From Arcobacter sp. CECT 8986 (GTDB taxonomy: Bacteria; Campylobacterota; Campylobacteria; Campylobacterales; Arcobacteraceae): a stretch of DNA of 64,000 nucleotides. This document shows positions 1 through 64,000 of the stretch, piece by piece; within the stretch, counting starts at the first letter, position 1; each line of letters begins with the position of its first letter. Both the position numbers and the translations under genes were made by a program. The DNA is taken from assembly GCF_004116725.1 (NCBI RefSeq), contig NZ_PDKG01000008.1:1-64000 (forward strand), given 5' to 3'. The notes below the pieces were generated by a model that was not told where the DNA came from, did not search any database, and was given only the letters and a program-made list of their open reading frames with translations.

Positions 1-170
1 TCATATGGACTATTTACTTTACTAATCCCATTTAATTTATATACACTCAAACTCTCATTTAGTATATCTGGCAGGTCACTTCTATAGTTTATTAGCCTTA
101 TTCTTGCTTTGATGTTTTGGTTGATTTGTGAGCGTAGTTGTTTTGTAATATTTTCTATCTTGCTAGACAT
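1..170 (-). CDS. Unidentified protein, 5' part only
   Basis: An open frame starts with ATG at 170 (reverse strand) and runs off the left edge without a stop; 56 codons are visible. The visible peptide begins MSSKIENITKQLRSQ and is rich in Lys, Arg, Asn and Ile, with no signal peptide or membrane segment. An AAGG stretch a few bases before the ATG can serve as ribosome binding site. I do not recognise the family. The frame stays open in an AT-rich genome and has a plausible start, so it is probably a real gene. Confidence 0.55.
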   Translation of the reverse strand, partial: MSSKIENITKQLRSQINQNIKARIRLINYRSDLPDILNESLSVYKLNGISKVNSPY

Positions 171-250
171 AAAAATAGCCTTTATAAAAAGTAATAGAAA
201 ATATTATCTAAAAATAAGTTAAAAAATTATTTAAAATGTAAAATTATAGT

Positions 251-2209
251 TTAATCCAAACTCATTGGTTCCCCAAAGTAATAACCTTGAGAATAATGTA
301 TTCCAAGTTCTTTGACTTTTTCATATACATTTTTTGAGTGAATAAACTCTGCAATTGTCTCTATTCCCATTTTATTTGCAAAGTCAAGTATTGTCTCAGT
401 TACCATTTGCGAGTCTTTATTTACATCAATATTTTTTATCATTGAAGCATCTATTTTTATATAATCAACTTTTAGTTTCATTAAGTATTCAAAGTTTGAG
501 TAACCAGTACCAAAATCATCAATTGATATTTGGCAACCATAACTTTTAACTTCTTCAATAAAAGTTAGTACTTCATCAAAGTTTTCAATACCTTCTGATT
601 CAATTAGTTCAAAAACAACTCTATTTCCAAAGTTTGATATTTTTAGATGAGTCATAATACAGTTATAAACTTCTTTATTTAAAATATCATCAACACTTAG
701 ATTTATAGATATTTTTTTATCTATTTTACTAAACTTTTCAAAAGTTTTTCTAACCATAATCATTGTTAGTTGAGGGTAAAGTTTATTTTTTTTCGCTAAA
801 TCTAAAAAGTGAATTGGAGAAATTAACTCTCCTGATACATCTTTTAATCTTATTAGTGATTCATATTTTATAATCTCTTTTGTTTGAGTATCTACAATTG
901 GTTGGAAAAGAGGAATTATTCTATCTTCTTTTATCGCATCTTTTATTTTTTTACCCCATTTTAGGTTTTGTTCATATTCATGCTCAATTTTCATTGATGA
1001 ATCATAAAGAATATATTTTTGTCTTTTTCTTTTTGCAATTTTAAGTGCAATATCTGCATTTGTAAGAAGAGCTTCATTTCCAACGGCAATTCCTACTGAT
1101 ACATTTACGTGTGCCTCATTTCCTTCATTTACTACAAAGATATTTTTTTCAATGATTTCTATTAGATATAAAGCTAAACTTTGTAACTCTTCAAGTGAAA
1201 TATCTTGTTCATAATATAAAGCATACTCATCTGCATGTAGTTTAAATAAGTTAGAAGATTTAGGTGAGTTTTCTTCTAAAAGTTCAGAGATATGAACTAA
1301 TAAATTATTCCCTGTATCATCTCCATAAAGGTCATTTATCTCTTGAAATTTATCAATATTTATTAACATTAAAGAAGCATAATTATTTTTATTTACTATT
1401 TCAAGAAGTCTTTTTCTATTTGGTAAAGATGTTAGTTCATCATTGTAAAATTGGTATTCTAATGAATCTAGCATTTTATTAAAGACTTTTTGCATAGAAG
1501 ATAACTCTTCTATTTTGTTAGTTAAATCAACTCTTTGTTTTATATCTTTTTCATCAGTTATTTGGTTTATTTTATTAACAAAAACTTTAATAGGTTTTAC
1601 TAAGTGTTTATCAAACTCAAAATATAAAGCTACAAATAATACAATTGAAAAAAGTATTATAAACATAACAAAAAAGTTTATCATACTTGTTAGAGATACT
1701 TTTAAATCTCTCACAGGATAAGATATATCAATAACTCCAAGAACATCACCACTTTTAGCATTTATGTGGCATTTTAAACACTGCTCTTGTGCTACAATTG
1801 GATAATAAAATTGTATTAATGATTCATCAATTATATTTAAAATTTCAGTATTGTGAAGTGCTTTTTTTACAAAAGGATTTGCTTTTCTTACTTTAGCATC
1901 ATTTTCAATATCACCATATATTTTTGCAACAATAGGACTTCTATATACATTTACACTCATCTCTTCATCTATTGTATTTATTCTATCAATGATATTTGCT
2001 AAATCTTTTTTGTTCCATCCTTTTTCCATAGCTGAGTATAAAGATTGGAATATTAATTTACTTGTTTTTTTGGCATCTATTTTAGTGAGTTTTTCTATGG
2101 CATCTCTTTTTAAGTACTCTCCATATAAGAAAGCTAAAGCAAGAGTAATTATCAAAGTGAAAAGAATAATTTTAGTAATAAGTTTTTTATAAGTTGTTGA
2201 TTTTTCCAT
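251..2209 (-). CDS. Membrane c-di-GMP phosphodiesterase (degenerate GGDEF-EAL) with a periplasmic CxxCH sensor
   Basis: 652 residues. A membrane segment at about 11-30, a periplasmic region to about 175, and a second membrane segment at about 176-198 frame the sensor. The sensor holds C144-x-x-C147-H148, the covalent haem-c motif, in a layout like the DUF3365/Tll0287-type domains. A linker (HAMP-like position) leads to a GGDEF domain at about 255-410 whose signature reads HADEY instead of GGDEF, so cyclase activity is unlikely. The EAL domain (about 425-650) keeps the residues expected for catalysis: E450 in ESL, N503, E534, the DDFGTGYS loop at 564-571, K585, E621 and Q641. It therefore probably hydrolyses c-di-GMP in response to redox state, gas or ligand at a periplasmic haem. 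Haem attachment is inferred from the motif only. It appears to be transcribed alone. Confidence 0.88.
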   Translation of the reverse strand: MEKSTTYKKLITKIILFTLIITLALAFLYGEYLKRDAIEKLTKIDAKKTSKLIFQSLYSAMEKGWNKKDLANIIDRINTIDEEMSVNVYRSPIVAKIYGDIENDAKVRKANPFVKKALHNTEILNIIDESLIQFYYPIVAQEQCLKCHINAKSGDVLGVIDISYPVRDLKVSLTSMINFFVMFIILFSIVLFVALYFEFDKHLVKPIKVFVNKINQITDEKDIKQRVDLTNKIEELSSMQKVFNKMLDSLEYQFYNDELTSLPNRKRLLEIVNKNNYASLMLINIDKFQEINDLYGDDTGNNLLVHISELLEENSPKSSNLFKLHADEYALYYEQDISLEELQSLALYLIEIIEKNIFVVNEGNEAHVNVSVGIAVGNEALLTNADIALKIAKRKRQKYILYDSSMKIEHEYEQNLKWGKKIKDAIKEDRIIPLFQPIVDTQTKEIIKYESLIRLKDVSGELISPIHFLDLAKKNKLYPQLTMIMVRKTFEKFSKIDKKISINLSVDDILNKEVYNCIMTHLKISNFGNRVVFELIESEGIENFDEVLTFIEEVKSYGCQISIDDFGTGYSNFEYLMKLKVDYIKIDASMIKNIDVNKDSQMVTETILDFANKMGIETIAEFIHSKNVYEKVKELGIHYSQGYYFGEPMSLD

Positions 2210-2288
2210 AAAAGCCTAAAATAGTTGGTATGTTATATTGTATAAGCTTATTACTTAAAATATTATTTTATTATAATTTTTTAAATAC

Positions 2289-2312
2289 CATTTAGTCATT
2301 TGTGACTAAATG
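2289..2312 (-). terminator. Hairpin after the NDH-2-like gene
   Basis: A perfect 10-bp inverted repeat (CATTTAGTCA / TGACTAAATG) with a 4-base loop lies directly past the stop codon of the reverse-strand flavoprotein gene. The following T-run is weak, so termination is plausible but not certain. Confidence 0.45.
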
Positions 2313-2316
2313 ATAC

Positions 2317-3516
2317 TTACATTTTTCTAAGTCTATTATAACCAGATTTGATAAGTTTAAGTAGAGGTTTTCTATAAGAGTGAAATACATATTTTTTGAT
2401 AAAATAAGCAATTCTTCCTTTTACGTGAACAAGCCCAAATAGGTTACCTGCTGCATATTCTCCACCAAGTGCGATTAGTATTCCATCAAGTTTAGGATTT
2501 GTTTTTATTAAACTTTTTCCTTCCATTAATTTAAGTACATTTTTACCTGCTAATCCACCACTAATTCTAGCGATTGTTACATTTGGAGGCATAATTTCAT
2601 CTTGGTTATTTCTTATTTCTGCAATATCACCAATCGCAAAAATATTTTCATGTTCAACTGATTGCATATACTCATTTACAATTAATTGACCTCTATTATT
2701 AGTTTTTATATTTAACTCTTTAGTTAAAGGTGAAGCTTCAACTCCCCCTGTAAATATAACAAATGAGTGATTTATTTTTGTTCCATTAGATAAATAACAG
2801 TAACCATCTTCTACTTTTTCAAGTTTTGTATTTGTTATGATATTTATACCTAATTCTCTTAATCTCTCTTGTGAAATATTTATAAGTTGTTGTGTAAGTC
2901 CTGGTAAGATACTTACTGAACTACTTATCAAAGATATTTTTAGATTGTCACATGAAAAGTTTCCTCTTTGAAAAAACTTGTTAGAGTAGTATGCCATTTC
3001 TGCTGCTATTTCGACACCAGAAAGTCCAGCTCCAACTACAACAATATGTGTATCTGCACACTGTTTTGCTTCATCTCTGATTTTTTCAAAAAGTTGTTTT
3101 TCAAAACTTTGTTTAAAATCAATTGCTCTATGAAGTTTTTTAATATCATCAGCATTGTTTAAACCTGGAATTTGAGGAGGAAAGAAAGTTCTTGTTCCTG
3201 CTGCCATAATTAGATAATCAAACTCTACAATCTCTTTTTCTTCAGTGTAGATTTTCTTTTCTTCTTTATCTATTTTTCTTACTTTTAAATTTTTAAATTC
3301 TAAGTGGTTGTGATTGAAGCCCATACAAAGAGTAGTTAAATCAATAGTTACATCTGCAAAGTTAGATTTGTTAGCAATCAAATCATAAACTTCAGGCTGT
3401 AAATTATGATATGTATGTTTATCAATAAGTGTTATTTTGATATTTTTATTTTTAACCAGTTCTCTTAATGCATAAATACCTGCATATCCACCACCAATGA
3501 CTACGACTTTTTTCAT
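2317..3516 (-). CDS. Type II NADH:quinone oxidoreductase-like FAD protein
   Basis: 399 residues, pyridine nucleotide-disulfide oxidoreductase fold. The N-terminus carries the FAD dinucleotide motif (VVVIGGGYAG), the middle a second NAD(P) Rossmann motif (VVVGAGLSGVEIAAEM, about 160-175), and the C-terminal part the second FAD motif (FAIGDIAE, about 295). There are no redox-active Cys pairs, so it is not a disulfide reductase; the length and the basic C-terminus (about 340-399) fit NDH-2 proteins, which pass electrons from NADH to quinone at the inner membrane face. A sulfide:quinone reductase is less likely because the conserved cysteines are not seen. ATG start with an AAGAAGG ribosome binding site. 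In this lineage Nuo probably does not use NADH, so a separate NADH route makes sense. Confidence 0.85.
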   Translation of the reverse strand: MKKVVVIGGGYAGIYALRELVKNKNIKITLIDKHTYHNLQPEVYDLIANKSNFADVTIDLTTLCMGFNHNHLEFKNLKVRKIDKEEKKIYTEEKEIVEFDYLIMAAGTRTFFPPQIPGLNNADDIKKLHRAIDFKQSFEKQLFEKIRDEAKQCADTHIVVVGAGLSGVEIAAEMAYYSNKFFQRGNFSCDNLKISLISSSVSILPGLTQQLINISQERLRELGINIITNTKLEKVEDGYCYLSNGTKINHSFVIFTGGVEASPLTKELNIKTNNRGQLIVNEYMQSVEHENIFAIGDIAEIRNNQDEIMPPNVTIARISGGLAGKNVLKLMEGKSLIKTNPKLDGILIALGGEYAAGNLFGLVHVKGRIAYFIKKYVFHSYRKPLLKLIKSGYNRLRKM

Positions 3517-3962
3517 TAATGTTGCCTTCTTATATCTTTTTTCATAAAACTCCTAATTTAAAAATAACAAATAAGTAAATAATCAAGAGTTAAACTAAAT
3601 ATATTGCTATATTTAATATTTAAACTATTAGATTACTATTAAAACATTTTTTATATAAAAAAGAGTTGTCAATGTGTATATAATTTGTATAATTCAAAAA
3701 TTTTAAAATTTCGAAAAAAATAACGAATTTAAATAATAAAAATTATCATTTAGTAATAAAAAAGTAGTAAGAAAATTTACATTTTATGTACAATTCTTAC
3801 AATTATAGCTCAAATTTAAATATATCTTTTAAAATAATTATAATTTTAAAAGTTAAACAATAAAACTTATAAAGTAACCTGATTATTTTACTACGTTTTG
3901 TAAGTATATTTGCTTTAAAGATGCATTTTTGTATCATCACAAAAAATATAATAGGAAATAAG
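3517..3962. other. Divergent intergenic region between the NDH-2-like gene and nfo
   Basis: About 446 bases, extremely AT-rich. It must hold the two divergent promoters, but I could not assign -35/-10 pairs with confidence because TATA-like hexamers occur throughout. I see no RNA gene, strong hairpin or conserved small ORF. An in-frame ATG at 3921 extends nfo upstream but lacks a good ribosome binding site. Confidence 0.5.
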
Positions 3963-4808
3963 ATGAAATATGTTGGAGCTCATGTAAGTGCAAGTGGTGG
4001 AGTTTATAATGCTCCAATTAATGCTACACAAATAGGTGCAAAAGCTTTTGCTCTTTTTACAAAAAATCAAAGACAATGGAAAGCAAAAGAGTTAGATACT
4101 AAAACTATTGATAAATGGTTTGAAGAGTTAGAAAAAAGTGGTATTCAACCAAAACATATTTTACCTCATGATAGTTATCTTATCAACTTAGGCCATCCAG
4201 AAGAAGAGAAAAGAGAAAAATCATTAGATGGTTTTATTCATGAATTACAAAGATGTGAAACTCTTAAATTAGATAGATTAAATTTTCATCCAGGAAGTCA
4301 TCTTAGAAAAATAACTGAAGAAGAGTGTCTTGATAGAATTGCACTTTCAATGAATCAAGCAATTGATGCAACTAATGATGTGAAACTTGTAATAGAAAAC
4401 ACAGCAGGTCAAGGAAGTAATCTTGGATATAAGTTTGAACATCTAGCTTATATTATTGATAAAATTGAAGATAAAAGTAGAGTTGGTGTGTGTATTGATA
4501 CATGTCATATGTTTACTGCTGGTTATGATATAAGAACAAAAGAAGCTTATGATAAAACATGGAGTGATTTTGATAATATTGTTGGAAGAGAATATCTTAT
4601 GGGAATGCATATAAATGACTCAAAACCACCTTTAGGAAGTAGAGTAGATAGACACCACAGTTTAGGGCAAGGTGAGATTGGTTGGGATGCATTTAGATTT
4701 ATAATGAATGATGAAAGAATGGATGATATTCCTCTTGTTCTTGAAACAATTGATGAGACAATTTGGGCTGAAGAGATAAAAGCACTTTATGATTTAGTAG
4801 AGAAGTAA
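3963..4808 (+). CDS. nfo: Endonuclease IV (AP endonuclease)
   Basis: 281 residues from the chosen ATG at 3963, which is preceded by AGGAAATAAG and begins [13 protein letters not shown], the conserved start of the family; an in-frame ATG at 3921 adds 14 residues that do not fit. The AP endonuclease 2 TIM barrel shows its metal-site motifs in order: [45 protein letters not shown] and [13 protein letters not shown], then LETID. The enzyme cuts 5' to abasic sites in base excision repair using a three-zinc centre. The ABC-F gene follows after 13 bases, so the two are probably cotranscribed. Confidence 0.97.
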
Positions 4809-4821
4809 AAAGAATAAATAG

Positions 4822-6651
4822 ATGATACAACTGTCGAATATAACAAAAAGATTTGGAACAAAAGAGCTTTTTTCTGATTTAAGTTTTAGATTAAACTCTG
4901 GGAATAGAGTAGGTTTAGTAGGAAGAAATGGTTCTGGTAAATCTACATTGTTTAAACTTATTTTAGAAGAAGAGTTTTGTGATGAAGGGGAAATTCTAAT
5001 TCCAAAAGGTTATAAAATTGGTGCATTAAAACAGCATTTAGAATTTACTGAAAAGACTTTACGAGATGAAACTGCACTTGCTTTAAGTGAAGAGGATAAA
5101 TATAGTATTTATAAAGTTGAAAAGATACTTTTTGGTCTAGGATTTACTCAAGAAGATTTAGAAAAAAATCCTTTATCTTTTTCTGGTGGTTATCAAATTA
5201 GAATAAATTTAGCAAAACTATTGATTACAGAACCAAATCTTTTACTTTTAGATGAACCTACAAACTACTTAGATATTTTATCTTTGAGATGGTTGAAAAA
5301 CTTTTTAAATAACTTTGATGGTGAAGTTATACTTATTACCCATGATAGAGATTTTATGGATGCTATTACTACTCATACAATGGGAATTATTAGAAAAAGT
5401 CTGTTTATGTTAGAAGGAAATACTCATAAATTTTATGAGCAACTTGAAGCAAATGATGAGCATCATGAAAAACAAAAAATAGCACAAGATAAAAAAAGAA
5501 AAGAGTTAGAAGAGTTTATTGCTAAAAATAAAGCAAGAGCCTCAACAGCAGCACAAGCCCAGTCAAAAGTTAAGCTATTAGAAAAGATGGACGAAATGGA
5601 TGATATAGTTGATGAAGCAACTATTGATTTTGATTTTAACTTTAAAGATACTCCTGCAAAAGTATTATTGGATGTGAAAAATCTTAGTTTTGGATATACA
5701 CAAGATAATATATTGTTTAAAAATATCTCTTTTTCTTTGAAAAAGTCAGAAACATTAGGAATAATAGGGAAAAATGGTAAAGGTAAATCAACTTTATTAA
5801 ATACAATTGCACAAGAGTTAAAACAATTAGAAGGAACAGTTGATTATCACACTTCTACTTCTTTTGCACACTTTGGTCAAACAAATATCTCTCAACTAAA
5901 TCCTAATAGTACAATAATGGATGAAGTCTATCTTGGAAATTCAAAGTTAGCAGAATCAACTGTAAGAAGTATTTGTGGTTCTATGATGTTTAGTGGTGAT
6001 GATGTAAAGAAAAAAATATCACTACTTTCAGGTGGAGAAAAAAGTAGAGTTATGTTAGCTCAAATTTTAGCAAGAGATGTAAATCTTCTATTTTTGGATG
6101 AACCTACAAACCACTTAGATATGCAATCAATTGACTCTTTGACAAAAGCAATTAAAAACTTTAAAGGTTCTTGTATTATTGTTACACATAGTGAAGAACT
6201 TTTACGTCAAGTTTGTGATAGATTGATTGTATTTGCAAAAGATGAAGCTACATATTTTGATGGTACATATGATGAGTTTTTAGAAAAAATTGGTTGGGAA
6301 GATGAAGAGCTTGAAGAAAAAGTAAAAAAAACTCCTAAAGTAAATAAAAAAGAGAATAAAAAATTAAGAGCTGCACTAATTCAAGAAAGAAATAAAAAAA
6401 CTAATCCACTAAAAAAAGAAGTTGAAAAATACGAAGAGAGAATTATTGAATTAGAAGATTTGATAGAAAAAGAACAAGCAGAACTTATGCAAGCTTCAAA
6501 TGTAGGAGATAATAGTAAGATAATTGAATTGTCTCAAATAATACTAAAATACGAAAAAGAGGTTGAGCAGAAGTTTGAGAAGCTTGAAGAGTCTCAATTA
6601 GCTCTTGATGAGATAATTCATGAGTATGATATAAAATTAGAAGAGATTTAA
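4822..6651 (+). CDS. ABC-F family ATPase, Uup/YheS-like
   Basis: 609 residues with two ABC nucleotide-binding domains and no membrane segments. Domain 1 has Walker A GRNGSGKST, signature FSGGYQ and Walker B LLLLDEPTNYLD; domain 2 has GKNGKGKST, LSGGEKSR and LLFLDEPTNHLD. The charged linker between them (about 210-270) corresponds to the P-site tRNA interaction motif region. The last about 100 residues form a Lys/Glu-rich coiled coil as in Uup. ABC-F proteins act on ribosomes, rescuing or gating translation; Uup is also linked to DNA repair in E. coli. The exact subfamily is not certain. Confidence 0.93.
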   Translation: MIQLSNITKRFGTKELFSDLSFRLNSGNRVGLVGRNGSGKSTLFKLILEEEFCDEGEILIPKGYKIGALKQHLEFTEKTLRDETALALSEEDKYSIYKVEKILFGLGFTQEDLEKNPLSFSGGYQIRINLAKLLITEPNLLLLDEPTNYLDILSLRWLKNFLNNFDGEVILITHDRDFMDAITTHTMGIIRKSLFMLEGNTHKFYEQLEANDEHHEKQKIAQDKKRKELEEFIAKNKARASTAAQAQSKVKLLEKMDEMDDIVDEATIDFDFNFKDTPAKVLLDVKNLSFGYTQDNILFKNISFSLKKSETLGIIGKNGKGKSTLLNTIAQELKQLEGTVDYHTSTSFAHFGQTNISQLNPNSTIMDEVYLGNSKLAESTVRSICGSMMFSGDDVKKKISLLSGGEKSRVMLAQILARDVNLLFLDEPTNHLDMQSIDSLTKAIKNFKGSCIIVTHSEELLRQVCDRLIVFAKDEATYFDGTYDEFLEKIGWEDEELEEKVKKTPKVNKKENKKLRAALIQERNKKTNPLKKEVEKYEERIIELEDLIEKEQAELMQASNVGDNSKIIELSQIILKYEKEVEQKFEKLEESQLALDEIIHEYDIKLEEI

Positions 6652-6721
6652 TTTTTAAGAGTATAAAAATTAAAATTTCTTTATAAGCAGAAAGCTTAAT
6701 TAAAAATAAAAATAAAGGTTG

Positions 6722-6727
6722 TATAAT
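6722..6727 (+). promoter_or_regulatory. Candidate -10 box (TATAAT) for the AEC transporter gene
   Basis: A perfect TATAAT lies 41 bases before the ATG at 6769 in the gap after the ABC-F gene, and a strong GGGAG ribosome binding site sits at 6759-6763. No clear -35 box is visible, which is common for the vegetative sigma factor of this phylum. Confidence 0.45.
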
Positions 6728-6768
6728 CAATTCTCTTTTTTATAATTAATTATTATTCGGGAGAAATA

Positions 6769-7698
6769 ATGCAAACTATTTTATATGCTCTTTTACCAAT
6801 CTCTTTTCTTATATTTTTAGGGTATTTTTTTAAAAGAATAGAGTTTCCAAGTTTAGAATTTTGGCAACACGCAGATAAATTTACATACTATGTATTATTC
6901 CCTAGTTTACTTATATATAAACTCTCAACTGCTTCTTTGGATGATATAAATGGTTTTACTTTTGTATCTTCTGGTGTTGTTACTTTAATAGTTTTGACAA
7001 TATTATCAATGTTTTTATCCAAATTTGTATTTTTATTTGAGGGAAAAGCTTTTACTTCTGTTTATCAAGGTGCAATTAGATTTAATTCATATGTTTTTTT
7101 AGCCTTGACTGCTACTATTTTAGGAGATAAAGGACTAGTTTTAGCAGCTCTTTTGATGACTTTTATGATACCTGTAATAAATATTTTATGTATTACAATC
7201 TTTTCAATTTATACAACAAATCAAAAAATAGATATTATCTCTTTTTTTAAATCAATTATAAAAAATCCTCTAATTATTGGATGTGTAGTTGGTGGAACTT
7301 TAAACTATTTTGGAATAAAACTATTTTTACCTTTAGAAAAAACTTTAGCAATTTTAAGCTCAGCTACTCTTCCTTTAGGTCTTTTATCTGTTGGAGTAGG
7401 GTTACATATAAAACATATAAATGAAGTAAAATTAGAGCTATTTAGTTCTTTATTTATAAAACTTGCAATTTTCCCTACTTTTATATTTTTTATTGCTAGA
7501 GGATTTGGAGTTGAAGGCGATGCTTTAGCTGTGCTTGTGTTATTTGGGTCTATGCCAACTGCTTCAAGTGCATATATTTTAGCAAGACAATTAGGAGGAG
7601 ATTTGAAACTAATGTCTGCAATTATTACAACAGAAACATTAGTTTCAATATTCTCTATTTCAGCAATATTGATGCTTTTTCAAAGCTATTTTAATTAG
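6769..7698 (+). CDS. AEC (auxin efflux carrier) family transporter
   Basis: 309 residues, about ten hydrophobic segments covering the whole chain, with the family hallmark of an N-terminal half (ALLPISFLIFLGYFFKR, then a conserved tyrosine/phenylalanine-rich helix) and a similar C-terminal half ending in SMPTASSAYILARQ. Bacterial AEC members move dicarboxylates such as malate and malonate or other organic anions; the substrate cannot be told here. The last 8 bases overlap the end of the convergent Sel1 gene, so transcription from the two sides may interfere. Confidence 0.9.
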   Translation: MQTILYALLPISFLIFLGYFFKRIEFPSLEFWQHADKFTYYVLFPSLLIYKLSTASLDDINGFTFVSSGVVTLIVLTILSMFLSKFVFLFEGKAFTSVYQGAIRFNSYVFLALTATILGDKGLVLAALLMTFMIPVINILCITIFSIYTTNQKIDIISFFKSIIKNPLIIGCVVGGTLNYFGIKLFLPLEKTLAILSSATLPLGLLSVGVGLHIKHINEVKLELFSSLFIKLAIFPTFIFFIARGFGVEGDALAVLVLFGSMPTASSAYILARQLGGDLKLMSAIITTETLVSIFSISAILMLFQSYFN

Positions 7699-10090
7699 CT
7701 TTATTTAGTAATTTTAGTTGTTCTTCTGCCTCTTTTGAGCCAACAACTTCATACCATTTTTTTGCAAGTTCTATTTTTTGTGGAACTTTACCTTTTCCAT
7801 GGTGTAGAATTTTAGCAATTTGAAATGCTGCTTGTTTGTCTTTTGCTAAGTTGTATGCTTTATCATAAAATCTTAATGCTTTAAATACATCTTGTTTTAC
7901 ACCAAGACCATTTTCATACATATATGCAACTTCATAATATCCCTTACCAGTTTTTGAGTTTAGAGATTTTTCAAAATATTTAGCAGCAGTTTCATAATCT
8001 TTTTTCTCATTTATATAATAATATCCTACATAAAATGCAATATTTTTATCTAAATAAGCAATTTTTTCATAATATTTGATTGCTTCATTTTTATCTTTTT
8101 TTACTCCTGCATATCCTAATATATAAATATCACCTAAGATATAGTTACAATCAAAATCTTTTAGTTTTGCACCTTTCTCAAAATAGTCTAAGGCTTTTTT
8201 ATTATCAACAGATATCTTTACTTTGCTTTTTTCATAATATAATAATCCAAGTTCATAATATGCTTTAGCATAGTAATATTTTGCAGCTTTCTCAAAGTAA
8301 GTTAGTGCTTTATTGATATCTTTTTTAGTCTCAACTCCATAATAATAGAATTTTGCTAATTCAAAATATCCATCAGCTCTACTTTTTTTAGCTAATTCTT
8401 GTGCATAATATTTAGCTTTTTTTGTATTTGCTAGTTTCTCTTCACAAGATTTACAACTATAAATATTATATAACTCTTTTAGGGAATCTACATCTCCAAG
8501 TGAAACGGCTTTTTCAAAATAACTAATTGCCAATTTTGGGTTTGCCATAGATTTAAATTTATAGCTTGGATAAAAGTATAAGTCAGCTAATTTTTTAGTA
8601 GCTTTTATATCACCTTCTTTTGATAGCTTTTCTAATATAGCTATTCCTTTATCCATAGTCGCTTTTTTTCTTAAATATATAAAATTTGCAAGCTCTAATT
8701 TACTTTTCACATCACCAGAATTTGCAGCAGCTTGTAGATATTTTAAAGCAAGTTCTTTATTTGTAAACTTATAATAATCAGTAAGCTTTCTTAGTGTGAT
8801 AATGTTTTGCTCTTTTAAATCTTTTTTTAAAATTGTCTCCAAAAAGTTTGGCTCAAACTTCATAGAAGAGCTATTGAAGAACTTAGCTTTTGCTTTTTTT
8901 ATTAAAGATTCATTTGGGTGTTCTATTATGTATTGTTGCCATTTTTTAGCTTCATCATCTGCTTTAGCTTTAGAGAACATAAATGCAAAAGATTTCTTTT
9001 TGAAAGCTAGTTCAACAACTGCATCTTCATCATAATTTGCTGCTAGTTCTTCCCAGATTTTATAAGAAGCATCTTTTTTATATGCTTTATATAAAGCTCT
9101 TGCAAAAGATTTCTTACCATCAAGTGTTTTAAAATATTCTTGTTTTAACTCTTCATACTCTTTTTTATATTTTTTATCATTTAGGTATTTTGATATTAAT
9201 GTAGCTTTTGCTTTTTCTAATCCTAAAGAAGAGGCTTTTTTAATAGCACTTATCTGTTTTTCTTCATTTTGATTTATATTAAAAGTTTTATAATAACTAT
9301 AAACAATATATAAATCATAATAAATCTCAGATTTTATTTTTTTATCATTTGTTAAAGAGATTGCTTTTTCATAAAGTTTGATACTTCTTTTATCATGATT
9401 TGCTTTTAAAAGTTTTGCACTTTTGTAAATATCATCAAAGCTATTTGAGTTATAAATAGCATTTATTGTATTTTCTATCTCTTGTTTTTTATCTAATTCA
9501 TATATTTTATTTAAGTACTTAAAAGAGTTTTTATTATCATTTATAAAACCTTTTTTCACCATAATATCCATAATCTCTTTTGCTTTATAATCATAGTGAC
9601 CAGCTCTATTTTTATAGATATTTTTTGTATAGATTTCATATAATTTTTTTAAATCATCTTTTGTTGCATCTTTTAATATAATATCTCTTATGTCAACTTC
9701 TTTTTCAATATCATAATTATTTATATAATAATCAAGAAGTAGCCATAAAGACTCTTTTTCATCTTTTGCAAGAGTTAGTAATTTTTCATATTTTAAATCA
9801 CCATTTATAAACATATCTTTGTAGTTTTTAAATATTTTTGCAAAAGCTAATATATTTTCACTATTTTTTTGAGAAGTAATTAAATCTAACCATTTGTTAT
9901 AGTAATTTAATCCCTCTTTTGTTTCTGGAAAATTATATTTTTTATTTAAAGCAATCATTGCTTCAATGTCACCAGAATTGGCACTATTTATAAGTGTAGC
10001 CTTTGATGCTTTTTCATAATCAGGTGTACTTAAATTAGTACAACCTGTCATTATGAATAAAACAGTTAGTATTGAAATAATATATTTCAT
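7691..10090 (-). CDS. Large Sel1/TPR-repeat lipoprotein
   Basis: 799 residues. A 16-residue hydrophobic signal ends in the lipobox FIMTGC, so the mature protein is probably lipid-anchored in the outer membrane or periplasm. Nearly all the rest is helical solenoid: degenerate repeats in the first half and clearer Sel1-like repeats after about 430, with the pattern A-x-x-Y-x-x-K-A-x-x-x-G and segments such as ENGLGVKQDVFKALRFYDKA. Such solenoids are protein-binding scaffolds; AlgK and PelB-type exopolysaccharide proteins and EnhC-like proteins are examples of exported ones. It is the last gene of a three-gene operon and is paralogous to the first (11620-14037). Lys-rich, no enzyme domain seen. 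Confidence 0.85.
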   Translation of the reverse strand: MKYIISILTVLFIMTGCTNLSTPDYEKASKATLINSANSGDIEAMIALNKKYNFPETKEGLNYYNKWLDLITSQKNSENILAFAKIFKNYKDMFINGDLKYEKLLTLAKDEKESLWLLLDYYINNYDIEKEVDIRDIILKDATKDDLKKLYEIYTKNIYKNRAGHYDYKAKEIMDIMVKKGFINDNKNSFKYLNKIYELDKKQEIENTINAIYNSNSFDDIYKSAKLLKANHDKRSIKLYEKAISLTNDKKIKSEIYYDLYIVYSYYKTFNINQNEEKQISAIKKASSLGLEKAKATLISKYLNDKKYKKEYEELKQEYFKTLDGKKSFARALYKAYKKDASYKIWEELAANYDEDAVVELAFKKKSFAFMFSKAKADDEAKKWQQYIIEHPNESLIKKAKAKFFNSSSMKFEPNFLETILKKDLKEQNIITLRKLTDYYKFTNKELALKYLQAAANSGDVKSKLELANFIYLRKKATMDKGIAILEKLSKEGDIKATKKLADLYFYPSYKFKSMANPKLAISYFEKAVSLGDVDSLKELYNIYSCKSCEEKLANTKKAKYYAQELAKKSRADGYFELAKFYYYGVETKKDINKALTYFEKAAKYYYAKAYYELGLLYYEKSKVKISVDNKKALDYFEKGAKLKDFDCNYILGDIYILGYAGVKKDKNEAIKYYEKIAYLDKNIAFYVGYYYINEKKDYETAAKYFEKSLNSKTGKGYYEVAYMYENGLGVKQDVFKALRFYDKAYNLAKDKQAAFQIAKILHHGKGKVPQKIELAKKWYEVVGSKEAEEQLKLLNKAN

Positions 10091-10099
10091 TTATATCCT

Positions 10100-11623
10100 T
10101 TACAGCATATATTTAAGTCGTTTCATTAAAGCATCATTATTTTTAATACCTTCTTGAACTTCTTTTTTTATACCATTATAAAGTGGAGAGTCTTTTCTAT
10201 TTTTTAAGATATATCTATATACACCAAGTTTTATTTTTTTTGCAGCAGCAAATCCTAACTTTTGCATTTTATCACTTATTGAAAGAATCTTTTTAAAATC
10301 TTTTGTTGATAATTTATCTAAATCACTTGGTGCTCCAAGTTTTACTATTCCATAGTATAAAGCTTCTAAATTATTCTTTTTAGCAAGTTCATTTGCAAGT
10401 TTTTCAACTTTTTTAGGCTCTTTTTTATATGTTTTTTCTTTTAGATATAGGCTCATTAATAGCTGCTTTGCTGGAGTATAATTTTCATTTGAAAGCTTTT
10501 CTAAAATCTTAATTGATTCTTCTGCTCCATGGTATCTATTTGCAGCTAACTCTTGTGCGAAGATAAACATATCTTTTTTACTTGCTTTATTTAAAATATA
10601 CTTTTTTGCTTTGATTGCAAGTTTTGATTTTCCATATCTTGAGAAATATAACATAGTTTTTATATCATTGTTTTCAATATATTTTTCTAATATATCATCT
10701 TTATATCTTGATAGATTATATTTAACTTCTGAGTTAATAAACTTTTCAGATGAAAATCTTTTTGTTATGTTATTTATAAGTTCATTGTATCCATATTTAT
10801 GCATTTGAATAGATTTTAATTTTAAATATATTCCTTTTGCATTTCCATTTTTTACAAATCTATTTAAAAGATGTTTTTTATCATTATATTTTAGAAATTT
10901 TTCATTTTTGATATAAAACTCTACTAAATCATCATCTTTTAATTTTTTAATAGATGAAATCCATTTATAATCTTCTTTGAAAATCTCTATTAAAGCCTCT
11001 TTATTACCTAGTTTTGCAGCTTTTTCAAGTAGTTTTATCTTTTTGTCTTTATCAAGATATAAAGAAAAATCATCAGTTGTTAATAAATAAATAGCCTTTG
11101 CATTATTATGTTTACTTGCAATTTCTATTAAATTTTTTGCTTTTTGTGGTGCTACATCTTCAATAAGAAGTGCAAACTCTACATATTTAGAGTATTTTTT
11201 TGAATCAAGGATTCTGTTGTACCATAAATCTCTTTTATCTCTACTATATCTTATATCACTTTTAATAGTATCCATATCAAGATTTTTTATTCTTAAGTCT
11301 TTTAAATAGTCTCTATTTTCTCTATTTAGTGAGTATGAATATTTTATCAAATCTAATTTATTGTGTTTATTTAAAGTATCAATATATTTTTTTACTTTTT
11401 GATTCTCTTCTATTCTTGATAAACCACTTATTAGCTTATCTGCATTCTCATAATTTCCTTTTATAAACTCTTTTTCATAGCAAAAAGTTTGAAAAACTGA
11501 TTCTGCTTTTAAATCACAATTAATTTTTACATTATTTGTTGAAGCTATCGCAGAAGATGTTATTAAAAAAGTAGATAAAACTACTTTTTTAAATGACCAA
11601 GTAAAGATGCTATCACTTCTCAT
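10100..11623 (-). CDS. Exported Sel1/TPR-like helical repeat protein
   Basis: 507 residues with a Sec signal peptide (hydrophobic run about 13-25, likely cleavage after AIA) and no lipobox, so the mature protein should be soluble in the periplasm. The rest is Lys-rich helical repeats; Sel1-like units such as DVAPQKAKNLIEIASKHNNA and GAEESIKILEKLSNENYTPA are visible but weak. The start ATG overlaps the stop of the upstream lipoprotein gene (ATGA), and the next gene starts 9 bases later, so the three are translated from one transcript. No enzyme motif. Function unknown; it may be a soluble partner of the two lipoproteins. Confidence 0.75.
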   Translation of the reverse strand: MRSDSIFTWSFKKVVLSTFLITSSAIASTNNVKINCDLKAESVFQTFCYEKEFIKGNYENADKLISGLSRIEENQKVKKYIDTLNKHNKLDLIKYSYSLNRENRDYLKDLRIKNLDMDTIKSDIRYSRDKRDLWYNRILDSKKYSKYVEFALLIEDVAPQKAKNLIEIASKHNNAKAIYLLTTDDFSLYLDKDKKIKLLEKAAKLGNKEALIEIFKEDYKWISSIKKLKDDDLVEFYIKNEKFLKYNDKKHLLNRFVKNGNAKGIYLKLKSIQMHKYGYNELINNITKRFSSEKFINSEVKYNLSRYKDDILEKYIENNDIKTMLYFSRYGKSKLAIKAKKYILNKASKKDMFIFAQELAANRYHGAEESIKILEKLSNENYTPAKQLLMSLYLKEKTYKKEPKKVEKLANELAKKNNLEALYYGIVKLGAPSDLDKLSTKDFKKILSISDKMQKLGFAAAKKIKLGVYRYILKNRKDSPLYNGIKKEVQEGIKNNDALMKRLKYML

Positions 11624-14037
11624 TTTTTAGCCTTTTGTAATTTTTTTAAGTGCTCTTTTGCTTTTTTTGTTCCTGATTTTTTATACCATTGAATAGCTTT
11701 TTTGATATCTTTTTTATACTCGCCTTTTCCATATTCATATACAAGACCTACATTATATGCACCAATTCCTTTTTGGTCAGAATCATTTTCATTTGCAAAT
11801 GCATCTTGATAATATAAAACAGCTTTTTCTACATCTTTTGGAACACCATGACCTTTTTCGTATAAAATACCTAACTCAATTTGTGCAGAGGCTTTACCTT
11901 TTTTTGCAGAAATTTCATAATACTCTTTTGCTTTTTTATACTCTTTTTTGTCATTATAAAACTCTGCTAAATGGTATGCTGCATATTTGTTATATCTAGC
12001 AATTGGTTTAAAGTATTCAACTGCTTTATTTATATCTTTTTTTACACCATAACCATTTTTATAAAATACTCCTAGAAGGTTCATACACTCTGAATCTCTA
12101 TGTTTAACACCTTTTTCTAAATACTTTTTAGCTTCTTTATAGTCTAGTTTAATTATGGCGTCTTTATCATTTTCTCTATAATATAGCCATGCTAAATTAT
12201 AATATGCATGATAGTAACCTTTTTCTACTGCTTTTAAGTAGTTCTCTTTTGCTTTTTGTAAATCCTCTTTTACACCTTTTGAGTAGTGATAGTGCCAACC
12301 TAATGATGCATAATCATACCCTTTACCTCTTAAATCAACAAGTTTTTGAGTATAGTAAAAAGCTTTTTTATAATCTACACCTTTATTATCATTGCAAGGA
12401 CCACAAAGGTAGATATTTTGAAGCTTATCAATTGCATTTATATTATCTTGTTTTGCATAGTATTCATAAATTTTAATAGCAGCAGGAAAATTTTTCTCAT
12501 ATAAATATGAAGGATATCTATATAAAGATACAAGTTGCATACCTGATTTATAATCACCTTGTTTCATCAAAGTCTCTAGTATTTCAACTGCTTTGTCATA
12601 CTCTTTGAACTCTTTTTTCAAATACAGTTCAGCTAATTGTCTTTTACTATATACATCTCCATAACTAGCAGCTGTTTTATAATATTCTAGTGCTTTTTTA
12701 GAGTCTCTATATTTATTTTTTCTTGCAAGTTCTCTTAAATCTAAAATATTTATTTCACTAACTTCTTTTCTTGAATCTATATCTTTTTTCAATTTTTCAA
12801 TTGTATCTTTATAGTTTCTTTTAAGATAGTATGAATCTAGTTTTTTTAATAAATCTTGTTTTAGTTTTATATCATCGCTTTTAAGAATATAATCTTGCCA
12901 TTTTTTTATTAGTTTATATGCTTCTGGATTGAAATTATAAGAAGAAGTAGATTTTGTAGCAAGTTCTAAAATTGCTTCATTATTTCCATCATTTGCTAAC
13001 TCATTAAATAGTGTATCTGCTTTATCTTTTTTACCTTTTCTTTTATAAAATTCTGCAAGTGCAAATTTACCATCATTTGAATCTTTTAGTTTTTTAACTA
13101 ACTCTTCATATTTATCAATATATTCAGGTTTAGATGAGTAGTGATTTAAAAGCTCTTTTGAAGCATCTATATTATTTAAATTAGAAGCTTTTTCTAAATA
13201 TGAAACACTTTTTTCTTTATCTTTTTTGATATCTTCTCTATAACTACCTCTTGAATATATTTGTGCTAAATCATTATAAACTTCTGCTTTTGAATCATCT
13301 ATTTTTATAATTTGTTCATAAATTTTAATAGCATCAAGATATTTATATTTTGATTTTAAAAGTTGTGCAGTTTGTAGCATCTCATCAACATTTTTTGAAA
13401 GGATTACATTATTTATAAAATCATTATATTGTTGTTTATATTTTTCTCTAGAGCTATAATAAATTTTAGATTTGAACTCTTTTAATCTAGCTTCAAAAGG
13501 CTCTTTTATTCCTTTTTCATTCATAAGTTTTAAAATTTGCTCACTATCACTTCTTCTATATTTCTTTTTATAAAAAGAGTAAAGTTCTATAATTTGAGAA
13601 TCAGATAATTTATTTATAACACTTTTTTGAAGTTCGTTTTTTTCATCTTTTTTATAATTATTTGAATAGTACTCAATTAGTTTTACAGCAGCATCTAAAT
13701 CACCAAGTGCATAAGATTTTTTATATAAAGTTAGTGCTTTATTCTCTCCATTTATAAACATATCTTTATTTTCTAAATATACATCCGCTGCTTTTTGTAT
13801 ATTTTTTGCATCATTACTGTTTTCTATTATTTTATACCATTTGTTATATAAGTATAAACCTTCTTTTGTTTTTGGAAAATCATAATATTTTGCCAAATCA
13901 ACCATAGCTTTGATATCTTTGTTATTTGCATCTTGAATCAAATCCTCTTTTGAATCAATATTTGCCTTATTTAAATTTAAATTTGTACAACCTGTAAAAA
14001 ACAAAAATACAATAAGTAAAGGGGTTAAAAATTTCAT
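11620..14037 (-). CDS. Large Sel1-repeat lipoprotein, first gene of the operon
   Basis: 805 residues with lipobox FLFFTGC at about 11-17. The N-terminal portion shares with the 799-residue protein the layout of an early block reading like NKWYKIIENS.. and KDMFING, which marks them as paralogs. The C-terminal third has canonical Sel1 repeats (for example ELGILYEKGHGVPKDVEKAV and YKNGYGVKKDINKAVEYF). A CGPCN-type Cys pair near residue 550 has a counterpart SCKSCEE in the paralog. Probably an outer-membrane-anchored scaffold. First of three genes; the 242 bases upstream are shared with a divergent gene. Confidence 0.85.
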   Translation of the reverse strand: MKFLTPLLIVFLFFTGCTNLNLNKANIDSKEDLIQDANNKDIKAMVDLAKYYDFPKTKEGLYLYNKWYKIIENSNDAKNIQKAADVYLENKDMFINGENKALTLYKKSYALGDLDAAVKLIEYYSNNYKKDEKNELQKSVINKLSDSQIIELYSFYKKKYRRSDSEQILKLMNEKGIKEPFEARLKEFKSKIYYSSREKYKQQYNDFINNVILSKNVDEMLQTAQLLKSKYKYLDAIKIYEQIIKIDDSKAEVYNDLAQIYSRGSYREDIKKDKEKSVSYLEKASNLNNIDASKELLNHYSSKPEYIDKYEELVKKLKDSNDGKFALAEFYKRKGKKDKADTLFNELANDGNNEAILELATKSTSSYNFNPEAYKLIKKWQDYILKSDDIKLKQDLLKKLDSYYLKRNYKDTIEKLKKDIDSRKEVSEINILDLRELARKNKYRDSKKALEYYKTAASYGDVYSKRQLAELYLKKEFKEYDKAVEILETLMKQGDYKSGMQLVSLYRYPSYLYEKNFPAAIKIYEYYAKQDNINAIDKLQNIYLCGPCNDNKGVDYKKAFYYTQKLVDLRGKGYDYASLGWHYHYSKGVKEDLQKAKENYLKAVEKGYYHAYYNLAWLYYRENDKDAIIKLDYKEAKKYLEKGVKHRDSECMNLLGVFYKNGYGVKKDINKAVEYFKPIARYNKYAAYHLAEFYNDKKEYKKAKEYYEISAKKGKASAQIELGILYEKGHGVPKDVEKAVLYYQDAFANENDSDQKGIGAYNVGLVYEYGKGEYKKDIKKAIQWYKKSGTKKAKEHLKKLQKAKK

Positions 14038-14279
14038 ATTTTGTCCTGTTATTTTTTCTTGTTAGAATCTTTAGAAACACCAACTTTTTTTATTACTTCT
14101 ATATAACTTAATAAGAAGCAATAATATGCAAATTAATCTTAATTCAAGATATAATTTATTATTTATTGATAAAAATTATTATTTTTTTATAAATTAATAA
14201 GAATTCATAGTAAAAATAGTTCATAAATAGTTAAGATTTTTTTATGTATTATCGACGGTTAATTAAAAAAAGGATATAA
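14038..14279. promoter_or_regulatory. Divergent promoter region of the Sel1 operon and the AAA+ unit
   Basis: 242 AT-rich bases separate the reverse-strand Sel1 operon from the forward gene at 14280. A GTATTAT -10-like stretch near 14245 and an AAAAGGA ribosome binding site just before 14280 serve the forward side. On the reverse side AGGACAAA precedes the lipoprotein ATG. No RNA gene is apparent. Confidence 0.4.
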
Positions 14280-14642
14280 ATGATTTTTATAGGTATTTTT
14301 GCTTTTATTTTTTTAATAGTAATAGGTTTAAATATTTATGATAGTTCAAATTTGCAAAAACTTGAAGATTATATCAAAACTCAAAATTGTATTAATTACT
14401 CTTACTCAAGAGGCTCTTATAAAGCAATTTGTAATGAAAAAGTGTTAAAACTGGAAAATAGTTTCAATATTGACCTTGAAAAAAATAAAAAAGAGTTTTT
14501 ATATGTTAATATACGAAATTCAAAATTACAAAAGAACACTATATATATTAATAATGAGAAATTTGAATTTAAACAAAAAGAAAATGCAAAAGAATTTTAT
14601 AATTTATTACAGGAAAAGTTAGGCAATGACAGAAATAATTGA
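14280..14642 (+). CDS. Small single-pass membrane protein, unknown function
   Basis: 120 residues. A strongly hydrophobic N-terminal segment (about 2-20) is followed by a Lys/Asn-rich soluble part with two Cys residues (about 37 and 51). No known family is recognised. It overlaps the AAA+ ATPase gene by 17 bases and has a good AAAAGGA ribosome binding site, so it is translated with that ATPase and may anchor it or be its substrate (inference). Confidence 0.7.
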   Translation: MIFIGIFAFIFLIVIGLNIYDSSNLQKLEDYIKTQNCINYSYSRGSYKAICNEKVLKLENSFNIDLEKNKKEFLYVNIRNSKLQKNTIYINNEKFEFKQKENAKEFYNLLQEKLGNDRNN

Positions 14643-16362
14643 TTTTTTAAAAGCAGAAGATGTAAGTAAAGTTCCCTTTTATTCACAACTAAAATGTACA
14701 AAAGAAGAAGCAAAAATTTTACAATACTTGACAAAAGAGTATATTACAGGTAGAGATGCGCTTGTTGTAGTTGATGTATTGAGTGAATTTTATGATGTTA
14801 AAAAATATGAACATTTATATAAAGTAGAGAGTATTAAATCTTTATTAGAATTAGGGTGGTTAGTTCATAATAGTTTTGAGCACGTAAAAATTAGTGATAT
14901 CTCAAAATTAGAACTTCTAAACTCTAATATCTCTTTATCTTCTGCATTTTTAAAACTTTTAGAAGATGGTTCTTTAGAGTTTGTTCTACCAGAAATAAAA
15001 AAATATAGCGACCACTTAGAGTATTTACAAGATCAGTTCTTTAAAATAGATTTAGCAAAACAGTTAAATATGGTAAAACGAAATTTTGATGAAAACTCTC
15101 CAAATAGAAATAGATTAAAATCAAAACTTTTAATGCTTGAAAATAGAATTAAAGAAAGAGTAAAAGTTACAGACCATGAAATAATGCTTGAAAACTTTTT
15201 TAAAGAGTACTCTTTAAATGAACAAGAACAGATGATATTTCTTGCTTTATTAAAAGAGGAGTATTCAGGTGGAGATGGAACTATTAGAGATATGAATTAT
15301 CTAATTGAACTTATCTCTAGTGATGATTATGAAAAGATAAAATATAGAAGTTTATTAGAAGAGAGTTCAAAATTTGTATCTAAAGGTCTGATAGATTATG
15401 ATGAGGTTTTAACTGCTTTTGGAGGAATAAATAGAAACTTTTTTATTCCTGATGATATACTTTATAAAATATCACATCCAACTAAAAAGAAAAATTCAAG
15501 AACAAAAATAAAACTTGATTCTGTTATAAAAGAACAAGACATGTTTGAGTTAGTATCAACAAATAAAAGTTTAGATGATGTTGTATTAAATGAAAAAACA
15601 AGAGAGACTTTAGACTCTTTATTAAAACAAGTAGATAAAAATGTTTTAAATAGATTAAAACAGTGGGGCGTAAAAGAGAAAAAAAGAGGCATAGAAGCAA
15701 GAATTATTTTTTATGGCTTTGCAGGAACTGGAAAAACTTTAACAGCCTTAGCCTTAGCAAAATCTCTAAAAAGAGAAGTGCTTAGTTTTGATTGTAGTAA
15801 AATTTTATCTATGTATGTGGGTGAAAGTGAAAAAAATGTTAGAAATATTTTTGATACATACAAAGATTTAGTGCAAAGAACAAAAACAGAACCTATTTTA
15901 CTTTTAAATGAAGCAGATCAGTTTTTAAGTTCAAGAAGTACAGCTTCTAATAGTGGAAGTGAAAAAATGCATAATCAAATGCAAAATATATTTTTAGAAC
16001 AAATAGAGAGATTTGAAGGTATTTTAATAGCAACAACAAACTTATTAGAATCAATAGATACAGCATTTTCAAGAAGATTTAATTACAAAATAGAATTCAA
16101 AAAACCAAACTTTGAGCAAAGAGAAAAGTTATGGCAAAAACTTCTTCCTGAAACATTACCAATAAGTGAAGATTTTGATATAAAAGAGCTTCTATCTTAT
16201 GAGTTAACTGGTGGTCAAATTGAGCTAATTATCAAAAATACTGCATATAAAGTTGCACTTGAAGATGAACCTATTTTTACAGTAAACTCTTTTAAAGAGC
16301 AAATAGAAAAAGAGTTAAAAGGTAATTTTGACAGTGAAAATAAAATGGGATTTATGAGTTAA
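14626..16362 (+). CDS. AAA+ ATPase (CDC48/FtsH-like core) with a long unknown N-terminal region
   Basis: 578 residues. The first about 320 residues are charged, largely helical and unfamiliar. The AAA core starts at about 330: Walker A GFAGTGKT (about 365-372), Walker B PILLLNEADQF (about 422) in which the usual Asp of the DE pair is Asn while the Glu is kept, sensor 1 ILIATTNL, and arginine finger region FSRRF, then a helical C-terminal lid. The type is a protein-remodelling ATPase of the classic AAA clade; similar stand-alone AAA proteins occur in Campylobacter. Substrate unknown. ATG start inside the end of the preceding gene. Confidence 0.88.
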   Translation: MTEIIDFLKAEDVSKVPFYSQLKCTKEEAKILQYLTKEYITGRDALVVVDVLSEFYDVKKYEHLYKVESIKSLLELGWLVHNSFEHVKISDISKLELLNSNISLSSAFLKLLEDGSLEFVLPEIKKYSDHLEYLQDQFFKIDLAKQLNMVKRNFDENSPNRNRLKSKLLMLENRIKERVKVTDHEIMLENFFKEYSLNEQEQMIFLALLKEEYSGGDGTIRDMNYLIELISSDDYEKIKYRSLLEESSKFVSKGLIDYDEVLTAFGGINRNFFIPDDILYKISHPTKKKNSRTKIKLDSVIKEQDMFELVSTNKSLDDVVLNEKTRETLDSLLKQVDKNVLNRLKQWGVKEKKRGIEARIIFYGFAGTGKTLTALALAKSLKREVLSFDCSKILSMYVGESEKNVRNIFDTYKDLVQRTKTEPILLLNEADQFLSSRSTASNSGSEKMHNQMQNIFLEQIERFEGILIATTNLLESIDTAFSRRFNYKIEFKKPNFEQREKLWQKLLPETLPISEDFDIKELLSYELTGGQIELIIKNTAYKVALEDEPIFTVNSFKEQIEKELKGNFDSENKMGFMS

Positions 16363-16469
16363 AAAGTAAACTTTTGAAAAAAATATAATAAAAAATTATA
16401 GAAAAAAACATAAGTTAAACTTATATAGTTTAATAGGCAAATCTTAATAAAATATTATATAAAACAATA

Positions 16470-16499
16470 AAAAAAGAGTAACCATTTTTACTCTTTTTT
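16470..16499 (+). terminator. Rho-independent terminator after the AAA+ ATPase gene
   Basis: A 12-bp stem (AAAAAAGAGTAA / TTACTCTTTTTT) with a 6-base loop, ending in a T-run on the forward strand and, by symmetry, an A-run that gives T's on the reverse strand. It can work in both directions and isolates the nuo promoter region from the upstream gene. Confidence 0.8.
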
Positions 16500-16661
16500 A
16501 AACTAAAAATCTAATCAAAAAAAACAAATATAAATTAGGATAAAAAAAGTCTTATTTAAGTGGTTTTTCTATAAAATACTTTTTCAAAAATCTTTTTAAT
16601 AATGATTGTTATTTTTTAAATAAAAGCTTTAAAATAGGTACTTAAAATAAAAATAATTCTT

Positions 16662-16667
16662 TATAAT
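16662..16667 (+). promoter_or_regulatory. Candidate vegetative -10 box upstream of nuo
   Basis: A perfect TATAAT about 300 bases before nuoA. In a sequence this AT-rich one match is weak evidence, but it is the best match to the consensus in the gap. Confidence 0.3.
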
Positions 16668-16707
16668 AGTACAAATAAATAAGACTATAAAATAAGAAAA
16701 AGTTATT

Positions 16708-16724
16708 TTGGAATAGTTTTTGCA
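16708..16724 (+). promoter_or_regulatory. Candidate sigma-54 promoter (-24/-12) upstream of nuo
   Basis: The string TTGGAATAGTTTTTGCA places GG (16710-16711) and GC (16722-16723) exactly 10 bases apart, the spacing required for RpoN promoters, and resembles the TTGGAAC...TTTTTGC form typical of Campylobacter flagellar sigma-54 promoters. It lies about 250 bases before nuoA and points forward. What it would transcribe first is unclear. Confidence 0.5.
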
Positions 16725-16970
16725 TGATAAATATTACTTTAAATATTGTGATTAAAAAAATATACAATCTTTTAAATGGTAACTGTCAAATGTTACTTTT
16801 TGCAATAAAAAAATTGAATTTTTGAATTTCTTTGTTTTTTGAATTTTTTTTCAATATCTTTAAGGAAAAGTACTTCTTTAACATAAGTATAGCTTTAGTA
16901 GATATTAGATAGGATTTAATTAATAATTAATATAAGTTTAAGTGATATATTTCGAAATTAAGGATACATG

Positions 16971-17360
16971 ATGACACATATGGATTTTTCTCATCCGTAT
17001 TTTGGTGTATTTGTTATGTTTGTTTTAACATTTGTAGCTTTCATTTTAACAGTATTTTTAGCAAGATACATCAGTAGAAAAATTGCTAGATTAAATACAG
17101 AAAAATTAAAAGTATCTTTATATGAATGTGGGCCGGAAGTTACAAAGCAGCCAAATACAATCTCAGTGCAATTTTATTTGATGGCACTACTTTTTATTTT
17201 ATTTGATATTGAGATAATCTTTATGTTCCCTTGGGCAGTAGATTTTATGATATTGGGATGGTTTGGTTTTGTTGAAATGATTTTATTTATTCTTCTTTTA
17301 GCAATTGGATTTGTATATGCATGGAAGAAAGGAGCCTTTGAATGGCACAGCATAAAGTAA
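16971..17360 (+). CDS. nuoA: NADH-quinone oxidoreductase-type complex I subunit A
   Basis: About 129 residues, three membrane helices, with the NuoA signature YECGPE and an acidic third helix region ([13 protein letters not shown]). It forms part of the quinone-site membrane arm. Two ATG codons are adjacent (16968 and 16971); AAGGA ends 6 bases before the second and only 3 before the first, so 16971 is preferred. First gene of the operon; its end overlaps nuoB by 19 bases. Confidence 0.96.
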
Positions 17361-17851
17361 ATTATCTTTCAAATGGTGGTGCACCAATAGCTTTAACAAC
17401 AGTAGACAAATTAGTAAACTGGGGAAGAAGTAACTCTTTGTGGCCTTTAACTTATGGTTTAGCCTGTTGTGCCATTGAGATGATGGCAACTGGTGCATCA
17501 AGATATGACTTTGATAGATTTGGGACTATTTTTAGAGCAAGTCCAAGACAAGCAGATGTAATTATAATTGCAGGAACTTTAACAAAAAAACACGCAGAGT
17601 TTATGAGAAGATTGTATGACCAAATGCCAGACCCTAAATGGGTTATCTCAATGGGTTCTTGTGCAAATACAGGTGGGATGTTTAACACTTATGCAACAGT
17701 TCAAGGTGCAGATAGAGTTGTACCTGTTGATATCTATTTACCAGGTTGTGCACCAAGACCAGAGACTTTACAATACGCTTTAATGATGTTACAAAAAAAG
17801 ATTAGACGAGAGTCAATTTTTAGATCAATTAAGAAAAAGAGATTGGTATGA
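17342..17851 (+). CDS. nuoB: Complex I subunit B (N2 cluster)
   Basis: 169 residues. All four ligands of the terminal 4Fe-4S cluster N2 are visible: the CC pair in [10 protein letters not shown], the Cys in MGSCANTGG and the Cys in PGCAPRPE. N2 hands electrons to the quinone. The start ATG lies inside the end of nuoA after a GGAG ribosome binding site, and its stop overlaps the nuoC start (ATGA). Confidence 0.98.
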
Positions 17852-18654
17852 GAGAGTATAAAAATAAAGAAGATGCACAAAAGAAATCATACTTTAGTGA
17901 TAGATTTTATGTAGCTCCATCTATTGCTAAGCTTGATGTTAGTCAAGATGAAACTTTCGAAAATGATATAAAATATTTAGCTTCAAAAGTAGATATCTTA
18001 GATAGATACATAGAAAAAGAGCATTTAGTAATATATATAAATCCAACTGATAATTTAAAAGTTGTAGAGATATTAAAAAATGAATTAGAATATGACATGA
18101 TGATGGATATTTCTGCAATTGATTATTTATCTTCAAAAAGTGGATTTGAAATATTTTATGAAATGTTATCTATGAGCAAAAATAAAAGATTAAGAGTGAA
18201 ATTTTTCATACAAGAAAAAGAGCCAATAAATTCTGTTTATGGACTATTTAAAATGGCAAACTGGGCAGAACGAGAAATGTATGATATGTATGGAGTAAAA
18301 ATACTTAATCATCCAAATATGAAAAGAATTTTAATGCCTAATGATTGGCAAGGTCATCCTTTGAGAAAAACTTATCCTTTACAAGGTGATGAGTTTGCAG
18401 CTTGGTATGAAGTAGATAAAATTTTTGGAAAAGAAGCAAGAGATATTATAGGTCCTGAAATTAGAGACTCAGCTGCTATTGATAGATATGATACAACAAG
18501 ATTTTCAAGATTAGGGCATGAAGTTCCTTATGGTACAGAAGTTACACCAAATAGTGAACAAAAAAGTTCAAAAGAGTATTTAGAAGAGGGTGGAGTTCCT
18601 TTTATTAAAAAATTTAAAGAAGAAGACTCTGTTACATTGAAAGAGAGAAAATAG
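17848..18654 (+). CDS. nuoC: Complex I 30-kDa subunit C
   Basis: 268 residues, separate from NuoD (not fused as in E. coli). The conserved signature region reads [10 protein letters not shown]...[13 protein letters not shown] and [10 protein letters not shown] at about 140-180. An N-terminal extension of about 60 residues and a charged C-terminal tail (about 230-268) surround the core. It packs on NuoD and NuoB in the peripheral arm. Confidence 0.97.
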
Positions 18655-18657
18655 ATT

Positions 18658-19890
18658 ATGCAACAACAAGCACCTAATAGATTAAAACCTTTCTTTGAAA
18701 ATATAAATTTTGAAAGAGAAGATAATACAATGGTGGTTAACTTTGGACCACAACACCCTTCAGCTCATGGACAAATGAGACTTATTTTAGAGCTAAAAGG
18801 TGAAGAAGTTGTAAAAGCAAGACCAGATATTGGATACCTGCATAGAGGTATGGAAAAGATGGCTGAGAATATGATTTATAATGAATTCTTGCCAACTACT
18901 GATAGAATGGATTATATTGCTGCAACTTCAAATAATTATGGTTTTGCATTAGCTGTTGAAAAACTTTTAGATATAGAAGTTCCAAGACGTGCAGAAATCA
19001 TAAGAACTATGCTTTTAGAACTAAATAGAATAGTTTCACATATTTTTTGGTTAGCAACACATGCTCTTGATGTTGGAGCAATGAGTGTATTTTTATATAC
19101 ATTTAGAGAAAGAGAGTTTGCACTTGATTTAATTGAAGATTATTGTGGTGCAAGACTTACTCATAGTGCAGTAAGAATTGGTGGTGTTCCTTTGGACTTA
19201 CCAGCTTCTTGGTGTGAAAATTTAGAAAAATATCTTCAAGTATTAGAAAAAGAGTTAGAAAATTATGAAGGTTTACTAACAGAAAATAGAATCTGGAGAA
19301 TGAGATTAGAAAATGTTGGGGTAATCTCGCCAGAATTAGCAAAATCATGGGGAGTAACTGGAATTGCATTAAGAGGTTCAGGAATAAAATGGGATTTAAG
19401 AAAAGAGATGCCATATGGAATTTATCCTGAATTAGATTTTGATGTACCAATTGCAACAACTGGTGATGCTTATGGAAGATATAAATGTTATTTACAAGAG
19501 ATGAGAGAATCAATTAAAATATTAAGACAATTAATTCCAATGTATAAAGACTCAAAACTTGAATTAATGGCACATGCACCTGAATATATCTCTGCACCAA
19601 AAGAGCAGATAATGACACAAAACTACTCTTTGATGCAACACTTTGTTTTAGTTACACAAGGAATGCGACCACCAAAAGGTGAAGTTTATGTTGCAACAGA
19701 AGCTCCAAAAGGTGAACTAGGTTTTATGATTGTAAGTGATGGAACTCCTTATTCATATAAACTAAAAGTAAGAGCTCCAAGTTTTTTCCATACAGGATTA
19801 TTAGAAGATTTACTTCCAGGTTGTCAACTTGCAGATGTGGTTACTTTAATTGGTAACTTAAATATGGTATTTGGTGAAATAGATAGATAA
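18658..19890 (+). CDS. nuoD: Complex I 49-kDa subunit D
   Basis: 410 residues, normal length. The family motif [13 protein letters not shown] near residue 30 and the closing motif [14 protein letters not shown] at the C-terminus are clear; this subunit, related to the large subunit of NiFe hydrogenases but without its metal ligands, forms the quinone pocket with NuoB. ATG start 3 bases past nuoC. Confidence 0.98.
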
Positions 19891-19898
19891 GGTGATAA

Positions 19899-20162
19899 AT
19901 GAAAAGATTTGACTTAAGACCTTTAAAAAACAACTTTTATGAAAGAATGCTTCATCTTATGAAAGAAGAGATAAAAGATGGAGAAAATGCAATTTTTTTA
20001 TTTGAAATTGGAGATTTTTCACCAATACAAAAGAGTGCAGATTTAATTTATGAAAATGGCTATACGCTTATGAACTCTATTAAATTTAATGAAGTAGATT
20101 GGACAATAGTTGTAAAAAAAGTAAAACCAGAAAAAAAAGAAATAGAAGAAATTGAAGAATAG
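19899..20162 (+). CDS. Campylobacterota-specific complex I protein in the nuoE position
   Basis: 87 residues, soluble, no Cys and no iron-sulfur motif, ending in an acidic/Lys-rich tail. In its place other bacteria have NuoE, a 2Fe-2S protein. The position and size match C. jejuni Cj1575c and H. pylori HP1264, which occupy the same operon slot. Studies in C. jejuni indicate that such complexes take electrons from flavodoxin rather than NADH; a role in docking the donor is inference. Confidence 0.88.
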   Translation: MKRFDLRPLKNNFYERMLHLMKEEIKDGENAIFLFEIGDFSPIQKSADLIYENGYTLMNSIKFNEVDWTIVVKKVKPEKKEIEEIEE

Positions 20163-20169
20163 GAAAAAT

Positions 20170-20967
20170 ATGAGTAATTTAGAAGTTTTAAAAAATAGTG
20201 ATTTTATTTTATGTTTTGGGCAGTTCTTAGCTAATACAAATCAAGATTTAGTAGAAGCAATTAATAGTGCAAAAAAAGAGAATAATGCAGAAGTTGTTTA
20301 TATGCATGCTGTTGATAGCTTAGCATTAAAAGACTTTTATACTCAGTTTATTAAATATGAAGCAGGAAGTGAAGAAGGAATTAGTGCTTTACTTTTAGAT
20401 ACTTTAGTTAATAGCTCTAGTGAAACTATTCAAAATTATATTGAAGATTTGGATATTGGATATATCTCTGCTGAGTCAAGTGCTGGTGAAGAAGAGTTTG
20501 AAGAGATTTTAGAAAAATCTGAAAATAAAAAATCAAAAGTTTTATATATTGGAACAGATATATTTTCACATGAAAGAGTTGAAAATATAAAAAAAATATT
20601 AAGTGCTATTGATAAATATAGTGATTTTGAAGTAATAAGTGAAAATGATTTTATTTCTAATAGTGAAGAGATAGAAGAGGTTGAAGAAATTCTTCCTTTT
20701 AATGGAACAGTTATTTATTCATATTTAGATAATCAAAAAGATGAAAATATAGTTTATGCAAGTGCTTCTTTTTCAAGAATTGCAAAAGCAAATGATGGTG
20801 ATAAAATAAAATTAATATCTGGAAATAAACAGACAATAAAACAACTAAAAGTTGATGAGACACTACAAAGTACAATTGCAATATGTGCAACAAAAAATGT
20901 TGGTGATGATTTCTTATCATGTGGGTATATTTATAAACCCGTTAAAATAGAGAGGTTAGAAGATTGA
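20170..20967 (+). CDS. Campylobacterota-specific complex I protein in the nuoF position
   Basis: 265 residues from ATG 20170, chosen because AGGAAAAAT precedes it; the in-frame ATG at 20152 lies inside the previous gene. The protein is acidic (many Glu/Asp) and has no NADH-binding glycine motif, no FMN site and no N3 cluster Cys ligands, so it cannot be NuoF. It occupies the slot of Cj1574c/HP1265. A weak family-like C-terminus (SGNKQTIKQLKVDETL then IAICATKNVGDDFLSCGYIY) may resemble the C-terminal domain of NuoG-type proteins. The nuoG start overlaps its stop. Confidence 0.88.
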   Translation: MSNLEVLKNSDFILCFGQFLANTNQDLVEAINSAKKENNAEVVYMHAVDSLALKDFYTQFIKYEAGSEEGISALLLDTLVNSSSETIQNYIEDLDIGYISAESSAGEEEFEEILEKSENKKSKVLYIGTDIFSHERVENIKKILSAIDKYSDFEVISENDFISNSEEIEEVEEILPFNGTVIYSYLDNQKDENIVYASASFSRIAKANDGDKIKLISGNKQTIKQLKVDETLQSTIAICATKNVGDDFLSCGYIYKPVKIERLED

Positions 20968-23447
20968 GTGATTTAATATCTTTAAATATTGATGGAAAAC
21001 TTTGTAAAGCAAAAGAGGGTGAAAGCCTTTTAAATATAGCAAGAGCAAATGGAATATTTATTCCTGCAATTTGTTATTTGACTCGATGTAGTCCAACTTT
21101 AGCATGTAGATTATGCCTTGTAGAAGCTGATGGAAAACAAGTTTATGCTTGTAATGCAAAAGCAAAAGAGGGAATGGATGTAAAAACTACAACTGAAAAT
21201 ATTGCAAAAGAGAGACGTGCAATAATGGAAGTTTATGATGTAAATCATCCTTTACAATGTGGAGTATGTGACCAAAGTGGAGAGTGTGAATTACAAAATT
21301 ATAGTTTATATATGAAAGTTGACTCTCAAAGTTATTCAATTAAAGATGTTCCAAGACCAGCTCAACACTGGGGAGTTATGAATTATGACCCAGGATTATG
21401 TATTGTTTGTGAAAAGTGTGTAACTGTATGTAAAGATATGATAGGTTCAAATGCATTAAGTACTGTAAAAAGAGGTTCTGATGCAATTGAGAAGACATTT
21501 AAAGAGAGTATGCCAAAAGATGCTTACTCAATGTGGAATAAACTTAACAAATCATTGATTGGATTTGAAGAAGATGCTTGTACTGATTGTGGTGAGTGTA
21601 TTTCTGTTTGTCCTGTTGGTGCTTTAGTATCAAATGATTTTCAATATAAATCAAATGCATGGGAACTTACAAGAGTTCCAGCATCAAATCCACACTCAAG
21701 TGATTGTGCTTTAATGTATTATGAAAAGAAACACGAATCAGTTGAAAAACATAGCACACAAAAAATATATAGAGTAACAAATGACCACCATTATATCTCA
21801 TTAAATGGTGCTGCAAGATTTGCTTATGATTTTGAAAATAAAGTTGAATCAAAAGATGAAAAAGAGTTTGATTTAGCAATTGATGCATTTAAAAAAGCAA
21901 ATAGTATTAAATTTAATTCATTTATTACAAATGAAGAAGCGCTTATTTTACAAAAATTAAAAGAGAAATTTGGGCTTAAGCTTGTAAATGATGATGCATT
22001 TTTATATCAAAGATTTTTAAAAGAGTTTTCTAATATTGCAGGTAAAAGTTTATATAGTGCAACACTAAAAGATGTACATGAATCTAATTTTGTTATATCT
22101 GTTGGTTCATTTTTGAAACATGATTTACCAAATGCAAGATATGCTTTAAATAACTCAGTTATTCTAAACAAAGGTAGTGCTTTATATTTTCATCCTCTTG
22201 AAGATACAACTATTCAAAAAGTTGGTAAAAAAGGAAAAACAACAGAGTTTATTTTTCATAAACCTTTAAAAGAAGAGGCTATTTTATACTTTATTCTTGA
22301 TTTATTTGCAAATGAAGAGTTACCAGAAAATATTAAAGAGTATTTACAATCACTAAAAGAAAAAAGAGTTAAAACTGTTGTAGAAAATATTAAAGAGCAA
22401 GTTGTAGAAAAAGTAATAGATGAAGATAGTGGTGAAGAAAAAGAAGTAAAAAAAATGGTTACTAAAAAGCAAGAAAAAGAAGTAGAATATATCTACTCAA
22501 AACTTCTTGATGAAATTGGTAAAGATGAAACTTTTTATGAGTTAATTGATTCTATGCTTCTTAAAAAAGATAAATTTTCATTGATTATTGGAGAAGATTT
22601 AATTACTCATCCAAATTGGAAAAACTTAGCAAAACTTACAGCTTTAATTGAAAAATATACACAGTTTGATGTGGTGATAATTCCTACAAAAACAAATACA
22701 TTAGGTGTGAGTCTAATCTGTGATTTAGATGAAAAAGCAGAAGGTTTTACAATAGGATACAATGAAAAAGCAGATTATCAATTAAGTGCATTAGGTGATG
22801 GTAATTTAGATGTACCTTCTTTAAATCAACAAGAAGGAACTTTTGTAAATATTGATAAAAAAGTAGTTCCTACAAATGCAGCACTTCCATATAATGGATA
22901 TATTTTAAATGATATAGCAAATGAATTATTGGATGAAAAGCAAGAGTTTACAATTGATTATACAGAGTATTTACCTACAACAAAAGGGTTTAAAAATATT
23001 AAGTTTGATAATTTAACAAACTATTTTTCAAATGATAGAAAAGAAAATAGAGGTTATGAACTTGATAATTTAGATGTAGAGCAATTGAGTCAATTAAGTG
23101 CAATCTCACAAACAAAAGAGTTTGCTTCAAATGAGGATGATTTTATAACTATTTATAGAGCTAATCCTATAAATATATTCAATGAATTTGTAGCAATATC
23201 ACATGAGTTTAAAGATAAAGCAAAAACAGGTTTATATCTATCAAAAAGTTTATGTGATGAACTGCAATTGGTTGAAAATAGTACTGTTCTTGTTACTTCA
23301 AAAGCTAAAACAATAGATTTAAATGTATATATTGATAAACAGCTTGATGGAAAAATTGCATATATTTCGACTTTTGATAAATCAATTGAGACAAAAGAGT
23401 TATTTGAATCATATAGATTTTCAAAAGCTAAGATTGTAAAGGCATAA
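20964..23447 (+). CDS. nuoG: Complex I iron-sulfur subunit G
   Basis: 827 residues, TTG start in a TTGA overlap with the previous stop. The N-terminus carries a ferredoxin-like 2Fe-2S site (CYLTRC, ACRLC, ACNAK), then the His-Cys 4Fe-4S site (HPLQCGVCDQSGEC) and two CxxCxxCxxxC clusters (CIVCEKCVTVC and CTDCGECISVC). The N7 cluster ligands found in E. coli NuoG are not seen; the region after the last cluster has a single Cys (SSDCALMYY). The C-terminal molybdopterin-oxidoreductase-like part is degenerate and contains a charged Lys/Glu/Val-rich insertion at about 470-515. It is the entry point for electrons if NuoE/F are missing. Confidence 0.96.
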   Translation: MSDLISLNIDGKLCKAKEGESLLNIARANGIFIPAICYLTRCSPTLACRLCLVEADGKQVYACNAKAKEGMDVKTTTENIAKERRAIMEVYDVNHPLQCGVCDQSGECELQNYSLYMKVDSQSYSIKDVPRPAQHWGVMNYDPGLCIVCEKCVTVCKDMIGSNALSTVKRGSDAIEKTFKESMPKDAYSMWNKLNKSLIGFEEDACTDCGECISVCPVGALVSNDFQYKSNAWELTRVPASNPHSSDCALMYYEKKHESVEKHSTQKIYRVTNDHHYISLNGAARFAYDFENKVESKDEKEFDLAIDAFKKANSIKFNSFITNEEALILQKLKEKFGLKLVNDDAFLYQRFLKEFSNIAGKSLYSATLKDVHESNFVISVGSFLKHDLPNARYALNNSVILNKGSALYFHPLEDTTIQKVGKKGKTTEFIFHKPLKEEAILYFILDLFANEELPENIKEYLQSLKEKRVKTVVENIKEQVVEKVIDEDSGEEKEVKKMVTKKQEKEVEYIYSKLLDEIGKDETFYELIDSMLLKKDKFSLIIGEDLITHPNWKNLAKLTALIEKYTQFDVVIIPTKTNTLGVSLICDLDEKAEGFTIGYNEKADYQLSALGDGNLDVPSLNQQEGTFVNIDKKVVPTNAALPYNGYILNDIANELLDEKQEFTIDYTEYLPTTKGFKNIKFDNLTNYFSNDRKENRGYELDNLDVEQLSQLSAISQTKEFASNEDDFITIYRANPINIFNEFVAISHEFKDKAKTGLYLSKSLCDELQLVENSTVLVTSKAKTIDLNVYIDKQLDGKIAYISTFDKSIETKELFESYRFSKAKIVKA

Positions 23448-23448
23448 A

Positions 23449-24447
23449 ATGCAAACAAGTATAATTATTGAAACTATTATAAAAGCGATTGTTATATTAG
23501 CTGTATTTTCTGCATTGGCAGGATTTACAACGTATATAGAAAGAAAAGTTTTAGCATTTATGCAAAGAAGACTTGGGCCTATGAATGTTGGTCCTTATGG
23601 ACTTTTACAAATTATTGCAGATGGTATTAAACTATTTACAAAAGAGGATTTTATTCCTCAACATGCAATAAAACCTGTATTTATGATAGCTCCAATTATT
23701 ACTGCATCAACTGCTTTTATTGCAATGAGTGCAGTTCCTTTTTTACCTGAGTTTGAACTATTTGGTTACACAGTAAGACCTATTTTATCAGATATTAATG
23801 TTGGTATTTTATTTGTATTAGGTGTTGCTTCTGTTGGATTATATGGACCATTATTAGGTGGTATGAGTAGTGCAAACAAATGGTCTTTACTAGGAGGAGC
23901 TAGAACAGCAATACAACTTCTTTCTTATGAAGTTGTTTCTGGGTTATCTTTATTAGCACCATTAATGTTAGTTGGAAGTTTATCTTTAATTGATATAAAT
24001 AATTATCAAGATGGTGGATTTACTTCTTGGTTAGTGTGGTCACAACCATTAGCATTTATTTTATTTGTAATTTCTGGTTTTGCAGAAACAAATAGAACAC
24101 CTTTTGATTTATTGGAGCATGAAGCAGAAATTGTTGCAGGATATGCAACAGAGTATTCAGGACTTAGATGGGGAATGTTTTTCATAGGTGAATATGCAAA
24201 TTTATTTACAGTTTGTTTTTTAATCTCTCTTGTTTTTCTTGGAGGGTTTAATGATTTATGGTTTATTCCAGGTGGATTAGCAATTATTTTAAAAGTAATG
24301 TTTTTAATCTTCTTCTTTTTATGGACAAGATCTTCTTGGCCTCATATTAGACCTGATCAATTGATGTGGCTTTGTTGGAAAATATTAATGCCACTTGCAG
24401 TGATAAATGTTGTTATTACTGGTTTTGTTATGATGTTTTTGGAGTAA
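23449..24447 (+). CDS. nuoH: Complex I membrane subunit H
   Basis: 332 residues, eight or so membrane helices. The motif YIERKVLAFMQRRLGPMNVG near residue 30 and EAEIVAGYATEYSG near 225 are the conserved quinone-channel and loop motifs of NuoH. It links the quinone site to the proton pumps. Starts one base after the nuoG stop. Confidence 0.98.
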   Translation: MQTSIIIETIIKAIVILAVFSALAGFTTYIERKVLAFMQRRLGPMNVGPYGLLQIIADGIKLFTKEDFIPQHAIKPVFMIAPIITASTAFIAMSAVPFLPEFELFGYTVRPILSDINVGILFVLGVASVGLYGPLLGGMSSANKWSLLGGARTAIQLLSYEVVSGLSLLAPLMLVGSLSLIDINNYQDGGFTSWLVWSQPLAFILFVISGFAETNRTPFDLLEHEAEIVAGYATEYSGLRWGMFFIGEYANLFTVCFLISLVFLGGFNDLWFIPGGLAIILKVMFLIFFFLWTRSSWPHIRPDQLMWLCWKILMPLAVINVVITGFVMMFLE

Positions 24448-24450
24448 ATA

Positions 24451-25074
24451 ATGCAAATAAAAGATTTAAAAAATAGAAATGTAGGACAACAAAACTATAT
24501 TACTGTTCAAGAAGATAATTATCCTAAAACAAATGCTGAAGTATTTAAACAAGTAGTAAAAAGAAGTTTAAAGGGTGAACTTTTTACTGGTTTGAAAATT
24601 ACTTTTAAGATAATGAAAGATGCCTTATTTAAAGGTCAAATGCATACAGTTCAATACCCAGCAGAAAAACTACCAATAGGCCCAAGATATAGAGCAGTAC
24701 ATAAACTTCTTGCGCTTTTGGAATCAGGTGAGAATAGATGTATTGGATGTGGGCTTTGTGAAAAGATTTGTATTTCTAAATGTATTAGAATGGATACAAA
24801 AATAGATGAAAACTCTAGAAAAGAGGTTTTAGAGTACACAATTAATATGGGAAGATGTATTTTTTGTGGTTATTGTGCTGAGGTTTGTCCAGAGCTTGCA
24901 ATTGTTCATGGTAGTGAATATGAAAATGCAAGTGAGCAAAGAGCACAGTTTGGATTAAAAGAGGACTTCTTAACACCTCTTGATAAATTACATTTACAAA
25001 AAGAGTATGAAGGTTTTGGTTCAGTTTCTCCAGATGCTGATGATAAAATCAAAAAGACTCCATTACAGTATTAG
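24451..25074 (+). CDS. nuoI: Complex I 8Fe ferredoxin subunit I
   Basis: 207 residues. Two 4Fe-4S motifs, CIGCGLCEKIC and CIFCGYCAEVC, bind clusters N6a and N6b, which pass electrons from NuoG to NuoB. The order and spacing are canonical; the N-terminal about 85 residues and the C-terminal tail are longer than the minimal form. Confidence 0.97.
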   Translation: MQIKDLKNRNVGQQNYITVQEDNYPKTNAEVFKQVVKRSLKGELFTGLKITFKIMKDALFKGQMHTVQYPAEKLPIGPRYRAVHKLLALLESGENRCIGCGLCEKICISKCIRMDTKIDENSRKEVLEYTINMGRCIFCGYCAEVCPELAIVHGSEYENASEQRAQFGLKEDFLTPLDKLHLQKEYEGFGSVSPDADDKIKKTPLQY

Positions 25075-25082
25075 GAGAGATA

Positions 25083-25643
25083 ATGTTTGAAATAGTTGCT
25101 TTTTATCTATTTGCTTTTTTAACTATTGCAATGTTTAGTATTACTGTGTTTACAAATAATGCTTTATATGCATTAAGTACTCTTGCAGCAGGAATGATAT
25201 TTATTTCAGCGTTTTTCTTTCTTCTTGATGCACAATTTTTAGGAGCTGTTCAAATTGTTGTTTATACAGGTGCAGTTATGGCTTTATATGCATTTGGAAT
25301 GATGTTTTTTGATTCATTGTCAACAGTTGATGAGCAGATTAAAAATCCAAGATTAGCATTTTTGTTAAGTGGAATGATTGCTTTATTAATAGTTGTGATT
25401 TTTATCTCACCTATAATTGGAGAGAATGTTCAAGCTAATCTACCTGTACATGAACAGTGGGGAAATACACAAGATGTTGGTGTTGTTTTATTTACTAAAT
25501 ATTTAATTCCTTTTGAAATTGCTGCAATTATGTTACTTGTTGCAATGATTGGTGGAATTATTCTTGCAGGTAAAAAAATGGATATTTCATATTCTGAACT
25601 ATCTGAAGAAGAAATTGAAAACTTAGAAAAGGAAGAGTTATGA
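25083..25643 (+). CDS. nuoJ: Complex I membrane subunit J
   Basis: 186 residues with five hydrophobic helices; the conserved third helix reads VQIVVYTGAVMALYAFGMM, the pi-bulge region of NuoJ. An acidic C-terminal tail follows. ATG start after GGAGAGATA; the stop overlaps the nuoK start (ATGA). Confidence 0.96.
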   Translation: MFEIVAFYLFAFLTIAMFSITVFTNNALYALSTLAAGMIFISAFFFLLDAQFLGAVQIVVYTGAVMALYAFGMMFFDSLSTVDEQIKNPRLAFLLSGMIALLIVVIFISPIIGENVQANLPVHEQWGNTQDVGVVLFTKYLIPFEIAAIMLLVAMIGGIILAGKKMDISYSELSEEEIENLEKEEL

Positions 25644-25939
25644 GTTTAAATGCATATTTAATTTTTTCAACTCTTATATTTTGTATTGGTCTATTAGGAG
25701 TAATTAGAAGAAAAAATCTTTTAATGCTTTTTTTCTCAACAGAAATAATGTTAAATTCTGTAAATATTGCACTTGCAGCTATTTCAAAATTTCATGGTGA
25801 TTTAACAGGTCAAATGTTTGCATTTTTTATTATTGCAATTGCAGCAAGTGAAGTTGCTGTTGGCCTTGGACTTTTAATTTTATGGTACAAAAAAACAGGT
25901 ACTATAAACTTAGATAGTATGCAAAAATTAAAAGGTTAA
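25640..25939 (+). CDS. nuoK: Complex I membrane subunit K
   Basis: 99 residues, three helices. The conserved membrane Glu residues are seen in FFSTEIMLNSVNIAL (helix 2) and IAASEVAVGLGLLI (helix 3). These carry protons in the E-channel. Starts within the nuoJ stop. Confidence 0.97.
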   Translation: MSLNAYLIFSTLIFCIGLLGVIRRKNLLMLFFSTEIMLNSVNIALAAISKFHGDLTGQMFAFFIIAIAASEVAVGLGLLILWYKKTGTINLDSMQKLKG

Positions 25940-25941
25940 TC

Positions 25942-27804
25942 ATGGAAAAATATTTATATATAGCACTTTTTGCTCCTTTAATAGGTTCACTATTTGCAGC
26001 ACTATTTGCAATGAGTAAAAAGAATTTAATTACAGGTGTTGTTACATCTTTAATGTTAGCTGTTTCTATGATAGCTTCTCTTAATTTGCTTTATTATGTA
26101 TATACAACAGATAAAATTGTACATGTAAATATGCTTGATTGGATTCAAGTTGGAAATGTAAATATTCCTTTTGGTTTTGTTGTTGACCATATTAGTATTG
26201 TTATGATGTGTGTTGTTACAATTGTTTCAACTATGGTTCATATCCACTCTATTGGATATATGGAACATGATAAAGGTTTTAATAGATATTTTTCTTATTT
26301 AAGTGCTTTTGTTTTTTCTATGCTAATTCTTGTAATGTCAGATAATTTTGCAGGATTATTTATTGGTTGGGAAGGTGTTGGTCTTTGTTCATGGTTACTA
26401 ATTGGTTTTTGGTATCACAAAAACTCAGCAGCTTGGGCAGCAAATGAAGCTTTTATTATGAATAGAATTGCAGACCTTGGAATGCTTGTTGGTATTTTTT
26501 TTATTTATTGGAATATTGGAAGTTTACAATATGATGTAGTTTTTTCAAATATTGATTCATTACCTATTTCTTTAATTGTAACTATTGCTATATTTTTATT
26601 TATTGGTGCTATGGGAAAATCTGCACAGTTTCCATTTCATACATGGTTAGCAGATGCAATGGAAGGACCAACTCCTGTTTCTGCATTAATTCACGCAGCA
26701 ACAATGGTAACAGCAGGAGTATATTTACTTGTAAGAACAAATGAAATTTATACAACTGTTCCTGAAGTTGGATATTTTATTGCTTGTTTAGGTGCTTTTG
26801 TTGCTATTTTTGCAGCGAGTATGGCATTAGTTAATAATGATATGAAAAAAATTATCGCTTACTCAACTCTATCACAACTTGGATATATGTTTGTTGCTGC
26901 TGGACTTGGGGCTTATTGGATTGCTTTATTTCACCTTGCAACACATGCATTTTTCAAATCAGTACTATTTTTGGGTGCAGGAAATGTTATGCATGCAATG
27001 GATAATGAATTAGATATTAGAAAAATGGGAGCTTTATATAATAAAATGAAGCCAACTGCAATTATTATGATTATAGCTTCAATTGCACTTTCTGGAATCT
27101 TTCCATTTGCAGGATTCTTTTCAAAAGATAAAATATTAGAAGTTGCTTTTAATGCTGATGCAATATTTTTATGGGCAATTTTATTTATTACTGCTGGATT
27201 AACTTCATTTTACTCTTTTAGATTAATTATGAAAATATTCTTTACAAAACCAAATTATGAAGAGTATGGTTATCATCCACATGAAACTTATCCTTTTGTA
27301 ATTGCTGCGATGATACCACTTGCACTATTAGCAATAATAGCTGGTTGGTTTGAACCTTTCTTTGTAAGATTAGTTACTTATATTTTACCTGAATGGGAAG
27401 CATCTACAATTTCACACTCAAATGCATATATTTTAATTGCTCTTACAACTGTAATTGCACTTAGTGGTATATTACTTGCAGTATATAAATATAACAAAGG
27501 TGGATTTTGTAAAACATGGGAAGATACTTTTTCATATAAGTTATTAACAAATCAATACTTTATACCTTGGTTTTATGACAAAGTTATCTGTAAAGCATAT
27601 TTTTTATTATCAAAATTTGCATTTAAAATAATAGATATGAAAATTATAGATGCAATTGTAGACTTAATTGCAAAATTTGTTTACAAAACAGGTGAAAACT
27701 CTGTAGTAGTTCAATCAGGTAATTTATCACAAAGTTTAAAAGTGATGGCTATGGGTGTGGCATTTATTATGATACTAATTGCATCTTTAGCATTTTTTAA
27801 ATAA
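25942..27804 (+). CDS. nuoL: Complex I proton-pumping subunit L
   Basis: 620 residues, antiporter-like with about 16 helices. Conserved motifs include GWEGVGLCSWLLIGFWY, MGKSAQFPFHTWLADAMEGP and ATMVTAGVYLLVR, and a long C-terminal amphipathic/lateral helix portion (about 500-600). It forms the distal proton channel. Confidence 0.98.
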   Translation: MEKYLYIALFAPLIGSLFAALFAMSKKNLITGVVTSLMLAVSMIASLNLLYYVYTTDKIVHVNMLDWIQVGNVNIPFGFVVDHISIVMMCVVTIVSTMVHIHSIGYMEHDKGFNRYFSYLSAFVFSMLILVMSDNFAGLFIGWEGVGLCSWLLIGFWYHKNSAAWAANEAFIMNRIADLGMLVGIFFIYWNIGSLQYDVVFSNIDSLPISLIVTIAIFLFIGAMGKSAQFPFHTWLADAMEGPTPVSALIHAATMVTAGVYLLVRTNEIYTTVPEVGYFIACLGAFVAIFAASMALVNNDMKKIIAYSTLSQLGYMFVAAGLGAYWIALFHLATHAFFKSVLFLGAGNVMHAMDNELDIRKMGALYNKMKPTAIIMIIASIALSGIFPFAGFFSKDKILEVAFNADAIFLWAILFITAGLTSFYSFRLIMKIFFTKPNYEEYGYHPHETYPFVIAAMIPLALLAIIAGWFEPFFVRLVTYILPEWEASTISHSNAYILIALTTVIALSGILLAVYKYNKGGFCKTWEDTFSYKLLTNQYFIPWFYDKVICKAYFLLSKFAFKIIDMKIIDAIVDLIAKFVYKTGENSVVVQSGNLSQSLKVMAMGVAFIMILIASLAFFK

Positions 27805-27815
27805 AAGGTTTTTTT

Positions 27816-29342
27816 ATGGATTATATTTTATCAATTTTGATATTTTTTCCTCTTTTTGCAGCATTTGTAGGGTTTTTAGTAAATAGTAATTCAATTAGAG
27901 TTTATGGAATAGTTACTACTTTTATAGAATTTATTATAAGTATAATTATGTATATAAATTTTGATGTGCATAACCCTAATATGCAATTTATTCAAAATAT
28001 TCCAATTATTCCATCTTATGGAGTTAACTATATTTTAGGAATAGATGGAATATCCCTATTTTTAGTAATGATGACTACATTTATGACAATGATAGCACTA
28101 ATTGCATTAAGTGAGAAAAAAGCCTTAAAAAACTTAATAATCACAGTACTATTTTTAGAAATGACAATGGTTGGTGTATTTGTAGCTTTAGATGCAGTGA
28201 TATTCTATTTATTCTGGGAGTTATCATTAATTCCAATGTTATATATAATTGGTGCATGGGGAGGAAAGCTAAGAATTTATGCTTCTATTAAATTCTTTTT
28301 ATATACTTTTCTTGGTTCTTTAATTATGTTAATTGGAATGCTTTATTTAGGATATGTATATTATCAAACAACAGGTAATTGGAGTTTCAATATTCAAGAT
28401 TGGAATATGTTGATACTTCCTTTTGATTTACAGTTATGGTTGTTTGTTGCATTTTTTGCTGGTTTTGCAGTTAAAGTTCCTATGTTTCCTTTCCATACAT
28501 GGTTACCTTATGCACATGGACAAGCACCAACAATTGGTTCAGTAATCCTTGCAGCAGTACTACTTAAAATGGGAACGTATGGTTTTGTTAGATTTTCATT
28601 ACCACTGTTTCCTGATGCAAGTTCGTTTTTTGTAATACCAATTGCTATTTTAGCCTTAATTGCAATTATTTACACAGCAATGGTTGCTTATGCACAAGAG
28701 GATATGAAGCAAGTAATAGCTTACTCTTCTGTATCTCATATGGGTGTTATTATTTTAGGTATATTTGCTTTAAATGTAGAGGGAATTAGTGGAGCAATTT
28801 TTCTTATGATTTCTCATGGTATTGTATCAGGAGGACTGTTTTTATTAGTTGGTGTGATATATGATAGAAGACACACAAAACTAATAAGTGAATTTGGTGG
28901 ATTAGCAACTGTGATGCCAAAATATGCAACTATTTTTGCATTTGTATTAATGGGTTCAATTGGACTTCCTTTAACAATAGGTTTTATTGGTGAGTTTTTA
29001 TCTTTATTAGGATTTTTTAGAACATCTCCTACTTTAGCACTACTTGCCGGACTTACTATTATTTTAGGTGCTGTTTATATGTTAGTAATGTATAAAAAAT
29101 CTTTTTTTGGAGAAGTTACAAAAGAAGAGAATAAAAAGCTTCTTGATTTAAATAAAAAAGAGTTATCAGCTTTAATTCCATTGGTTGTATTAATTATCTT
29201 TTTGGGAGTATATCCAAAGCCTATATTAGAACCAGCAAATTATGCAGTATCAAAAATGGTAAAAATAATGCACGCAAAAGTATTAGATGATGATACAGCT
29301 GTGAAGATAGTTAATGTAAATAGTATAGGGGTACAAAAATGA
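27816..29342 (+). CDS. nuoM: Complex I proton-pumping subunit M
   Basis: 508 residues, antiporter-like. Motifs FYLFWELSLIPMLYIIGAWG (conserved Glu), AFFAGFAVKVPMFPFHTWLP (Lys) and YAQEDMKQVIAYSSVSHMG are present. The stop overlaps the nuoN start (ATGA). Confidence 0.98.
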   Translation: MDYILSILIFFPLFAAFVGFLVNSNSIRVYGIVTTFIEFIISIIMYINFDVHNPNMQFIQNIPIIPSYGVNYILGIDGISLFLVMMTTFMTMIALIALSEKKALKNLIITVLFLEMTMVGVFVALDAVIFYLFWELSLIPMLYIIGAWGGKLRIYASIKFFLYTFLGSLIMLIGMLYLGYVYYQTTGNWSFNIQDWNMLILPFDLQLWLFVAFFAGFAVKVPMFPFHTWLPYAHGQAPTIGSVILAAVLLKMGTYGFVRFSLPLFPDASSFFVIPIAILALIAIIYTAMVAYAQEDMKQVIAYSSVSHMGVIILGIFALNVEGISGAIFLMISHGIVSGGLFLLVGVIYDRRHTKLISEFGGLATVMPKYATIFAFVLMGSIGLPLTIGFIGEFLSLLGFFRTSPTLALLAGLTIILGAVYMLVMYKKSFFGEVTKEENKKLLDLNKKELSALIPLVVLIIFLGVYPKPILEPANYAVSKMVKIMHAKVLDDDTAVKIVNVNSIGVQK

Positions 29343-30820
29343 GTGAAATACCAAAAATAACAGTTGATTTTTTTAGTTTAAATTTTGCAACTATTGCTCC
29401 TATGATTATTGCTATTGTTGCAGCATTATTGATATTATGTATAGACTTAGCAAACAAACACTTAGATAAATCACTTTATATTATATTGGCTATTTTAGCA
29501 TTATTTATTGATTTGGGATTTGTTTTAGGGTTTGATGCAGATATTAGAGGTTTCTTTGATTTGTTACTATTTGATGGAGTTGCAACTTTATCTCAAGTAA
29601 TAATAATAGTTGCTTCGATATTTTTTCTATTGCTTTACTTTAATAAACTTAATTTCCATGAATTAAGATATCCAGAATATTTTGCACTATATTTATTTGT
29701 TGTGGCTGGTTTTCAGTTTATGGTTAGTTCAGATAGTTTAATATTAATTTTTGTAGCTTTAGAAACTTCATCTATGGCTTTATATACAATGATTGCAATG
29801 CATAATAGACTAACTGCCATTGAAGCAGCAATAAAATACTTTACAATGGGTGCATTAAGTACAGCATTCTTTGCTTTTGGTTCAATGATATTTTATGCGC
29901 AAACAGGAAGTGTAGAGTTATCTCAAATTTCACAAATATTGACAACAAATAGCTTTGATAACTACTTTATTATATTAGTTGGAACTTGTTTTATTGTGGC
30001 TGCACTTGGATTTAAATTATCACTATTTCCTTTTCATCTATGGGTTGCAGATGTTTACGAAGGTTCTACTTCTGCATTAGCAGGATTTATCTCTGTTGTT
30101 CCAAAAATTGCAGTTTTTATTGTAGCATTAAGATTTTTTGAAATATTTATAATTCATGATGATAAATTTATTGAGATGCTTTTATATGTTATTGTAATTT
30201 TAACAATGACTGTACCAAATGTAATTGCATTACTTCAAAATGATATTAAAAGAATGTTAGCTTACTCTTCTGTTTCAAATGCTGGATTTGCAATGACAGC
30301 AATTCTAATTGGAACTACACAAGCTACACAATCACTATTTTTATATTGGATTATGTTCTTTATAACAAACCTTGGAGCATTTACTATTCTTTGGTTAAAT
30401 AGAACAAAAAATTACAATGAACAAAGTGACCATAGTTTACAAAAATATAAAGGACTGATAAAGACTTCACCATTGATTGCAACATTGATGGGATTATTTA
30501 TGTTAAGTTTAGCTGGGCTTCCTCCTTTTTCACTATTCTGGGGAAAACTTTATTTAATAGGAAGTGCTGTAAATGCAGGACATATGATTTTAGCAATTGC
30601 AATGATTTTAAACTCGGCAATTGCAGCGTATTATTATTTAAAACCAGTAGTATTTATATTTTTAAATGAGCCAGAAAATAGTACTTTAAAATTAGAAAAC
30701 TCAACAGCAATTGTGAAATTTGTAGTAATAATATCTGCAATTTTTACGATTTGTTCTATTTTTACAATAGAGCCATTACTTCAAATAATTTCTTACTACA
30801 CGCAAATATCAGGGTTCTAA
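29339..30820 (+). CDS. nuoN: Complex I proton-pumping subunit N
   Basis: 493 residues, third antiporter-like subunit. Motifs FVALETSSMALYTMIAMH, LGFKLSLFPFHLWVADVYEG and LQNDIKRMLAYSSVSNAGF identify it. Last gene of the operon; a terminator hairpin follows 6 bases later. Confidence 0.98.
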   Translation: MSEIPKITVDFFSLNFATIAPMIIAIVAALLILCIDLANKHLDKSLYIILAILALFIDLGFVLGFDADIRGFFDLLLFDGVATLSQVIIIVASIFFLLLYFNKLNFHELRYPEYFALYLFVVAGFQFMVSSDSLILIFVALETSSMALYTMIAMHNRLTAIEAAIKYFTMGALSTAFFAFGSMIFYAQTGSVELSQISQILTTNSFDNYFIILVGTCFIVAALGFKLSLFPFHLWVADVYEGSTSALAGFISVVPKIAVFIVALRFFEIFIIHDDKFIEMLLYVIVILTMTVPNVIALLQNDIKRMLAYSSVSNAGFAMTAILIGTTQATQSLFLYWIMFFITNLGAFTILWLNRTKNYNEQSDHSLQKYKGLIKTSPLIATLMGLFMLSLAGLPPFSLFWGKLYLIGSAVNAGHMILAIAMILNSAIAAYYYLKPVVFIFLNEPENSTLKLENSTAIVKFVVIISAIFTICSIFTIEPLLQIISYYTQISGF

Positions 30821-30826
30821 ACCTAT

Positions 30827-30859
30827 AAATATCAATAAAAATAACTTTTATTGATATTT
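30827..30859 (+). terminator. Terminator at the end of the nuo operon
   Basis: A perfect 14-bp stem (AAATATCAATAAAA / TTTTATTGATATTT) with a 5-base loop (ATAAC) begins 6 bases past the nuoN stop and ends in TTTT. The stem has a single G-C pair, so it is weak by E. coli standards but typical for this genome. Confidence 0.7.
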
Positions 30860-30897
30860 TGATAAACTTATATATAAACTACATATAGGAAATCAAT

Positions 30898-31920
30898 ATG
30901 AAAAAAAATTATTTAGTAGGAATGAGTATAATAGTACTATTTTTATTTGGGTACTTCTTTCAACTTCAAAATAAGCAAATTCAAAAATTAACTAAAGAAG
31001 TAGAAACTTTAACTAAAAAAGTAGAACTATTACAAAGTAGTGAAGATAAATTAAAACAAGAGTTAGAAAAGTATACAAAGAAAAAACAAATCCCTGTTTC
31101 AGTTAAGAAAAAAAGATTTATAAATATGATGTTACCTGCATTAAATGATGTTTATGATGAATTAAAAACAAGATATCTAAAAGTTAAAAAAGATATTGAT
31201 GCAAATAATATAACTGATGAGATTAAAAAATTAAAAGAGTTTTATTCTGTTAAAACAAACCAAGAACTATTATATGCTTTAAAACCACATCCAAAATCAA
31301 TTGCTTTAGCACAAGGAGCAATGGAGAGTGCTTGGGGACAATCAAGATTTTTTAAAGAAGCTAACAATATGTTTGGCGTATGGTCTTTTAATAAAGATGA
31401 GCCAAGAATAGCTGCTAATAGTAAAAGAGGAACAAAAACTATTTGGCTTAAAAAATATTCAAGTGTAAAAGAAGCTATTAAAGATTATTATGAAACATTA
31501 TCAAAAAGTGCTGCATTTAAAGGATTTAGAAAACAAAACTATGAAAATCCAAACCCTTACTTATTAGTAAAAAAACTTGATAGATATTCAGAAAAAAAAG
31601 CATTATATGGAAAAGAGTTAGCATCAGTTATTAAATATAATGACTTTACAAAATATGATGATAAAGATTTTATTGTTCAAAAAGAAGAAGCAAAATTAAC
31701 ACAAGAAGAGCAAAAAGAAGAAGAACAAATTGAAGAAAAAGCTATTCAAGAAGCTGCTTCTGATGAGGTTACAACTTCTGAAGATATTCAAAAAGAAGAG
31801 CAAGAATCTTCAAGTGAAGAGAAAAAAGAGAATATTGAAACTCAAAATAGTGTGAAAACTGAAACTAAAGAGAATAAAAAAGAAGATACAAAAGCTACAA
31901 AACAAGAACAAACAAAGTAG
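30898..31920 (+). CDS. Membrane-anchored Bax/FlgJ-type glucosaminidase-domain protein
   Basis: 340 residues. An N-terminal membrane anchor (about 5-22) is followed by a coiled coil (about 25-65), then the mannosyl-glycoprotein endo-beta-N-acetylglucosaminidase fold at about 115-255 with the catalytic-Glu motif AQGAMESAWGQSRF, then ANNMFGVWSF. The last about 80 residues are a Glu/Lys/Gln/Thr low-complexity tail. The domain cleaves peptidoglycan glycan strands. A ribosome binding site AGGA precedes the ATG. Confidence 0.88.
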   Translation: MKKNYLVGMSIIVLFLFGYFFQLQNKQIQKLTKEVETLTKKVELLQSSEDKLKQELEKYTKKKQIPVSVKKKRFINMMLPALNDVYDELKTRYLKVKKDIDANNITDEIKKLKEFYSVKTNQELLYALKPHPKSIALAQGAMESAWGQSRFFKEANNMFGVWSFNKDEPRIAANSKRGTKTIWLKKYSSVKEAIKDYYETLSKSAAFKGFRKQNYENPNPYLLVKKLDRYSEKKALYGKELASVIKYNDFTKYDDKDFIVQKEEAKLTQEEQKEEEQIEEKAIQEAASDEVTTSEDIQKEEQESSSEEKKENIETQNSVKTETKENKKEDTKATKQEQTK

Positions 31921-31940
31921 AATTCCACATCTACTTTGTT
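31911..31940 (+). terminator. Hairpin over the stop codon of the glucosaminidase gene
   Basis: An 11-bp perfect stem (AACAAAGTAGA / TCTACTTTGTT) with an 8-base loop overlaps the TAG stop. A clear T-run is missing, so termination strength is uncertain. Confidence 0.5.
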
Positions 31941-31967
31941 TAATCTAACCAAAAGATAAACCATAAC

Positions 31968-31997
31968 TTGATAAAATCATTGCTTAACAAATATATA
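31968..31997 (+). promoter_or_regulatory. Candidate promoter of the mqnD-murB unit
   Basis: TTGATA at 31968-31973 and TATATA at 31992-31997 are 18 bases apart, a good sigma-70 layout, 20 bases before the TTG start at 32017. AAGGA at 32006-32010 is the ribosome binding site. Confidence 0.5.
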
Positions 31998-32016
31998 AAA
32001 TAACTAAGGAAATATT

Positions 32017-32880
32017 TTGAAAACTATAAGTGTTGCACACTCACCAGATGCCGATGATATTTTTATGTACTATGCTATTAAGTTTGGTTGGGTTGGTGCA
32101 AAAGATGCAAAATTTGAAAATATTGCAGCTGATATTGAAACATTAAATCAAGCTACATTAAAAGGTGAATACGATATTTGTGCTATCTCTTTTGCTTTAT
32201 ATCCATTTGTAAAAGACGATTATGCCTTATTAAAAACAGCAGTATCTTTTGGTCAAGGATATGGACCAAAACTAATAAAGAAAAAAGGTACTAAATTAAA
32301 GAAAAATTTTAAAGTTGCTCTTAGTGGAGAGTACACTACAAATGCACTTTTATTTAAAATTGCTTATCCAGAAGCAAGAATTACATATATGAATTTTTTA
32401 GATATTGAAAATGCAGTTCTAGAAGGAACAGTAGATGCAGGTGTATTAATTCATGAGTCTATTTTAAACTATAGTGAAGAACTAGAAGTTGAAAAAGAGA
32501 TTTGGGATATTTGGGAAGAGTTAAGTGGTGGAAATTTACCTTTACCTTTAGGTGGTATGTGTATTAGAAGATCAATTCCTTTACATAGTGCAATTGATTA
32601 TGAAAATACATTAATAAAAGCAGTTGATGTAGCAAATAAAAATAGAAAAGTACTTGCAACAATGCTTTTAGAAAAAGGTTTAATAAGAGTTGATGCTCCA
32701 ACTTTAGATACATATTTAGATTTATATGCAAATGATGAGTCTATAAATTTAAGTGATGTACAATATGAAGCTTTAGATAAACTGTTTGAACTAGGTTATA
32801 AACATGGTTTTTATGAAAACTTAGTAAAAGCAAAAGATTTTTTAATTCCTGAAGAGTATGAGGAACTAAGAAGCAAGTGA
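32017..32880 (+). CDS. mqnD: 1,4-dihydroxy-6-naphthoate synthase (menaquinone, futalosine pathway)
   Basis: 287 residues, TTG start supported by AAGGA 6 bases before. The periplasmic-binding-like fold of the MqnA/MqnD family is seen from the start SVAHSPDADDIFMYYA and the MqnD-type stretch ADIETLNQATLKGEYD, and a conserved GGNLPLPLGGM segment near 170. It turns cyclic de-hypoxanthinylfutalosine into dihydroxynaphthoate. Campylobacterota rely on this route for menaquinone, the electron acceptor of Nuo. MqnA is a relative but MqnD fits better. The murB start overlaps the stop (GTGA). Confidence 0.93.
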   Translation: MKTISVAHSPDADDIFMYYAIKFGWVGAKDAKFENIAADIETLNQATLKGEYDICAISFALYPFVKDDYALLKTAVSFGQGYGPKLIKKKGTKLKKNFKVALSGEYTTNALLFKIAYPEARITYMNFLDIENAVLEGTVDAGVLIHESILNYSEELEVEKEIWDIWEELSGGNLPLPLGGMCIRRSIPLHSAIDYENTLIKAVDVANKNRKVLATMLLEKGLIRVDAPTLDTYLDLYANDESINLSDVQYEALDKLFELGYKHGFYENLVKAKDFLIPEEYEELRSK

Positions 32881-33647
32881 TAAAGCAAATAGATTTCTCA
32901 AGATATTCATCAATTAAAATAGGACCAATTGCTGATGTTAAAATAATTGATGATATTAATGATTATGATGATTATAGAATTATTGGTAAAGCAAATAATA
33001 TACTTGTTTCTAATAATTCTACAAACTTTGCAGTATTAGGACATAATTTTGATTATATAAAACAAGAAGATAATAAGCTTTTTGTTGGATGCGCTACAAG
33101 TTCAGGTAAACTTTTGAGTTATTGTAGAAAAAATGATATTGCAAATTTAGAGTTTTTAGCAAAACTTCCTGGAACTATGGGTGGTGTTGTTAAAATGAAT
33201 GCAGGATTAAAATCTTGGGAGATTTTTAATCATATAATAAGTATAAAAACAAAAGATGGATATATAAATAAAGAAGATATATCTTATTCGTATAGAAATA
33301 CTCAAATTGATACAATAATATATGAAGTAGTTCTAGAAATAAAAAGTGGTTTTAGTAAAGATAAATTAAAAGAGTTTAATAAAATGAGAGATAATCAACC
33401 TCAAGTTCCAAGTGCTGGAAGCTGTTTTAAAAATCCAAAGGGTGATTTTGCAGGTAGGTTGATAGAAGAAGTTGGATTAAAAGGATTTGAAAAAGGTGGA
33501 ATGTCTTTTTCAAATAAACATGCAAATTTTTTAGTAAATAATGGAAAAGGAACTTTTGAAGATGCTATTTTTTTAATAGATTTAGCAAAAAAAAGAGTTC
33601 AAGAAAAATTTGGTATAAAATTAGAAGAAGAGATTGTAATTTATTAA
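32877..33647 (+). CDS. murB: UDP-N-acetylenolpyruvoylglucosamine reductase
   Basis: 256 residues, GTG start in a GTGA overlap. The FAD-binding region has LPGTMGGVVKMNAG, followed by the substrate site motif SAGSCFKNP, where the catalytic Ser position is Cys as in some short MurB forms, and the closing SFSNKHANFLVN. The short form is usual in this phylum. It makes UDP-MurNAc for peptidoglycan. Confidence 0.95.
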   Translation: MIKQIDFSRYSSIKIGPIADVKIIDDINDYDDYRIIGKANNILVSNNSTNFAVLGHNFDYIKQEDNKLFVGCATSSGKLLSYCRKNDIANLEFLAKLPGTMGGVVKMNAGLKSWEIFNHIISIKTKDGYINKEDISYSYRNTQIDTIIYEVVLEIKSGFSKDKLKEFNKMRDNQPQVPSAGSCFKNPKGDFAGRLIEEVGLKGFEKGGMSFSNKHANFLVNNGKGTFEDAIFLIDLAKKRVQEKFGIKLEEEIVIY

Positions 33648-33671
33648 GCTTTATTTTTAATTAGAATAATT

Positions 33672-33677
33672 TATGAT
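33672..33677 (+). promoter_or_regulatory. Candidate -10 box of topA
   Basis: TATGAT lies in the 69-base gap before topA, 45 bases upstream of the TTG start; an AAGGG ribosome binding site is at about 33703-33707. Confidence 0.4.
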
Positions 33678-33716
33678 ACACTTTGCACTTTAAAAAATGG
33701 CTAAGGGTTAGAAAAA

Positions 33717-36086
33717 TTGAAAAATTTAGTAATAGTGGAGTCACCAGCAAAAGCAAAAACAATATCAAAGTTTTTAGATAATAGTTACACCGTAATGGCG
33801 TCAATGGGGCATGTAAGAGATTTGCCAAAATCAAAATTGGGATTTGATCCTGATGATAATTTCAAACCACAATATTTAGTATCAACAGATAAAAGAAAAG
33901 TAATCGCAGACTTAAAAAAACAAATAACAAAAGATACTGTTATTTACCTAGCGGCCGATGAGGATAGGGAAGGGGAAGCAATTGCTTGGCACCTAATTCC
34001 TGCACTTAAAATAGAAAAAAATCCTATAAAAAGAATAGTTTTTCATGAAATTACTAAAGATGCAATTTTAAAAGCAATTCAAAACCCAAGAGATGTTGAT
34101 AAAAATTTAGTTGATGCTCAACAAGCAAGAAGAATCTTAGATAGAGCAGTTGGGTATGAATTATCTCCTTTATTATGGAAAAAAGTTAGATATGGTCTTA
34201 GTGCTGGTAGAGTTCAATCTGTTGCTGTTAGAATAATTGTAGATAGAGAAAATGAGATAAGACAATTTGTTCCAGAAGAGTTTTGGAAAATAAAAGCAGA
34301 TTATAAAGACCCTGATTTTAAATCAGAACTTGCTAAACAAAATGGTAAAAATATCAAAGTAAAAAATGAGCAAGAAGCTAAAAGTATAGAAGCATCTATA
34401 AATCAAGGAAAATTTCAATTAGTTGATATTGAAGAAAAAGAGACTACAAGAAATCCTGCGCCTCCATTTACAACTTCAACTTTACAACAAGAAGCAAGTA
34501 GAAAAATTGGACTTTCTGTAAAACAAACTATGGTAATAGCACAACAACTATATGAAGGAAATGTTGGAAATATTCCTAATCATACAGGTGGTTTAATTAC
34601 TTATATGAGAACTGACTCATTAAACCTTTCTACTGTTGCAACAACTGCAGCAAAAAAAGTTATTGAGCAAGAGTATGGAAAAGAGTATTCACTTTCTAAA
34701 CCAAGAGCATATAAATCTAAAGCAAAAGGAGCACAAGAGGCTCACGAAGCTATTAGACCTGTAAATTTAGCTTTAAAACCAAGTGATATTAAGCCATATG
34801 TTGAAAATGCACAATATAGATTATATTCTTTAATTTGGAAAAGAACTTTAGCAACACAAATGAGTGCAGCTAAAATTGCAAATACAACATATAAAATAAA
34901 TGCTGGAAAAGATGAAGAGTTTGAGTTTCAATCAAAGGGACAAAGAATTATTTTTGCAGGATTTATGAAAGCTTATACAGAAGGAAGTGATAATCCTGAG
35001 CATGCATTAGATAGCAATGAAAAAATATTACCAAATGTAAAAGTTGGAACAGTATTAAATCTTGAAAAACTTGATTTAGAACAAAACTTTACAAAGCCAC
35101 CTGCAAGATATACAGAAGCTAGTTTAGTTAAAAAGTTAGAGAGCGAAGGAATAGGTAGACCTTCAACTTATGCTCCAACAATTTCTACAATTCAACAAAG
35201 AGAATATGTTGTAAAAACAGAAGATAAAAAATTAGCTCCAACACCAACAGGTGAAGTTGTAAATAGTTTTTTAAATGACCATTTTGCAGAAATTATTGAT
35301 TTAGGGTTTACAGCAAAAATTGAAGAAGATTTTGATGAAATTGCAGAAGGTAAAATTGCTTGGGAACAAGTAATGCAAGATTTTTATGGTGATTTCAAAA
35401 AAAGAATAAACGATAAAGAGACAAGTGTAAATAAAGAAGATTATGCACAAGTAAGAGAAATTGGAATAGATCCAAAATCTGGAAAACCTGTAAGTGCAAG
35501 AGTTGGAAGATTTGGACCATTTGTTCAAATTGGTACAAAAGATGATGAAGAAAAACCAAAATTTGTTGCAATTCCAGATCATTTAAATATGGATACAATT
35601 ACTTTAGATGAAGCACTCTATTTATTTAATTTACCAAGAGTAATAGGAAAAGATTCAAGTGGTGAAGATATTGTTGCAAATATTGGAAGATTTGGACCTT
35701 ATTTACAAGTTAAAAGTAAATTTTATTCATTAAAAACTGATGACCCTTATACAATAGAGCTACCAAGAGCTTTAGAGGTTATTAAAGAGCTTGATGAAGC
35801 GAAAGCAAAATCAACTATAAAAGTATTTGAAAAAGAGAAAATACAAGTTTTAATTGGTCAATATGGACCATATATAAAACAAGGTAGAAAAAATTTCAAA
35901 ATACCTAAAGATAAAGTTGCTGAAGATTTAACGCTTGAAGATTGCCAAGAGATTATAGAAAAAGACCCTAAATCTAAAGGTGCTAAAAAAACTACAAGTA
36001 AAAAAAGTACAACAGCAAAAAAGACAACTACAAAGAAAACAACAACTAAAAAAAGTACAAAAAGTAGTACAACTACAAAAAAATAG
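33717..36086 (+). CDS. topA: DNA topoisomerase I, zinc-finger-less form
   Basis: 789 residues, TTG start, beginning KNLVIVESPAKAKTI. The Toprim domain has AADEDREGEAIAWH; the active-site Tyr is in the motif TYMRTDSLNLS (about 305). After the catalytic core come three TopA C-terminal repeat units (GRFGPFVQIG, GRFGPYLQV, GQYGPYIKQG). No four-Cys zinc ribbon is present (one Cys in this part), unlike E. coli TopA. The last about 40 residues are a Lys/Thr-only tail like that of eukaryotic-type histone or mycobacterial TopA tails. It relaxes negative supercoils. Confidence 0.97.
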   Translation: MKNLVIVESPAKAKTISKFLDNSYTVMASMGHVRDLPKSKLGFDPDDNFKPQYLVSTDKRKVIADLKKQITKDTVIYLAADEDREGEAIAWHLIPALKIEKNPIKRIVFHEITKDAILKAIQNPRDVDKNLVDAQQARRILDRAVGYELSPLLWKKVRYGLSAGRVQSVAVRIIVDRENEIRQFVPEEFWKIKADYKDPDFKSELAKQNGKNIKVKNEQEAKSIEASINQGKFQLVDIEEKETTRNPAPPFTTSTLQQEASRKIGLSVKQTMVIAQQLYEGNVGNIPNHTGGLITYMRTDSLNLSTVATTAAKKVIEQEYGKEYSLSKPRAYKSKAKGAQEAHEAIRPVNLALKPSDIKPYVENAQYRLYSLIWKRTLATQMSAAKIANTTYKINAGKDEEFEFQSKGQRIIFAGFMKAYTEGSDNPEHALDSNEKILPNVKVGTVLNLEKLDLEQNFTKPPARYTEASLVKKLESEGIGRPSTYAPTISTIQQREYVVKTEDKKLAPTPTGEVVNSFLNDHFAEIIDLGFTAKIEEDFDEIAEGKIAWEQVMQDFYGDFKKRINDKETSVNKEDYAQVREIGIDPKSGKPVSARVGRFGPFVQIGTKDDEEKPKFVAIPDHLNMDTITLDEALYLFNLPRVIGKDSSGEDIVANIGRFGPYLQVKSKFYSLKTDDPYTIELPRALEVIKELDEAKAKSTIKVFEKEKIQVLIGQYGPYIKQGRKNFKIPKDKVAEDLTLEDCQEIIEKDPKSKGAKKTTSKKSTTAKKTTTKKTTTKKSTKSSTTTKK

Positions 36087-36599
36087 ATGAAAATAGGAAT
36101 CTTATCAGATAGTCACACTAGAAGTGACTATACTGAATTAGTAGTTGAGCATCTAAAAGAACAAGGTGCACAATATTTACTACATGCTGGTGACTTATGT
36201 ATTGAAGATAATTTAAAGATATTACAAAATTCAAAGCTAGTATATGTTAGTGTTTTCGGAAATAATGATAATGCTTTATTTTCATTATCAAACAAATATA
36301 AAATTCAAAAAGAACCATATTACTTCAAAATAAAAGATATTAAATTTAAGATGATGCATCTACCTTATTATCTAACATCAGATAGTGATATTGTTATTTT
36401 TGGACATACGCATAAGTTTAAATGTAGCTATACAAACAATACTTTGTTTATTAATCCAGGTGAAGTGTGTGCAAGGGAAAAGCCTCTAATAGAGTCTGTC
36501 TTGCTTGAAATTAATAAAAATGAGTATATAATTAGTTACTATTTTAAAGATATAAATGCTAATAATTTTAAGAAAGAAGAGTATAAATATGAGCGATAA
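36087..36599 (+). CDS. YfcE/MJ0936-type metallophosphoesterase
   Basis: 170 residues. Metal-site motifs are clear: LSDSHTR at the start, HAGD, GNNDN, and GHTHKF with NPGEV. Such small enzymes hydrolyse phosphodiesters; the substrate is unknown. The ATG directly follows the topA stop, and bioB starts 11 bases before its end, so it is cotranscribed with both. Confidence 0.92.
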   Translation: MKIGILSDSHTRSDYTELVVEHLKEQGAQYLLHAGDLCIEDNLKILQNSKLVYVSVFGNNDNALFSLSNKYKIQKEPYYFKIKDIKFKMMHLPYYLTSDSDIVIFGHTHKFKCSYTNNTLFINPGEVCAREKPLIESVLLEINKNEYIISYYFKDINANNFKKEEYKYER

Positions 36600-37446
36600 T
36601 AAGACAATATTTTTATGTGCCATTTGTAATATTGAAAGTGGTACTTGTAATGAAGATTGTAAATTCTGTACACAAAGTGTAAAGTACAAAGCAGATATTG
36701 AAAGATATAAACAAAAAGAGATAGCACAAATAGTTGAAGAAGCTAAAAAAGCAAGAGCAAATCATGCAAATGGATTTTGTTTAGTAACTGCTGGAAAAGG
36801 CTTAACTGAAAAAAGATTAAAGTTTGTATGTGAAGCTGCAAGAGCAGTTAAAAAAGAGAATTTAGGTTTAGTTTTAATTGCATGTAATGGAACAGCAACT
36901 GTTGAACAACTAGAAACTCTAAAAGAAGCAGGAATTGATGCATATAATCACAACTTAGAGACTGCAAGAGACTTTTATCCAACAATTTGTACAACACATA
37001 CATGGGATGAAAGATATGAAACATGTAAAAATGTAAAACAAGTAGGTTTAAGACTTATTTGTGGAGGAATTTTTGGAATGGGTGAAACGCAAGAGCAAAG
37101 AGTTTCAATGCTTGAATCTATTGCATCTTTAGAGCCTATGAATGTACCTTTAAACTTTTTTCATCCAAATGAAGCTTTACCTTTAGTTGAAAATACTATA
37201 AATAGAGAACAAGCTTTTGAACTTATTACATTAGCAAGAAAAATGATACCAAATGCAAGAAAAATTATGGTTGCAGGTGGTAGAGAATTAATGTTTGGTG
37301 ATGAAGAGTATAAAATATTTGAAAAAGGTGCAAATGCATTTGTTATTGGAAACTATTTAACAACTCAAGGTAAAACACCAAAAGATGATATAGAAGCATT
37401 AGAAAAATTAGGATTCTCTATTACAAGAGAATTTGGAAATAAATAA
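36589..37446 (+). CDS. bioB: Biotin synthase
   Basis: 285 residues from ATG 36589; an upstream in-frame ATG at 36556 lies in the previous gene and lacks a ribosome binding site. Radical SAM cluster motif CNEDCKFCTQSVKY and the second (2Fe-2S) ligand region are visible with the BioB motifs YNHNLET, CGGIFGMGET and MVAGGRE. It inserts sulfur into dethiobiotin. The other bio genes are not in the window. Confidence 0.95.
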   Translation: MSDNKTIFLCAICNIESGTCNEDCKFCTQSVKYKADIERYKQKEIAQIVEEAKKARANHANGFCLVTAGKGLTEKRLKFVCEAARAVKKENLGLVLIACNGTATVEQLETLKEAGIDAYNHNLETARDFYPTICTTHTWDERYETCKNVKQVGLRLICGGIFGMGETQEQRVSMLESIASLEPMNVPLNFFHPNEALPLVENTINREQAFELITLARKMIPNARKIMVAGGRELMFGDEEYKIFEKGANAFVIGNYLTTQGKTPKDDIEALEKLGFSITREFGNK

Positions 37447-37460
37447 TTTAGGAATATTAA

Positions 37461-38627
37461 ATGGGTGATGAAATTTTAATTATTATATCTTTGTCTGTAA
37501 TTATTTTTACATCGCCATTGTTATCAAAGGCATTAAGAATACCTACAATCCCTATTGAGATAATGATGGGGTCTTTAGCTGTATATTTTTCATATATACA
37601 TGAAAATACAATATTTGAGCTAGTTGCTGAACTTGGATTTTTGTATTTGATGTTTTTGGCTGGGTTGGAAGTGGACTTGCGTAAATTGATGCATGTTCCT
37701 TCTACTATTCTAAAAAAAGCATTGGGATATAATGTAATACTTTTTTCTTTATCTGCTGCAATAACTTTCTATTTTAAATTGGGGAATATTTTTATTGTAA
37801 CTTTACCTTTAATCTCAATAGGATTATTAGCAGCTCTTAAAAAAGAGTATGGAAATACTGAGTGGATTAGGATGTCTATTGTTGTGGGATTAATAGGTGA
37901 GATTGTCTCTATTATTGCTCTTACAACAGTATCAGCCATACTTGAATTTGGTGTAACATGGCAATTTTATAAAACAATGTTACTATTCTCAGGATTTATG
38001 ATTTTAATGGCTATTATTTACAAACTATTTAATAATGTAGTTTGGTGGTATCCAGAAATAAAAACATATTTAATGCCAACGCAAGACCATCAAGAACAAG
38101 ATATCAGAGTATCTATGGCAATTTTCTTTGTAATGATTGCTGTGATGATTTATCTACAACTAGAAGTTGCCTTTGGTGCATTTATTGCAGGAACATTTAT
38201 TACAACATTTTTTGAGCATAATAAATCTCTTCCTCATAAATTAGAACACTTTGGTTTTGGATGGTTAGTGCCAATATTTTTTATATATGTAGGTTCTTCT
38301 TTTGAGCTTGAAGAGTTATTTCAAGATGGACTTATCACAACAGCTTTATTGATTGTATTAGCAATGATTATTATTAGAGTTGTTGCTTCACTATTATTTA
38401 TTAAAGAGATGGGTTTAAATAGATTCTTTATGCTTGGATTGTCTCACTCTATGCCATTAACACTTTTAATTGCTGTTACGACTTTAGCATATCATAATCA
38501 TGCAATAGATCAATTTTATTACTATGCATTTATTTTAGCATCAATATTAGAAGTATTATTAGTTATGATTTTTATAAGAGTTTTAGTGAGTGTATTAAAT
38601 ATTAAAGATAAAGCAATTACAGATTGA
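37461..38627 (+). CDS. CPA2-family cation:proton antiporter (Kef/NapA-like)
   Basis: 388 residues, about 12 membrane helices. The family core is seen in the start LIIISLSVIIFTSPLLSKALRIPTI-like helix and FLYLMFLAGLEVDLRKLM, and in helix 10-type PIFFIYVGSSF. No TrkA-N domain follows, so it is a Kef-like antiporter without the cytosolic regulator. The ion is probably Na+ or K+. It converges with the cgpA-like gene. Confidence 0.88.
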   Translation: MGDEILIIISLSVIIFTSPLLSKALRIPTIPIEIMMGSLAVYFSYIHENTIFELVAELGFLYLMFLAGLEVDLRKLMHVPSTILKKALGYNVILFSLSAAITFYFKLGNIFIVTLPLISIGLLAALKKEYGNTEWIRMSIVVGLIGEIVSIIALTTVSAILEFGVTWQFYKTMLLFSGFMILMAIIYKLFNNVVWWYPEIKTYLMPTQDHQEQDIRVSMAIFFVMIAVMIYLQLEVAFGAFIAGTFITTFFEHNKSLPHKLEHFGFGWLVPIFFIYVGSSFELEELFQDGLITTALLIVLAMIIIRVVASLLFIKEMGLNRFFMLGLSHSMPLTLLIAVTTLAYHNHAIDQFYYYAFILASILEVLLVMIFIRVLVSVLNIKDKAITD

Positions 38628-38656
38628 TTAGGGCAAATATTACATTTGCTCTAATC
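38626..38656. terminator. Shared terminator of convergent genes
   Basis: GATTAGGGCAAAT pairs with ATTTGCTCTAATC (13 bp with one G-T) around a 5-base loop. The stem contains the stop region of the antiporter gene on one side and of the reverse cgpA-like gene on the other, so it can serve both. Confidence 0.7.
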
Positions 38657-39344
38657 TAAAAATTGTTACATGATTATCTGCGTATGTAACTTCATAATTA
38701 TCAGGTGTACTTGTAAGTTCTATAACAACTCTAAAGAACTTATCTTTTTGATGATTTCCAATAGTTATTTTTGTAAAATTAGTTGAGTTTAAATCTTCTC
38801 TTTTTGTATAAAAATTCTCTTTAGCATAAAAATCTAAGATGATTTTATTTTGATTAGGAAGAGTGAATTTTTTAAATACTTTATATTTAGAATAAAGATC
38901 AAGTTTTTGATTTGTGTATTCAAGTTTTACAAAAGGTAATATTTGTTTTTCCATAGATACATCTGTTCTAGGTTTTACATATATAATCTCTTCTTTTTCT
39001 TGTTTTTTTAACTGTTCAACAAGTTGTTTTGTCTCTTTAACAGTTTTTTCTTGAGCTTTAGTTATAAGAGTTTTTATTTTATCTTCTGTTAAATCAGTCT
39101 TAATATTTTTCTTCGCACTTTTAGTATCTTTATTTATACTATCAGGATTTGATTTCATTTTATCTTGTATTTCTTGAATATAAAGTTTCTCTTGACCTTC
39201 AAATTCATCAGGATAAGAGTCATTTATTTCATTTAATCTTGCTACTTCTTCATTATAAGATTGTGTAGGAACAAAAGGATTTTCTCTCGCATAAAGATTT
39301 GATGCGATAATCAGTAATGTTATAAATAAAGATATTTTTTTCAT
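38640..39344 (-). CDS. Exported AMIN-like protein, CgpA-type candidate glycoprotein
   Basis: 234 residues with a cleavable Sec signal (hydrophobic run to ASNLYA). The middle is charged and helical (about 30-130); the C-terminal about 90 residues form a beta-rich AMIN-like domain (LDLYSKYKVFKKFTLPNQNK... then VTYADNHVTIF). Two bacterial N-glycosylation sequons of the form D/E-x-N-x-S/T are visible: EINDS and DLNST. It sits in the order recA-eno-ftsB-like-this, as CgpA (Cj1670c) does in C. jejuni, where it is N-glycosylated. Homology to CgpA is inferred from position, size and fold. Confidence 0.75.
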   Translation of the reverse strand: MKKISLFITLLIIASNLYARENPFVPTQSYNEEVARLNEINDSYPDEFEGQEKLYIQEIQDKMKSNPDSINKDTKSAKKNIKTDLTEDKIKTLITKAQEKTVKETKQLVEQLKKQEKEEIIYVKPRTDVSMEKQILPFVKLEYTNQKLDLYSKYKVFKKFTLPNQNKIILDFYAKENFYTKREDLNSTNFTKITIGNHQKDKFFRVVIELTSTPDNYEVTYADNHVTIFRLEQM

Positions 39345-39583
39345 TGTTCTGGCTCCAAGTTTTTTAATTCAAAATACTCTTTTTGTAAATGGGCATTTTC
39401 TTCTTGTAATCTTTTTATTTCATCGATTAAATATACCCTTTTATCTTTTAAAGAGTTATAAACATCCAATGAATTACTTCCAAACAAAAGTATTGCAACA
39501 TGATAACTAAGAAATAGTGTAATAGCAATAGATACTACGGCTATTACACTAAATTTTTTTAGTTCATGAACTTTACGCTTCAT
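39341..39583 (-). CDS. FtsB/DivIC-like septum formation protein
   Basis: 80 residues: short cytoplasmic start, one membrane helix (about 12-32) and a coiled coil (about 38-75). This is the FtsB/DivIC layout for the divisome FtsQLB complex. ATG start; the stop overlaps the next start (ATGA). Neighbouring eno-ftsB order is common in bacteria. Confidence 0.82.
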   Translation of the reverse strand: MKRKVHELKKFSVIAVVSIAITLFLSYHVAILLFGSNSLDVYNSLKDKRVYLIDEIKRLQEENAHLQKEYFELKNLEPEQ

Positions 39584-39588
39584 TTAAA

Positions 39589-40863
39589 TTATTTAGAAAA
39601 AGGAGCTTTCCCTAAATATTCAGCATATGCAACTTCTGCACCAATTTCTAGTAATCTATTATATTTAGCGTTTCTTTCACCTCTTGATGTAGCACCTGTT
39701 TTAATTTGACCACAATTTAGTGCAACAGCGAAGTCAGAAATAAATGCATCTTCAGATTCACCTGATCTGTGAGACATAACGCAGTTATAGTTATTTCTTT
39801 GTGCAAGTCTTACAGTTAACATAGTTTCACTAACACTTCCGATTTGGTTTGGTTTAATTAAAACTGCATTTGCGATTTTTTTAGAGATACCTTCTGCAAC
39901 AATTGATGCATTTGTAACAAATAAATCATCACCAACAAGTTGAGTTTTATTACCAAGTTTTTCAGTTAGGATTTTCCATCCATCCCAATCATCTTCACTT
40001 AATCCATCTTCAATTGAAACAATAGGGTATTTAGAACAAAGGTTTTCATAATATGCAACCATCTCTTCAGAAGTTAACTCTTTGTTTTCTGATTTTAATA
40101 CATATTTACCTTCATCATTTACAAGCTCAGAAGCAGCAACGTCTAATGCGATTGCAATTTCATCACCTGGTTTATATCCAGCTTTCTCTATTGCTTTAAT
40201 GATAACTTGGATTGGTTCTTCATTTGATTTTAAATTTGGAGCAAATCCACCTTCATCACCAACTGCTGTACTTTCACCCATTTCATTAATGATTTTTTTA
40301 AGGTTTTGGTAAACTTCACAAGTAGCTCTTAATCCATCATTGAAGTTTTCAAATCCTACTGGCATAATCATATATTCTTGGAAATCAACAGAGTTATTTG
40401 CATGCTCTCCACCATTGATAATATTGAACATTGGTACAGGCATAGTCATAGCATTTGCTCCACCTAAATATCTATAAAGTGGAATTTGTAAAGAAGCTGC
40501 TGCTGCTCTTGCAGTTGCCATTGATACACCTAGTACTGCATTTGCACCAAGTTTAGAGTAATTACTTGTTCCATCAATATCTTTCATAGTTGCATCAACT
40601 TCTGCTTGATTGTATGGACTTAAACCAATTAACTCATCTGCAATTAATGTATTAACATTTTCAATTGCTTTTAAAACACCTTTACCTAAAAATCTGTCAT
40701 CACCATCTCTTAGTTCTAACGCTTCTCTTTTTCCTGTACTAGCACCACTTGGAACAATCGCAGATTGTTTTGTTCCATCACTTAAGATTACTGTTGCTCT
40801 TACAGTTGGATTACCTCTTGAATCTAAAACTTCGTCAGCGTAAACGTTGTCAATATATACCAC
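39589..40863 (-). CDS. eno: Enolase
   Basis: 424 residues, GTG start with AGGAGACACA before it. Enolase motifs: [25 protein letters not shown], the signature [17 protein letters not shown] and SHRSGESED. It converts 2-phosphoglycerate to phosphoenolpyruvate. PEP is also a substrate of the NeuB-type synthase in this window. Confidence 0.98.
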
Positions 40864-40962
40864 TGTGTCTCCTAATTAAGTTACAAAAATTTTAGATATT
40901 ATATAAAAAAATTGATTGATAATTGCTTTGATAAGCCAAATTGTAGTTTTAATTTTAAGAAG

Positions 40963-40997
40963 AAATATCAAAAAAGTATATTACCTTTTTGATATTT
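40963..40997 (-). terminator. Hairpin between recA and eno
   Basis: A perfect 12-bp inverted repeat (AAATATCAAAAA / TTTTTGATATTT) with an 11-base loop lies past the recA stop on the reverse strand. It probably ends recA transcription, with some read-through into eno possible. Confidence 0.5.
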
Positions 40998-41014
40998 TAA
41001 GTAGAAAAGTTGAA

Positions 41015-42049
41015 TTAATCTTCTTCAGATTCTTCAACTTCTCCTTTGATGATTTCATCATCTATTCCCATTGCTTGAAGAATTTTTCCTTCAATTTCAT
41101 TTGCAATTTCTGGGTTGTCTTTTAAGAATTGTTTAGAGTTCTCTTTTCCTTGACCTATTTTTGAATCACCATAGCTAAACCATGCTCCAGCTTTATCAAC
41201 AATATCAAGTTTTACACCATAGTCAATAAGTTCTCCCATTTTAGAGATACCTTCTCCAAACATTACATCAAACTCTGCTTGTTTAAATGGAGGCGCAACT
41301 TTATTTTTAACTACTTTTACTTTAACTCTATTTCCAATACTCTCTTCTGCTTGTTTTAATGTTGCTATTCTTCTAATATCAAGTCTTACAGATGAGTAGA
41401 ATTTAAGTGCATTTCCACCAGTTGTTGTTTCTGGGCTTCCATATCCTGTCATACCAATTTTCATTCTAATTTGGTTAATGAAAATTACAGTAGTACCCAT
41501 TTTATTCATAATACTTGTGATTTTTCTAAGAGCTTTACTCATAAGTCTTGCTTGAACACCAACTTGTTGGTCATCCATATCTCCATCAATCTCAACTTTT
41601 GGAGTAAGTGCTGCAACTGAGTCAACTACAACTAAATTAACTGCACCACTTCTAACTACAGTTTCAAGAATTTCAAGAGCTTGTTCACCATAATCTGGTT
41701 GAGAAACAAGTAAATTATCAATATCAACACCTAAATTTCTAGCATAGATAGTATCTAAAGCGTGTTCTGCATCAATAAACGCACAAACTCCACCAGCTTT
41801 TTGGCATTCTGCAATAGCATGAAGAGTTAGAGTTGTTTTACCAGAACTTTCAGGTCCGTAAATCTCAATCACTCTACCTTTAGGAAGTCCACCAACACCT
41901 AAAGCTAAATCAAGTCCTAAAGAACCTGTTGAAATTGCTTCTGTTGGAATAACTTCTTTATCTCCAAGTCTGATAAGAGTCCCTTTTCCAAAGGCTTTAT
42001 CAATTTGTTTTATTGCTAAATCAAGTGATTTTCTTTGATTCTCATCCAT
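41015..42049 (-). CDS. recA: RecA recombinase
   Basis: 344 residues. Walker [10 protein letters not shown], Walker [11 protein letters not shown], the L1/L2 region [17 protein letters not shown] and an acidic C-terminal tail (EEVEESEED). Homologous recombination and SOS control. Single ATG start. Confidence 0.98.
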
Positions 42050-42101
42050 TTCTTTTCCTAATTTTTTGGTTTATTTTATATTATTTGGGAATTTTAGCAA
42101 A

Positions 42102-42124
42102 AAAAATATAAATTATATATTTTT
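42102..42124 (-). terminator. Possible terminator at the end of the glycan island
   Basis: A 9-bp A/T stem (AAAAATATA / TATATTTTT, 5-base loop) overlaps the stop of the nucleotidyltransferase gene and on the reverse strand runs into eight T's. Without G-C pairs the stem is weak, but it separates the island from recA. Confidence 0.4.
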
Positions 42125-42841
42125 ATTGCAAATTGTAATATTTTTTATATCAATTTGTGCTTGTTCATATGTTTCAATAGTACCAATATCTTTATGATAA
42201 AAATTATTTAAATAAGTATTAATCTTTCCTAAATAGTTTGGTATAACATCTAATGAAAAATCAAAATTATCTTTTTTATTTTTTTCTAGAAAATTCAAAA
42301 TTGATTTATTACAAATATATACTGCTCCATTTGCTAAATTTGATGGAGGATTTTTCACTTTTTCATGAAATTTTACGACAATATTATTTTCGTCAAGTTC
42401 CACAATACCACAAGATTGAGGTGTGTCAGTTTCAAAAAGCATCATTGTAATATCACAAAAATCCTTTTTTATTTCATGTGCCATAAAAAAATCTTTAAAA
42501 TTGCAAAAACATAAATTATCTGCATGAATAAGTAAAAATGAATCTACATCATCAAGATATTTTTTATTATTAAGTAGTGTTCCTGCTGTATTTAAAAGTT
42601 CTTTTTCATAAACTAAAGTAACCTTGTCTTTATATTTTGAATTTTCTACAAAATCTTCAACTTGTTTATTAAAATAGTGAGTATTAATTATAAACTCTTC
42701 AACTCCAGCATCTGTTAAATTTTCAAGCCAATATTGAAGTAGAGGTTTATTATTTATAGTAACTAAACATTTTGGAACATTATTAGTAATTGGTCTTAGT
42801 CTTGTTCCTAATCCTGCTGCAAGTAGTAGTGCTTTTTTCAT
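42113..42841 (-). CDS. Sugar nucleotidyltransferase (HddC/mannose-1-P guanylyltransferase-like)
   Basis: 242 residues, NTP_transferase fold: start ALLLAAGLGTRLRP with PKCLVTINNKPL, then DNLCFCNF metal/substrate region, and GTIETYEQA near the end. Small single-domain enzymes of this type join a sugar 1-phosphate to GTP, CTP or UTP, e.g. HddC in GDP-heptose synthesis. No acyltransferase domain. ATG start directly after the previous stop. Last gene of the island; it may activate the sugar that the neighbouring kinase fusion phosphorylates. The nucleotide is not certain. Confidence 0.88.
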   Translation of the reverse strand: MKKALLLAAGLGTRLRPITNNVPKCLVTINNKPLLQYWLENLTDAGVEEFIINTHYFNKQVEDFVENSKYKDKVTLVYEKELLNTAGTLLNNKKYLDDVDSFLLIHADNLCFCNFKDFFMAHEIKKDFCDITMMLFETDTPQSCGIVELDENNIVVKFHEKVKNPPSNLANGAVYICNKSILNFLEKNKKDNFDFSLDVIPNYLGKINTYLNNFYHKDIGTIETYEQAQIDIKNITICNKNI

Positions 42842-44269
42842 TTAAAAAGTTAACTCCTTTAATACTTCATCTTTTTTTATAGGAATATTTCCTACTCTAC
42901 TAACTTGAATTGCTGCTGCTAAAGAACCAAGATAAGCACTTTCCCAAATTGAAGCACCAACTGTTTTTGCCATTGAAGCACAAGTAATTAATGAATCTCC
43001 TGCTCCACTTACATCTTTAGCATTTTGATTTAACGCTACAATATTATCAGTAAGAAGTTCATCTTTTAAAGAATTATAAATCATAATTCCTTCACTTCCT
43101 AATGTAGTAAAAATATATTTAGGGTTTGATTTTTTTCTAAGCTCTTTTGATAATATAACTAATCCAGATTCAAAATCATTTAAAGATAATCTTATCTCTC
43201 TTTCTGTTGGAGTTACAATATCCATATTTTTAAATTTTGATATGTCTCCCACTTGAGAAGAACTTTGAGAATCTGCAACAGTTGCAATAGAATTTTTTAA
43301 AGCAAATTGTGAGATTTTATCAATCAAAGGTTTAGTTAATACTCCATATGAAAAATCAGAAAAAATTATCAAATCACAATGTTTGAAACTTTGTTCTATT
43401 TTTTTTATTATTTTAGATTCTAAATCTTTTGAGATATTATGTTGTTTTAGGTGATTAACTCTTAGTAATGTTTTATTTTGTGCTCTAAATCTTTGCTTTA
43501 AAGTAGTAGGTCTTGTATTGTCTTTATAAATAAAAGTATTAATATTTAATTCTTTCAAGTAGGATTTAGTAAATTTAAAATTTTCATCATCTCCTAAAAC
43601 AGAAACATAAGATACATTTGCACCTAATGTTTTAGCATGACTTGCAACAATTGCAGCTCCACCAATAAATTTTTTATTTGATAATGGTGTTACAACTATT
43701 GTAGGATCTTCTTGGCTCATACCTATAGGATCGCAAGTAATATATTCATCAATTATCGTATCTCCAATTACTAAAACATTTAGATTAGAAAAATTGTTTA
43801 CATGATTTCTTAGAGTTTCTGCTTTTATTTTATGTCTATTAATATATTCAGATGCATGTGTTATAAATGAATTATTTATCTCAAAATCTTTTTGTAGTAG
43901 ATTTAAAGAAGAAAATCCTATTTCTCCTGATGTAAAAAGAAGTTTCCCTCCATAACTTTTTAGAATTTCTATTTCAGGATTTTGCATATTTTCATGCTCT
44001 TTCCCTTTTACAATAATCTCAGGTTTTTCTCTTTTTATATACTCTAAAACATTTTCAGATAATAAAAAAGCTTCATCAACATAACTTGTTGCTTTTATTG
44101 ATTCTAATCTAATTTGTTCATTTAAAAGATTTGCTCTTTTATCAATTGAATCACTATTTACACCAACTATAAGGTAATCAGAACTCTCTTTTGCAAATTT
44201 AAGAAGTCTTAAATGACCTGGGTGTAGAATATTAAAGTTACCGTATACAAAAGCTTTTCTTTTTTTCAT
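42842..44269 (-). CDS. Cytidylyltransferase-PfkB kinase fusion (HldE-like in reversed order)
   Basis: 475 residues. The N-terminal about 135 residues form a nucleotidyltransferase with GNFNILHPGHLRLL (HxGH motif). A linker leads to a ribokinase-family kinase at about 165-475 with GGAAIVASHAKTLG, GDD, and the catalytic loop DVSGAGDS. Usual HldE has the kinase first and the nucleotidyltransferase second, so the order is reversed here. By analogy it phosphorylates a heptose 7-phosphate at C1 and attaches a nucleotide, but the substrate may be another sugar. The ISST-type motif of HldE is altered (SSLNLL). Neighbour of the transketolase pieces. Confidence 0.85.
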   Translation of the reverse strand: MKKRKAFVYGNFNILHPGHLRLLKFAKESSDYLIVGVNSDSIDKRANLLNEQIRLESIKATSYVDEAFLLSENVLEYIKREKPEIIVKGKEHENMQNPEIEILKSYGGKLLFTSGEIGFSSLNLLQKDFEINNSFITHASEYINRHKIKAETLRNHVNNFSNLNVLVIGDTIIDEYITCDPIGMSQEDPTIVVTPLSNKKFIGGAAIVASHAKTLGANVSYVSVLGDDENFKFTKSYLKELNINTFIYKDNTRPTTLKQRFRAQNKTLLRVNHLKQHNISKDLESKIIKKIEQSFKHCDLIIFSDFSYGVLTKPLIDKISQFALKNSIATVADSQSSSQVGDISKFKNMDIVTPTEREIRLSLNDFESGLVILSKELRKKSNPKYIFTTLGSEGIMIYNSLKDELLTDNIVALNQNAKDVSGAGDSLITCASMAKTVGASIWESAYLGSLAAAIQVSRVGNIPIKKDEVLKELTF

Positions 44270-44278
44270 TTTTTTTCT

Positions 44279-45397
44279 TTATATAAAATTTAAATGATTA
44301 GGTGGAGTTCCTGATGGTTTTTCAAGTTTAATTTCACCTTTTTTATATCCGTCTAAAAACTCATTTACTTTATGTTGTAAACATAATGACCCACACATTG
44401 TTTGCGCATCAAAATTAGGTGAAGCTAAGTGATTCATTATTTCCCAATATTTGTCACTATTAACAATATCTTTAAATCGTTGTTGTGTAATATTTCCCAT
44501 ATGAAATCTACTATATCTTTCATTGAAAAGCATACCACAAGGTGCAATCAATCCTGACCCAGAAATTTGTATTTGAAATGGAGGACCATAACATCTTTGG
44601 TAACTTCTTTTTCCTTCAGCATTTATTTTAGACCATTTTACTGAAACTTGATATTCTTCATCACTATATGATTCAGCTTCTTCTAAAATATGAGTAAGTT
44701 CAGAATATTTCGAATAATCAACTCCCAGTTTTCCATCTTCACTATCACTTGTATGTTTTACAACTAGGTAATCAGGACGAATTTCCTTACCAATTTTAGC
44801 AAGAGGAATAACTTGATCTGCATCTTCTGGCATTAATACCATTTGCATACCAATAGTAACATCAAGATTATTTTTCTTTTTTATTTCAACCATATCTTTT
44901 ATATTCTGTATAACTTGATGAAAATGGCTCTCTTTAACTCCCATAATTTCTGCATATCTTTTTGGTTCTCCTGCAGATATATTAACTCTTAAATATGTTA
45001 AGTGAGGAAGAATTCTTTCCAATGCTTCGTATCTTGTATTATATCCATGTGTTGCTGCTGCCATTGATATTCCAAGCTTAGAACCTTTTATTATTGTATG
45101 CTCGTATAAAGGAGATAAAGTACTTTCACCATCACTAACTAAAGATATTGCTTTTACTCCCATCTCTGAACAATCCTCTAAAAAAGCATCAATGTGCTCT
45201 TTTTTGATGTCAAATCTATCATTCTCTTGAAGTCTTGCATAACAAAAATGGCAACCATAATTACATGCTCTAGTTAATGCCATATCTATCGTAATAGGAG
45301 CAATTCTTTCTCCCTTTTCCCATTGTTTAATTCTATCTTGATGCCAATATATTTTTGTAGCATCTAAGATATATTTATTTTCTTTTTTTGTTTTCAT
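44279..45397 (-). CDS. Radical SAM protein with SPASM-like C-terminus (1)
   Basis: 372 residues. Cluster motif CNYGCHFC near residue 45. The C-terminal part has the Cys residues of a SPASM/twitch domain (CYGPPFQI, APCGMLFNERYS, CGSLCLQH). The last residues PNHLNFI match the end PNAHDNFI of the second such protein (48000-49091), and the two share gene layout and length, so they are paralogs. SPASM enzymes usually act on peptides or sugars; here a sugar modification is a reasonable inference from context. Overlaps the small gene upstream by 23 bases. Confidence 0.85.
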   Translation of the reverse strand: MKTKKENKYILDATKIYWHQDRIKQWEKGERIAPITIDMALTRACNYGCHFCYARLQENDRFDIKKEHIDAFLEDCSEMGVKAISLVSDGESTLSPLYEHTIIKGSKLGISMAAATHGYNTRYEALERILPHLTYLRVNISAGEPKRYAEIMGVKESHFHQVIQNIKDMVEIKKKNNLDVTIGMQMVLMPEDADQVIPLAKIGKEIRPDYLVVKHTSDSEDGKLGVDYSKYSELTHILEEAESYSDEEYQVSVKWSKINAEGKRSYQRCYGPPFQIQISGSGLIAPCGMLFNERYSRFHMGNITQQRFKDIVNSDKYWEIMNHLASPNFDAQTMCGSLCLQHKVNEFLDGYKKGEIKLEKPSGTPPNHLNFI

Positions 45398-45668
45398 CTG
45401 CTCTATCTTTTAAAAGTACTATAATCGGAAAATTTCCTAACTGTTCTCTTATATATGATTCATAAGATACTAAATAATCATAAACTTCATTTTTATTCAT
45501 AAAAAGGTTTACTTCAATTGCTTGATTATTAACCTTGATTACTTCAAGTTTATCATCAAATTTTTTGCTTAATAGTTTTACTTGATTTAATTGTTCTTCA
45601 TTTGAAATTTTTTTCCACTCAATTAATGAAGGAGATTCATATCTTTTATAATTATTTACATCTAACAT
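45375..45668 (-). CDS. Small unknown protein between transketolase piece and radical SAM gene
   Basis: 97 residues from ATG 45668, preferred to an upstream in-frame ATG at 45689 because AAAGGA sits 7 bases before it. Acidic/Lys-rich, one compact alpha/beta-looking domain with the end FPIIVLLKDRADENKKRK. It does not resemble the Transketolase_C domain. It overlaps the transketolase pyrimidine-domain gene by 17 bases and the radical SAM gene by 23, so it is part of the same module. No family recognised. Confidence 0.7.
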   Translation of the reverse strand: MLDVNNYKRYESPSLIEWKKISNEEQLNQVKLLSKKFDDKLEVIKVNNQAIEVNLFMNKNEVYDYLVSYESYIREQLGNFPIIVLLKDRADENKKRK

Positions 45669-46140
45669 ACACAGGTCCTTTATACTCAAACATCTCTTTT
45701 ATACTTTTAGGTAAATTATCTTTTGTTGGAGATAAAATTAGAAAATTTTTAAATATTTTCATCATATCGATATCATCATCATCCATACAATGGCTTCTTC
45801 CTAATTTTTCAAAGTAATTATTTGCTCCTACTCCTATTAATTTTACATTCATTGAATGTTCATTTAAATCATATCTTATTTGTTCATAAGCTCTCATAAC
45901 TAAAAAAGGAACTTGTGAATAGACTATAGGTTTTAAACCTGCTAGAAACATACCTGCACTCATACTTATTGTAGCTTGTTCACAAATTCCTATGTTAAAA
46001 GCTCTATTTTTATGATTATCAAAATAATCATCTAAGACTGCAAATCCCATATCTCCAGCAAGAAGAGCCATTTTCTCATCTTTTTTGAAATATTTATATA
46101 TCTCTTTCATTACATCTTGTTTTGAAGCTAATTCATTCAT
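45652..46140 (-). CDS. Transketolase pyrimidine-binding domain subunit, truncated form
   Basis: 162 residues. The Transket_pyr fold is clear: GDMGFAVLD, NIGICEQATISMSAG with the catalytic Glu, YSQVPFLVMRAYEQ, and the closing GPVYVRCK. A usual split transketolase C-subunit is about 300 residues with a Transketolase_C domain; this one stops at the end of the Pyr domain. It overlaps the N-subunit by ATGA. It pairs with the TPP-binding subunit to transfer a two-carbon unit, probably on an island sugar. Confidence 0.85.
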   Translation of the reverse strand: MNELASKQDVMKEIYKYFKKDEKMALLAGDMGFAVLDDYFDNHKNRAFNIGICEQATISMSAGMFLAGLKPIVYSQVPFLVMRAYEQIRYDLNEHSMNVKLIGVGANNYFEKLGRSHCMDDDDIDMMKIFKNFLILSPTKDNLPKSIKEMFEYKGPVYVRCK

Positions 46141-46928
46141 TTTCTATCTTTCCATATAAAACCATCTTCTGTGGGACATCTAAAGTGATGTTTTATAGAG
46201 TTTTCCATAAAATCTAATCCTTTACCTTTTATTGTATCACAGAATATTATTGAAAAGTTATTATTTGTTTTATTAAAAAAGTTATTATAAGAATTTTTAA
46301 GTTCTTCTATATTGTGTCCATTAATTTTTGAAAAATTGCAAGGATAGGCACTAAGAATATTACTTAGTTGTAGATTACTTAATCCTACATCACTTACTTT
46401 ACTCATTGCTTGAAGATTATTTGCATCAATTATTACTAATAAATTATCAAGTTTATATTTAGAAGCAATATTTAAAGCTTCAAAATTACTACCTTCTTGC
46501 ATCTCTCCATCACCTACAATACAAACAACTTTATTATCCATTTTTTGCATTTTAAAAGCTTGTGCCATACCCACAGCAATAGGTAATCCATGCCCTAAAG
46601 AACCCGTAGAAGCTTCAATCATATAATCTAAATTTTGAGTTAGACAACCTTTTATAGAAGAACCATTATAAAAGTTTTCTAGTTCATCATCAGGTAAAAA
46701 TCCTAATTCATTTAAAATAATATAGTAAGCGTAAGCTCCATGCCCTTTACTAAAAATTAATCTATCTCTATTATTGTCTTTGGCATCTTTTAAATTATAT
46801 TTAAAAAAATTTTCAAAAAGAACAGATAATATTTCAACACAAGATAAAGAAGGAGCTAAGTGTCCTGCTTTACTTTTACATGAAAATTCAATAGTTCTAT
46901 TTCTTATATTTGTATTTGATAAGTCCAT
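46137..46928 (-). CDS. Transketolase N-terminal (TPP-binding) subunit
   Basis: 263 residues. Transketolase_N: SKAGHLAPSLSCVEIL, SKGHGAYAYY, the TPP motif GDGEMQEGSNFEA with the paired Asn in IDANN, and HHFRCPTEDGF. Split N subunits of this length are common in archaea and in bacterial sugar clusters. It binds TPP and would transfer glycolaldehyde units together with the Pyr subunit. A TATAAT on the reverse strand (46939-46944) suggests a promoter just upstream. Confidence 0.9.
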   Translation of the reverse strand: MDLSNTNIRNRTIEFSCKSKAGHLAPSLSCVEILSVLFENFFKYNLKDAKDNNRDRLIFSKGHGAYAYYIILNELGFLPDDELENFYNGSSIKGCLTQNLDYMIEASTGSLGHGLPIAVGMAQAFKMQKMDNKVVCIVGDGEMQEGSNFEALNIASKYKLDNLLVIIDANNLQAMSKVSDVGLSNLQLSNILSAYPCNFSKINGHNIEELKNSYNNFFNKTNNNFSIIFCDTIKGKGLDFMENSIKHHFRCPTEDGFIWKDRK

Positions 46929-46938
46929 TTATACTCTT

Positions 46939-46944
46939 ATTATA
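46939..46944 (-). promoter_or_regulatory. Possible internal promoter -10 of the transketolase genes
   Basis: Reverse-strand TATAAT 11 bases before the ATG of the transketolase N gene, inside a 73-base gap in an otherwise tightly packed island. No good -35 box. Confidence 0.3.
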
Positions 46945-47001
46945 ATTTTATCAGAATTTATTTCTTTTAATAAGCTTGTGCCTATTTTTTAAAATTTAGT
47001 A

Positions 47002-47988
47002 TTATTTCCCTAAATATTTAAACCAGTCTTTTGTTGCTTCATTTATAGAACTTTTGTCCCAGATTGGAGCTTCTCTCCATTGTTCTATATTTTCAAGCAT
47101 TATTTTTACACCTTCTTCAAAACTAACTTTTGGTTTCCAGTTTAGATACTCTTTTATTTTACTAATATCTGCATAAGTACAGTCAGGTTCTCCTGGACGT
47201 TTTGGTATATAAGTTTTTTCTCCACCTAGTAATTCAACTAAATAATTTATACTATAAGTATTGTCACTTCCTACATTAAAAATTTCATTTGTGTATTTAG
47301 ATTTTGCAGCAGTAAAACATGCATTAACAACATCTGTAACAAAAGTAAAATCTCTAGTTTGCTCACCATCTCCTACAATTGTTAATGGTTTATTATTTAA
47401 AAGTTGAGCTAAAAACACTCCAAAAACTGCACCATATGTTCCACTTGTTCTATGTCTAGGACCATAAACATTGAAAAATCTCATTGAAACTATTGGCATA
47501 TTATAAATTTGCCCCCAATGAAGTGCATACTCTTCTCCTACTCTTTTTGTGTGAGCATAAGGATATTCAGGTGCGATTGCAGTTGTTTCTGCTGTAGGAT
47601 ATGTATCAGGTATCCCATAGCAAGAACTAGAGGCTGCATAAACAAATTTTTTAAGATTTTTTGAACTTTTTGCTGCTTGTAAAATATTTATAGTTCCATC
47701 TACATTGGCTTTATGATATTTTAAAGGATTATTTATAGAAGGGACAATATCAGCAAGTGCTGCAAAATGAAATACATAGTCTACATCTTCAAAATATTTT
47801 TCTAAATTATTATCATAATCTCCAATATCTGCTTGAACAAATTTGATTTTATTTTTGTGATGATTGATGTTTTCTAATCTACCATTTGATAAATTGTCTA
47901 TAATAGTTACTTCAAAATTTTCATTTATTAATAAATCAACCATATGAGAACCAATAAAACCTGCTCCTCCTGTAACTACTGCTTTCAT
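47002..47988 (-). CDS. NAD-dependent nucleotide-sugar epimerase/dehydratase (SDR)
   Basis: 328 residues, extended SDR. Motifs: GGAGFIGSHMVDLL, IIDNLSNGRLEN, ASSSCYGIPDTYPTAE and catalytic YPYAHTKRVGEEY, plus the substrate-binding region GDGEQTRDFTFVTD. Best fit is the UDP-glucose 4-epimerase/4,6-dehydratase-like group working on NDP-sugars. The exact sugar is not readable. Confidence 0.9.
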   Translation of the reverse strand: MKAVVTGGAGFIGSHMVDLLINENFEVTIIDNLSNGRLENINHHKNKIKFVQADIGDYDNNLEKYFEDVDYVFHFAALADIVPSINNPLKYHKANVDGTINILQAAKSSKNLKKFVYAASSSCYGIPDTYPTAETTAIAPEYPYAHTKRVGEEYALHWGQIYNMPIVSMRFFNVYGPRHRTSGTYGAVFGVFLAQLLNNKPLTIVGDGEQTRDFTFVTDVVNACFTAAKSKYTNEIFNVGSDNTYSINYLVELLGGEKTYIPKRPGEPDCTYADISKIKEYLNWKPKVSFEEGVKIMLENIEQWREAPIWDKSSINEATKDWFKYLGK

Positions 47989-47999
47989 ATTATTTCCCT

Positions 48000-49091
48000 T
48001 TAAATAAAATTATCATGTGCATTTGGATTTTTTAATCTCCATAAATATCTGTTGACTTCATCCATTCTACAATTTACTCTACAATCTTTTATATCTAGTT
48101 CATTTTCTATAAAGTTAATACTTTCTTCTCTTTTTTTACTTTCCCATATATCTTGAAAACTTTTTTCTTTAATATTTCCATAACAAAATTTGTCATTACT
48201 TAAATGAGCACTGCATCCAAATACATCTCCATTTGTAGAGATATAACCCCAAAAGTAAGGAGTAGAATAGCATTTAGAATAGGGTTGTTTTTTCTCAATA
48301 TATTTATTCATAGTATTTATTCTAAATATTACATTGAACTTTTCATCAGAAATTTTTTCTAAATTATCTTTTAAATGTAACATTTTAGTATAATCAATAT
48401 TTTCATATTTTGTTGTATTACTATATAAATGTTGAGAATATGGTTTTATTACAAGATAATCTATCCCAATTTTTTTACATATTTCTGCAAGAATTATTGC
48501 TTCATCTTTATTTTCAGGAAGAAGAATTATCTGTACACCTATAGTACATTTTAAATTGTATTTTTTTCTATATTCTATTGCATACTCTAAATTAGAAATT
48601 ACTTTATCAAAATCTTTTTGATTAGTTCTGTGAATTTCTGAATATGTTTTTGCAGTTCCTGCATTCAAACTAACTTTAATCCATGAACAATTTTCTATAC
48701 ACTTTTCTATAGCTTTTTTATTTAAAGGTACAAAATTTGTAGTTAAAGATGTATCAACACCAACAGAAGAAGAGTGCTCTACTATTAAATCTAAATCTTT
48801 ATAAAGTAAAGGTTCTCCTTCTCCTGCAAACATTATACTTTTCACACCATTTTTTGCCATATTTGTAATAGTATCTTTTAAAGTATCAAATGGTATCGAG
48901 TTTTTTTGATAACCCATATAATCAACGCCACAAAATGTACATCTGTGATTACATCCACCATATGGCGATATTTCAACATATAATGGATAAATTGATTTTT
49001 TTTCTTCCCAATATTTTGAGGTAACCCATTTTGCAACTCTTATGGGATGTAACATTAATTTATGGGAATCAATAGAATAATTATCTGACAT
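48000..49091 (-). CDS. Radical SAM protein with SPASM-like C-terminus (2)
   Basis: 363 residues. Cluster motif CNHRCTFC near 50; C-terminal Cys residues (KCYSTPYF, VFGCSAHLS, KDCRVNCR) form the SPASM-type region. Same length, layout and closing residues (PNAHDNFI) as the paralog at 44279-45397, but sequence between them is quite diverged. The pair frames the transketolase/epimerase genes. Sugar C-H chemistry or epimerisation is a possible role (inference). Confidence 0.85.
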   Translation of the reverse strand: MSDNYSIDSHKLMLHPIRVAKWVTSKYWEEKKSIYPLYVEISPYGGCNHRCTFCGVDYMGYQKNSIPFDTLKDTITNMAKNGVKSIMFAGEGEPLLYKDLDLIVEHSSSVGVDTSLTTNFVPLNKKAIEKCIENCSWIKVSLNAGTAKTYSEIHRTNQKDFDKVISNLEYAIEYRKKYNLKCTIGVQIILLPENKDEAIILAEICKKIGIDYLVIKPYSQHLYSNTTKYENIDYTKMLHLKDNLEKISDEKFNVIFRINTMNKYIEKKQPYSKCYSTPYFWGYISTNGDVFGCSAHLSNDKFCYGNIKEKSFQDIWESKKREESINFIENELDIKDCRVNCRMDEVNRYLWRLKNPNAHDNFI

Positions 49092-49104
49092 TTAATATCC
49101 TCAA

Positions 49105-49707
49105 TCATTTTAAATAATTTTTATTTTTTAAAAAACTTATAATAGTTTTAACATTTTCTTCTATTGAACAATCATATCCCTTTAATTCTATATCAGGGTT
49201 TAAGGGTTTTTCATAAGTAGAACTAATGCCTGTAAAATTTTTAATTTCACCATTTTTTGCTTTTTTATATAAACCTTTTTTATCTCTTTGTTCACAAATT
49301 GCTAAAGGTGTATTTACAAAAATTTCAATAAATTCATTTTTACTAACTTTTTCTTTTGCTTCATCTCTATTTTTTATTAAAGGTGTAATAGCAGATACTA
49401 TTGTAATTATTCCTGCATCAACAAATAGTTTTGCAATTTCTGAAATTCTTCTTATATTCTCATTTCTTGAATTTTCATCAAAACTAAGATCATTGTTTAT
49501 ACCTAATCTAACATTATCTCCATCTAAAACATAGGTGTGTAATCCCATATTATATAAATATTCATCAAGAGCATTTGATATTGTAGATTTTCCACTTCCA
49601 CTTAATCCTGTAAACCAAAGGACAAAAGATTTTTGCTTTTTTAATTTAGATCTTTGCTCTTTTGATATTTTTATTGTTTCAGAAAAAATATTTTTTTTTA
49701 TTTGCAT
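49105..49707 (-). CDS. cysC: Adenylylsulfate kinase
   Basis: 200 residues. APS kinase: Walker A WFTGLSGSGKSTIS, VLDGDNVRLGIN, the FDENSRNENIRR region, and the FTGISSTYEKP motif near 165. It turns APS into PAPS, the sulfate donor. Next to two sulfotransferase-fold genes, so PAPS probably feeds glycan sulfation here rather than cysteine synthesis. ATP sulfurylase is not in the window. Full-length and complete. Confidence 0.94.
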   Translation of the reverse strand: MQIKKNIFSETIKISKEQRSKLKKQKSFVLWFTGLSGSGKSTISNALDEYLYNMGLHTYVLDGDNVRLGINNDLSFDENSRNENIRRISEIAKLFVDAGIITIVSAITPLIKNRDEAKEKVSKNEFIEIFVNTPLAICEQRDKKGLYKKAKNGEIKNFTGISSTYEKPLNPDIELKGYDCSIEENVKTIISFLKNKNYLK

Positions 49708-49739
49708 TATAAATCTTTATTAGTCTAATAATTTTTTTA

Positions 49740-49745
49740 ATTATA
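49740..49745 (-). promoter_or_regulatory. Possible internal promoter -10 upstream of cysC
   Basis: Reverse-strand TATAAT 32 bases before the cysC ATG in a 62-base gap. Supports cysC and the genes after it being transcribed in part from their own promoter. No clear -35. Confidence 0.3.
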
Positions 49746-49769
49746 ACAAGTTAAACCTATTATTTCTTT

Positions 49770-50558
49770 TTATTCATAATATAGTATATCTTCGAAACCC
49801 AATTCTTTTGCATTATCATATAAATCGGGAGCACTCTTTTTTATTATTTGTCTTATTTGTACTTTATGAAACTCTTTTAATAATGTTCTATTTTTACTTT
49901 TATTACCTTCTCTAAAATGAGAAGAACCCACTTCTTCTTTTTTAGCTTTTTCTTTCATAGCATTAAAACTACTTTTTTCTTCTATATCACTAAGTTCTTT
50001 ATTTGATAAATTAATATTTAAGAAATTGGATATTTTTTCTATATTTTCTTTCTTGTTTTGAACCAAATCTTCATAATTTAATACAATACTTTCACAATTT
50101 TTAGAAGCTTTTAATATTTCATTACAATTTATAATTATTTCAGACATTCCATTCCATCTTAAGTTATTTTCATCGAAGCCTGTTATTATTAATGAAATTC
50201 CTTCATCAAAAGTAAATTGTTTTAAAAATTTATCTTTATTATTCCCTCTTCCTATATCAGAATCTATATTGTTATAAAAATGATAATAAATAGATATAAC
50301 TAAATCATATATATTTCTAATTACAAATATTGTTTTAGTATTGTTTTCATTTAATTTATTAACTACTTCATTTGTTGGTATAATATGCCAACTATAAAAA
50401 GTGTTTTCTTTGAATTTTAATTGTTCTGCATTAAAATATTTATTTTCTCCAGGAATTATTTCAGGTTCAAAAAAGTCCATTTTTGTCATTAAAGATAAGA
50501 TTCTTCTTGTTAACCATGTTCCCGTTTTTATTCCACTAATTAAAGCTATATTATTCAT
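49770..50558 (-). CDS. Sulfotransferase-family protein (PAPS-dependent)
   Basis: 262 residues. The N-terminal PAPS loop ISGIKTGTWLTRRIL corresponds to the 5'-phosphosulfate motif, and VIRNIYDLVISIYYHF to the 3'-phosphate motif with its Arg and Ser. The C-terminal part has REGNKSKNRTLL, near the usual RKG element. Likely transfers sulfate from PAPS to a hydroxyl of the island glycan. Adjacent to cysC and to a second fold member. Confidence 0.85.
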   Translation of the reverse strand: MNNIALISGIKTGTWLTRRILSLMTKMDFFEPEIIPGENKYFNAEQLKFKENTFYSWHIIPTNEVVNKLNENNTKTIFVIRNIYDLVISIYYHFYNNIDSDIGRGNNKDKFLKQFTFDEGISLIITGFDENNLRWNGMSEIIINCNEILKASKNCESIVLNYEDLVQNKKENIEKISNFLNINLSNKELSDIEEKSSFNAMKEKAKKEEVGSSHFREGNKSKNRTLLKEFHKVQIRQIIKKSAPDLYDNAKELGFEDILYYE

Positions 50559-50573
50559 TTATTTCCCTTATGA

Positions 50574-51389
50574 CTATAATTCATAATTTAAATTTTTATA
50601 TTTTTCTTTTGCTTCATCAGATACAATTTTATCTATAGCCTCTAATTGCCAATCTTCAAAATTATTTTTTTGATTTTCTGCTGTTACAAAAACCTTTTCT
50701 TCTCCTCTAAATGGTGTATAAAGCCATGAGTAAATTAAGTCAAGATTTTTTTCATCAAATTGAACTCTATCATGAGATAGATAAGATACTATTTCATTGA
50801 AATAATCTTTTGAGTTTGCAATATCTTCCAATTTTACATGTTTTGTATCTGTATTTAGATCTTTCATCATATGATGATTTAAAAATGTTAAACCTCTATA
50901 AAATGCCCAAATTTCAACATTATCTTTTGTATATGGTCTTAGGTCTTTATAAAGTTCATGTTGAACAATATTCCATTCATGATCTAAAGGTTTTGTTTGT
51001 CCTGTCCCCATTCTCATATTTGTTGCTCTCCATCTTGTATAGAAAAATAACCATACATAAGGATGTCTTATAATATTTATCCATCTTACATCATCTTTGA
51101 ATGCATCTTCTAAAGGTTTCATTTTATGTGCTCTATATGAGTAACAGTCTCCTACTGCTTGATAAGTTCTTCCAACATCTGAAATAAATTTAGTGAAAGA
51201 TACTATATCTGGTCTTTCAGATCTTGACCTTTCATTAAAGTATTTAGGTCTAGAACCTTCATTTGCAATATATACAAACATTTCTGGATGAACATTTAAA
51301 GCTTTACAGAACCAACTATACCAGTGGTCTCCTGCATAACCTTGTGATGTTACATAAAATACATGTGAATCATGATTTATAGTTGACAT
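50574..51389 (-). CDS. Sulfotransferase-fold protein, second copy
   Basis: 271 residues. The start has VFYVTSQGYAGDHWYSWF, a P-loop-like donor motif, and further WINIIRHPYVWLFFYTRWR, the equivalent of the 3'-phosphate Arg/Ser motif though Ser is not obvious. Less typical than the neighbour; it could be a sulfotransferase-like enzyme with changed donor site. It forms TAATG overlap with the upstream glycosyltransferase gene. Confidence 0.7.
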   Translation of the reverse strand: MSTINHDSHVFYVTSQGYAGDHWYSWFCKALNVHPEMFVYIANEGSRPKYFNERSRSERPDIVSFTKFISDVGRTYQAVGDCYSYRAHKMKPLEDAFKDDVRWINIIRHPYVWLFFYTRWRATNMRMGTGQTKPLDHEWNIVQHELYKDLRPYTKDNVEIWAFYRGLTFLNHHMMKDLNTDTKHVKLEDIANSKDYFNEIVSYLSHDRVQFDEKNLDLIYSWLYTPFRGEEKVFVTAENQKNNFEDWQLEAIDKIVSDEAKEKYKNLNYEL

Positions 51390-52513
51390 TATTTTAACTC
51401 CTTTATATCATTTAATATTGTTTGAACTCTATGTACCCATAAATGTTCTTTTAAAACTTTTTTATATGCATTCTCTTTTATATCAATAATTAAGTTTTTA
51501 TTTTTAAATTTGTTAAAGTCTATATTATTAGAAAAAAAGTTTACTTTAATAAAATGAATATTTTCTTCAAATCCAATACTTTCCCAAACTTGACCAAAAC
51601 TATTTGGAACTTCACACGCTGCTACACAACATTTTGCAGCCATTGCATCAAAAGTTCTAAAATGTGGATAATTGCCATCATGTAATAATATATTACTTTT
51701 TGATAATTCTTCATTAATTCTTTTTGGAGAATCTAAAAATCCTCTATAAAAAGTTTTAAACTCTTCATAATTATTCCAATTTTGTGTACCAAAAATAGAC
51801 GTATTAAAAGATTTATTTTTACAAAAAGCATAAATAAAATTTTTTCTTCTTACTTGTCTAAAAGTTCGTGAAGTTATATCATATTCCAACGTTTTATCTA
51901 TTTCTTCATTCAGTAAAACATTTTTTTGTTTTAAAAAATCATGACAACTAACATTAATATTCTTATTCATTATATAAGATTCAAGAATTGGTAGAATATC
52001 TTTGAATTGTATCTTTTTATTATGAATGTAACCAATTTCTCTTTCAAGTTCATTTTTATTCCAAGGATTAGGAATGTGTCCTAAAAATAAAAAATCATTA
52101 GCTTTTTCTTGATTTTTTAAAGGATAATAAATTTCTTTTGATGTGGCAGGAGGTAAAAATAAAACATTTTTATTAGAACTATTTTCTAAAAAAGGTCTTA
52201 CCCAGCTTTTTGTCCAACAATATAAAATATCACTGCCTTCTATATCTTTATGTTTTCTACCCCAAAAATCAACTAACCAGCAAATATGTATAACATCTTT
52301 TGGAAATTTTTTTATTTCATTTTTACATCTGTTCATTTCAAAAACAAAATATGGTTTTATGTCATCTATTTTTTGTAATAACTCTTTTTCTTCTAATAAT
52401 GAGTATCCACCAATAACTTCTAAACCAGCTTCCTCAAAACCATTTTTAATTTGTTTATATAGATTTGTATAAAAAGTAGAATTACTTGCTAAATAAAGTA
52501 AAACTTTTTTCAT
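51389..52513 (-). CDS. CgeB-like GT-B glycosyltransferase
   Basis: 374 residues. The C-terminal half has the GT-B donor features (SNILLHDGNYPHFRTFDAMAAKCCVAACE) used by glycosyl transferases group 1 and CgeB proteins. N-terminus KKVLLYLASNSTFYTNLY. Transfers a sugar in the island glycan; acceptor unknown. ATGA overlap with the radical SAM gene upstream. Confidence 0.78.
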   Translation of the reverse strand: MKKVLLYLASNSTFYTNLYKQIKNGFEEAGLEVIGGYSLLEEKELLQKIDDIKPYFVFEMNRCKNEIKKFPKDVIHICWLVDFWGRKHKDIEGSDILYCWTKSWVRPFLENSSNKNVLFLPPATSKEIYYPLKNQEKANDFLFLGHIPNPWNKNELEREIGYIHNKKIQFKDILPILESYIMNKNINVSCHDFLKQKNVLLNEEIDKTLEYDITSRTFRQVRRKNFIYAFCKNKSFNTSIFGTQNWNNYEEFKTFYRGFLDSPKRINEELSKSNILLHDGNYPHFRTFDAMAAKCCVAACEVPNSFGQVWESIGFEENIHFIKVNFFSNNIDFNKFKNKNLIIDIKENAYKKVLKEHLWVHRVQTILNDIKELK

Positions 52514-54423
52514 ATTTTATTCCACATGAGTATTTTTTCTTTTTGTATGCCATTTGAAATTAGTAGATTATATGCTTTTTCATATTCAACCCATGGATAT
52601 ATTATAAAAGATTTATTTGAATATTTTAAAATAGTTTCTTTTGAAAGTTTTTCTACTTTAGAGTTTAAAAATTTATCTCCTATTCTGTATTCTCTTGAGT
52701 CTAAGACACCATTAACTGATATATTAAATAAGTTTGTATCATCTTTTATTGCACTAAAATATCTATCAATTGCTGGCATTACGACTATATTCTTATTTTT
52801 TTTAATAAAATTTTTTAATTTACTCTCAAATAATTTAAACTCTTTTGATATGTGTGGAATTTGTTTTGGGAGTAAGTGATGTTTACTTCTACAATTTGGA
52901 CAGACAAGGTTTATTCCTAAAAAACCATAAAAAGATTCTTTATTTTTAAAAAGATTTTCTTTATTAAATGGAAATGGAAAATTCTCATATTCACTTTCAT
53001 AGTTACATGTTGGACAAGAAACTTTTAAATATGAATGTTTAGAGTCAATATCTTTTGCTTCTATTATTTTTGTAAGAACTTTTCTATGATTTTTATCATT
53101 AATTTCTTTTAACATAGAATATCTTTCTATATATTCTTTATCTGAGAAATTTGTTAAATTAATTGGTGAATTCCACAAATATTTTGAGGTATTAGCAATA
53201 TCCTTGATAAATTGAACTCTATCATTGATTAAGTTTTTAGAGAGTGCTATATTATGAAGCACTGTTCCTGGATAAGGAAGTACCATTGACCAATCACTAA
53301 AATATAATTTATTTTTTTCTTGAAATTTTAGTGAGTCTTTTATTGTCTCTTCCGTTTCTGCTGGATCTCCATATAAGAAGTTACCTTGAATTCCTATTTT
53401 TGCTTCTCTTGTAAGTTTAATGGCATTTTCAATTTGTTCAGCAGTAATTTTTTTTTGCATACTTTCAATTACTTTATTACTTCCACTTTCTATTCCATAA
53501 GATATTTCAATACATCCTGCATCTTTCATTGTTTTTAACATTTCTAAGTCTATTTGGTCTACTCTTAACTGGCACATAAATGAAATATTTAACTTTTTTA
53601 TCTTCTCACAAAATTCTATTACTCTTTTTTTATTTAATGAAAATAATTCATCATAGATAAGAAAGTGTGTAATTTTATATTTTTCTTTTAATCTTTTAAT
53701 AAATTCTGTTGCATAGTCTACTGAGTGTTTTCTATATTTACCCATTCCTGAATGGTAGCAAAATGTACATTTAAATGGGCATGATCTACTTGCAGAAATA
53801 GGAATATATTTTCCTACAAAAGGATCTACTTTATGGTGACTCCAAATTTCTCCAGATTGAATATCTATAAATTTATCAATTTCCATTTTTTCATAATCAG
53901 GGAATGGAAGTTCATCTAATTCATTTATTGAATATGATTCATTATTTTGATATTCAATTTCTGATCTATTAAGATTAAATGACCAACTTCCTTTTGGTAA
54001 AGGTTTTTTAATGTCTGCAATATGATATAAGAGTTCTTCAAATATTAATTCACCTTCACTAATTATCATATAGTCAGGTTTAATTTCTTTTATTACTATT
54101 TCACTTTCACATGCTGTAATTCCTCCACCTAAAACTATTTTTGCATCAGATAGACAACGTAGTTTTTTTATGAGGTATTCAATTTGTTCAAAAGCAATAG
54201 TTAACCCCCCAATACCAATTACATCATACTTCTTTGATTTTAATAGGGTAGATACTTTTTCTAACCCTTTTTCTAATCCATAGTTATTCATATTTATGCC
54301 ATCTATTTCAAAACCTTTTTTTTCTAAGTATGAACATAAATATGCCATTCCTATGGGGAAATACATAGTATTTGCTGAATTTATATAAGTTGGAGCAATT
54401 AATAATATTTTTGGGAGTTTCAT
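52510..54423 (-). CDS. B12-binding-type radical SAM protein with C-terminal zinc ribbon
   Basis: 637 residues. N-terminal cobalamin-binding-like Rossmann domain (ILLIAPTYINSANTMYFPIG, then IGIGGLTIAFEQ and GGGITACESE), without the DxHxxG His of base-on B12. Radical SAM domain at about 205-400 with CPFKCTFC. Then a likely zinc ribbon (SCPTCNYESE, about 100-residue region ending CPNCRSKHH), and a C-terminal Rossmann-like domain (VVMPAIDRYFSAI, NGVLDSRE, SFIIYPWVEYEKA). Such enzymes do methylation or other radical changes at sugars or lipids. Lies in a glycosyltransferase block. Confidence 0.85.
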   Translation of the reverse strand: MKLPKILLIAPTYINSANTMYFPIGMAYLCSYLEKKGFEIDGINMNNYGLEKGLEKVSTLLKSKKYDVIGIGGLTIAFEQIEYLIKKLRCLSDAKIVLGGGITACESEIVIKEIKPDYMIISEGELIFEELLYHIADIKKPLPKGSWSFNLNRSEIEYQNNESYSINELDELPFPDYEKMEIDKFIDIQSGEIWSHHKVDPFVGKYIPISASRSCPFKCTFCYHSGMGKYRKHSVDYATEFIKRLKEKYKITHFLIYDELFSLNKKRVIEFCEKIKKLNISFMCQLRVDQIDLEMLKTMKDAGCIEISYGIESGSNKVIESMQKKITAEQIENAIKLTREAKIGIQGNFLYGDPAETEETIKDSLKFQEKNKLYFSDWSMVLPYPGTVLHNIALSKNLINDRVQFIKDIANTSKYLWNSPINLTNFSDKEYIERYSMLKEINDKNHRKVLTKIIEAKDIDSKHSYLKVSCPTCNYESEYENFPFPFNKENLFKNKESFYGFLGINLVCPNCRSKHHLLPKQIPHISKEFKLFESKLKNFIKKNKNIVVMPAIDRYFSAIKDDTNLFNISVNGVLDSREYRIGDKFLNSKVEKLSKETILKYSNKSFIIYPWVEYEKAYNLLISNGIQKEKILMWNKI

Positions 54424-55547
54424 TTAAAAACCTTATTCAAATTTATATTTTTTTGATAAGTAAATTTTTTTCTAAAAGTTTTTATATTTTTACACAATAG
54501 ATTATATTCTTCTTGTGAAATTTTAAGTTTTTTATTTAAGTTTTTCAAATCATTGTTATTAAATACTATTCCTAAATTATATTTTTTTACTAATTTTGCC
54601 ATTGAGTTAAACTTTTTATTTATAAGCATTGGAATTCCTGCTTCTAAATAAAATGCAAATTTACTCGTTACTGCATATTTATAAAGGTTGTGATTTTTCC
54701 CTGATGTCTCCAGTTCAAAAAAGCCAAAGTGGTATTCATCTAAAATTTGTGAATTCAATTCTTTACCTTTTAGAATATTAAAATTTCTATTTATTTTATC
54801 TTCATATATAAAGTCTAAATATAAATTATTAGAATGATTATAAAAAGTATCATATATTTTAGGAGGCAAAACAAAATCAATATTAATTTTTTGTTTTGTT
54901 AATTTTTTAATTGACCTTAAATGAGCTTTTCCTGGAAAATATTCTTCTGCATAGCAAGTAGGAGGTATCTTCCCTGCATAGACTAATTTTATATTTTTCT
55001 TATATTTGATTTTTGGTTTATTGTTAAAGTTATCTTTATTGCAATACTCAGGAAAAAACTTGAATTTATTTTTCTTTGTATTATACTTTTTTGCCCATAA
55101 TTTTGATTGTTCTTTTGTAAAGTGTGAAAGAATATTATTACAATTTTTAAAAATATAATCTATACTTTCATAATCTTTATTATCTGGAAATAGATATTCA
55201 TAAACTTCTTTTTCTGCAAAGTTCCAGTCTTTTATATTAATTAATACATTGTCAAAAGTTTTTACAAGTGTTGCTGCAAAGTAATAAGCACCCATCCAAC
55301 TTCTATGAAAAATAAAATCATAATCTAAAGATTTTATTGTCTTAAAGATTTCTTCTTCATCTTTTACTTTATAAATATTTATAAAATCTTGTAGGTTTTT
55401 ATTGATTTTTACATCTTCTATGTAGATTAAAGAGATTTTGATATTTTTAAAGTTTTTAAGCCACTTCATAATCCTTAATAATGAAAAATCTTGTTTTTTA
55501 AATCTTCCATTTGGAGGAATTAAAATAAAGTGTTTATTTTTCAGCAT
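54420..55547 (-). CDS. Putative GT-B glycosyltransferase
   Basis: 375 residues, Lys/Asn-rich. A Rossmann-like N-terminus (HFILIPPNGRFKKQDFSLLR) and a GT-B-like C-terminus (SKFAFYLEAGIPMLINKKF) are seen. Overlaps the gene upstream by 14 bases and the one downstream by ATGA. Donor and acceptor are unknown. Confidence 0.7.
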   Translation of the reverse strand: MLKNKHFILIPPNGRFKKQDFSLLRIMKWLKNFKNIKISLIYIEDVKINKNLQDFINIYKVKDEEEIFKTIKSLDYDFIFHRSWMGAYYFAATLVKTFDNVLINIKDWNFAEKEVYEYLFPDNKDYESIDYIFKNCNNILSHFTKEQSKLWAKKYNTKKNKFKFFPEYCNKDNFNNKPKIKYKKNIKLVYAGKIPPTCYAEEYFPGKAHLRSIKKLTKQKINIDFVLPPKIYDTFYNHSNNLYLDFIYEDKINRNFNILKGKELNSQILDEYHFGFFELETSGKNHNLYKYAVTSKFAFYLEAGIPMLINKKFNSMAKLVKKYNLGIVFNNNDLKNLNKKLKISQEEYNLLCKNIKTFRKKFTYQKNINLNKVFK

Positions 55548-57024
55548 GTATTTCCTCTAAAACAGTTTTTTCAATTTTTTTTACTAGATTTACATATGAA
55601 AATTCTTCTATTAACTTTTCAGAAACTTTTACTTTCGGTTCTTCTTTTAGTATTTTGAATAGTTCCTTAAGGTTTTTGAATAATATAAGTTCTTCCTTAT
55701 ATGATTCTTCTTCACATATATAGTTTTCTGAACAATCATAAACTAATGGAGTGCAATGACTTGCTACTGATTCTAAAGTTCTTTGTTGTATTGTATAACT
55801 AGGATGTGTAACTATTGCATATGTTGCACTATTATATACTTTAGAAATCTCTTCCCCATAGTTTAATACACCTTTATAATAAGGTTTTAGTTCTTCATAC
55901 TCTTCCCATCCCCATCCATAAATTTCAAGTTCATAATCTATATTTTCTTTAACCAATTCAAGTAATGTGAAATCTCTTACGATTAAAGGAATAGCATAAT
56001 TATTAAAATAAGCAATAGGACATTTATGTTTTTTAGCTAAAAATTTAATCTCTTCTAGATAAAATGTCCCTCTATTTTTATATATATCTAAAAGATCTTT
56101 TAAAATTTCTTCTCTTCTCCTATCTGATATTAATTCTTTATTTTCACCAATACTATTAAGGTAAGGAGTCAAATTGTCTTTATAAGAGCCTCCAATAAAT
56201 ACTATCTTTTTCTCTTTTTTTATCTCTTCTCTTTTTTTATAAATTGAAGTGTCAATACAAAAGTTTTGAAGTGAAATATTTTTTGCCCCTTTTTTTTCCA
56301 AAGCATATTTTATTCCAGGAATAAGACAATAAATATAATCTCTTTTTCTTTGATTTAAAGGCTCTTTATTTGTTACTATTTCCATAGTATCTTGAAACCA
56401 AACAAAATTAAAAACATCTTTATGTAAAAATGAATTATATGTGTGATTTATATTAAAAGTAATATGTGGTTTAAACTCATCAATTTTATGATAATAAATA
56501 AGATAATCCATTGCTTGCATATCATCTTCTTGAATTAAGTAGCAAACTTCATATTTACCTGTTTGTTCAAAAGCTTTTGCAATATTTTTAGATATGTGTT
56601 GCATAACAGTAGTTGCTTTGTTTGCTGGGATAAATACTCTTAGTTTTTCATCATTAAAATCAGGCTTATATTCTTGTATTTGTTTTTTATAAATTTCTGT
56701 TAAAGCTTCTCTTTCTTGCTCTACTTGAGTTAGAACACTTGTAAAGGCATTTGTGAACTCTTTTCTCTCTTCTTGAGAAATTTCTATATTGTCATAGTTT
56801 AGTTTTGTAGGTCTTCTATTTTTTGTAGTTACAAAGTAGTTATAAACATTTTCAAAAGGTACAAAAATACAGTTAGAAGGTGCATTTTCTAACTCTTCTT
56901 GTGCATTATAATAACAAATTTGGTCAAATTTAATTCTAGGGTTTTGTCCAATAATTTTATTGTTTTTTTTGGCTTCTTTTAGGGCTTCATTTGCATCCAA
57001 AAAATATGTATCAAAATATTGCAT
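55534..57024 (-). CDS. CgeB-like glycosyltransferase with N-terminal extension
   Basis: 496 residues. The first about 125 residues are a charged, partly helical extension. The GT-B-like core runs from about 128 (LRVFIPANKATTVMQHISKN) to about 470, with WFQDTMEIVTNKEP and the C-terminal HPSYTIQQRTLESVASHC donor site typical for the CgeB/DUF3880 group. It shares the family with the gene at 51389-52513. Start forms TAATG with the SIS gene stop. Often found in flagellin glycan clusters (general knowledge of the family). Confidence 0.8.
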   Translation of the reverse strand: MQYFDTYFLDANEALKEAKKNNKIIGQNPRIKFDQICYYNAQEELENAPSNCIFVPFENVYNYFVTTKNRRPTKLNYDNIEISQEERKEFTNAFTSVLTQVEQEREALTEIYKKQIQEYKPDFNDEKLRVFIPANKATTVMQHISKNIAKAFEQTGKYEVCYLIQEDDMQAMDYLIYYHKIDEFKPHITFNINHTYNSFLHKDVFNFVWFQDTMEIVTNKEPLNQRKRDYIYCLIPGIKYALEKKGAKNISLQNFCIDTSIYKKREEIKKEKKIVFIGGSYKDNLTPYLNSIGENKELISDRRREEILKDLLDIYKNRGTFYLEEIKFLAKKHKCPIAYFNNYAIPLIVRDFTLLELVKENIDYELEIYGWGWEEYEELKPYYKGVLNYGEEISKVYNSATYAIVTHPSYTIQQRTLESVASHCTPLVYDCSENYICEEESYKEELILFKNLKELFKILKEEPKVKVSEKLIEEFSYVNLVKKIEKTVLEEIHAEK

Positions 57025-57587
57025 TATTTATGCCCTTTTTCAAAATAAGAGAATAAAATATGATTAAGTATCATGTGTACATCTTCAACTATTCCATACT
57101 CACCATTGCTAGTTTCAACATGAATCTTTATATCTGCTAGATTTTTTAAAACTCCACCTTCAAAGCCACTAAAACCTACAATTATTGCACCTTGACTTTT
57201 AGCATATTCAACTGCTTTAATTATATTTGCTGAGGTACCACTGCATGATATTGCAATTAGAATATCATTTTTCTTTATAATCTCTTTTAATTGCATATAA
57301 AAAACATTTTCAAAACCAATATCATTTGCTAATGCAAAATTTACAGCAGAGTTATCTGCTAAGCTAATTACATCTAGATTAAGTCTATTTCTTCTTTTCA
57401 ATCCCACGCTTAAATCATTTGCCATATGTGAAGCAGTTGCAGAACTTCCTCCATTACCAATTATGAATACTTTACCCTTTGTTGAACTTAATAACTTTTG
57501 TAATTCTTCTAAACAATCTAAGTTTAAATTGTTTAATGTTCTATATAAAGTATCGATGTACTCTTTCGTAAATTCCTTAAACTCCAT
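57024..57587 (-). CDS. GmhA-type SIS-domain sugar phosphate isomerase
   Basis: 187 residues. SIS fold with FIIGNGGSSATASHMANDL and SCSGTSANIIKAVEYA, near GmhA length, which makes D,D-heptose 7-phosphate from sedoheptulose 7-phosphate. The conserved Glu/His pair near the end is in EYGIVEDVHMILNHI. In the island it fits a heptose branch together with the transketolase and kinase fusion, but it could isomerise another sugar phosphate. Confidence 0.85.
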   Translation of the reverse strand: MEFKEFTKEYIDTLYRTLNNLNLDCLEELQKLLSSTKGKVFIIGNGGSSATASHMANDLSVGLKRRNRLNLDVISLADNSAVNFALANDIGFENVFYMQLKEIIKKNDILIAISCSGTSANIIKAVEYAKSQGAIIVGFSGFEGGVLKNLADIKIHVETSNGEYGIVEDVHMILNHILFSYFEKGHK

Positions 57588-57596
57588 TTTTTTCCT

Positions 57597-58751
57597 TTAC
57601 CTTATTAAGAAGTCTATAAACTCTCTAACAGCGCCATTACCACCATTTTTAGATAGAATTATTATACTTTGCAATTCTTTGATTTGGCTTATCGCATTTG
57701 CTGGACAAGCTGATATACCAACATTCTCAAGAAGTTCTTTACAGTTTATATCATCTCCTATATAAGCTACTTCATTAAGTGTAATATTCTCTTTTTTGCA
57801 AATTTGTTGGGCAACTTCAAGTTTACTCATATGCTCAACACCTTGATATAAGTAATCTACTTTTAATTTTTTTGCTCTATTTTCTACAATTTTTGTATTT
57901 TCACTTGTTATTAGACCAGTTTTTATGCCTTTTTTTCTTAAAAGTTCAAATCCTTTTCCATCGTGAGTATTAAACTTTTTAAGTTCATTTCCATTCATAT
58001 CATAATACATTCCTGCATCAGTTAATGTTCCATCAACATCAGATAAAAATAATTTAATTTTTTTCTTATTTTGATTTTCGTTTTTTAAGATGTGTTCTTT
58101 CATATAAGCTTCTGCAATATGCCAATCTAAAGGTTCATCTATTTCAATAGATGTATAATCATTCATAATATATAAATCAATATCTCCAGATAATCTATTT
58201 TTATCTTTTAAAATATTCTTTACTTTATTTATATAAAAAGCACCATTTTCTAAATAAAAACCTTCAAAGTCTTGTCTTCTTGGTCTATTCTTATAGTCAT
58301 AATTTATTGAAGTTCCATCTTTTTCCCAAAAAAATCTTTTTTCTTCTACTACTGTAAGTAATGAATCTTTTTTTGAACTTTTTAATTGAGTTATTGCATT
58401 ATCAAAATCATAGCTTTGCGTAATTGGAGAAGTTGCTTGTACCAATAAAAAATAATCATCATCTTTTTGTTTATGTTTATTTAAAAATTCGAGCATTACA
58501 TCTTCTGTTGCAGATGTATCTTGGGCATTTTTTGCTTCTCTTAAATATATTATTACTTTTTTGAAGTTAAAGTTTTCAACTGTTTGTATAACTTCTTGGC
58601 AGTCTGTAGCTACATAAACTTTATCAATATATTTTGATTCTTCAATTGCTTTTAAATTCCAATAAACAAGAGGTTCCCCACAAAACTCTTTAATATTTTT
58701 AAAAGGAATTGATTTGCTTCCACATCTAAGTGGTATAAAGGCTATATTCAA
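57597..58751 (-). CDS. Bifunctional CMP-nonulosonate cytidylyltransferase + KdsC-like HAD phosphatase
   Basis: 384 residues, TTG start with AAGGA before it. N-terminal NeuA-type domain: IPLRCGSKSIPFKNIK, QATSPITQSYDF and the closing IDEPLDWHIAEAY (to about 215). C-terminal HAD phosphatase, KdsC type, from about 233: LSDVDGTLTDAG with both Asp, THDGKGFELLRKKG, and IGDDINCKELLE, where the usual Asp of GDDxxD is Cys. The domain order is that of vertebrate CMAS. It would dephosphorylate and/or activate a nonulosonic acid. Confidence 0.88.
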   Translation of the reverse strand: MNIAFIPLRCGSKSIPFKNIKEFCGEPLVYWNLKAIEESKYIDKVYVATDCQEVIQTVENFNFKKVIIYLREAKNAQDTSATEDVMLEFLNKHKQKDDDYFLLVQATSPITQSYDFDNAITQLKSSKKDSLLTVVEEKRFFWEKDGTSINYDYKNRPRRQDFEGFYLENGAFYINKVKNILKDKNRLSGDIDLYIMNDYTSIEIDEPLDWHIAEAYMKEHILKNENQNKKKIKLFLSDVDGTLTDAGMYYDMNGNELKKFNTHDGKGFELLRKKGIKTGLITSENTKIVENRAKKLKVDYLYQGVEHMSKLEVAQQICKKENITLNEVAYIGDDINCKELLENVGISACPANAISQIKELQSIIILSKNGGNGAVREFIDFLIR

Positions 58752-58753
58752 TA

Positions 58754-59416
58754 TTATTCCTTAATTATAAATGATGGTGTTAATCCAAGAGGAAGTTTTT
58801 GTATAGACTCTTTTTTATCTTTAAAAAAGTCATCAACGGCTTTAGTTTCGCCTGGAAAAGTTCCATAATCATCAAAAATAATAACACCGCCTTTTACAAC
58901 TTTTTCATACATAGTGTCTAAAATAGTAGTAGCAGGTTCATAAACATCAGTATCTATGTGAAGTAGGGCGATTTTTTGATGAGGGTTCTCTTTGCAATAT
59001 TTTGGGACTGTTATATTGATATCACCTTTTATAAGTTGATAATTTTCAATATTTTTATATTTCATTATTTTTTGCATTTCTTCAATTTCAATACTTTGGC
59101 TACCTGCACTTTTTAAAAAGTTATCAAGATACTTTTTATCATCATTGAAATTTGTCTCTGGAAATACTCCAAATATGTCAAATCCTATTAATCTTCTTGA
59201 TGTTCTGGCTTCCAATAAATCTCTAAAGTGTGCAAATCTAAAAAAAGAATTTCCTTTGAATATTCCACATTCAATAACATCTCCAGGAAGATTGATAATT
59301 CTTTTATAAAGTTCATAATGTGCCAATAACTTACTAAATCTAGATTCAGTTGATGTTGCATAAAACCCATTTTCATATTCAAACATTTTTTTTGTTTTAA
59401 AGTTATTTAATTTCAT
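58754..59416 (-). CDS. TylF/macrocin O-methyltransferase-type SAM methyltransferase
   Basis: 220 residues. SAM fold with GDVIECGIFKGNS, LIGFDIFGVFPE and the metal-binding DTDVYEPATT...GGVIIFDDYG typical of TylF. These methylate hydroxyls of sugars. Probably O-methylates an island sugar. ATG start; the neighbours are 2-3 bases away. Confidence 0.87.
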   Translation of the reverse strand: MKLNNFKTKKMFEYENGFYATSTESRFSKLLAHYELYKRIINLPGDVIECGIFKGNSFFRFAHFRDLLEARTSRRLIGFDIFGVFPETNFNDDKKYLDNFLKSAGSQSIEIEEMQKIMKYKNIENYQLIKGDINITVPKYCKENPHQKIALLHIDTDVYEPATTILDTMYEKVVKGGVIIFDDYGTFPGETKAVDDFFKDKKESIQKLPLGLTPSFIIKE

Positions 59417-59419
59417 TTT

Positions 59420-60301
59420 TTACTTTCTATTTTTTAATTTATCTCTTTGGATTTGTTCAATTTCTAATATTTCATCTTTTTTAAATGTTAAAGCTTCATA
59501 AGTAGCATTTAAATTTCTTACAAGTTTTCTAAGACCATCTTGTTCAAGTGATGCAGCATGGTCTGTACCTTTCCATGTTCTATCTTTAGTAAAGTGTCTT
59601 TCAATCCATCTAGCTCCTAAAGTGTAAGCAGCAATATCAAGTGCTATTCCTAAATGATGTCCAGAAAAACCAATTTCATTAACTCTATTTTGATAATTTT
59701 CATATAACCAATTAATTTCAAGTAGTGCCACATCTTTTGCAGGAACTGGATATCCAGAAGTACAAGAGTAAATTAATAATCTAGTTTTTGCTTGGTCTGT
59801 CTCTTCAAAAAATTTAACAATCTCTTCTACTTCTTCTTTACTTGTCATTCCTATTGATAATTGAACTTGACCTTTATATTCATCTCTTAAAACTTTTAAC
59901 ATTTTAAAGTTATTATTGCAAGCAGAAGGAACTTTTAAAAACTCTGGATTAAAAGTTATCATCTCTTTTGCACTTGTTACATCCCAAACTGATGTTGAGT
60001 ATACAATTCCAATTGAATCACAATAATCTTTCAATTTTGAGTGTTGTTCTTTTGTAAATTCTAAATATTCTCTATGTGCTCCATAAGTATTTCCATAAGA
60101 GTTTTCTGGTACTGGATGTGGGGCATTGTATTGTTCTTCTGTTAATAACTCTTTATTATTTCTTTTTTGAAATTTTACATATTTTGCTCCTGCTTCTTTT
60201 GCAAGGTCAATTAACTCTTTTGCAATTTCAAAATTCCCCATATGATTGCAACCAATTTCTGCAATTACTTTAGGCTCTTTATAATCAAAATTAAAACTCA
60301 C
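59420..60301 (-). CDS. NeuB-family nonulosonic acid synthase without SAF domain
   Basis: 293 residues, GTG start overlapping the previous gene by 11 bases. TIM-barrel of the NeuB family: IAEIGCNHMGNFEIAKELI, KYVKFQKRN, LKVPSACNNN, SIGMTSKEEV and IERHFTKDRTWKGTDHAASL. It condenses PEP with a mannose-type sugar. The C-terminal SAF (antifreeze-like) domain of about 60 residues seen in NeuB, LegI and PseI is missing; the protein ends after a short helix. Type of sugar unknown. Confidence 0.9.
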   Translation of the reverse strand: MSFNFDYKEPKVIAEIGCNHMGNFEIAKELIDLAKEAGAKYVKFQKRNNKELLTEEQYNAPHPVPENSYGNTYGAHREYLEFTKEQHSKLKDYCDSIGIVYSTSVWDVTSAKEMITFNPEFLKVPSACNNNFKMLKVLRDEYKGQVQLSIGMTSKEEVEEIVKFFEETDQAKTRLLIYSCTSGYPVPAKDVALLEINWLYENYQNRVNEIGFSGHHLGIALDIAAYTLGARWIERHFTKDRTWKGTDHAASLEQDGLRKLVRNLNATYEALTFKKDEILEIEQIQRDKLKNRK

Positions 60302-61046
60302 TTTTTATCCTTCCATATTTATCTTCATATCTTATAATATCATCTTCACCAAAATAATCTCCAAGTTGAACTTCTGCAAAGATTAGATTCTCTTTTGTTG
60401 AGCTATTTATTATTTTATGTTTACATCCAGTTGGAATATAGATATATCTTCCTTGTTCTACTTTTAGTGTAGATTCTTCTAAGATTATCTTACCTTCACC
60501 TTTTATAATTATCCAGTGTTCTTCTCTTCTTTTATGTTTTTGCAAACTAAGTTCACCTTGAGGGAAAACAGTGATAATTTTTGATTGTACATGTTGGGCT
60601 AATAAGGTACTTTTATAAAATCCCCAAGGTCTAGGAAAAACTTCAAAATCAAGTTCATTTTCATATACATTTGGTAGTTTTTGTAAATCATACTCTATAT
60701 CTTTTAAAAGCATTACATGAAACTGTTTTTTTGAAACTATATTTATAAGTTTCATATCTTTAGATAATATTGGTATATAATTTATCTTTTCAGATTTAAA
60801 TAAATCAAAAAGTAATGTAAAGTTTTCATCTTCAAATATTTTAATAAAGTCTTTATTGTATGGAATATTTTCAAGAAGATTAGATTTTTGTATAAGTTCT
60901 CTTCTTATATCACCTTCTGTTGTTATTCCTATCACTTTTTGCTTTTCATTGATTACTACTAAAAAACCTTTTTTATTTTTATCAATTTGTTTAAGAGCTT
61001 CTAAAATAGAAGATGATTTAAGTATTTTGAACTTTTCTAAATTCAT
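60291..61046 (-). CDS. CBS-pair and cupin (ManC C-terminal-like) fusion
   Basis: 251 residues. Residues about 1-120 form two CBS domains (GFLVVINEKQKVIGITTEGD and YIPILSKDMKLINIVS), the regulatory nucleotide-binding type. Residues about 135-245 form a cupin like the phosphomannose isomerase part of ManC: RPWGFYKSTLLAQ, SLQKHKRREEHWIIIKGEGK and YIPTGCKHKIIN. CBS pairs in nonulosonate clusters usually carry a nucleotidyltransferase (PtmE-like); a cupin instead is uncommon. It may isomerise mannose 6-phosphate or regulate the route. Confidence 0.85.
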   Translation of the reverse strand: MNLEKFKILKSSSILEALKQIDKNKKGFLVVINEKQKVIGITTEGDIRRELIQKSNLLENIPYNKDFIKIFEDENFTLLFDLFKSEKINYIPILSKDMKLINIVSKKQFHVMLLKDIEYDLQKLPNVYENELDFEVFPRPWGFYKSTLLAQHVQSKIITVFPQGELSLQKHKRREEHWIIIKGEGKIILEESTLKVEQGRYIYIPTGCKHKIINSSTKENLIFAEVQLGDYFGEDDIIRYEDKYGRIKSEF

Positions 61047-61049
61047 ATT

Positions 61050-63023
61050 TTAAACCTCTATAACATTATTCTTTATATTTTTTAGTAATGATATTAGGGT
61101 ATTTGCCCAAACTCTTTTTAAATTATCTAAAAACTCTTTTGAATTTAGATCTTTTTGTGTAAGATGAAGTGTAAAATTGATAAAAGAATCTACTAAATCT
61201 AAGAATTTGAAAAATATCTCTATAAACATCTTTTGTGATAGTTTTTTTATTTGTTTAAAACACCAAATAGTTAAATCAATTTTTTCTTTTATTAAATCAT
61301 CTTTTGTTTTGATTCTCAAATTTGAGAATTTTTTTGTTTTTTGAATCATAGAATTAATTATAGATAAGTCATCTTTGAAGTCTATATTTTCAAGTGGAGC
61401 TGAAATATCATCTATAAGCTCTTTATTAAAGACTTTTTCTTCAAAATTATTTACTTCAATATCTTTAAAGTTTTTAGGGGTAAACCCTTCAAAATATGCT
61501 CCTTCTGAGATATTAAATATTTGTAAATCTTCATCATATGATTCTTTAAACTCTTTTAAAAAGTTTTCGTAAGAGTATTTAAATTGAATTAATTCTCTAT
61601 TTGTTTTAACTGTTTCTTTTAGGTTACCTTTTGTGTGTATTATATCACTTTGAGATACAATTCCTTTCTCTTTTAAATATTCTTGATCTTCAATAGAATC
61701 AATTTGTATTTTTGTTTTATCATCAGAGTATCTACTTCCACTTTCTTGATTAAAAGCAGCATCACTTCCTGCAAGATATACTTCATTTGCTCCTAAGAAT
61801 AGACTTATTGCAAAAGAGAATGTCCCTACATTTCCAAATGAAAGATTAAAATTAGATTCTTCTGAAATACTATATGGTTGAATAAAATATAAGTTTTGAT
61901 TTTTTAGTTTTTTTATTAAATTTTCATGTTGTTGAGAAGCAAATATTAAAGCACTATCTTTTATAAAGTTCATATCTTCTAAATCAAAAAAAGTTGTTAT
62001 AACTTCTTTTGGATCAATTGATGTAATTATATCAGGTTTGATACCAAACTTTTCAAGTTTTCTTAATATTATGTCAACACATACAATTACAAATTTGTGT
62101 TGATTTTTTTGAATCCATTCCATATGTTTATCAATAGATGGTCCTCCACTAATAATTAAGACCTTTTTATTTTTTAATGGTTTGTTCTCTGTTAAAAGAG
62201 TGTTTTTTAAAAAAGGATAATTTTGTTTTATTAGATTTACTGTTCTTGAAACAACATTTAGAACTTCTTTATATGAAAATAATGTTGCTTCATTTATTGC
62301 AAAATGTTCAATTAATAAATCTAAATTTTCTTTATCTCTTGTTGAGAATAGTTGATGTTTTATATTATAGTTAGTCCAGCTATTAGATAACTCAAATTCA
62401 GAAAAAGATGATTTTTTTTCATCAGTAGATTCATCAATAGATAAAATTAAAGTTCTATTGTTTTGTGTAAAAGTTGCATAGTCTATTGTAAATAATGAGA
62501 GTCTAAAAATTTCTAAATTATCTTCTACTATTAATGTAGAATGAGCATTTATTTTATTTTGGATTTCAGTCATATGAAAACCAAGTCCCGTACCTAAGTA
62601 GGCTATTTTAAAAATTTTTGAAAACTTGATATTTGAAAAATCTATTTTTTTATTTAAATATTGAACAAAAGGTGTTAATTCTCCTAACCCCTCAACTAAG
62701 GCAAATTCATTTTGATATGGATTGATTTTAAGTAAATTTAATGAGCTATTTTGAGTGAAATCAAATTTTTCTTTTCTTAACTCAGCTTCAATTAAACTAT
62801 TAATTCCATATATAAATTCATTTGTTTCTAGATTTAATATATCTAAATATCCTTCTTCTTTGTACTCAATAGAATATTTTTCTTTATATGTATTATTTTC
62901 AATATTTTTTGATAGTAAATCAACTTTTTCAAAAACTTTTTTGTGGTATCTTTTTAGGAAGTCCATATTTTTTAAATATAACTTTACAAGGGATAAATTA
63001 AGTTCTTCTAAGTGGTTTTCCAT
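61050..63023 (-). CDS. Maf/DUF115 motility accessory factor
   Basis: 657 residues from ATG 63023; an upstream TTG at 63032 sits only 1 base from the AAAAAGG and is less likely. DUF115 core at about 285-470: KVLIISGGPSIDKHMEWI, VCVDIILRK, IKPDIITSIDP and YLAGSDAAFNQ. Maf proteins transfer nonulosonic acids to flagellin in Campylobacter, Helicobacter and Aeromonas. Placed right behind the flagellin gene, it is the likely flagellin glycosyltransferase. Its promoter would be in the 108-base gap after the flagellin terminator. Confidence 0.9.
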   Translation of the reverse strand: MENHLEELNLSLVKLYLKNMDFLKRYHKKVFEKVDLLSKNIENNTYKEKYSIEYKEEGYLDILNLETNEFIYGINSLIEAELRKEKFDFTQNSSLNLLKINPYQNEFALVEGLGELTPFVQYLNKKIDFSNIKFSKIFKIAYLGTGLGFHMTEIQNKINAHSTLIVEDNLEIFRLSLFTIDYATFTQNNRTLILSIDESTDEKKSSFSEFELSNSWTNYNIKHQLFSTRDKENLDLLIEHFAINEATLFSYKEVLNVVSRTVNLIKQNYPFLKNTLLTENKPLKNKKVLIISGGPSIDKHMEWIQKNQHKFVIVCVDIILRKLEKFGIKPDIITSIDPKEVITTFFDLEDMNFIKDSALIFASQQHENLIKKLKNQNLYFIQPYSISEESNFNLSFGNVGTFSFAISLFLGANEVYLAGSDAAFNQESGSRYSDDKTKIQIDSIEDQEYLKEKGIVSQSDIIHTKGNLKETVKTNRELIQFKYSYENFLKEFKESYDEDLQIFNISEGAYFEGFTPKNFKDIEVNNFEEKVFNKELIDDISAPLENIDFKDDLSIINSMIQKTKKFSNLRIKTKDDLIKEKIDLTIWCFKQIKKLSQKMFIEIFFKFLDLVDSFINFTLHLTQKDLNSKEFLDNLKRVWANTLISLLKNIKNNVIEV

Positions 63024-63089
63024 TATAAACAAGCCTTTTTCTTTAATAATAAATTTTACTTTAATTTTGCAAAAAATGTTGTTAAAGAT

Positions 63090-63120
63090 AAATACTTTTA
63101 GGTAATCCCTAAAAGTATTT
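63090..63120 (-). terminator. Flagellin gene terminator
   Basis: A perfect 13-bp stem (AAATACTTTTAGG / CCTAAAAGTATTT) with a 5-base loop starts 20 bases past the flagellin stop on the reverse strand and is followed by a T-rich run. It separates flagellin from the Maf gene. Confidence 0.75.
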
Positions 63121-63140
63121 ACACCCTATAGCTTTTAAGA

Positions 63141-63995
63141 TTATTGTAATAACCTCGAAACATTTTGCTGTATAGCATTTGCTTGAGTTATTGCATAAGT
63201 ACCAGCTTGAGCAATAATATTTTGTTTATTAAAATTTGTACTCTCTTGCGCATAATCAACATCTCTAATTACTGATTCTGCATTTAATATATTAGTTTTT
63301 TGTGTCATTTGATTTCTAACTGCTGATTCTAACTGAATTTGAGTAGACCCATATTCAGCTCTCCAGCTATTTAGTTTATCAATGGCACTATCAATTGCAG
63401 AAGTATAAGTCCTCGCCAAATTTGCTGTGATTACACTTGAGTTTGCAACTTCAGTTTTAAGATTTGATAATCCTAATCCAGAAGTATTAGACTGAATCCC
63501 AGAATTTGTAGAAATTGTATCTGCTGCATTTTCGCCAACTTGAAATATTAAAGAACTTCTTGCATTAGTATCTGAAGAACCAGCTTGCAATAGTGATGTA
63601 CCAGCATAACTTGTTTGAGAAGCAATTCCATTTAATTGATTTAGTAAAATGTTAATATCTTTTTCAACTGATTTTTTACCTTCTGCTGATGTAGAATCAG
63701 TTGCTGATTGAATCAGTTTGATTTTAACAGTATTCAAAATACGCGATTGCTCACCCATTGCTTTATCTGCAATTTGAGTTAAAGATATAGCTGAATTACC
63801 ATTTGAAATTGATTGATTAATAGCATGTGCTTGTGTCCTCAGTTTATCAGCTATTGCTAATCCTGCCCCATCGTCACTAGCTTTGTTAATCCTTAAACTT
63901 GTACTTAATTTTTCTAAAGAGCTACTTAATTTATTATTTATACTTATTGCACTTTCTTGCGCTTGCAAGGAGGCTACATTCGTATTTATTCTCAT
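63141..63995 (-). CDS. Flagellin, short form
   Basis: 284 residues. N-terminal D0/D1 start MRINTNVASLQAQESA, with SDDGAGLAIADKLRTQ, and C-terminal end AITQANAIQQNVSRLLQ are complete. The D2/D3 variable region is almost absent (the centre is about residues 140-200), as usual in Arcobacter flagellins. The TLR5 area (residues 87-97, LNTVKIKLIQS) differs from LQRVRELSVQA of Salmonella at the Arg and Leu positions. Ser/Thr-rich centre offers glycosylation sites. The promoter lies past the right edge. Confidence 0.96.
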   Translation of the reverse strand: MRINTNVASLQAQESAISINNKLSSSLEKLSTSLRINKASDDGAGLAIADKLRTQAHAINQSISNGNSAISLTQIADKAMGEQSRILNTVKIKLIQSATDSTSAEGKKSVEKDINILLNQLNGIASQTSYAGTSLLQAGSSDTNARSSLIFQVGENAADTISTNSGIQSNTSGLGLSNLKTEVANSSVITANLARTYTSAIDSAIDKLNSWRAEYGSTQIQLESAVRNQMTQKTNILNAESVIRDVDYAQESTNFNKQNIIAQAGTYAITQANAIQQNVSRLLQ

Positions 63996-64000
63996 AATAA

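Follow-up and report, generated by a model that had tools for sequence, protein, structure and literature searches.

A split transketolase-family enzyme without a Transketolase_C domain, conserved in sugar clusters of Campylobacterota and other phyla

What does a transketolase do without its third domain? In the 64,000-nucleotide stretch of Arcobacter sp. CECT 8986 analysed here (hereafter the window), a transketolase is split into a TPP (pyrophosphate-binding, PP) and a Pyr (pyrimidine-binding) subunit, and Pfam finds no Transketolase_C domain (TKC) in the Pyr chain. A sequence-only reading of this DNA had reported the split, a Pyr subunit of 162 residues that ends exactly at its domain, and a 97-residue (97-aa) gene overlapping it by 17 bases; all of this is borne out by Pfam, the coordinates of the open reading frames (Table 1) and the domain limits of a related enzyme. 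It had gone on to propose that the 97-aa protein takes the place of TKC, and that the layout points to a special two-carbon transfer within a sugar cluster.

Table 1. Features of the window that are discussed in the text, with coordinates in the window.
Feature	Coordinates	Strand	Evidence
TPP (pyrophosphate-binding) subunit of split transketolase	46137..46928	-	263 aa; PF00456 Transketolase_N, 1e-28 (Pfam)
Pyr (pyrimidine-binding) subunit	45652..46140	-	162 aa; PF02779 Transket_pyr, 2.5e-11, spanning residues 12-160 of 162 (Pfam)
97-aa ORF, C-terminal alpha-beta-beta-alpha-beta domain of the 'mid' family, probable rSAM1 accessory	45375..45668	-	
rSAM1, radical SAM/SPASM, partner of the 97-aa family	44279..45397	-	Pfam, tree
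HldE-like nucleotidyltransferase-kinase, HldE paralogue	42842..44269	-	
Sugar-phosphate nucleotidyltransferase	42113..42841	-	
SDR epimerase/dehydratase-type sugar nucleotide enzyme	47002..47988	-	
rSAM2, radical SAM/SPASM, commonest TPP/Pyr companion	48000..49091	-	
GmhA-like SIS isomerase, recurrent in related clusters	57024..57587	-	

Judged by their sequences, all three are real genes: homologues of each are present in several genera, and pairwise dN/dS values of 0.07-0.34 indicate purifying selection on TPP, Pyr and the 97-aa gene. Neighbouring genes overlap, by 4 nt between TPP and Pyr, 17 nt between Pyr and the 97-aa ORF, and 23 nt between the 97-aa ORF and rSAM1. The 97-aa ORF starts at an ATG (use of an upstream TTG would give 104 aa) and has no match over the cut-off in a Pfam search.

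The absence of TKC is a conserved trait. In the split transketolase of Carboxydothermus (ChTK), the C chain comprises a Pyr domain at residues 1-162 and TKC at 164-312 (PMC7661550), which places the end of the window's Pyr chain at the domain border. With duplicates removed, a survey of 397 genomes of the class plus one genome per GTDB species found TKC-less TPP/Pyr pairs at 47 loci in seven phyla: Campylobacterota, Pseudomonadota (Pseudoalteromonas), Thermodesulfobacteriota, Lentisphaerota, Planctomycetota, Myxococcota and Acidobacteriota. The Pyr chain ends 1-2 residues past the last arginine of the Pyr domain (YxR motif) in 45 of the 47; of the two exceptions, L089 runs into the end of its contig, and in L050 the frame shifts within a C tract. 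This recurrence rules out both a frameshifted or truncated version of a normal Pyr-TKC gene and a chance origin of the end. The PP and Pyr domains lie on two adjacent genes in 46/47 loci and are fused in L051; this natural TPP-Pyr fusion of Helicobacter cinaedi (L051/L079), of 485 aa, has the same end point and is also without TKC. In a tree built from the TPP subunit alone, and so blind to the TKC trait, a single branch of moderate support (SH-aLRT 94, quick search) has every one of the 47 TKC-less pairs on one side and the 20 TKC-bearing pairs, without exception, on the other; the former make up one distinct clade. Plasmid and phage records gave distant matches only (28-34 percent). In two Helicobacter-type loci the Pyr coding region has a run of C at its end, 10 long in L050 (8478-8487, plus strand) and 11 long in L051 (7427-7437, minus strand), a candidate phase-variable switch; the run in L050 shifts the frame, with loss of the last Pyr-domain residues.

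Could TKC be supplied by a separate gene? Pfam searches of the window genome and 17 others found no stand-alone TKC gene above the family cut-off: all matches in the window genome lie in frames of 376-640 aa, and those in the other genomes in frames of at least 320 aa, bar one sub-cutoff match of 142 aa (18.8 bits, G399). We therefore reject this possibility, which the sequence-only reading had named as a finding that would overturn its proposal. Nor does a replacement seem to be needed, since TKC is reportedly dispensable for the activity of E. coli transketolase, and a version stopped at G540, and thus TKC-free, reportedly shows a higher rate (PMC5286519); the role of TKC is still unexplained (PMC5286519, PMC2831816). 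Given this dispensability, the absence of TKC lowers only the claim of a standard architecture. Sulfopyruvate and phosphonopyruvate decarboxylases are also ThDP enzymes of Pyr and PP domains only. Although two-domain like the TPP/Pyr pair, they are listed apart from transketolase, in different ThDP superfamilies (PMC2831816).

The best PDB relative of TPP is ChTK-N (6yak, profile E 8e-50) and that of Pyr is ChTK-C (6yaj, E 2e-18, Pyr part only). Active-site residues were mapped by alignment to these two chains, followed by column counts across the clade; they are numbered as in E. coli transketolase (EcTK). The pair has a Transketolase_N-type PP domain, with the transketolase-like motifs KGHG, EASTGSLG and GDGEMQEG, and a Transket_pyr domain with an invariant catalytic Glu (EcTK E411, Pyr Glu54); TKC is the one family feature missing. 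The ThDP motifs GDGE and D-A-N (GDGE...N) are invariant in 47/47 TKC-less TPP subunits, and His26, His66, His261 and His473 are kept as well. Scores against the dxs equivalog, a full-length model with a cut-off of 466 bits, were 75.6 for TPP and 43.1 for Pyr, short of that cut-off.

Around this preserved core, substrate-binding residues have changed. The donor is bound in transketolase by His66, His100 and His473 (PMC7661550), and this triad of EC 2.2.1.1 is incomplete here: His100 is Cys (Cys95) in 47/47 members of the TKC-less clade and retained in 17/21 TKC-bearing pairs. Acceptor choice in E. coli transketolase is steered by Asp469, Ser385 and Arg520 (PMC5073344). Leu replaces Asp469 in each of the 46 TKC-less pairs that can be read there, the Ser385 position holds Ala, Gly or rarely Ser (Ala34 in the window), and Arg520, part of the phosphate site, is retained; His461 of the same site is Gly (Gly105 in the window), as it also is in the TKC-bearing pairs used here. 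The exchange of His100 for Cys and of Asp469 for Leu makes unusual substrates probable, and with donor and acceptor-steering residues altered they likely differ from those of the housekeeping enzyme, a full-length transketolase encoded at C6 of the window genome.

Known split enzymes resemble the pair in part. ChTK has PP and Pyr on separate chains and the same ThDP motifs, but it possesses TKC, and where we find Cys, Leu and Gly it has the donor His, the Asp that precedes GxSH and the phosphate-site His. Other TKC-bearing split transketolases, found in related genomes (L019-L033, L052, L088, L091, L092) and several of them in sugar clusters, are likewise encoded by two genes and share the Gly in place of His461, but they carry a TKC of 132-154 residues, belong to the other clade and mostly keep His100. 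The 6-deoxy-6-sulfofructose transketolase SqwGH (PMC11659671) also consists of two subunits with an altered phosphate-orienting motif (RAFDR for RSFHR); it differs in retaining the C-terminal domain and in being catabolic.

In which pathway might such an enzyme act? The gene order rSAM2-SDR-TPP-Pyr-(mid)-rSAM1-HldE-like-nucleotidyltransferase is common to many Campylobacterota and to Pseudoalteromonas, and the cassette is kept in Desulfobacteraceae L085 with rSAM2 and SDR swapped in order. Directly upstream of TPP/Pyr, or one SDR gene away, rSAM2 is found in 43/47 loci, and the SDR gene adjoins the pair in most; seven loci are without the window-type SDR and have a different SDR type after Pyr. 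The HldE-like enzyme has its nucleotidyltransferase domain before the kinase, the reverse of HldE, and scores 215 bits versus a cut-off of 345; the GmhA-like isomerase scores 114 versus the gmhA cut-off of 209. Housekeeping copies of both lie elsewhere in the window genome, and the cluster copies are diverged paralogues. Both genes are missing from part of the TKC-less loci, whose limited length means that neighbours may be missed. In L052 the slot of the pair is taken by a split transketolase with TKC (6340-8949), which adjoins the same rSAM2 and an SDR gene broken into two frames; this suggests that TKC-bearing and TKC-less pairs catalyse a similar class of reaction. A search of the open-access literature for the cassette, or for the Helicobacter cinaedi or Pseudoalteromonas version of the system, found nothing.

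The clusters hold further modules. In the window, a NeuB-family synthase, a TylF-type methyltransferase and a PseF-like cytidylyltransferase fused to a KDN-9-phosphatase-like HAD domain (57597-60301) make up a nonulosonic acid module; an APS kinase beside a sulfotransferase (49105-50558) suggests a sulfated glycan; and a B12-binding radical SAM protein is encoded at 52510-54423. In L048, a Phd antitoxin/PIN toxin pair (8019-8628) is inserted in the sugar cluster.

We consider it probable that TPP and Pyr form a minimal, TKC-free enzyme of the transketolase family, dedicated to two-carbon transfer in the synthesis of an unusual nucleotide sugar, and that the 97-aa protein is an accessory of rSAM1. 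With only the PP and Pyr catalytic domains on its two subunits, the enzyme would most likely assemble as alpha2beta2 with ThDP bound at the PP/Pyr interface, and would require no substitute for TKC. Its reaction would most likely be a ketol-type transfer of two carbons rather than a decarboxylation. The product would most likely be a nucleotide-activated sugar of an unusual kind, probably branched or with a higher number of carbons; rSAM2, the SDR, rSAM1, the HldE-like protein, the nucleotidyltransferase and, in many loci, the GmhA-like isomerase would be its partners in the pathway. The special two-carbon transfer suggested by the sequence-only reading is thus supported as probable by the altered substrate-binding residues and the conserved sugar-nucleotide cassette. 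More tentatively, and at rather less than even chances as a whole, this cross-phylum clade of two-domain transketolases, in which Cys has replaced the donor His and Leu has replaced Asp469, could perform a two-carbon transfer new to transketolases, onto a nucleotide sugar or a non-phosphorylated acceptor, together with two radical SAM/SPASM enzymes, one of them equipped with a degenerate NifU-like accessory. As a natural transketolase without the third domain, the TPP/Pyr enzyme would offer a natural test of the role of TKC, and the cassette with its two radical SAM enzymes would mark an uncharacterised nucleotide-sugar pathway shared by Campylobacterota, Desulfobacterota and Pseudoalteromonas. 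Being small and altered in its donor and acceptor residues, the enzyme could find use in C-C bond formation as well.

At which step would the two carbons be added? A late-acting enzyme would branch a nucleotide sugar by placing the unit on a keto group, as split transketolases have been proposed, so far without proof, to do in miharamycin and amipurimycin biosynthesis (PMC12247030). These Streptomyces systems, which we compared by description, are similar in that split transketolase genes lie in a sugar biosynthetic cluster. We regard this variant as possible but rather unlikely: an acceptor of the classical sugar-phosphate type is disfavoured by the loss of His461 (Gly105) and by Ala34 and Leu in the positions of Ser385 and Asp469, and the SDR gene beside TPP/Pyr fits as well, but Arg520 is retained, the window SDR looks epimerase-like rather than 4,6-dehydratase-like (SSSCYG motif), and the seven loci with another SDR type do not fit. 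An early-acting enzyme, to which we likewise give well under an even chance, would instead feed a parallel heptose-like pathway, made up of the GmhA-like and HldE-like enzymes and the nucleotidyltransferase, with a C7/C8 ketose phosphate. The recurrence beside TPP/Pyr of these diverged paralogues of housekeeping enzymes fits such a pathway, but several pairs show no GmhA-like gene nearby and the genome already has a full-length transketolase. Several sugar-phosphate-binding residues are moreover changed, and the altered phosphate and acceptor residues weaken the case for a plain sedoheptulose-7-phosphate-like route, despite the retention of Arg520.

That the pair uses ThDP for a different reaction altogether, for example one with a pyruvate-type donor or a decarboxylation, appears improbable. 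The residue equivalent to His100 is Phe in DXPS, and H100F/L substitutions raise pyruvate use by a transketolase (PMC7661550), so the invariant Cys of the clade could be read in this way, and DXPS scores next after ChTK with the Pyr profile; the TPP subunit, however, is far closer to transketolases than to DXPS, and its motifs are transketolase-like.

What, then, is the 97-aa protein? It belongs to a family, mid, with invariant W, L and E residues and a D-x-N-x-x-R end. Stand-alone versions of 92-99 aa occur in eight loci, directly after Pyr in four (the window, L053, L054 and L055) and separated from it by an SDR gene in the other four (L043, L047, L072 and L073). Longer proteins contain the 97-aa sequence at their C-terminal end, where it makes up half of the 197-200 aa protein of Pseudoalteromonas (E 1e-20 to 5e-15) and part of the 235-243 aa proteins encoded at other loci (E 5e-7 to 6e-4, from a small set); a search for further mid proteins in the Pseudoalteromonas family found only two genomes, both already in our set. 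The gene always lies immediately upstream of rSAM1. All 20 loci with an rSAM1 of 65 percent or higher identity to that of the window have the gene, as against 0/15 with an rSAM1 of 56-63 percent identity, and one change, gain or loss, explains its presence on the rSAM1 tree; with a branch support of only 76/61, a single origin is likely rather than proven. By contrast with this full correlation with an rSAM1 subclade, mid is missing from 27 of the 47 TKC-less loci, and in L090, where the order is mid-rSAM1-TPP-Pyr, it stays with rSAM1, away from Pyr.

AlphaFold2 models, built from shallow alignments of 17 rows, give the N-terminal domain of mid an IscU fold (whole-model pLDDT 87; Z 9.0 to IscU, with 93 residues aligned at 3.7 A) and the window's 97-aa protein a small alpha-beta-beta-alpha-beta domain (pLDDT 82). 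The best fold match of this C-terminal domain is that of NFU1 (Z 7.9-8.2, but at an rmsd of 8.8-9.3), followed by domains of CDF transporters and RbfA (Z about 7), values that may reflect just a common arrangement; with Foldseek, every E-value for the mid model exceeded 0.001. The 97-aa protein contains no cysteine and so cannot ligate an Fe-S cluster through Cys. Against TKC, hhalign detected no profile similarity (probability 0.3 percent; control 100 percent), and a TKC relic was rejected on this basis.

The 97-aa protein is thus most likely an accessory domain of rSAM1 and not of the transketolase, presumably as its physical partner, and the proposal that it replaces TKC is not supported: the gene is not conserved next to Pyr, the other finding that the sequence-only reading had said would overturn it. 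A three-subunit transketolase could draw on the 17-nt overlap and on the loci with mid directly after Pyr, but is very improbable given the pattern of mid occurrence, the lack of profile similarity and a modelled small fold that differs from the five-stranded TKC sheet (PMC3352088). The position directly after Pyr in four of the eight stand-alone cases does make some contact with the transketolase possible. Uncharacterised two-domain proteins, IscU-like plus alpha-beta-beta-alpha-beta and with only one conserved Cys, are encoded at L075 9514-10110 and L076 9491-10090, always upstream of a radical SAM/SPASM gene.
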